IMG/VR virus record: IMGVR_UViG_3300033148_001468
Location: 1-22,560 of that record
Direction: 5' to 3' (one strand)
DNA: 22,560 nt
Origin: a virus
Each line of letters begins with the position of its first letter. Position 1 is the first letter of the stretch. Shown piece by piece: positions 1 through 22,560 of the stretch. Below the pieces are notes generated by a model. That model searched no databases, had not been told where the DNA came from, and worked only from the letters and a program-made list of their open reading frames with translations. A program made the position numbers and the translations under genes.

Positions 1-32
1 CAAGAGCGATAAACAGAAAAGGAATTATTATA

Positions 33-146
33 ATGGAAGACCCTAAAACCAGAGCCGAGAAATGGTATGAACAATGGACTCGTGACCGGATGGTAGAATG
101 GAAATTGTGGAGAATTAAATATCCGGTGAAGGTGGAGAAAGATTGA
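33..146 (+). CDS. Small Trp-rich early phage protein (37 aa)
   Basis: A 37-codon ORF starts at the ATG at 33, with a Shine-Dalgarno-like AAAAGGA about nine bases upstream. Its stop codon (144-146) overlaps the TTG start of the next gene at 143, which is the tight coupling seen across this operon. The product is highly charged and rich in Trp, Lys and Arg, with four Trp residues, and has no signal peptide or membrane segment. I recognise no family. A reading frame ending in Gln-Glu-Arg-stop at 10-12 is probably the tail of the preceding gene, but too little of it is visible to annotate. The call rests on the ribosome binding site and the overlap only. Confidence 0.5.
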   Translation: MEDPKTRAEKWYEQWTRDRMVEWKLWRIKYPVKVEKD

Positions 147-547
147 AATTCAAAGCCAGAACAAACAATAAGCGCCAACTTGAAATCAGGTGGGATCTCA
201 TTAATGCCTATGTCTCAAAATGGCAACCAGATACTTTGCTTGACGTTGAAATAGTCCGAAGGCAACCCAAGAAATCAGACCCTATGAGAAAGTACTATTT
301 CGCCGCTGTTCTACCGCCATTTATGAACCATTTGGGGTATGACCCTGATGAAGAAATGCTATTTCACAGGCAATTAAAGATAGTCTATTTCAAGATCAAA
401 CCGGATGCAAAGGGAATATATCGCAATGTTCCAAGCGTATTCGGTAATGAGTCAGACATTCCGGTATCAGAAAAGAAAAAGTTTGTGGACTGGGCAATAC
501 GGAAAGCGGCTATTGAGGGGGTTTATATTGAAGATCCAGGAGAATAA
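143..547 (+). CDS. Early phage protein, possibly NinB-like recombination protein
   Basis: This 134-aa ORF begins at a TTG codon that overlaps the stop of the preceding 37-aa ORF. The middle of the protein has the pattern PKKSDPMRKYYFAAVLPPF (about residues 42-60) followed by a predicted helical C-terminal half. A short stretch of the form 'R..S..QNRYYWG' or 'MRKYYF' preceding a helix is typical of NinB/YbcN-like and related small phage recombination proteins, which help load or support phage recombination on ssDNA. The match is only a motif-level impression. There is no visible catalytic motif, signal peptide or TM segment. The neighbours (a protein with an SSB-like tip, an HNH nuclease, an integrase) fit an early DNA-metabolism role. 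It could instead be an unrelated early protein of unknown function. Confidence 0.6.
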   Translation: MKFKARTNNKRQLEIRWDLINAYVSKWQPDTLLDVEIVRRQPKKSDPMRKYYFAAVLPPFMNHLGYDPDEEMLFHRQLKIVYFKIKPDAKGIYRNVPSVFGNESDIPVSEKKKFVDWAIRKAAIEGVYIEDPGE

Positions 548-563
548 CAGCATAGGAGGGGGT

Positions 564-875
564 ATGGAAGAAAAATTTGAGCAATGGGCAATTGTAGAGC
601 TATTTGGACATCAAAAAATAGCTGGATTAGTGTCAGAACAAGTCGTCGGGGGCTGTTCTTTTGTGCGAGTTGATGTTCCTGAAATCAATAATCAACAAAA
701 ATGCACTAGGCTTTATGGGCAGGGTGCTATCTATGGCATGACGTTTGTGGATGAAGAAACAGCTATTGTAGCAGCTAAACATTTTAATCCCAAACCGATT
801 GATGAATGGTCAGCAAAACGAATGCTTGCGATTATTTCTAACAAACCTAAACCTGATGATGACATGCCATTTTAA
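564..875 (+). CDS. Conserved-type early phage protein with SSB-like C-terminal tip (103 aa)
   Basis: The start is the ATG at 564, preceded by a strong AGGAGGGGG Shine-Dalgarno sequence at 553-561. An upstream in-frame ATG at 405 would overlap the previous gene and has no such site. The N-terminal half (EQWAIVELFGHQKIAGLVSE, about residues 6-25) is of a type I associate with hypothetical proteins in many phage early regions. It looks beta-rich, but I cannot assign a fold. The last residues are KPKPDDDMPF, an acidic stretch ending in Pro-Phe that closely resembles the C-terminal tip of bacterial single-stranded DNA-binding protein (DDDIPF in E. coli). That tip recruits host replication and repair proteins. 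No catalytic motif is visible, and the role is inferred only from the tip and the early-gene context. Confidence 0.75.
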   Translation: MEEKFEQWAIVELFGHQKIAGLVSEQVVGGCSFVRVDVPEINNQQKCTRLYGQGAIYGMTFVDEETAIVAAKHFNPKPIDEWSAKRMLAIISNKPKPDDDMPF

Positions 876-882
876 CAATCTA

Positions 883-1158
883 ATGCACTCCTACAACACC
901 CATACAGGCTCGGTGCCAAAGCACAAGAGGATCGAATTGAAGGGCAAGGCATATACCGAGCTAAAACAACGCCTCTATATGTACCGAGCTAAAAGGCACT
1001 GTGAGTTTTGTGATGTTTATTTGACATATGACAAGGCTCATCTGCACCACAAAAAAACAAAGGGATCTGGCGGTGGTGATACGGAAGATAATTGCGTAAT
1101 TGTTTGTGGAGATTGTCATAGAAAAGAGCATGGGCCAAGATGGTCAGGGGGGAAATGA
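883..1158 (+). CDS. HNH endonuclease family protein (91 aa)
   Basis: The protein contains a compact HNH/zinc nuclease core. CEFC (first Zn pair) is followed by the HHKKTKGSGGGDTEDN segment with the catalytic His pair and Asn, then CGDCH (second Zn pair). This is the standard beta-beta-alpha-metal arrangement, CxxC...HH...N...CxxCH. The ATG at 883 is chosen because the residues before it overlap the preceding gene and look unconserved, although no clear Shine-Dalgarno sequence supports it. In-frame ATGs near 853 are an alternative. The stop overlaps the ATGATG of the next gene. Such small nucleases in phage early regions act in DNA processing, recombination or homing. Which of these applies here cannot be told. 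Confidence 0.8.
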   Translation: MHSYNTHTGSVPKHKRIELKGKAYTELKQRLYMYRAKRHCEFCDVYLTYDKAHLHHKKTKGSGGGDTEDNCVIVCGDCHRKEHGPRWSGGK

Positions 1159-1631
1159 TGGGTAAGATTCTGCAGCCAATAAAAATAATAGATATCATCC
1201 ACCACAAAAATAAATACGCCACCCAGGTTTTTCATATTGTTGATAGAATGCCTTCGTTTCTTTACGAGCGTGATGGTAAATGGCTTGTCGGGGAAGACTC
1301 AGGCTTTTTTAACTTCTATTACTATAATCGCCCTAGTCCGAATTGGAGAGCATTTGCCGGAAGAAAGTTTGACATCCCAATGAAAGATGGAACCATTGAG
1401 CAGGCAAATGGTCAGTGGTGGTCTGGTATGAAGCCCGACTATCAGGGATTGCTATCAAGCGTAGGTATTGGAACACCAGAAAAATTAGGCAAATGTAATG
1501 TTTTTACCGGCATGTGGGTTGATTCTCATCTTGTCCGGCACACGATAAATCCAAGCAATAATTATTACAAATACGACAAAGGATCATGTGATTTTGGGAA
1601 ACACAAAATAGAAAGCAGATGGGGGAAATAA
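1158..1631 (+). CDS. Hypothetical early phage protein (157 aa)
   Basis: The frame opens at overlapping ATGATG codons (1155 and 1158) behind an AGGGGGG Shine-Dalgarno sequence at 1146-1152. The second ATG has the better spacing, and the first overlaps the stop of the HNH gene. The product is soluble-looking and very rich in aromatic residues (FFNFYYYNRPSPNWRAF, and a Trp-Trp pair near the middle). It has no TM segment, signal peptide or recognisable catalytic motif. Its TAA stop shares one base with the ATG of the next gene, so it belongs to the same transcription and translation unit. I do not recognise the family. Confidence 0.65.
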   Translation: MGKILQPIKIIDIIHHKNKYATQVFHIVDRMPSFLYERDGKWLVGEDSGFFNFYYYNRPSPNWRAFAGRKFDIPMKDGTIEQANGQWWSGMKPDYQGLLSSVGIGTPEKLGKCNVFTGMWVDSHLVRHTINPSNNYYKYDKGSCDFGKHKIESRWGK

Positions 1632-1984
1632 TGAACTCAAATAAATTCCGCAAAGAGTTAATAAAAATCATGCCAGGTTACAAATGGACGGTTCACCGGA
1701 ATAATTTCGGTTCATATGATTATCTTGATGCAACCGGAATCCAAACAGCAGGCTTCAATCGGTTGTCAACTGTGTATGTGGTACGGCGTAGAAAAGATGC
1801 TGACGTTACATATGGAGTAAAAAGTTCCGGGTTTGGATTAAATAGTCCATGGCTATCCAAGTATACAGACAGCACCCTCGCCCAAGCATTGCGGGGGTTG
1901 CAGGATCATTATGAATCTATGGCTAAAACATATAGTAGCCATGCAGCTTATTTGCAGGGTGCGAGGAAACTAAAAGAGGACTAA
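1631..1984 (+). CDS. Hypothetical early phage protein (117 aa)
   Basis: Translation should start at the ATG at 1631, which overlaps the previous stop as TAATG and has GGGGGAAATA just upstream. An ATG at 1619 lies in frame but inside the preceding gene. The sequence is basic at the N-terminus (NKFRKELIKIMPGYKWTVH), with a Tyr/Val/Arg-rich middle (STVYVVRRRKDADVTYGVKS) and a helical C-terminus ending in KLKED. Proteins of this appearance are, to my recollection, common unannotated members of phage early operons. I cannot assign a function. There is no membrane segment and no metal-binding cluster. It lies directly upstream of the integrase. Confidence 0.65.
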   Translation: MNSNKFRKELIKIMPGYKWTVHRNNFGSYDYLDATGIQTAGFNRLSTVYVVRRRKDADVTYGVKSSGFGLNSPWLSKYTDSTLAQALRGLQDHYESMAKTYSSHAAYLQGARKLKED

Positions 1985-2049
1985 ATTTGACAACCGCCCC
2001 ACAAAAAATATATGATACCTCTCTAAGTCAAAATCAAGGGGGGGATTAT

Positions 2050-3189
2050 ATGTCAGGCACTATCAGAACATATCAAAAGTGTCCACGGTGCGGTGCGCCT
2101 TTTCCAAGCTCAAAGGGCGGTTTCCCAATTATCTGTAATCCTTGCATGACCCAGCCGACTAAATATTATATTGACGTTTGGTGGAAAGGTAGAAATCATC
2201 AAATTTATCATGATTCTGCTGGAAAAACAATTCATACATGGAACCAAGCTATTTCTGTAATTGGTGAAATTCGATCCCGTATTGAGGCACATAGGGCCAA
2301 TAGAGGTTTTTTTGATCCACAAGCATACAAAAAACAATCTACAACATCATTCAAAGCATTTTGGAGCAGATACCTTGAAGGATACAGCGGAGCTACATTA
2401 GAAAAGGTATCAACCATTGGTAAACACCACTTGGTTTATTTTAATGGTTTTCAAATGCGTGATATAACCGCATGGAATATTGATGAATGGTGGCGTGAAC
2501 TTCAACAGAAAGGACTGTCCGCAAGATACTGCAATGATATTCAGACCTGGCTCCGGTCATTTTTTAAGAACGCTTATGAGTTGGATATTATAGAAAAAAT
2601 TCCAAGGTTTCCAGATATTTTAAAATACATGAAGCAAGAAATTAAATATCTTACGCTTAAAGAACAAGTTTTGATTTTATCCAAAATACCCAAACACGAT
2701 AAACCTATCTTTGAGTTTTTATTCTTAACAGGCGTTCGGGTTAATGAGGCATGTGCACTTCAACGGTCAGAAATTGATATTAAACATAATATAGTGTGGA
2801 TAAAAAAAACCGTCAAGCGTGACGGTACTATAGGTGTTGTAAAAAACAAAAAGCCCCGAAAAATTCCATATCATATCGTCAAGCATTGTTTTAATTCTGA
2901 CATAATAGGGATTGATTTTATGTTTATCAATAAATGGGGCAGGCGTTACACCGATGATTATTTAAGAGATACAGCATATAAAGCATGTGATGTTGTGGGA
3001 ATTGAACGTATGCCATTGAAAAACATGACCCGTCATTCCTGGGGAATGAAGATGGTTCAAAAAGGATATGATGCATGGCGAATTAAAGAGGCTTATGGTC
3101 ATAGCACTATAAAAATGTCAGAAAATTATATCGCCATGCAGGACGATAATATAATGGAAATGTATGAAGGAAGTGATTTCCAAACATAG
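2050..3189 (+). CDS. int: Tyrosine-type site-specific integrase
   Basis: This is a 379-aa phage integrase that would recombine attP with a chromosomal attB and, with a directionality factor, excise the prophage. The ATG at 2050 is preferred because CAAGGGGGGGAT lies just upstream. A TTG at 1987 would add 21 residues. Counting from 2050, a zinc-ribbon-like N-terminus (C11, C14, C29, C32) precedes an arm-binding-like region. A core-binding SAM-like domain follows at about 95-185 and a catalytic domain at about 195-370. Catalytic residues are R230 in TGVRVNEAC, a Lys near 265 (VVKNKKPRKIP), R328 in NMTRHSW, H351 in YGHST and the nucleophile Y360 in MSENYIA. The first His of the usual HxxR box is Asn (N325), a tolerated variation in the family. 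A likely attP core lies 80 bp downstream. Confidence 0.93.
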   Translation: MSGTIRTYQKCPRCGAPFPSSKGGFPIICNPCMTQPTKYYIDVWWKGRNHQIYHDSAGKTIHTWNQAISVIGEIRSRIEAHRANRGFFDPQAYKKQSTTSFKAFWSRYLEGYSGATLEKVSTIGKHHLVYFNGFQMRDITAWNIDEWWRELQQKGLSARYCNDIQTWLRSFFKNAYELDIIEKIPRFPDILKYMKQEIKYLTLKEQVLILSKIPKHDKPIFEFLFLTGVRVNEACALQRSEIDIKHNIVWIKKTVKRDGTIGVVKNKKPRKIPYHIVKHCFNSDIIGIDFMFINKWGRRYTDDYLRDTAYKACDVVGIERMPLKNMTRHSWGMKMVQKGYDAWRIKEAYGHSTIKMSENYIAMQDDNIMEMYEGSDFQT

Positions 3190-3192
3190 TGA

Positions 3193-3204
3193 AACCATAT
3201 GAAA
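3193..3204 (+). repeat. AACCAYATGRAA-like repeat, left copy (possible Int arm site)
   Basis: AACCATATGAAA lies directly after the integrase stop codon. It differs by two bases from AACCACATGGAA at 3407-3418 and 4668-4679. Its position to the left of the tRNA-like core, with further copies to the right, is what arm-type binding sites of a tyrosine integrase would look like. That role is inference. Confidence 0.4.
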
Positions 3205-3269
3205 AGCAAATTTAAAGTGTTCATAACTATTTTACATTATTATAGATATATAACCCAACGGGAAGACTG

Positions 3270-3286
3270 CTACCTTCACACGGTAG
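3270..3286 (+). other. Probable attP core (tRNA-Val CAC anticodon-arm identity)
   Basis: The 17 bases form a perfect 5-bp stem (CTACC/GGTAG) around a 7-base loop TTCACAC. This is exactly the geometry of a tRNA anticodon arm: pyrimidine at 32, U33, anticodon CAC (Val) and A37. No D-arm, T-arm or acceptor stem is present around it, so it is not a tRNA gene but a fragment shared with one. Tyrosine integrases commonly use the anticodon arm of a tRNA gene as attB, and this fragment sits 80 bp downstream of the integrase gene. It is therefore the likely crossover core. The opposite strand would read as a His(GUG) loop but with an unusual G at position 32. Confidence 0.6.
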
Positions 3287-3330
3287 AACTTTCAGCCCAA
3301 GACTACAAACAATCAATCAGTTTAATAATA

Positions 3331-3374
3331 ACGGATGCCTATGCTGTTTTATAGGTGTCCGTTTTTTGTTTTTT
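3331..3374 (+). terminator. Rho-independent terminator after the integrase
   Basis: A 12-bp stem (3331-3342 with 3351-3362, fully paired with two G-U wobbles) encloses an 8-base loop and is followed by GTTTTTTGTTTTTT. This is a textbook intrinsic terminator reading rightwards. It would end transcripts of the early operon and integrase before the HNH/methyltransferase pair, which then needs its own promoter or readthrough. Confidence 0.85.
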
Positions 3375-3395
3375 AGGGGTCAAAAATAGGCTAAA

Positions 3396-3424
3396 AACCA
3401 CATGACAACCACATGGAAACCATA
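3396..3424 (+). repeat. AACCACATG direct repeats, 11-bp period (possible Int arm sites)
   Basis: AACCACATG occurs at 3396-3404 and again at 3407-3415, and a degenerate third copy (AACCATA) starts at 3418. The starts are 11 bp apart, about one helical turn, so bound proteins would sit on one DNA face. A single copy lies to the left of the tRNA-like core (3193-3204), and another 11-bp-spaced pair lies at 4657-4679. Integrase arm sites or operator half-sites are both possible. Confidence 0.5.
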
Positions 3425-3426
3425 AT

Positions 3427-3461
3427 AAAAAGCCCGAAAGGTGGTGGCTCACCAATCGGGC
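3427..3461 (-). terminator. Minus-strand terminator-like hairpin
   Basis: GCCCGA (3432-3437) pairs with TCGGGC (3456-3461), and an inner TGGTG/CACCA stem (3442-3446, 3450-3454) closes a 3-base loop. Read on the minus strand, the hairpin is followed by TTTTTATTATGG, the form of an intrinsic terminator. No minus-strand gene is called nearby. It may stop late or antisense transcription from crossing the integrase, or it may act as a structured 5' leader of the HNH gene on the plus strand. Confidence 0.6.
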
Positions 3462-3492
3462 GGGTGTCAATCAAAACCATAGGAGATTATGA

Positions 3493-3906
3493 ATGACAGA
3501 ATTAAGCGTAGCACCAAAAGGAACGTATGACAACCGAAAAGAATATATGCAGGTTTATCAGCTTGAATGGGTTAAAAAACGTAGGGAAAAATATCTAAAA
3601 AAATATGGACCTTGTTATTTTTGTGAATCATCCGATAATCTGGAAATACACCATGTTGATCCATCCGAAAAAGAAAGCAACCATATTTTTAGTTGGAAAC
3701 CGGAAAGGATAGAAGCAGAATTAGCCAAATGTATTATTCTTTGCCATAATTGCCATGTAAAAATGCACACGCTTATGAAGCGTAAACCATTTAAACACGG
3801 TACATATTATACATACCATGTTTATAAATGCCGATGTAAAGAATGTCGAAAAGCTAACGCCGATTATGCAATGGAACTTAAAAGGCGCAAGGCGGTATCG
3901 GCATGA
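3493..3906 (+). CDS. HNH endonuclease with extra C-terminal zinc motif
   Basis: The ATG at 3493 has AGGAG at 3481-3485, seven bases away. The 137-aa product carries an HNH core: CYFC, then LEIHHVDP with the catalytic His pair, and CIILCHNCHVKMH with the second Zn pair and final His. A separate C-terminal segment, HGTYYTYHVYKCRCKECRKA followed by Asn-Ala, forms a CRCxxCR cluster of a type seen appended to phage homing-type nucleases. The gene overlaps the downstream DNA methyltransferase by four bases (ATGA), so the two are co-translated. A nuclease-methylase pair suggests a self-contained modification or small restriction-like unit, but no specificity can be read from the sequence. Confidence 0.88.
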   Translation: MTELSVAPKGTYDNRKEYMQVYQLEWVKKRREKYLKKYGPCYFCESSDNLEIHHVDPSEKESNHIFSWKPERIEAELAKCIILCHNCHVKMHTLMKRKPFKHGTYYTYHVYKCRCKECRKANADYAMELKRRKAVSA

Positions 3907-4604
3907 AACCATACTTTGAAACGAAATTAGGCAAGCTGTATCACGGTAATTGTCTTGAGATAATGCCAAGATTGCATTCTGTTGATGCCTTGATTACAGA
4001 TCCGCCTTTTGCCTTCACCGGAGGTATATCAGCAGGGAATAGCTCTAATATATCAGATCAGTTTTTTCGACATTGGTGGAAAGAAGTAGCACAAAAAATT
4101 CATAAGTCTTTAAGGTCTGAAGCAAGTGGTTTTATTTGGTGTGATTGGAAAACCGCTAAAATACTATCTGATGGTTTTGAGCCCCAACTTCAAACCTATG
4201 ATTTTTTTAGGATATCGCAAATGATATTTCATCATAGAGAAATGCCGGGCATGGGAAAACCTTTTAGGGCAAGCATAGACATGATTGCATATTTAAGAGG
4301 GCCAAAACATAAAAACCCACCTATATCAGCAGACACTTTAAATTTCATTTCGGAATATTGGTATTACGGCAAACACGACCATCATCCTGCAGAGAAATCC
4401 CCTTCCATCTGCGAACGGCTTTTAAATTGGTGCTCTACTGAACAACAAACCGTCATTGACCCTTTTTTCGGTTCCGGCACAACCGCCATAGCCTGTGAAC
4501 GTCTAAACAGAAAATGGATAGGAATAGAGATTGAAGAAAAGTATTGTGAGATAAGCGCAAAACGTATCGAGCAAGAAACAAGGCAATTAAAACTATTCAC
4601 ATAG
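3903..4604 (+). CDS. DNA methyltransferase (N6-adenine or N4-cytosine, beta-class order)
   Basis: This 233-aa S-adenosylmethionine-dependent methylase has motif IV DPPF at residues 33-36, a central target-recognition region, a motif-X-like HPAEKS at 161-166 and motif I DPFFGSGTT at 186-194. IV before I is the beta-class arrangement. The (D/N)PP(Y/F) motif marks transfer to an exocyclic amino group, so the product is N6-methyladenine or N4-methylcytosine. IEIEEKYCEIS after motif I is typical of the SAM-binding fold. Its start overlaps the HNH nuclease stop. Possible roles are protection of phage DNA from host restriction, or self-modification paired with the adjacent HNH nuclease. The length is compact but has all the visible motifs. 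Confidence 0.92.
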   Translation: MKPYFETKLGKLYHGNCLEIMPRLHSVDALITDPPFAFTGGISAGNSSNISDQFFRHWWKEVAQKIHKSLRSEASGFIWCDWKTAKILSDGFEPQLQTYDFFRISQMIFHHREMPGMGKPFRASIDMIAYLRGPKHKNPPISADTLNFISEYWYYGKHDHHPAEKSPSICERLLNWCSTEQQTVIDPFFGSGTTAIACERLNRKWIGIEIEEKYCEISAKRIEQETRQLKLFT

Positions 4605-4656
4605 GACATTTACACTATTTGTGTTCCTGCCCGTTTTTGTATTTATGAGACACTTG

Positions 4657-4679
4657 ATACACATGGAAACCACATGGAA
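4657..4679 (+). repeat. CACATGGAA direct repeat pair, 11-bp period
   Basis: CACATGGAA at 4660-4668 is repeated at 4671-4679 with 11-bp spacing. The 12-mer AACCACATGGAA (4668-4679) is identical to one at 3407-3418 on the other side of the HNH/methylase pair. The pair lies in the 87-bp gap before the next gene, close to its ribosome binding site, so it could be an operator as well as a recombination-related repeat. Confidence 0.5.
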
Positions 4680-4691
4680 TAGAGGGATGGG

Positions 4692-4952
4692 ATGAGAAAG
4701 AAATTTAAGCCAGTAACGATAGAAGAGGTCGAAGCCGTTTGGGGCAACGCAAATTTTGGGCCAAATCTAAACAACAACAAAATGAATGTAATTAAAGGGG
4801 CTCTGCTCAAATGGGCCAGCGAATTTAGCACCGGATATACGGCATGGAGGTTACTCGTTGATCTTGGGTTAATGACCGAGAAAAAACGGATTACATGGCG
4901 TGGAAGAAGGCAATTGTGGGAGTTTTTTAGTAAGGGACTTTTGAGTCTTTAA
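4692..4952 (+). CDS. Small basic early phage protein (86 aa)
   Basis: The ATG at 4692 follows GAGGGATGGG. The product is basic and Trp-rich, with ITWRGRRQLWEFFSKGLL near the C-terminus and a helical middle (KGALLKWASEFSTGYTAWRL). This could be a small DNA-binding or regulatory fold. I see no classical helix-turn-helix that I would defend. It follows the methylase after an 87-bp gap with repeats, so it may head a separate transcription unit with the next two genes. No family is recognised. Confidence 0.6.
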   Translation: MRKKFKPVTIEEVEAVWGNANFGPNLNNNKMNVIKGALLKWASEFSTGYTAWRLLVDLGLMTEKKRITWRGRRQLWEFFSKGLLSL

Positions 4953-4966
4953 CAGGGAGGTATGGG

Positions 4967-5245
4967 ATGCAACATAGATGTCCGAGTTGCGAAAGATTTT
5001 ACAATATTGATATAACAGACCTGGACTTGCCGGAAGCTAGCCGGACCCAGGCAAATTTCTGGAAAGCTAAATATTTTGAAATGGCAAAGGAAGTCGTGAA
5101 GACTAACAAAGGAATCCGGCGGTTGCGTAGGAGATTAGATAATGTAAGGAATACGTCATATCCATATTGTCATGCATCATGTTCTCCGGGTGATACCCAC
5201 TGCTGGCAATGTGGAAAACCATTGGATGAGGAGGTAGCGGAATGA
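4967..5245 (+). CDS. Zinc-ribbon-containing phage protein (92 aa)
   Basis: A CPSC pair near the N-terminus (residues 5-8) and a second cluster near the C-terminus (CHASC and CWQCGKPL, about 68-86) suggest one zinc ribbon or two half ribbons. A basic helical stretch rich in Arg (RRLRRRLDNVR) separates them, and a helix with Arg and Lys could contact nucleic acid. The ATG at 4967 has AGGGAGG upstream. The stop overlaps the next start as ATGA. The function is not recognised. A transcription- or DNA-associated adaptor is possible but not shown. Confidence 0.65.
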   Translation: MQHRCPSCERFYNIDITDLDLPEASRTQANFWKAKYFEMAKEVVKTNKGIRRLRRRLDNVRNTSYPYCHASCSPGDTHCWQCGKPLDEEVAE

Positions 5246-5661
5246 AAGAACAAGAATATATAAACGTATCGGATCTTGCGAGAATATCAGCAATATTAGA
5301 GATTCTTAGAAATATTGTACCAGCCAATTCGGCAGTAATAGATAGAAACAACCTTACAAAAATTTTTCAAATCTTAGTTGATTGGCAAGAAAGATTGACT
5401 GATGATATTTATGTGGGGCCACCGGAGGTAATGGATAAAAAAATAATGGCTGGATTTGCTTGGAAAGTAACATCTAAAAAATGGTTGTGCAAAAAAGATT
5501 TAAAAACGGTCCCTGATAATAGAGTGGTTTTCACCGTTGGTAAAATCTATGATGAGGTTCAGCGCATTTCTGGTTTGGTTATTTTAATTGATGATGATAA
5601 AGAAGGGCATGGCATATTTTTGGAGTTAATGGAAAATCACTTTGAGGAGCCACCGGAGTAG
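5242..5661 (+). CDS. Hypothetical early phage protein (139 aa)
   Basis: The start overlaps the stop of the zinc-ribbon gene by four bases, with GAGGAGG immediately upstream. The N-terminal 55 residues look helical (SDLARISAILEILRNI). The C-terminal half is beta-rich (NRVVFTVGKIYDEVQRISGL followed by VILIDDD) and ends in an acidic tail with two prolines. A small SH3-like C-terminal fold is possible but not assignable by eye. It is the last plus-strand gene before the convergent late block, and the tandem 25-bp repeats begin 11 bp after its stop. Confidence 0.65.
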   Translation: MKEQEYINVSDLARISAILEILRNIVPANSAVIDRNNLTKIFQILVDWQERLTDDIYVGPPEVMDKKIMAGFAWKVTSKKWLCKKDLKTVPDNRVVFTVGKIYDEVQRISGLVILIDDDKEGHGIFLELMENHFEEPPE

Positions 5662-5672
5662 CCCCTACGGAT

Positions 5673-5722
5673 ACGGCCAAGGATGACATGCCGTTAAACG
5701 GCCAAGGATGACATGCCGTTAA
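5673..5722. repeat. Two perfect tandem 25-bp repeats at the convergent junction
   Basis: The 25-bp unit at 5673-5697 is repeated without change at 5698-5722. Each unit contains GGCC near its start and GCCGTT near its end. AACGGC and GCCGTT are perfect inverted repeats of each other around a 12-base spacer, so each unit can form a 6-bp hairpin (the first copy is preceded by T instead of A). They fill the gap between the last early gene and the end of the late operon. No U-tract follows on either strand. The role is unknown: termination aid, protein-binding site or recombination site. Confidence 0.8.
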
Positions 5723-5729
5723 GATCAGG

Positions 5730-5975
5730 CTACTTATCAATAATAGCGTCCTTGCCTTCATCCTCTTCAATCGCGTCAATAGAATGATTCGGATCAATTT
5801 TGTCTAACCCCCAGTCAATAATCCTCGATACGGGCCTTCGCCACGGTATTTTGCCGCCATGCTTAACTTTGAGCTTTCCGAGTCGTGAGCTTATCGTTTC
5901 GTCTGGATCACCGCCGCAAATAGTATTACCAAGCTGATCAATGGAAATTAATATGTTTAATAGCCATTTACCCAT
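5730..5975 (-). CDS. Small conserved-type phage protein at lysis module end (81 aa)
   Basis: The product begins MGKWLLNILISIDQLGNTI and continues with CGGDPDETISSRLGK, a pattern I recognise from many phage lysis or late modules where it is usually unannotated. The first 19 residues are hydrophobic enough for a weak membrane anchor. The rest is charged and ends in an acidic tail. Its ATG overlaps the stop of the upstream two-TM gene by one base, which ties it to the holin-like gene. It is the last gene of the leftward late block. The biochemical function is unknown to me. Confidence 0.75.
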   Translation of the reverse strand: MGKWLLNILISIDQLGNTICGGDPDETISSRLGKLKVKHGGKIPWRRPVSRIIDWGLDKIDPNHSIDAIEEDEGKDAIIDK

Positions 5976-6154
5976 TATTTTGATTTTTCAACCCCCTGTC
6001 GCATAAAAATTGCCGTTAGGCCGACAAATATAACCATTACAGAGCTGGACACATCAGGCAAAAATACAGTAGGAAATAGCTGCATTATCCCACCCACAAT
6101 AACCCCGCACGCTGACCAAAATGTTTTCTGTTTGTAAAACGGTACTTTATTCAT
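5975..6154 (-). CDS. Holin-like two-TM phage membrane protein (59 aa)
   Basis: This short ORF is easily missed by length filters. It starts at the ATG at 6154 behind AAAGGAGTC and ends at a TAA sharing one base with the next ATG. Residues 12-28 (FWSACGVIVGGIMQLFP) and 36-51 (SSSVMVIFVGLTAIFM) are two hydrophobic segments. Basic residues flank them at both ends (KQK before, a lone Arg and EKSK after), consistent with a hairpin in the inner membrane. The segment GLTAIFMRQGVE resembles the C-terminus of small putative holins from many phages. With the endolysin nearby it is the best holin candidate. A non-holin membrane protein remains possible. Confidence 0.72.
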   Translation of the reverse strand: MNKVPFYKQKTFWSACGVIVGGIMQLFPTVFLPDVSSSVMVIFVGLTAIFMRQGVEKSK

Positions 6155-6246
6155 TTTTTGACTCCTTTTTTGACACTAAAAATGTCACAACTTTTTATAG
6201 TTATATTATTATGTTAAGTGCCATTTCTAAAAATTTATGACACACA

Positions 6247-6462
6247 TTATGACATATATATTGGTATTTCGTCTGCTGTTAATTCCCTGGTTCCCCATGT
6301 ATCGGTAACATAATACGGCGGTTGATATGGAATATAAACAGGTGGATTTTCCGGCAACGCTTCAAGCAGAGCCCGCTTTAATTCCTGCATTTCATCAACA
6401 GACAGTTTGAACTTGTTTTCTCCAATTTGGATCTCTGTTTTGAGTATCTTGATTTCTTTCAT
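6247..6462 (-). CDS. Hypothetical phage protein (71 aa)
   Basis: The ATG at 6462 follows AAAGGAGAATAAA. The first half is a charged beta-helix mix (KEIKILKTEIQIGENKFKLS), and the second half is rich in Pro and Tyr (NPPVYIPYQPPYYV), which suggests an extended peptide that could bind a partner. There is no TM segment or signal peptide. It lies between the secreted FN3 gene and the holin-like gene, separated from the latter by a 92-bp gap containing short repeats. I do not recognise a family. Confidence 0.65.
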   Translation of the reverse strand: MKEIKILKTEIQIGENKFKLSVDEMQELKRALLEALPENPPVYIPYQPPYYVTDTWGTRELTADEIPIYMS

Positions 6463-6475
6463 GTTTTATTCTCCT

Positions 6476-6859
6476 TTACCTATCAATCGTTACATGCACA
6501 TTCACATTAATGTCCTGGGGCGCTCCTGGGGGCGTTTCATCAGGCGGAGGCGGTGTTTCTGTCATATTGCTCACCTGATTGGAATAGCCGGATTCATTGC
6601 CTGATGTGTCAAATGCCGTAACCACCCAAAAATATTCAATGTCAAATTCTACTGTGTTATCTACATATCCTGGAGTCGTTGTTGACCCGATTGGCTGATA
6701 AGGACCACCGTCCACAAGTGATCTATACATATTATACCCGGCTAAATCAGGTTCGGTATTTGCGGTCCAATCAAATTCAACAGACAGTCCGGCATTTGCA
6801 AAACTCACCATTACCAAAAAGCAAACCATCATAACGATTGTCAAAAATAGTCTTTTCAT
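6476..6859 (-). CDS. Secreted fibronectin type III domain protein
   Basis: The 127-aa product has a clear Sec signal peptide. After MKRL come about 15 hydrophobic residues and an ANA cleavage site near residue 23; there is no lipobox Cys. The mature part is one fibronectin type III domain, from VEFDWTANTEPDLAGYNMYR through DNTVEFDIEYFWVVTAFDTS to NESGYSNQV. It is followed by a Pro-rich tail with PPPPDETPP. FN3 domains bind carbohydrate or protein surfaces. The ATG at 6859 has AAGGAGATAAGCGC upstream and overlaps the stop of the preceding gene. The protein would reach the periplasm or cell surface of the infected cell, or a lysogen if expressed there. Its position in the lysis block suggests an envelope-related role, which is inference. 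Confidence 0.8.
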   Translation of the reverse strand: MKRLFLTIVMMVCFLVMVSFANAGLSVEFDWTANTEPDLAGYNMYRSLVDGGPYQPIGSTTTPGYVDNTVEFDIEYFWVVTAFDTSGNESGYSNQVSNMTETPPPPDETPPGAPQDINVNVHVTIDR

Positions 6860-7080
6860 GCGCTTATCTCCTTTATTTTAAATTTGCTCCTTAATTGATA
6901 ATAATATCCAACACAAACCCCCATGATCTGAGCTTTCCTTGCTGTCTTTGCTGCATGGAAAAGATCCTCAATCAGCAAAATATCCGCTTTTTGTTTTTGT
7001 TCGCGTTGCTCCTTCACCCATTCTTTGTCGAGCCAGCAAGTTGTGGGCCAATTTTCAAAGGTTATTGAGTTGTAAATCAA
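6856..7080 (-). CDS. Hypothetical phage lysis-region protein (74 aa)
   Basis: Translation is assigned to a TTG at 7080, seven bases after AAAGGAAG; there is no in-frame ATG before the main body. The middle is a charged helix (KEWVKEQREQKQKADILLIE) and the end is basic (YYYQLRSKFKIKEI). No convincing TM segment or lipobox is seen, so a spanin role is not supported. The stop overlaps the FN3 gene start (ATGA), and the gene lies 13 bp downstream of the endolysin. No family recognised. Confidence 0.62.
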   Translation of the reverse strand: MIYNSITFENWPTTCWLDKEWVKEQREQKQKADILLIEDLFHAAKTARKAQIMGVCVGYYYQLRSKFKIKEISA

Positions 7081-7093
7081 GTCTAAACTTCCT

Positions 7094-7501
7094 TTAGTTT
7101 AATTCAAAATGACACAAATCTTGAAAATCCTGATCGGTTATGGGCTCTGAATCCATGTCCCAATTACCGCCCCATCGTAAATCAATATTATGATGTTTTG
7201 CTTCGGCAAGAATAATCCCCGCCAGGACACAGCAATGAAAATAATTCCATGACAGTTTATCGTTAATGTAGGGCACACAGTCCATGGCCTTTGACGGCAT
7301 AGAATTGTGTTTTCCGTTTGGCCACTTATCTCTTGATTTCCCCTTGTTAAAAGCCCTATTTTGGTCAGCTTCGTTCCTGTGGCCACAAATGATCGAGAAG
7401 TCCATAAGGCCCAAACTGAGAGCCGTGTATGCTATTTTTTGGAGAAACGGGGCAAGGGTGTAATATTCCTCCATGGAGTTTTTGCCGAATGAAAAGTTCA
7501 T
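7094..7501 (-). CDS. M15-family peptidase endolysin (L-Ala-D-Glu / D-Ala-D-Ala peptidase type)
   Basis: The 135-aa protein has the metal site of the M15 (VanY/endolysin T5-like) peptidases. GKHNSMPSKAMDCVP contains H65 and D74 in the HxxxxxxxxD pattern, and C-terminal LCHFEL contains H131. Such enzymes cut peptide bonds in the peptidoglycan stem or cross-link and cause lysis once a holin releases them. IICGHRNEADQNRAFNKGKS (about 38-57) is the family's conserved N-terminal region. The length matches a single catalytic domain without a cell-wall binding domain, as is usual for Gram-negative phages. The ATG at 7501 overlaps the stop of the upstream TM/coiled-coil gene. Confidence 0.9.
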   Translation of the reverse strand: MNFSFGKNSMEEYYTLAPFLQKIAYTALSLGLMDFSIICGHRNEADQNRAFNKGKSRDKWPNGKHNSMPSKAMDCVPYINDKLSWNYFHCCVLAGIILAEAKHHNIDLRWGGNWDMDSEPITDQDFQDLCHFELN

Positions 7502-7854
7502 GGCCCATCCTTTTTTATCTCATTGGCCAATACAGCCATACTCGTATTAATCCCGGAAATGTCAGTTTTTATTTGGTCAAAATCCTCACTGCCCCTATCA
7601 AGTCTCTTTTCGTGGGATTCTAAAATACTTCCATGCGTTGCTAAAGATGTTTCAACGCCAGATTTCCACTTAAAGCATTCTGAAGAACCTAAAACGCTGT
7701 GAACATCGGGTTGTTTTTTTGGTTGATCGGCCTGCCCTTTTGGTTGATTGCCGTTCCGGTTTTTCAGCCAATCAAATACGATTCTACCACCAACACCGAC
7801 TCCGGTACCCACAACCACAAGCCCAATATAATTTATCAAATTCGGATCACTCAT
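7498..7854 (-). CDS. Single-TM coiled-coil phage lysis-region protein
   Basis: Residues 8-27 (NYIGLVVVGTGVGVGGRIVF) form one membrane segment near the N-terminus. A hydrophilic Gln/Lys/Pro linker follows, then a helical region from about residue 62 with heptad-like spacing (ETSLATHGSILESHEKRLD, then ISGINTSMAVLANEIKK). This resembles phage lysis accessories such as haemolysin XhlA-like or Rz-like proteins in build, although the TM order differs from XhlA. The ATG at 7854 follows GAGGCGAAAA, and the stop is coupled to the endolysin start. A holin, antiholin or i-spanin role is possible. I cannot choose among these. Confidence 0.7.
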   Translation of the reverse strand: MSDPNLINYIGLVVVGTGVGVGGRIVFDWLKNRNGNQPKGQADQPKKQPDVHSVLGSSECFKWKSGVETSLATHGSILESHEKRLDRGSEDFDQIKTDISGINTSMAVLANEIKKDGP

Positions 7855-7932
7855 TTTTCGCCTCTATTGACTATCCAGGCATCTCGTGATATCAGCTCTC
7901 AGCCGTTTTCATCCTGGTTATGAATTCGGTTA

Positions 7933-7966
7933 GGCCTGTCGGTTCGTTGTGGCGTTCCGGCAGGCC
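7933..7966. other. 10-bp-stem hairpin between fibre and lysis modules
   Basis: GGCCTGTCGG (7933-7942) pairs with CCGGCAGGCC (7957-7966), ten pairs with one G-U, around a 14-base loop. It sits in the 120-bp gap after the LamG fibre gene and before the lysis genes on the minus strand. No U-tract follows on either strand. It may be an attenuator, a 3'-end stabiliser or a processing site. The rest of the gap holds only the ribosome binding site of the next gene. Confidence 0.5.
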
Positions 7967-7974
7967 GCTTTGGT

Positions 7975-8826
7975 TTAAACTCCATTTACCTTAGCTATAT
8001 CAGCCACAGCAATTCCATTTATCTTAGCAGGGTTTGTAACTCCATTTATTTTACCTGTCCAGCCACCTGCTGCTGCATACCCAAGCAATGTTTCATCAAA
8101 TATTGGCCTAAACATCTCATAATTATCCCGGTAAAGCTGCTCAATTTGAGAATGTCCTAAGGCTCGGTTATAAATACGACCAAAGGCTAAATTACCATTA
8201 AAATTTTCGAAATAAGATGAGGAAGAACAATGATCGCCAAAAACTATTCGATCTTCAGTATGGATTGTATTAGCATCGCTATCGCCGGAAGATGTAAGAA
8301 CACCATTTTTCCATATCTCTAAACCACCAGTTATACTTTTTCCCTTACATACTCCTACTATATGATGCCATCCAGCTCCTAATTCAGCAGCTTCTACAAT
8401 ATTATTTGCCGTTCCACCAGCTTGTTTAAATAATACAAGCTGATTTGAAGATCCAGTACCTAATAACAAGTTGCCATCAGAAGCAGTGGTAGAATCACAA
8501 AAACCGAAAATCACATTTCTATAGACGGAAGCAGCAATATACATTATTACTTCAAGAGTTACTGGACTATCTGCTAAAAGAGGGGATCTGCTCGTAGCAA
8601 TTGCTGTTGTCTCACTAAAATATAAAGCAGATCCCCTGGTCATGGTTGACCAAATCGGAAAAGAGTTATAAGTGTCAGCATTAATCTTATACTTGCTTAC
8701 ATCAAATAGCTTAGTCCCACCCATCTCATTCATCAACCAACATCCTGCTAAGCACTTTGAGAGAGGATGAGACGGGTCTGGAAGTGTTCCAAGTATTGGT
8801 TTAATCTGTGCAATGCTAAAACTCAA
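7975..8826 (-). CDS. LamG/concanavalin-like lectin tail protein
   Basis: The body is a LamG (Laminin_G_3-type) beta-sandwich. PLSKCLAGCWLMNEMGGTKL opens the domain, and SPVTLEVIMYIA, AGWHHIVGVCKGKS, GGLEIWKNGVL and FGRIYNRALGHSQIEQLYRD are its typical strands and closing helix. Such domains on phage tails bind cell-surface glycans, so a receptor-binding role is likely. The extreme C-terminus is a short tail with three Asn-Gly repeats (KINGV, KINGI, KVNGV). Start choice: TTG at 8826 has AAGAGGA seven bases upstream and an 11-bp overlap with the upstream gene. An ATG at 8856 would add ten residues but has no ribosome binding site and overlaps by 41 bp. Confidence 0.85.
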   Translation of the reverse strand: MSFSIAQIKPILGTLPDPSHPLSKCLAGCWLMNEMGGTKLFDVSKYKINADTYNSFPIWSTMTRGSALYFSETTAIATSRSPLLADSPVTLEVIMYIAASVYRNVIFGFCDSTTASDGNLLLGTGSSNQLVLFKQAGGTANNIVEAAELGAGWHHIVGVCKGKSITGGLEIWKNGVLTSSGDSDANTIHTEDRIVFGDHCSSSSYFENFNGNLAFGRIYNRALGHSQIEQLYRDNYEMFRPIFDETLLGYAAAGGWTGKINGVTNPAKINGIAVADIAKVNGV

Positions 8827-9253
8827 AGTTTTTTCCTCTTGATTCGTCTTCTGCATCAGTTGAGAGTGCTAATACAGCCACAAGCCTCAAATCAGCAAGG
8901 CAATCAAAGTCGGCTTGATCAGAAGGCCAATTGCTATTATCATCAGATTCCTCAAGAAAAAGGTATCCTGTTCCATCTGTGGAATTAACATCAGCAATGA
9001 TTTCAAAGTAACCTTTGACTCCCCAATATAGATTAGAGGTATTGTCAACAACAGATCCTTCCACTTCTCCGGTATTGACAATGGTTTCGCCCGAACCAAA
9101 ACCAAGGTCTTCAGTTATAGGGGTTCCATAACTGAGTTCCCCAGATACTAATTTCCATGGACTCATTCTAATTGCTATTCTTGCTGCATTATTATAAGTT
9201 AAAGTCTGGTCGGCATTCCAATACATTCTTAAACGCCAGTACTTAGCTAACAT
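8816..9253 (-). CDS. Tail/fibre-region structural protein (145 aa)
   Basis: The product opens with basic-aromatic LAKYWRLRMYWNADQTLTY, then is acidic and beta-rich with many Gly and Asp (LGFGSGETIVNTGEVEGSV), and ends in an Asp/Glu-rich tail. It has no enzyme motif. A TAGGAGATAAATT site precedes the ATG at 9253. It lies in a chain of small tail genes directly upstream of the LamG lectin and overlaps its start, so it is probably a virion part such as a fibre connector. I recognise the type as phage structural but not the family. Confidence 0.7.
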   Translation of the reverse strand: MLAKYWRLRMYWNADQTLTYNNAARIAIRMSPWKLVSGELSYGTPITEDLGFGSGETIVNTGEVEGSVVDNTSNLYWGVKGYFEIIADVNSTDGTGYLFLEESDDNSNWPSDQADFDCLADLRLVAVLALSTDAEDESRGKNFEF

Positions 9254-9263
9254 AATTTATCTC

Positions 9264-9560
9264 CTACGAATTAATATAACTGTTTGCAGTAGTCTCAATC
9301 TCTGAGACTACAGTATCAAATACTGAACTGTTGAAAATATTTTGCTCGGCAACATACTTATCCCAATCAACTACTATTTGTTGCTGAAGTTTTGTCTTGA
9401 CTGTGTCTACATTAAGAGCTGAATAATATCGTTCTGAGTAATCTCCTTCAAAAACAACAACTTCAGCATTATCCTTAATCTCTATGTGAATACTAATTTG
9501 GAAATCATCTTTAGTTAATTTTACAACTGACTCTTTTGTAATTACTGCTGTATAAGCCAT
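9264..9560 (-). CDS. Tail/fibre-region protein (98 aa)
   Basis: The start is the ATG at 9560, behind GAGGTGGAATA and sharing a base with the stop of the preceding gene; an upstream GTG or ATG at 9578 is inside that gene. The 98-aa product has an N-terminal beta region (AYTAVITKESVVKLTKDDF, then ISIHIEI) and a helical C-terminus. It looks like a small virion or assembly protein. There is no catalytic motif or TM segment. Its place between fibre genes is the main clue to function. Confidence 0.7.
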   Translation of the reverse strand: MAYTAVITKESVVKLTKDDFQISIHIEIKDNAEVVVFEGDYSERYYSALNVDTVKTKLQQQIVVDWDKYVAEQNIFNSSVFDTVVSEIETTANSYINS

Positions 9561-9745
9561 TATTCCACCTCTATCCATGTATTGTCAGGATCAAACCACA
9601 TGACGTTTGAATTTCTGCCACCATAGCCAACAACCCTTACAATCGCACTTGCGGCACTCGGCTTTGTTTGGGTCATGCTTCCTGCGGAGCTACCCATAAA
9701 TATAGGCTTACCGCAAGACCATGCCCATGCTGAATGACCTACCAT
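9560..9745 (-). CDS. Short fibre-domain protein, apparent C-terminal paralogue of the neighbouring fibre gene (61 aa)
   Basis: The 61-aa sequence aligns with the C-terminal third of the 174-aa protein at 9902-10426. GKPIFMGSSAGSMTQTKPSA matches GDILYLSDGTAGSWVNAAPS, then IVRVVGY matches IVQIVGW, and WFDPDNTWIEVE matches YFNPDYTYVEVA. It therefore looks like a detached copy of one beta-rich fibre domain. Its ATG at 9745 follows AAGGT and overlaps the stop of the 53-aa gene upstream. It could be a working mini-protein, or the remnant of a longer fibre gene cut by a frameshift or recombination. Confidence 0.65.
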   Translation of the reverse strand: MVGHSAWAWSCGKPIFMGSSAGSMTQTKPSAASAIVRVVGYGGRNSNVMWFDPDNTWIEVE

Positions 9746-9900
9746 CGTGTCGGACCTTGCGAGGTAATCTGATCTTCGTTATCAAAATGAAAAGTACACG
9801 TCCTTATGTCACCAGATTCAGTTCGGGTAAACTCTACTGTTACGTCAACCCCGCCCTGTATAGCATTATCTTGTCTGGTTATATTATGTGTCCATACCAT
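9739..9900 (-). CDS. Small tail-region protein (53 aa)
   Basis: The ORF starts at the ATG at 9900, one base after the stop of the upstream fibre gene, with GAGG about nine bases before it. It ends in a TAG inside the ATGGTAG that opens the next gene. The product begins VWTHNITRQDNAIQGGVDV and continues TVEFTRTESGDIRTCTFHF, an alternating hydrophobic pattern typical of a beta sheet. Small proteins of this form (Trp-Thr-His start, a sheet, then HFD and acidic residues) occur in phage tail regions to my recollection. It is too short for most ORF length cut-offs, so it could be missed. Confidence 0.65.
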   Translation of the reverse strand: MVWTHNITRQDNAIQGGVDVTVEFTRTESGDIRTCTFHFDNEDQITSQGPTRW

Positions 9901-9901
9901 T

Positions 9902-10426
9902 TTAAGCTACCTCAACATACGTATAGTCTGGATTAAAATAAGCATAGTTAGCAGCTAATATCCAGCCAACTATCTGGACAATATCTCCTGAGTCACTCGG
10001 AGCAGCATTAACCCAACTTCCAGCAGTGCCATCGCTTAAATAAAGAATATCTCCAAGAGCAAATGCTGAGAAGTAAGTAGCGTCTCTGATAAGTCCTCTA
10101 AGTAACAACTTACCAGTCTCGCCATCACCTTTTGTTTCAAGAGCTACTCCCATAGCCGGATGTTTTACGGCTGCATTAGTAGCCAATGCAAGCTTCCACT
10201 CATTGTCTGCCGGGTCTGGATAACAAAGTTTTCCAAAAACTACTGACTCACCAAAGGTTACAGTGATTATGTCTCCTGAAGCTGTATTATCGCTTGTCAG
10301 GCTTGTATCAAAAACATGATTCTTCTCATTATATTCAAGATCACCTCCTAATTGAGGAGTGACGTCTTCAACCACATTAGCTAACACATCTTCAGCCCAT
10401 GCCAATTTCTTCCATGTCTCAGCCAA
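9902..10426 (-). CDS. Tail fibre/decoration-like protein (174 aa)
   Basis: The protein is beta-rich and Gly/Asp/Ala-rich, with SDNTASGDIITVTFGESVVF, KHPAMGVALETKGDGETGKL and GDILYLSDGTAGSWVNAAPS, and it ends FNPDYTYVEVA. Such Asp/Gly-rich beta modules are typical of phage fibres and decoration proteins. TTG at 10426 is chosen: it lies nine bases after AAAGG and would restore the N-terminus MAETWKKLA, identical to the 220-aa protein at 10754-11416. A GTG at 10435 is an alternative but sits directly on the Shine-Dalgarno sequence. The start overlaps the upstream gene by eight bases. Confidence 0.75.
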   Translation of the reverse strand: MAETWKKLAWAEDVLANVVEDVTPQLGGDLEYNEKNHVFDTSLTSDNTASGDIITVTFGESVVFGKLCYPDPADNEWKLALATNAAVKHPAMGVALETKGDGETGKLLLRGLIRDATYFSAFALGDILYLSDGTAGSWVNAAPSDSGDIVQIVGWILAANYAYFNPDYTYVEVA

Positions 10427-10754
10427 TTTGTCCACCCTTTACATTCATTAGCTTATCTGCCCCTTTGACGATATAGGCAGTATCAGCCATGGTTATCAAT
10501 CTGGCCTTGAGCAAATCCAAGACCAAGTTAGTATGAGTCAATGGCATCTGAGCGGCGGCAATCATCTCTTCCATTCGCCTGAAAAGAAGGACAACTTTAG
10601 GCTCAAGAGTTTCCTCATAAATCTTGGCAAGCTGCATCATCTTCTGAATTTGCTGAGTCCTTTGTGCCTTTGCTGCATCTATCTGTTCTTGAGTTGGACC
10701 AGGTGTGGCTTCAGGTTCTATCTTCTTTTCAGGAGCTACTTTTTTCTTAGCCAT
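10419..10754 (-). CDS. Lys/Ala-rich helical tail-region protein (111 aa)
   Basis: The N-terminus is lysine-, glutamate- and proline-rich (MAKKKVAPEKKIEPEATPG). A long amphipathic helix follows (QEQIDAAKAQRTQQIQKMMQ, then LAKIYEETLEP and RRMEEMIAAAQ). There are no enzyme motifs or TM segments. The gene lies between two fibre genes, and its ATG overlaps the stop of the upstream one by one base. A chaperone or scaffold-like helper for fibre assembly is conceivable, but no family is recognised. Confidence 0.65.
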   Translation of the reverse strand: MAKKKVAPEKKIEPEATPGPTQEQIDAAKAQRTQQIQKMMQLAKIYEETLEPKVVLLFRRMEEMIAAAQMPLTHTNLVLDLLKARLITMADTAYIVKGADKLMNVKGGQIG

Positions 10755-11416
10755 TATTCACCTTCCGTACATACATAGATACCTGTATCTGTTTGCAGAA
10801 CAAACATTCCAGCAACAGCCGTCAATGCTGTTTTAGCGGCATCATCAGCAACGATATGTAACAAAGAATTCTGAATCTGCTGAGAGTTAAAATCAAAGGC
10901 TGCTCCAGCTTCACCACTTAGATCGTCAAGAGTTTCGGAATAACTCCGGCCTTCAATGGTGTTTAAATCCGTGAATCTTGCAAAATCATTAGCTACTGGA
11001 GTTCCACTGGTATCAACATCTCCAGCCGATCCACCAATATCACTCAAAACCTCAGCTCCGGTTCTAAAATCGATATTGCCTGAGGCATCCCAAACCAAGA
11101 ACTTGTCAACATCCTCACCAGCATTAATACAGGTCTTCAGCGTAAGCGTGCCATCAGCCGCCAGCTTAATAGCATCGACTTCACTCGCTGACCCAATACT
11201 TCCAGCATCAGCAACAATCAAATCTTCGGCAGTTATGATCTGACTATTAAAATTAAATCCTGCACCTGCGTGTCCAGACAATGCCGCAAGTACATCAGCC
11301 GGGGAGGTCGCTGTAGGTGTGCTGGCAACAGAAGCATACATAAAAGTATCTTCAGTCCATGCAGTTTTTAAAACAACATCATCTTCGTAAGCTAATTTCT
11401 TCCACGTCTCGGCCAT
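10754..11416 (-). CDS. Modular tail fibre protein (220 aa)
   Basis: This 220-aa protein has phage-fibre character. It contains an internal pair of about 21-residue repeats, DVLAALSGHAGAGFNFNSQ and ETLDDLSGEAGAAFDFNSQQ. The segment GAEVLSDIGGSAGDVDTSGT, followed by PVANDFARFTDLNTIEGRSY, is a type I associate with phage tail fibres. The N-terminus MAETWKKLAYEDDVV matches the start of the fibre gene at 9902-10426. The C-terminus VLQTDTGIYVCTEGE resembles the end of the 115-aa gene upstream (GGDKSVYVCTDDT). The ATG at 11416 follows AAAGGAGAAAGAA. Modular shuffling of fibre pieces is likely. Confidence 0.8.
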   Translation of the reverse strand: MAETWKKLAYEDDVVLKTAWTEDTFMYASVASTPTATSPADVLAALSGHAGAGFNFNSQIITAEDLIVADAGSIGSASEVDAIKLAADGTLTLKTCINAGEDVDKFLVWDASGNIDFRTGAEVLSDIGGSAGDVDTSGTPVANDFARFTDLNTIEGRSYSETLDDLSGEAGAAFDFNSQQIQNSLLHIVADDAAKTALTAVAGMFVLQTDTGIYVCTEGE

Positions 11417-11442
11417 CTTCTTTCTCCTTTAATTTTAATAAT

Positions 11443-11790
11443 TTAAGTATCATCTGTGCAAACATAAACACTCTTATCTCCACCATTATAGAACACACCT
11501 CCCTCTATTGCTTCAACAGCATCAGCAGAAGGAGTTAACACTAATTGTGGTAACGTTGTCACTCCGTTAGATCCAAGGGTTACGTTGTCGAGCCATTCAG
11601 TTAACTCGGTGTATTCGGCTTCAAGTAAATGGTAATATTCATCTGTGGTGCCGCCCTGCAGGTCGGGAAGGTCGTTATGGGTGCTGATTGATCCCATTCC
11701 ACCTTGAATGGTGACTGTAATGGGTTGTTCATCATCCATTGTAACTACAATAGGTTGCTCATCTTCCATTGTTACATTGATATCAGCCAT
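11443..11790 (-). CDS. Tail fibre/neck-type protein (115 aa)
   Basis: The N-terminus holds a tandem repeat of about ten residues (VTMEDEQPIVVTMDDEQPI, then TVTIQGG). A fibre-type segment follows: THNDLPDLQGGTTDEYYHLL, then LTEWLDNVTLGSNGVTTLPQ, ending in GGDKSVYVCTDDT. I recognise the middle as a recurrent phage tail-fibre sequence, so a structural call is fairly safe. The ATG at 11790 overlaps the stop of the BppU-like gene. It may be an adaptor linking baseplate and fibre. It is shorter than usual fibre proteins because the fibre here is split into many small genes. Confidence 0.8.
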   Translation of the reverse strand: MADINVTMEDEQPIVVTMDDEQPITVTIQGGMGSISTHNDLPDLQGGTTDEYYHLLEAEYTELTEWLDNVTLGSNGVTTLPQLVLTPSADAVEAIEGGVFYNGGDKSVYVCTDDT

Positions 11791-12131
11791 CAGGATATCC
11801 TCCTGGTAATATCGGTCAAAACCCTAAACTCACCTTTAACCAAAGTCTTTATAAGACCATCGTCTTTTTTGACTTGGAAATCATAATAATATTTCTTTGG
11901 CGTTAAATTCGTATCTGAATCGGTTATTGAAAGAGATGATAGCCCACCGGTCGGAGATGTGTGGGAAGTGACTTCTTTGGCTATCTTTGCATCATCATCA
12001 GAATCAGATTTGTTTTCTTTGACTGTCATAAAAATAGTCCAACCGGTAATATCAACCGCTGATTTATCGCTGTATTGGAACGTAAATCTGTAAGTTTTAT
12101 CATCGCCTCTATAAACTGATAATCGGCTCAT
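11790..12131 (-). CDS. BppU N-terminal-domain-like baseplate/fibre protein
   Basis: The 113-aa sequence has the outline of the BppU N-terminal domain family: SVYRGDDKTYRFTFQYSD, DITGWTIFMTVKENKSD, then an SLSITDSDTNLTPKKYYYDF strand and VKGEFRVLTDITR. In lactococcal phages BppU joins the receptor-binding proteins to the baseplate. In podoviruses such domains occur as small stand-alone fibre adaptors. The ATG at 12131 follows an AGAGAG-type purine-rich stretch. It heads the fibre gene run, downstream of the ejection protein gene. Family membership is judged by eye. Confidence 0.75.
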   Translation of the reverse strand: MSRLSVYRGDDKTYRFTFQYSDKSAVDITGWTIFMTVKENKSDSDDDAKIAKEVTSHTSPTGGLSSLSITDSDTNLTPKKYYYDFQVKKDDGLIKTLVKGEFRVLTDITRRIS

Positions 12132-12162
12132 AATAATCTCTCTTTCATTTCTTTAATTTCTT

Positions 12163-15100
12163 TCATTTTATGCCCATACTTTTTAGGCCCAGGTTGTTTT
12201 TTTTCTTTTGTAGTGTCGATAAATAATTTCGCACCAAATTTCGCCTTGCCTTTAAGCCCGACTTGTTGCGTATTTTGGTAAGTATTTTAATCCGCGACTC
12301 CACGGTTCTCGCGGTCCAGTTTGGTTGACTGATTCGGCGTTTAAAGTCATATTTAAGTTCTCGGCCAAAATCTTTACAATATTCTCTGTAAATATCATCA
12401 GGCAATTTTACATCTTTGCTTCTGTACGATACTGTTTGTCTCGGCAAACCCGGATAAACTTCAAGGTTCGCAAGCTCCTTTTCAACAGGATCATCGGTTT
12501 CTTTCGACCACTTAAAGGGGAGCCATTGTTGAAACACTTTCCCTGGGATAACCGCTTCTTCGCCCCAAACAGTCAGCTTGGCCGGCATCTTTCCGGACAG
12601 GCCCGGAATGGTTTGACTGAACGCTTTCAACCACTGATGACCTTCTCTCGGCTTTGCCTCACCTTCGGTTATAACTTCAACGGATCGATTGATAGACCGC
12701 CAGAAGGATGAATAGGGAACCCATGAAGCGAACCATCGGGCAACCGCACCCTTTCGGCCACCGTATTTGTCAAGAGCTTGTTGAAGACCACTGAGGTATG
12801 AACCGTCAATTACATTCTCTCTCATTCGATCCGCAAAATGACCGAAGTGTTCCGTTGCCGTCTTTTCATCCCCGGCGTCCATGGCCGTCTTCATTTCTTC
12901 AAATGCCAAATACGCTCCTGCAATAACGGTATTGAATGGTTCAAATCTTCTATACTGAACCCAAGTTCCACCATCGACTTTATTGGTTTCCTTGTTGTAA
13001 GTTCCACCTATTTTCATTGACCACGGCTTCTTTCCTTGCCTATGCCATGCTTCCCTTTCGTTCTTATTTTCCGGCATTGGTCCTGTAATTCTGCCCTCAC
13101 CGACTTTATTGATGACATAGAACGCCATAACCGTACCCATAATCTGCTTTGCTGCCAACTTGGAAGTCGGCATACCCCTGCCCATACCCCTTGAAAGCCC
13201 TTCCTTGATAATCCCGAGTCCGGGCGTAAGTTCAACACCCCTTTTCGTCAAGTTGGAAATTGTGTTTACAAAAGGCAAAACCGTTACCCTTAATACGGGA
13301 CCGACAACAGGAACATTCCTTGATGCAATAACGTATTGTGTAAACGGATCGGGCTCATCCATAAAGGTACTGTTAAGGGCTTTCTTTCTGGCCGCTTCGT
13401 GCATCTCTTCGGTTACGTTGCTCCGCATTTTTTCTTCAAACGCAGTACGTTCTTTGCCCTTCAAACCCTTCTCGTTTGACATGCGCCTTGCAATTGAATT
13501 TATTTCACCGTCATACGCAATGGCATTACCCCATACATCCATTGCTCTTAACGCTCTTGTTGGAACATCAATGAACGGAGCTATCTTTCGTAAGACTTTA
13601 TTCGGGCTCCGGCGCCAAGCACCCATTGAAAAATCCAATTCCTGAAACCATTTGTCTTCAAATTTTCGTGCTTTGGCTGTCCTAAGAATTTCACCGGCAA
13701 CGACCTTGCCCTTTTTAAACCCCGATTTGTATCCGGCAAGCATTGGTAAAACTTCATTCATATAAAATTGTCTTTGCTTACCCGTAATTCCACAATAAAC
13801 TTTATCAACAGCCCCGGTTACAAGCCTTTGAGGTACTTGAAATGCCGTCCATAAAGTATTGCCAACCACATTGACAACATGAGTCGGCGGCCCTGAAAGA
13901 ATTGCGTTGTACCAATACTCAAGAAAGTATTCTGATATTTTCGGATCTCTCAAATTCTTAATAAATTGCTGCACCTGAACCGGATCTTCAAGGTTGAGCT
14001 TTTTCAATTCTTCAAACTGTCTCGGGTTCAAGTCTTTCTTTAACTCCGTCAATGCCTTGCCTAAATTGTTAATCGCCACTTCCTTTTTATGGATGTTCAA
14101 CATCCGACCCACTTCAGAAGATGTATCGCTCATAACATGACCGATATTGTCACGGTAAGAATCCAAAGCGTTCTTCATGGCAACCGGATCATCCATTTGA
14201 GCTATCTGATGCAAGCCTTCAATGGCGTTCACATGAATTTGACGCATAGCTTGAACCTTCTCTGCCGTAAGCGGTAACTGGCCTTTCTTGGCTCTCTGAA
14301 ATAGGGAAGCCCTTGTCTTAACGTCCTGCTTCCAGGTCTGTGTCTTTTTGGGTTTGGAACTTAAAAGAGTCGCTTCAAACGCTTTGTAATCTTCCGGTAT
14401 ATCCTGCTTCTCGACATTGATCGACCTTGCGTACTTGGGAATATCGTCGGCATATTTGTGAAGAAGATAGGCAACCTTCGGCTTGGGAATATCGTCGGCA
14501 TATTTGTGAAGAAGATAGGCAACCTTCGGATCGTATTTTTTGTCAAGCAGATATTTCTCAATGGTTTTGCCACGTCTTTTAGCTTCGGCCTTGATGCCCT
14601 CAAGATCGCCCTTCAAACGAATAATAGCAGCTTCTTGCTCGGGTGTGAGCTTGCCGAGTTCACCGATTGCGCCCTTTTGTCCAAGTGCGGTGTTGATGTC
14701 TTTGGCTATTTCTTTGGGGTTGCGGAATCCCTTCTCCACCCCCGCCCCCTCGGAAGCTACCTTTGTTCCTTCGGGGGAGGGAGGGGGCTTACCTGCGGTG
14801 GCTTTTTTAAACTTCTTATTCATATATTCCATCAAAGCAATATAACCACGTTCTGGACCTTCAAGACCTGATACTTTACCTGGCAAATCTTCAGTGTGCC
14901 ACTTGGCAATATCAATCCAGTCTTTAGCAATTCCCTTTTTTCCTGTTTTTGGATCTACCCACAATGTACCACCAGGTTTCATACCAGTAAGACCTGAAAG
15001 TTGATTCGTAAATTTTTTCTGATCATTGCCGCCTAATTCAAAATATGTGTCATCCCAAAATTTATCAGCCGTTTTTGATGGGGACTGTCCGGCACTTTCC

Positions 15101-17250
15101 ATATCATCCAGTATTCCTTGACCTTGGGCTTCAGCAATATCCTTTTTAATTTGTTTGTTAAGAAAATCATTATATTTATCAGCGGCTTCCTTCTTCCCCT
15201 TCAACTCAGGATAATCAGGATGTGAATCTATCTTGCCTTCGTTAATGGCTTGTTGGACTAAATACTTATGGTCGCCCTTGTTTCTTGAATACCATTCGCT
15301 GCCAGTTATTTCAAAAGCCTGTGTTCTGCCACCAGAGGGTAGCCCTTTTTCTTTTAACGGTGCCCTTTCGCCATTAAAATAAACCTCATCGGCCTTGGAA
15401 TATTCCTCAAAGCTCATCTCATGTGGCTCTTTCGCCTTACCCTCTTTGGAAAGTTCGGGCTTTTTAGGCTCCACCGCTTTGTCAGGCTTTGATTCTGCGG
15501 CTTTCTCAGGTTTTGCGACTTCAGGCACGGGTTTAGGTTTTGGCTCGACCACGGGCTTCTTGGGCTCCGCAGGAACTTTCTCAAGAGGTTTAAAAGTTCC
15601 GTCAAGTTTGGCCGCTGCGTCTGATCGTACCTGGTCTAATGTCGATTTTACTTGCTCTCTTGGGGTAAGTCCGGCTTCAGGTGGAACGTCTTTAAAAACC
15701 TCTTCAAGTTCTGCCTGTGCCTTTTGTTTCTCAACCAATTCAGCAGGCGGTTCTGCCTTTAACGATTCTTCTTTTCTTGCAAGAGTATCCAATGGTCTTT
15801 GTGGTGTTGCGGCTCTTTCTTTGGCTATTCTTTGTTTTATTTCATCTTTAGCATGGTTAACAACTTCAGTACGTTGCTCATCGGTAAGGGCTTCCATCTT
15901 TCTGTCAAGCCTTGCCTTAGCTTCAGCCTTTACCTTACCCCCTAAACGATGAATAAAACTGAACATAAAAAGTTCCGAAGCAAGTTCAGACAAGTATCCT
16001 GCCCTCGGTCCTACGATTTCAGTTATTCCTTCACCCGCCATACGAGCAGGCGTTAAAGCGACCTCAAAACCTTTGCCTATTATTTCACTCGCACCTTTTC
16101 CGGCCTCTGTCCTTGGTTGATACCCAAACGTTTCGCCTATTTGTTGTTCTGTTTCCCTTGCTTCCTCTGCTGTATCACCGGTTAGTATCCTTGAAACACC
16201 TGCTATCTTTTGGGCAGGCCATAATGCAATCCCATTGGCTAAAGAAAGCATAGTTTCAGGAGTTGCCTTTACACCTTCCCAAACTTCATTCAGGGTAGGC
16301 TTAATCCAACCTTCGTAATGCCCTTCGGGTTCTTCAACGGAAACCGGTTGTGGTGCCTTTTGTTCATTATCCCATGCAATCTCATCAGCCTTGATAGCTT
16401 GATCCCATTTAATTTGTGTTTGATCTATTGGTGATTCTGACTTATTTTGGTTAGGCAAATGCAAAACCGAATCAGGCTCCCTATTTTTGAAATAGTCCGT
16501 TAATTTCTCTGGACTATGCTGAGTTAAATTAAAAGGAGATGCATAAAAATGCCACTTTCCGTTTTCTTTTTTCCATGCACCGCCCTCTTTATCCGGTGTG
16601 CTGTATTTGCTGTCAGTCGAAAATGTAATATGATTTTGAAGTTTAAACTCATCCGTTAAGTGCTGACCTTTGGACTGATCAGGAGGCCCATACTTTTTGA
16701 CGTATCCTTCTAAATCATATCCAGAAGATTTTTGCTTTTTGAATTCTGCTTGAAGTTGTTGAGAGTTGAGCGTTCTGTAATCAGGCATTGCGGTTTTTTT
16801 GATATTTATTGATTGCGATCCCTTATTCTTATTATACCTACCCTGAACCTTTTCAATATAACCCTGTGTCTCAGGAAACGGCGGTATGCCACCATGCTTT
16901 TTAACATTCCCCGGCCCTGCATTGTATCTGGCAAGCGCAAGAGGAATATCTCCATTTGTGGCTTTAAGCTGTTTGGCAAGATACTTTGTACCGCCCATGA
17001 TGTTTTGTCTTGGGTCAGTGGAATCCACAACACCCATAGCCTTTGCGGTATCCGGCATAAGTTGCATCAAGCCGATTGCGCCCTTGGAAGACTTGGCCGA
17101 TGACTTGCCGCTACTCTCAATGGCTATCATGGCCTTTATTAACTCGGGCTCAACATTATGAGTCTTTGACGCTTCGGCAATAAAAGGCTCGTAATCCGGC
17201 TTTGACGTAGGAGTATCATCCCACTTTATTTGGCTTTCATTAATCTGCAT
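12163..17250 (-). CDS. Giant virion/ejection protein with N-terminal lytic transglycosylase (gp16-like, polyvalent)
   Basis: This 1695-aa protein starts with an SLT-family lytic transglycosylase domain (about 15-130): catalytic E45 in AIESSGKS, GLMQLMP (60-66) and RYNAGPGNV (108-116). A conserved phage module follows at about 178-266 (DLEGYVKKYGPP to DSVLHLP). Then come helices with small-residue-rich hydrophobic stretches (about 310-440), a Lys/Pro/Glu-rich linker (about 545-610), further modules, and a long C-terminal region (about 1010-1600). That region has PTHVVNVVGNTLWTA and YVIASRNVPVVGPVLRVTVL, which resemble the LPD38-type domain of polyvalent proteins. The transglycosylase would open peptidoglycan locally during DNA entry, as in T7 gp16. 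A perfect 16-residue tandem repeat lies at 908-939. Its ATG at 17250 overlaps the upstream gene by 11 bp and has only a weak ribosome binding site. Confidence 0.88.
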   Translation of the reverse strand: MQINESQIKWDDTPTSKPDYEPFIAEASKTHNVEPELIKAMIAIESSGKSSAKSSKGAIGLMQLMPDTAKAMGVVDSTDPRQNIMGGTKYLAKQLKATNGDIPLALARYNAGPGNVKKHGGIPPFPETQGYIEKVQGRYNKNKGSQSINIKKTAMPDYRTLNSQQLQAEFKKQKSSGYDLEGYVKKYGPPDQSKGQHLTDEFKLQNHITFSTDSKYSTPDKEGGAWKKENGKWHFYASPFNLTQHSPEKLTDYFKNREPDSVLHLPNQNKSESPIDQTQIKWDQAIKADEIAWDNEQKAPQPVSVEEPEGHYEGWIKPTLNEVWEGVKATPETMLSLANGIALWPAQKIAGVSRILTGDTAEEARETEQQIGETFGYQPRTEAGKGASEIIGKGFEVALTPARMAGEGITEIVGPRAGYLSELASELFMFSFIHRLGGKVKAEAKARLDRKMEALTDEQRTEVVNHAKDEIKQRIAKERAATPQRPLDTLARKEESLKAEPPAELVEKQKAQAELEEVFKDVPPEAGLTPREQVKSTLDQVRSDAAAKLDGTFKPLEKVPAEPKKPVVEPKPKPVPEVAKPEKAAESKPDKAVEPKKPELSKEGKAKEPHEMSFEEYSKADEVYFNGERAPLKEKGLPSGGRTQAFEITGSEWYSRNKGDHKYLVQQAINEGKIDSHPDYPELKGKKEAADKYNDFLNKQIKKDIAEAQGQGILDDMESAGQSPSKTADKFWDDTYFELGGNDQKKFTNQLSGLTGMKPGGTLWVDPKTGKKGIAKDWIDIAKWHTEDLPGKVSGLEGPERGYIALMEYMNKKFKKATAGKPPPSPEGTKVASEGAGVEKGFRNPKEIAKDINTALGQKGAIGELGKLTPEQEAAIIRLKGDLEGIKAEAKRRGKTIEKYLLDKKYDPKVAYLLHKYADDIPKPKVAYLLHKYADDIPKYARSINVEKQDIPEDYKAFEATLLSSKPKKTQTWKQDVKTRASLFQRAKKGQLPLTAEKVQAMRQIHVNAIEGLHQIAQMDDPVAMKNALDSYRDNIGHVMSDTSSEVGRMLNIHKKEVAINNLGKALTELKKDLNPRQFEELKKLNLEDPVQVQQFIKNLRDPKISEYFLEYWYNAILSGPPTHVVNVVGNTLWTAFQVPQRLVTGAVDKVYCGITGKQRQFYMNEVLPMLAGYKSGFKKGKVVAGEILRTAKARKFEDKWFQELDFSMGAWRRSPNKVLRKIAPFIDVPTRALRAMDVWGNAIAYDGEINSIARRMSNEKGLKGKERTAFEEKMRSNVTEEMHEAARKKALNSTFMDEPDPFTQYVIASRNVPVVGPVLRVTVLPFVNTISNLTKRGVELTPGLGIIKEGLSRGMGRGMPTSKLAAKQIMGTVMAFYVINKVGEGRITGPMPENKNEREAWHRQGKKPWSMKIGGTYNKETNKVDGGTWVQYRRFEPFNTVIAGAYLAFEEMKTAMDAGDEKTATEHFGHFADRMRENVIDGSYLSGLQQALDKYGGRKGAVARWFASWVPYSSFWRSINRSVEVITEGEAKPREGHQWLKAFSQTIPGLSGKMPAKLTVWGEEAVIPGKVFQQWLPFKWSKETDDPVEKELANLEVYPGLPRQTVSYRSKDVKLPDDIYREYCKDFGRELKYDFKRRISQPNWTARTVESRIKILTKIRNKSGLKARRNLVRNYLSTLQKKKNNLGLKSMGIK
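14434..14529. repeat. Perfect 48-bp tandem duplication inside the giant protein gene
   Basis: The 48-bp unit at 14434-14481 is repeated identically at 14482-14529. It is in frame and gives the 16 residues PKVAYLLHKYADDIPK twice (residues 908-939). Identity at every base, including synonymous positions, suggests recent slippage or unequal exchange, or possibly an assembly error. Confidence 0.93.
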
Positions 17251-18292
17251 ATTTTATTGATCCATCGCTATATTTAACAACCTTGCGACCATTATAAGTT
17301 CCGGTTTGAGTTATTGTTTTCTCTGATTTTCCCGTTTTCCCTGAATACCATATCGGAAGTTCACCCTTGTTAATTCGATTCATATCTTTACTCATTTTGG
17401 TAGCTATATCATTGTACTCTCGTTCATATTTGCCAGGATCATCTTTAGGTCCAGGTTTGATATATCCCATATCATCAAGTAAGTGCCTTGACATTTCGTG
17501 ATAGAATGAACGGGTATCATCAATCTGTTTACCTCTGTCTTGTTCATACTGCCGTATATCCTGAACTGATGTTTTGTTCTTTTCGGTTTCTTCCATCTTG
17601 TTATATTTTTTAATCATTTCTGTGGAAGACATTTTATCTTTATTTTCCGAATAAAACGCCTCCCATTTATTCGGTATTTCAGGTGTTTCAGGTGTTTCGG
17701 CTTTTATAGCTTGTGCAGTCTTTAACCTTCTATCCAACGCCTTGTCGGGAGCCTCATAATCCCTTGCAGACTTCTCACCATAAAGCTTTGAGGCTATCTG
17801 TGCCATATTACCGCCCAACCGGCTTTGCCATGTATCCCGGCCTCCAATCGCTTGACCTGCAGAACCAAGTATAGTTGCCAATAAATAGGGATCCATTTTG
17901 TTTCCGGTAGGCATGGCAGTCCGTCCGGCTTCGGGAGAATTTACGGCACCCATATTAAAATCCGTTCCCGGTTGCTGACCTGGAATTGTTCCTGTTGACT
18001 GACCTTTGAACAAAGAAGCAAGTTGCATAATATTACCCATTGCAGAACTTCCGGTATCAGTTTGTCCACTTGGAGCACTTGGGGCAGTCGGTTGAAGCGG
18101 TTTCACATTAGGAACCCTTTTTTCCCCGGGAGTCCCAGGACCTTTAGTTGGATCATAACCAACTTCAGGGTTTGATCTGAGCGTATCTCCCCTAAGTCGG
18201 CTTAATGTATTTGGACCTTGAAGATTGTCTCTGGATGCTTCAAAATTAAATTGATTTCTTTTTAATTTGTGTAACGCATTTTCTAACGCCAT
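17240..18292 (-). CDS. Virion/ejection-associated protein (350 aa, gp15 position)
   Basis: The start is the ATG at 18292, just behind AAGGAGAATATT; a further-upstream in-frame ATG lies inside the previous gene. The N-terminus (ALENALHKLKRNQFNFEASR) is followed by a low-complexity Pro/Ser/Thr/Gly stretch to about residue 120. The second half has charged helices with a coiled-coil look. It ends with GTYNGRKVVKYSDGSIKYAD, a segment I remember from phage virion proteins. The gene lies between a Gly-rich C-terminal protein and the transglycosylase, the place T7 gp15 occupies, although gp15 is twice as long. Internal-core or ejection protein is the best guess. Confidence 0.68.
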   Translation of the reverse strand: MALENALHKLKRNQFNFEASRDNLQGPNTLSRLRGDTLRSNPEVGYDPTKGPGTPGEKRVPNVKPLQPTAPSAPSGQTDTGSSAMGNIMQLASLFKGQSTGTIPGQQPGTDFNMGAVNSPEAGRTAMPTGNKMDPYLLATILGSAGQAIGGRDTWQSRLGGNMAQIASKLYGEKSARDYEAPDKALDRRLKTAQAIKAETPETPEIPNKWEAFYSENKDKMSSTEMIKKYNKMEETEKNKTSVQDIRQYEQDRGKQIDDTRSFYHEMSRHLLDDMGYIKPGPKDDPGKYEREYNDIATKMSKDMNRINKGELPIWYSGKTGKSEKTITQTGTYNGRKVVKYSDGSIKYAD

Positions 18293-18302
18293 AATATTCT
18301 CC

Positions 18303-19280
18303 TTAAAACAAACTTCCTGCAAGACCTAAAACACCACCGACCACAGCGCCAGTAGGCCCCGCAATCATTGCTCCCGCCGCCGCACCGCTTAAAGCTCCTG
18401 AAACCGCATTGCCAAACTTTGAACTTCCGGCAACTTCAGAAGTGGTTTTTGTAGCACCCTGTAATGCGCCTAACGCAGCCCGTTCCCAATCAAGCACCGT
18501 AAACGGCCATAAATCATGCTTGACGGCCATGTTATAATTGAAATCGTCAACGTCCATTTTGACCGAATAATAGAGCTTCATAACCTCGGCGTAAGTCATT
18601 ATGACGCCCTTATTCCATTCAAGGTGAGTTTGCCATCTTTGCGTAGCAACCGGAATCAAGCGGTATTTCAATTCAGATCTGAACTTTTCAAGAGCTTTAA
18701 CTTTGGTGTCCCTCGGAATTGCTCTTGCGACCACAAACGTTGAAGACATGACGGAATTGATATCTCTCATCCCCAATTCTATCGCGGTGACGGCCTCAAC
18801 AACATCATCCTCGATGAGATCGGATTCAGCGGCCACCAGGTCATTGACTTCGGGCGCGTTGACCGTATCTTCAAATATCTGTGAATATAACGTGTCAACA
18901 TCCAGCCCAGCCATGAATTTGCCGAACATATCGTACATGGTCGGAAAAGACGAAATGGTATAGCCAGTTCCGAAAAAGGCCAGCTCAACCTCAATATTAT
19001 CAAAATTTATAAATGGCGAATCGTGTGTTACAATATCAGCATCAGCAATACCCTGGGCAGATTGCCTGTCGTATATATCATCCACCAATCTACCAAACCA
19101 ACCCAACACACCGCCAGTACCTCTTAGTTCAATGGTTCCGCTGCCACCACTTCCAATAAGTGCTTGTCTATGAGCTTGGACCGTATTTAAAAATTCTGCA
19201 TGATGATCTTCAATATATGGAGCATACCTTACGGTCATTTCTGAATCACCGCCGCCACCACCGCTGCTTTTACTGCCCAT
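18303..19280 (-). CDS. Virion protein with Gly/Ala-rich hydrophobic C-terminus (325 aa, gp14 position)
   Basis: The 325-aa protein opens with a Gly/Ser-rich stretch (MGSKSSGGGGGDSEMTVRYA) and has a mostly helical middle. It ends in an Ala/Gly-rich hydrophobic tail (SGALSGAAAGAMIAGPTGAV, then VGGVLGLAGSLF). Such a tail could insert in a membrane, as expected for a phage ejection protein that forms a channel. The gene order GNAT, this gene, 350-aa gene, transglycosylase parallels T7 genes 13-16. AAGGAGTATAGCAC precedes the ATG at 19280. Sequence similarity to T7 gp14 is not claimed, only the position and the tail. Confidence 0.7.
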   Translation of the reverse strand: MGSKSSGGGGGDSEMTVRYAPYIEDHHAEFLNTVQAHRQALIGSGGSGTIELRGTGGVLGWFGRLVDDIYDRQSAQGIADADIVTHDSPFINFDNIEVELAFFGTGYTISSFPTMYDMFGKFMAGLDVDTLYSQIFEDTVNAPEVNDLVAAESDLIEDDVVEAVTAIELGMRDINSVMSSTFVVARAIPRDTKVKALEKFRSELKYRLIPVATQRWQTHLEWNKGVIMTYAEVMKLYYSVKMDVDDFNYNMAVKHDLWPFTVLDWERAALGALQGATKTTSEVAGSSKFGNAVSGALSGAAAGAMIAGPTGAVVGGVLGLAGSLF

Positions 19281-19283
19281 GTG

Positions 19284-19748
19284 CTATACTCCTTTCAAAT
19301 CGTACACAAACGATGTGTAACTTTGCTTGAACCCAAGGGCTTTGTCCATCTCCATCATTTGTTTATTCTTTGTTGCCAATATTATGTTGTCGCATTGTTC
19401 TTTTACGGCGAATTCTTTCAGCAATTCAAAACCTTGTTGCCATTCTTCAAAAGAAACGTGCCGATAAGAAAACGTGACGTAAATATTCAGATTTTTATGG
19501 TTGAACCTTTTGTCGATCTCAAGCATGGTGATTACTACGGCGATAACATTGCGCTCATCGTCCAGCCGAAACCAACATTGAGCTTTGTCGGAAAGAAGTT
19601 TGTGCAGCAACCATATCAATCCGGCCTTTAAATCCCTTTCGTCAAGTTCAACCGATTTTGACGTAACGTATTTTATAAGTTCCCAATATTTTACAATTTG
19701 TGAAAATGGCGGTTTGCTGTGTGTCGATAATAATTTTATAGTTTTCAA
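19284..19748 (-). CDS. GNAT-fold acetyltransferase-like virion protein (gp13-like)
   Basis: The 154-aa protein has GNAT-like secondary structure: a strand pair around CWFRLDDERNVIAVVIT, a central NIYVTFSYRHV strand, a helix with EWQQGFELLKEFAVKEQ, then CDNIILATKN and MDKALGFKQSYTSFVYDL, the classic C-terminal 'A-L-GF' signature. The R/QxxGxG/A cofactor loop is not visible, so it may be a degenerate acetyltransferase. T7 gp13, often annotated as acetyltransferase-like, heads the internal-core genes. The same position here, just upstream of the 325-aa and 350-aa proteins and the transglycosylase, supports a comparable virion assembly role. Its ATG overlaps the stop of the tail hub gene (ATGA). 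Confidence 0.75.
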   Translation of the reverse strand: MKTIKLLSTHSKPPFSQIVKYWELIKYVTSKSVELDERDLKAGLIWLLHKLLSDKAQCWFRLDDERNVIAVVITMLEIDKRFNHKNLNIYVTFSYRHVSFEEWQQGFELLKEFAVKEQCDNIILATKNKQMMEMDKALGFKQSYTSFVYDLKGV

Positions 19749-20839
19749 TGTGCGTGCCTTATCCCATTGATTTTTAAATAATCGATCTCAAAGTACTCAT
19801 ATTCAAGCGCCTTTGCCCTGAACATGAATTCCCTTCCCATGGCAGTAATAAATACTGACCCTCTTTCCGTAACGTTGTACCAGGGAGTCGATGTAAACGA
19901 CCCTTTAAAATCCCTGCGATAATATATTGCCGCCTGTAATGTTCCTTCAAGATTGGTTCCAAATTCAAGCTCAAAAACTGTTTTATTTTTTCTTGTGCCT
20001 AAATCGTGAATGTCAGTACATATCTCAAAGGCCGGTGTTGTGATCGCCGCCGGCGCCGTAGCGTACAATGTCCCGCCCTGTGAGGAAATCCCCGTAATAT
20101 TGACCGGACCTTCACCAAGGCTTTTATCAATCGGAGAATACACAAACCCATAGGTGCCGTCGCAAATGTAAAGAAGGTTTGCTTCAACATCGAAGGATAA
20201 AACCGGATCGGTTAGGACTGACAAGTATTCGGAATAGTCTAATTTTTCCAAACCGTCTGCCAGACTGATAAGTTGATCCTTGTTGTCGATAAAGAAGTGA
20301 ATCTCCTCAGTCCCGGCAACGGCCAATTTACTTTTAAGCCCTACTCGATAAACCGTTTGCATCCCCCATGCTTTTCCATGGGGAGTAAGAAAAGTTACAC
20401 CGTTTGAGCCGTAGGCAACGTTTTTACCCCCAAGCTTTTTGACGTTATAAAGCCATCCCTTCCAATCCATCGGCCTTTCACCGGCAACATTGCTTTTATC
20501 AATGGTAAAATCCATTTGGCCAATCTTAGACCATATGACGAAGTTGGATTTTAGGTTTTCTAAGAGTAAATCGGCATCACCAGAAAAATACGCTACCCCG
20601 GAGGCACCACTTTTTATAGTTCCCCATATAGGCGTTCCAGATCCCGTAAATCCGGCTGTGCCTGTTGCTGAGAAATCTACAAATGGTTTTTCACCAGACC
20701 CGGAAAAATATGCGCATGCTGGATCACACCTAAATGTAATATCAAGGTCGTGGTCTATTTCTGCGGCGGGATGTTGCGTTGGCACACCCTTGCCGACAAA
20801 ATAGGCCGTTCCTGGACCTGCATCAATTAACGTTGCCAT
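19745..20839 (-). CDS. Tail hub/nozzle-like structural protein (364 aa)
   Basis: The N-terminal 90 residues carry four copies of an AYFxGxG-like motif (TAYFVGKG near 11-18, AYFSGSG near 43-49, AGFTGSG near 62-68, AYFSGDAD near 83-90). The rest is beta-rich with Gly-turns (NVAYGSNGVTFLTPHGKAWG, NLLYICDGTYGFVYSP). It ends with REFMFRAKALEYEYFEIDYL, then KINGIRHAH, the sort of ending I associate with podoviral tail hub or stabiliser proteins. Its position before the GNAT gene matches T7 gp12 (nozzle), though it is about half that length. No enzyme motif is seen. Confidence 0.72.
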   Translation of the reverse strand: MATLIDAGPGTAYFVGKGVPTQHPAAEIDHDLDITFRCDPACAYFSGSGEKPFVDFSATGTAGFTGSGTPIWGTIKSGASGVAYFSGDADLLLENLKSNFVIWSKIGQMDFTIDKSNVAGERPMDWKGWLYNVKKLGGKNVAYGSNGVTFLTPHGKAWGMQTVYRVGLKSKLAVAGTEEIHFFIDNKDQLISLADGLEKLDYSEYLSVLTDPVLSFDVEANLLYICDGTYGFVYSPIDKSLGEGPVNITGISSQGGTLYATAPAAITTPAFEICTDIHDLGTRKNKTVFELEFGTNLEGTLQAAIYYRRDFKGSFTSTPWYNVTERGSVFITAMGREFMFRAKALEYEYFEIDYLKINGIRHAH

Positions 20840-21274
20840 TTAACAGCTCGTTGCTCCAATAAATTCAGGGCTGGATATTGTAAAGGTTCCACCATCCGGC
20901 TCGGTACCCTCACCCCCAAAATCAACATACATTACAAGCGGATCATCAGCCACCGTATCGTTGACAAGAAACGCTCCGGGGGATGGGCCAATACTTCCAC
21001 CCGAAGCGGTCCATTGAGGATTGCTCCATGTGATTTCCAGCCGATACAGGGTATCATTCCTCGAAATGGATATCCCGGCAGCAGCCTTGGTCTTCTGTGT
21101 ATAGCCATTACCAGTTCCAAGTTCAGACGCAGACACATCGGCATACTCATGGTGGCTGGCTTGATCGAAAGTAAACCCGGTATCCATAAGCACCCATATT
21201 AAACTATCGGTATCAAAGTCTACATCTCCCTTTGCCATTAAATATAAAATGTTTTGCACAATTGTTACGGCCAT
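20840..21274 (-). CDS. Phage structural protein, head/tail type (144 aa)
   Basis: The sequence follows a type I recognise from phage structural genes: MDTGFTFDQASHHEYADVSA, then SELGTGNGYTQKT, RLEITWSNPQWTASGGSIGP, DDPLVMYVDFGGEGTEPDGG and an FTISSPEF ending. It is a single beta domain with no enzyme motif. The ATG at 21274 has AAGGAGAAATT upstream, and the stop lies directly before the start of the tail hub gene. The exact virion position (tail, fibre or decoration) cannot be read. Confidence 0.8.
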   Translation of the reverse strand: MAVTIVQNILYLMAKGDVDFDTDSLIWVLMDTGFTFDQASHHEYADVSASELGTGNGYTQKTKAAAGISISRNDTLYRLEITWSNPQWTASGGSIGPSPGAFLVNDTVADDPLVMYVDFGGEGTEPDGGTFTISSPEFIGATSC

Positions 21275-21295
21275 AATTTCTCCTTATCAGTTGCT

Positions 21296-21835
21296 TTAAT
21301 CCTTAAAATAAAAAAATATGTTGAGATTGATTAATCCGGCCAAAGCCGCTTCCATATGCATCCGGTTATTCTTAGTCAAAATTAAACCTGCCGGGAAATC
21401 CCATTTGGCAAGCTCTAAAGCCGTTGTTGAAAACTTCAATAACTCCACCACACTTCCACCGGTAACGGCCAGATCGGTAGCATCCTGGGTGCAATCCACA
21501 TCAGCATCATTACCGCTGCCCGTATTCATATTCACAGGCGTGAGTGCATCTCCGGCGTCTGTACCGGCATCTGTGGCACCAAGAAGGATTTTAATCTCTT
21601 GGTTGGCATCATCAACCCATCCTTCGATCTTATAGACCACCAAATCTCGATCATCTTTGTTTTTCAGATAAAAGAAATCATCATCGGTTGTGGCCGAAGT
21701 CACATCTACCAAAACCGAATAGGCGTTGCCGTTCTCGTTGGCCCTTTCTATCGGGTTTTGGGAAAGTGCCTTAACAAGCAGTTCCAGATCATCGTTCACA
21801 TCTGCAATATTTCCACTGATTCCCTTGATAAACAT
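21296..21835 (-). CDS. Phage virion protein with beta-rich middle (179 aa)
   Basis: The start is the ATG at 21835, behind GAGGTGGACT and one base after the stop of the 50-aa gene; an in-frame start at 21859 lies inside that gene. YSVLVDVTSATTDDDFFYLK, followed by NKDDRDLVVYKIEG, and GDALTPVNMNTGSGNDADVD are of a type seen in phage structural proteins. The Asp/Thr/Gly content and lack of enzyme motifs agree. The function in the particle is not resolved. It lies in the run of small virion genes upstream of the tail hub protein. Confidence 0.75.
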   Translation of the reverse strand: MFIKGISGNIADVNDDLELLVKALSQNPIERANENGNAYSVLVDVTSATTDDDFFYLKNKDDRDLVVYKIEGWVDDANQEIKILLGATDAGTDAGDALTPVNMNTGSGNDADVDCTQDATDLAVTGGSVVELLKFSTTALELAKWDFPAGLILTKNNRMHMEAALAGLINLNIFFYFKD

Positions 21836-21836
21836 T

Positions 21837-21989
21837 TTAGTCCACCTCTTCGTCTGCAATTATAGAAAGCAATGAAACCGCTTTATCCATTCTGTCTAAG
21901 ATCCTTAACAATATGTCTTTCTCATCAAGGTTTTTAACATCAACCTCGTTGGTTACCATTGTTTCGTTCGGCCATTGAGTTCTCATCAT
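21837..21989 (-). CDS. Small acidic phage protein (50 aa)
   Basis: The ORF opens with ATGATG at 21989 and 21986, the first overlapping the stop of the upstream gene (ATGA). It ends one base before the ATG of the next gene. The product (RTQWPNETMVTNEVDVKNLD, then a helix DILLRILDRMDKAVSLLSII and an acidic end) looks like a short helical protein. No strong ribosome binding site is seen, so translation may depend on coupling. It is below common ORF length limits. Both flanking genes fit it exactly, which is the main support. Confidence 0.7.
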   Translation of the reverse strand: MMRTQWPNETMVTNEVDVKNLDEKDILLRILDRMDKAVSLLSIIADEEVD

Positions 21990-22294
21990 GCCCACACAGA
22001 AAAACTTACATTTGATTTGTTTGAATATCCGATAATCGACTGGCCCGGTGTCATTTTGATTCCAGACCTTTCAAGTAATCCTCCTGCTCGAACTATAATG
22101 TTATACTCAATGTAATCCGCATCGACCAAATCAGCCAGAACCCCGTCCACAAAGGCAAGCCTGACAGTCACATCAGAATCGTTCCGGTTAGAGATATTCA
22201 CGGTCACTTCAAATGATTTTGAGCCTTCAACTGTATAAATCAAAGTGTTTGTCCCGGCGCTGATGTCAACAGCGGCTAATCTACCTGATGTCAT
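21986..22294 (-). CDS. Phage structural protein (102 aa)
   Basis: The sequence TSGRLAAVDISAGTNTLIYT, then FEVTVNISNRNDSDVTVRLA, YIEYNIIVRAGGLLERSGIK and a final GYSNKSNVSFSVWA is of a recurrent phage virion type: one beta-sandwich domain with the Asn-Arg motif in its third strand. AAAGGAAAAAAC precedes the ATG, and the ATG overlaps the upstream stop (ATGA). Members of this type usually lie among tail or head-fibre genes of podoviruses, to my recollection. The precise position in the particle is not known. Confidence 0.8.
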   Translation of the reverse strand: MTSGRLAAVDISAGTNTLIYTVEGSKSFEVTVNISNRNDSDVTVRLAFVDGVLADLVDADYIEYNIIVRAGGLLERSGIKMTPGQSIIGYSNKSNVSFSVWA

Positions 22295-22491
22295 GTTTTT
22301 TCCTTTTGGCGTTCACGTTTTGCCTTCATGTATTTCATCTTTGTTTCTCGCATAGCCATATGGAATAAGCGGTGAATGTCCATCGGATTCTCGGTATCAT
22401 CTGCTTTGTGAACATCGCCGTTTCTTTCTATAAGAAACTGTTCGACTTCAACGCCTCTGTCTGTCTCGGTTATAATTATTTTTCGTTTCAT
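22291..22491 (-). CDS. Small basic phage protein (66 aa)
   Basis: The ATG at 22491 overlaps the stop of the partial gene upstream (ATGA) and has AAAGGG eight bases away. A TTG at 22521 would add ten residues but lies within that gene. The product begins KRKIIITETDRGVEVEQFLI and ends in a Lys/Arg/Glu-rich stretch (MKYMKAKRERQKEKT) that is probably helical. No family is recognised. Its operon position suggests a small virion or assembly protein. Confidence 0.65.
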   Translation of the reverse strand: MKRKIIITETDRGVEVEQFLIERNGDVHKADDTENPMDIHRLFHMAMRETKMKYMKAKRERQKEKT

Positions 22492-22560
22492 AAAGAAGGC
22501 CCTTTTGTTGGTAAGCTCCAAATTTGTGGTTCATCGTCATCGTTATAGGTTGTTGTTTCG
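22488..22560 (-). CDS. C-terminal end of a phage gene truncated by the window edge
   Basis: The last 73 bases, read on the minus strand, give an open frame ending YNDDDEPQIWSLPTKGPSL and a TGA that overlaps the next ATG. The visible peptide is too short to assign. The tight coupling to the gene at 22291-22491 and the shared strand make it a real upstream late gene, probably a head or tail component. Confidence 0.6.
   Translation of the reverse strand, partial: ETTTYNDDDEPQIWSLPTKGPSL

Follow-up and report, generated by a model that had tools for sequence, protein, structure and literature searches.

Few parts of the virion are as poorly understood as the ejection proteins, and the known cases come from a few model phages. 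In T7, gp12-gp13-gp14-gp15-gp16 follow one another in the same order as at the locus described here, with an N-terminal transglycosylase on the last protein and a shared nozzle fold (E 5.6e-5); for other parts of the T7 ejectosome no homology was detectable. The temperate phage P22 shares the nozzle fold of gp10 (8eap, Z 14.0), the order gp7-gp20-gp16 and the Gly-rich C-terminus of gp7, but differs in having a needle gene between the nozzle and the ejection genes (nozzle-needle-14-7-20-16), and its gp16, at 609 aa, carries no transglycosylase domain (PMC8954989), unlike the giant protein of our locus. The gp16-like proteins published for 14 phages range from 609 to 1337 aa (PMC8954989 Table 1), and mosaicism of ejection proteins has already been described (PMC8954989 section 4; PMC10386132). 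In N4, a giant multidomain protein, the vRNAP (gp50), is released together with two channel-forming ejection proteins, gp51-gp52, according to a preprint (PMC12633501).

A comparable order is also found in Podoviridae sp. ctQWt234 (MW202801, Manatee Spring). The annotation of this phage lists a phage stabilization protein, an additional pair of genes, an acetyltransferase, small proteins and a giant that shares the C-terminal module of ours; an L-alanyl-D-glutamate peptidase endolysin is present too, as is an integrase. Its giant has 1121 aa, versus 1695 aa here, and the profile matches of its acetyltransferase and small proteins to the GNAT-like and 325-aa proteins of our lineage are unconvincing (best prob 42 over 30 columns). 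The shared C-terminal module, of the phrog_6651 type, also occurs in internal virion protein D of Desulfovibrio phage ProddE and Roseobacter phage CRP-804, both classed as Autographiviridae, and in an internal virion protein of Methylophilales phage MEP301; the gp14-position proteins of ProddE and CRP-804 do not match the profile of the 325-aa protein described below.

Gene order downstream of a predicted tail nozzle

The locus lies in the window, by which we mean the whole 22,560-nucleotide stretch of viral DNA that was analysed. Four open reading frames had been predicted at 12163-19748, and they are present on the minus strand with the claimed order and lengths, re-derived as 154 aa, 325 aa, 350 aa (from an internal ATG; 360 aa from a TTG) and 1695 aa. 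One further cassette gene lies outside this block: directly upstream, at 19745-20839 on the minus strand, is the gene for a predicted nozzle of 364 aa, in the position of T7 gp12 and P22 gp10. The block therefore reads nozzle, GNAT-like protein (with a question mark), two ejection proteins and giant. By their coordinates, adjacent genes of the cassette, the nozzle gene included, are either spaced by 3 bp or overlap by 4-20 bp.

In the AF2 model of the 364-aa protein (mean pLDDT 80.0), residues ~100-364 form a beta-propeller, and residues 1-92 are mostly of low confidence. By Foldseek, each of the 19 best PDB matches to this model is a chain in a phage tail or portal-tail entry (best E 4.5e-11), and VIA returned a Z of 14.5 and an rmsd of 3.8 with 270 aligned. 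Independently of the model, the sequence profile found VP1 chains named nozzle in the PDB (E 4.4e-4). On this basis we predict that the protein forms the tail nozzle of a podophage.

Relatives of the locus were gathered through the 325-aa protein, which is therefore present in every one of the 82 by construction; the IMG/VR scan contributed the best 80 of the 97 that it found. The nozzle and GNAT-like genes were not selected for. Among loci with at least 2.5 kb of contig upstream, some of them near-duplicates, the order nozzle, GNAT-like, 325-aa is kept in 80/80, the window among them, and thus is not due to chance; the median gaps between these genes are -3 and +5 bp. In 57 loci the contig extends 6 kb or more downstream, and 56 of them have a same-strand reading frame of at least 1000 aa there, the exception being L076. 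Alignment rows cover 75/83 loci in A4, 75/81 in A5 and 70/81 in A6, as near-duplicates and truncated or over-extended reading frames were left out (L043 is missing from A6 by oversight). Single-sequence tblastn of the nozzle and the 325-aa protein found no match in 50,697 phage records, and at the sequence level the lineage is without a close relative in the searched phage collection. No capsid, portal or terminase gene was identified within the window.

The original prediction had read the region as an internal core and ejectosome block in the order of T7 13-14-15-16. Its ejection part is favoured by the upstream nozzle, the kept order, the transglycosylase domain and the phrog_6651 C-terminus of the giant, but its specific tie to T7 is not. 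Very probably the region is a cassette for ejection proteins (internal virion proteins), which would be packaged and ejected. More fully, we consider it highly probable that the block serves a short-tailed phage as its late injection cassette, comprising nozzle, GNAT-like protein and three ejection proteins, of which the last occupies a mosaic slot.

Proteins between the nozzle and the giant

The 154-aa gene (19284..19748, minus strand) occupies the position of T7 gp13 and P22 gp14. Its description as GNAT-like finds weak support: the top three matches of its family profile, A5, in the PDB are acetyltransferases (E 0.018-0.097), but Pfam Acetyltransf_1 matches just 1 of 75 family members (E 0.0074) and not the window's own protein, so that the resemblance is weak. 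Three other, unrelated Pfam families also match a single member each, two of them with a lower E. In the window, Phage_T7_Gp13 (PF11090) stayed unmatched even at E<=10, whereas T7 and CRP-804 scored E 1.7e-49 and E 4.7e-5.

The 325-aa protein (18303..19280, minus strand) sits in the position of T7 gp14 and P22 gp7. The Gly-rich tail first noted for it is there as a C-terminal Gly-zipper-like stretch, although the Pfam YMGG-type Gly-zipper match (E 0.011) is below cut-off, and the AF2 model (pLDDT 80.5) is all alpha, with C-terminal helices at 288-307 and 309-324. Profile-profile comparison with P22 gp7 aligned no more than 42 residues at the C-terminus (prob 95.2, E 2.6e-8), and the Pfam P22_gp7 family scored 20.5 against a cut-off of 28 (E 4.7e-4); a match to such a Gly-rich tail can arise by convergence or from composition. 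Against T7 gp14, hhalign gave a prob of 0.1 with a narrow T7 family of 15 sequences. In PHROGs, the family matches mostly tape-measure models (phrog_167 in 15/75 members, best E 6.7e-6; phrog_794 in 10), and just two members match the internal virion protein model phrog_6056 (best E 0.008). Foldseek found nothing significant for the model in the PDB (best E 1.7), and the matches listed by Foldseek and VIA are helical or coiled-coil proteins with no ejection protein among them, which leaves a shared fold possible. In BFVD, the best match is an uncharacterized phage protein (E 1.3e-3), while the entries named 'prophage DNA injection protein' (E 0.2) and 'internal virion protein' (E 1.2) fall short of significance. 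A further profile, A9, gave nothing useful against the PDB. We regard the 325-aa protein as a putative outer-membrane pore component.

The gp15-position gene (17240..18322, minus strand) encodes 360 aa from the TTG or 350 aa from the ATG at 18292. Iterative search with its product reaches 21 of the 86 mid-position reading frames of the cassettes, itself counted, and none of 22 reference proteins, T7 gp15 included. This protein had been considered half the usual length, with functions perhaps moved into the giant. However, mid-position reading frames total 334-1318 aa in 50 of the 52 loci with a complete giant (none passed the filter in L024 and L030) and fall below 500 aa in 43 of these 50, and the gp15-position proteins of P22-like phages, Epsilon15 included, have 431-499 aa (PMC8954989 Table 1). 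Because the short form is usual in both the lineage and P22-like phages, its length does not point to a transfer. A motif common to T7 gp15 and the 350-aa protein was discarded as chance, since just 3 of the 65 mid-position proteins longer than 200 aa, the window's included, have a related pattern.

Domains of the giant and its variation across the lineage

The last cassette gene (12163..17250, minus strand), in the gp16 position, encodes 1695 aa, 377 more than T7 gp16 (1318 aa) and in line with the estimate of about 380. The predicted transglycosylase was recovered as an SLT domain at aa 24-120 (16891..17181, minus strand; PF01464, E 5.6e-26; phrog_342 at aa 18-172, E 1.5e-22). Its catalytic-type Glu is aa 45, and positions 62 and 108 presumably belong to later SLT-type motifs. 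A module at aa 684-816 (14803..15201, minus strand) is 47% identical to the giant of a sibling locus, L004 (blastp E 2.8e-30). The C-terminal module, at aa 1088-1629 (12364..13989, minus strand), matches phrog_6651, 'internal virion protein' (E 5.5e-21), and iterative search showed it to be common to ProddE, CRP-804, MEP301 and ctQWt234. An LPD38-like C-terminal region had been expected instead, but hmmscan of the giant gave no LPD38 (PF18857) match at E<=1; none was found in 10 records either, where the control was silent too. Pfam at E<=1e-3 found SLT alone in the window's giant, against the two or more unrelated effector domains in a single chain that define a polyvalent protein.

The 52 complete giants of the lineage range from 1176 to 2583 aa and vary largely independently of the rest of the cassette, as judged by sequence comparison. 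Between the window and L002, identity is 64% for the 325-aa protein, 60% for the nozzle and 42% for the GNAT-like protein, whereas only 5% of the giants can be aligned. Pairs were binned for the loci represented in each of the three alignments (986 pairs); in the bin of 50-60% identity for the 325-aa protein, 118 of 152 pairs had less than 10% of the giant aligned (blastp E<1e-5). The C-terminal module of the window's giant was reached in 0/51 sibling giants by iterative search, phrog_6651 in 0/64 sibling records (64 of the 82 sibling loci's records scanned), and a scan of IMG/VR with the C-terminal 695 aa gave no relatives. Thus the window's giant appears to combine N-terminal and middle parts common to its siblings with a C-terminal module of another phage lineage.

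Polyvalent domains occur in some of the sibling giants. Across 51 of the 52 complete giants, the window's included (L039, a duplicate of L038, was omitted), Pfam identified LPD23 in 9, a DNA methylase in 3, ART-PolyVal in 2 and ddrB-ParB in 1; the last is in the L002 giant, which with SLT and ddrB-ParB qualifies as polyvalent. Unlike the N4 vRNAP, 0/51 had an RNA polymerase domain (Pfam E<=1e-3). For polyvalent giants in podophage ejection cassettes, the matches listed from the open-licence literature were the paper on polyvalent proteins and general phage papers, with no prior account of this lineage among them; PMC13299392 likewise contained nothing relevant.

The integrase

The integrase call was confirmed: a tyrosine integrase of 400 aa is encoded at 1987..3189 on the plus strand (Pfam E 5.8e-20), in the window only among 44 lineage records. 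The original prediction had seen a tension between this gene and a T7 order, but P22 and ctQWt234, as well as LUZ100, described in PMC10134795 as a T7-like phage with an integrase, make the combination no paradox. The phage would then be capable of lysogeny. Downstream of the integrase, a folded stem-loop at 3253..3300 (plus strand) resembles the anticodon arm of tRNA-Val(CAC), a call made by eye, and is a candidate attP core; ARAGORN and Rfam report nothing at this position. Two cassette loci lie on WOR-3 MAG contigs. WOR-3 was considered as a host and set aside: the tRNA-Val-like pattern was found in 0/147 genomes of that phylum (<=1 mismatch), and misbinning is possible.

Competing explanations

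If the phage were a temperate relative of T7 and its cassette a genuine T7-like (Autographiviridae-type) ejection block, the gene order would be that of T7 12-13-14-15-16, as it is, and the C-terminal module shared with internal virion protein D of ProddE and CRP-804 would follow naturally. Yet comparison of profiles with the T7 proteins, the check originally proposed, left gp12, gp13, gp14 and the gp16 C-terminus unmatched and recovered only the generic transglycosylase domain. The C-terminal module aligned to T7 gp16 with a prob of 1.7 and phrog_6651 had no match in T7, so the 'gp16' assignment rests on position and on the annotations of others. The nozzle model is closer to Pa223, VP1 and P22 chains than to T7 (Foldseek: best 4.5e-11, P22 1.2e-6, T7 5.6e-5), and T7-type RNA polymerase (PF00940) was found in 0/44 lineage records, a set that includes fragments such as the window, against E 9.9e-110 for the T7 control. 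We therefore use the T7 label in a positional sense only, no homology to gp13, gp14 or gp15 having been detected, and judge a T7-like block quite unlikely. Even less credible, to the point of being very improbable, is an assembly chimera of two phage genomes. Such an artefact could account for the lone integrase and the mosaic giant of a 22.6-kb linear record, but a single frame of 1695 codons runs through the C-terminal module without interruption, and different segments of the giant match different siblings, so that its mosaicism cannot come from a single join.

The variability of the giants can be read in other ways. Rapid divergence is a known trait of ejection proteins (PMC8954989 section 4), and some sibling C-terminal clusters join by profile (c12 with c4b at prob 97, with c2c at 74 and with c2b at 42; L058 and L039 are excluded from these profiles), as expected if all giants were one homologous family whose similarity has been erased without exchange of modules. 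The window's C-terminus contradicts this reading: it is related to proteins of four remote phages and to none of the 51 siblings, one of which is 64% identical in the 325-aa gene, and its best match to a sibling-cluster profile has a prob of 3.6. We thus find a single family unlikely, although fast divergence rather than exchange could lie behind part of the variability. It is possible, if doubtful, that the giant is mainly a polyvalent effector injected against the host, for anti-restriction or host takeover, while the other two proteins form the channel, as the N4 preprint (PMC12633501) proposes for vRNAP. The effector domains of sibling giants in the same slot favour this, as does the injection proposed for polyvalent proteins with lysozyme domains (PMC5512222), but the window's giant has SLT as its only Pfam domain and ends in an internal virion protein module. 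This reading is compatible with an injection cassette and differs on the purpose of the giant.

A possible course of injection

By analogy with T7, P22 and N4, the three internal proteins of the proposed injection cassette, namely the 325-aa protein as the first ejection protein, the 350-aa protein as the second and the giant as the third, would be packed in the head near the portal and would exit one after another once the nozzle opens. The first might then insert into the outer membrane and the second form a periplasmic tube, while the N-terminal transglycosylase of the giant would open the peptidoglycan and its C-terminus would reach the inner membrane or cytoplasm and aid DNA entry. The nozzle, GNAT-like and first ejection genes would be kept and the last slot would be mosaic, filled by largely unrelated giants.

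The last position may even be a general exchange slot, an idea to which we give somewhat less than an even chance. A conserved podophage injection machine would then deliver interchangeable giants, each with a few channel or muralytic modules and varied effector cargo (methylase, ADP-ribosyltransferase, ParB-like nuclease and unknown domains), and would be re-equipped by swapping giants or their ends across lineages. The gp16-position slot reaches 2583 aa here, compared with a published maximum of 1337 aa in 14 phages (PMC8954989). If the giants are injected, the lineage offers a large natural set of variants for telling channel from cargo within a gp16-position protein. The window's own giant also contains a perfect 48-bp tandem duplication, corresponding to 16 aa (14434..14529, minus strand).

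Architecture of the cassette

The four ORFs of the original prediction lie on the minus strand of the window where it had placed them, encoding a 154-aa GNAT-like protein (19284-19748), a 325-aa protein (18303-19280), a middle protein (17240-18322) whose reported 350 aa is correct when counted from its ATG, and a 1695-aa giant (12163-17250). The glycine-rich tail described for the 325-aa protein is present as a C-terminal Gly-zipper-like stretch; for the 154-aa protein the ORF stands and its likeness to GNAT proteins is weak. The giant carries an SLT transglycosylase domain at residues 24-120 (Pfam), and Glu45 falls at the expected place in the motif; passages of a review place the catalytic Glu of the T7 gp16 counterpart at residue 37 and give lengths, across 14 phages, of 181-240 aa for gp14-like, 431-982 aa for gp15-like and 609-1337 aa for gp16-like proteins (PMC8954989). 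The window proteins at these positions have 325, 350 and 1695 aa.

Directly upstream of this block, outside the original finding, a minus-strand gene (19745-20839) encodes a 364-aa protein that matched nothing in Pfam or PHROG at E<=1. AlphaFold2, using a 70-row alignment, folded residues 100-364 into a confident beta-propeller; residues 1-92 are mostly predicted with low confidence, and the sibling ORFs span 353-820 aa with start codons unchecked. When the model was compared with the PDB by Foldseek, each of the top 19 matches was a chain from a phage tail or portal-tail entry, among them Pa223 (E 4.5e-11), VP1 (4.9e-11), P22 (1.2e-6) and T7 (5.6e-5), as well as Pan3, SU10, crAss001, Pam1, A4, Sf6, GP4, E1004, Kp7 and Kp9. 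Of these chains, those of VP1 carry the name nozzle and that of P22 in 8eap the name gp10-gp26; on our reading of the entries, the other matched chains are nozzles too. VIA gave Z of 14.5 for Pa223, 14.3 for Pan3 and 14.0 for P22 (8eap), with rmsd of 3.5-3.8 over 244-270 residues, against Z 11.2 over 159 residues for the best non-phage propeller. Independently, the sequence profile of the family matched the VP1 nozzle (E 4.4e-4). The best argument for a podophage injection cassette is this predicted nozzle, immediately ahead of the block, and the ejection cassette originally spotted here is very probably real.

Conservation of the gene order

Scans with the 325-aa protein collected 82 relatives: two contigs from WOR-3 MAGs, and 80 IMG/VR loci (the second scan kept the best 80 of 97). 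Counting the window, 80 loci extend 2.5 kb or more upstream, and in every one of them the nozzle gene is followed by the GNAT-like and then the 325-aa gene; because some of the loci are near-duplicates, they do not amount to 80 independent events. Median gaps along this order were -3 and +5 bp. Of the 57 loci reaching 6 kb or more downstream, 56 have a same-strand ORF of at least 1000 aa on that side. Tandem copies of the 325-aa-type gene occur in 14 loci (L004, L015-L020, L022, L025-L027, L029, L036 and L055), a count that leaves out L021, whose second copy is 154 aa long and lies at a contig end. Single-protein tblastn in the phage collection returned no match for the nozzle at E<=1 or for the 325-aa protein at E<=0.01. 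Two cassette loci, L013 and L014, sit in the WOR-3 contigs, a placement that may reflect either a true host or misbinning.

Relationship to T7 and P22

The T7 label was not upheld by profile-profile comparison. Four families (nozzle, GNAT-like, 325-aa protein and giant C-terminus) were compared with T7 gp12-gp16 (11-15 sequences per family) and P22 gp10, gp14, gp7, gp20 and gp16; the sole match in 40 pairs joined the last 42 residues of the 325-aa protein to P22 gp7 (prob 95.2, E 2.6e-8), and, lying in a Gly-rich stretch, is only suggestive of a relationship. A T7-type RNA polymerase was found in none of the 44 lineage records searched. The profile test is too insensitive to exclude remote homology, since it missed the nozzle relation shown by structure (prob 0.2 against P22 gp10, 0.1 against T7 gp12). 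By position, the cassette may resemble the T7 and P22 systems in its working, a likeness distinct from demonstrated membership of either.

The window integrase was confirmed by Pfam; the 44 records tested contained no other. The original prediction had set it against the T7-like order, a paradox that dissolves because injection genes so ordered are ordinary in temperate phages: P22 has them in comparable order, and LUZ100 has been published as a T7-like phage that carries an integrase (PMC10134795). Just downstream of the integrase, a sequence resembling the anticodon arm of tRNA-Val(CAC) was read by eye at 3253-3300, with 11-bp repeats around it (3192, 3395 and 3474). ARAGORN and Rfam called no tRNA there, and the sequence had no match in the one phylum tested; together with the repeats it would fit a candidate attP site.

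Different giants in the last slot

The 52 complete giants, window included, span 1176-2583 aa. In 51 of them, searched with Pfam at E<=1e-3, the domains found were SLT in 11, SLT_2 in one, phage lysozyme in one, LPD23 in nine, N6/N4 methylase in three, ART-PolyVal in two, ddrB-ParB in one, HHH_8 in two and SHOCT in one. The LPD38-like C-terminus proposed for the window giant was not upheld, with no LPD38 match at E<=1 in Pfam. At E 1e-5 the last 700 residues of the giants fell into 13 clusters, one of which holds the window's sequence by itself. At profile level one cluster joined three others (prob 97, 74 and 42), and the window's joined none (best prob 3.6).

Giant similarity hardly tracks that of the cassette. 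The mean aligned giant fraction was 0.09-0.14 for pairs 20-60% identical in the 325-aa protein, rising only above 60% identity, to 0.40 (22 pairs) and 0.58 (3 pairs). Between the window and its sibling L002, identity is 64% for the 325-aa protein, 60% for the nozzle and 42% for the GNAT-like protein, and 5% of the giant aligns.

The window giant is a mosaic. Three of its segments have counterparts in siblings: the SLT part in L013 (62% identity), residues 308-612 in L065 (32%) and residues 684-816 in L004 (47%). Residues 1088-1629 match annotated internal virion protein D of the remote phages ProddE and CRP-804, an internal virion protein plus adjoining hypothetical protein of MEP301, and a hypothetical protein of ctQWt234. 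Iterative searching with this C-terminus stopped at those four phages and found no siblings; phrog_6651 likewise matched the window and all four, and was not found in T7, P22 or 64 sibling records (the control of the sibling scan itself was silent, and the matches in the window and four phages serve as positives). A vertically inherited C-terminus should resemble the siblings more than remote phages, so the simplest account is that this end was exchanged with another lineage; fast divergence possibly explains the rest of the giant. The giant also contains a perfect 48-bp tandem duplication (14434-14529; 16 aa), apparently recent.

To the gene order, predicted nozzle, transglycosylase domain and mosaic structure observed here, analogy with T7, P22 and N4, drawn from parts of PMC8954989 and a preprint (PMC12633501), would add a mechanism: the ejection proteins would be packaged near the portal, leave in sequence and form a channel, and the giant would cleave peptidoglycan. 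Injection of multidomain proteins with lysozyme domains was already proposed in passages of the polyvalent-protein paper (PMC5512222), and mosaic internal virion proteins are noted in parts of PMC8954989 and PMC10386132. What this analysis adds is a conserved injection backbone with different giants in its final position.

Layout of the record

Megablast of the window, a linear IMG/VR virus record of 22,560 bases (41.6% G+C) without end repeats, gave no matches in 50,697 phage records. Because no capsid, portal or terminase was identified among the 20 of 33 listed proteins scanned, the record is regarded as a fragment. A plus-strand block (143-5661) with HNH, integrase and N6/N4 DNA methylase genes converges at ~5.7 kb with the minus-strand late genes (22521-5730), and a perfect 25-bp tandem repeat (5673-5722) lies at the junction. 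Within the late block, a laminin-G/concanavalin-like protein (7975-8856; Pfam E 8.3e-12), whose C-terminus has short imperfect repeats, is possibly receptor-binding.
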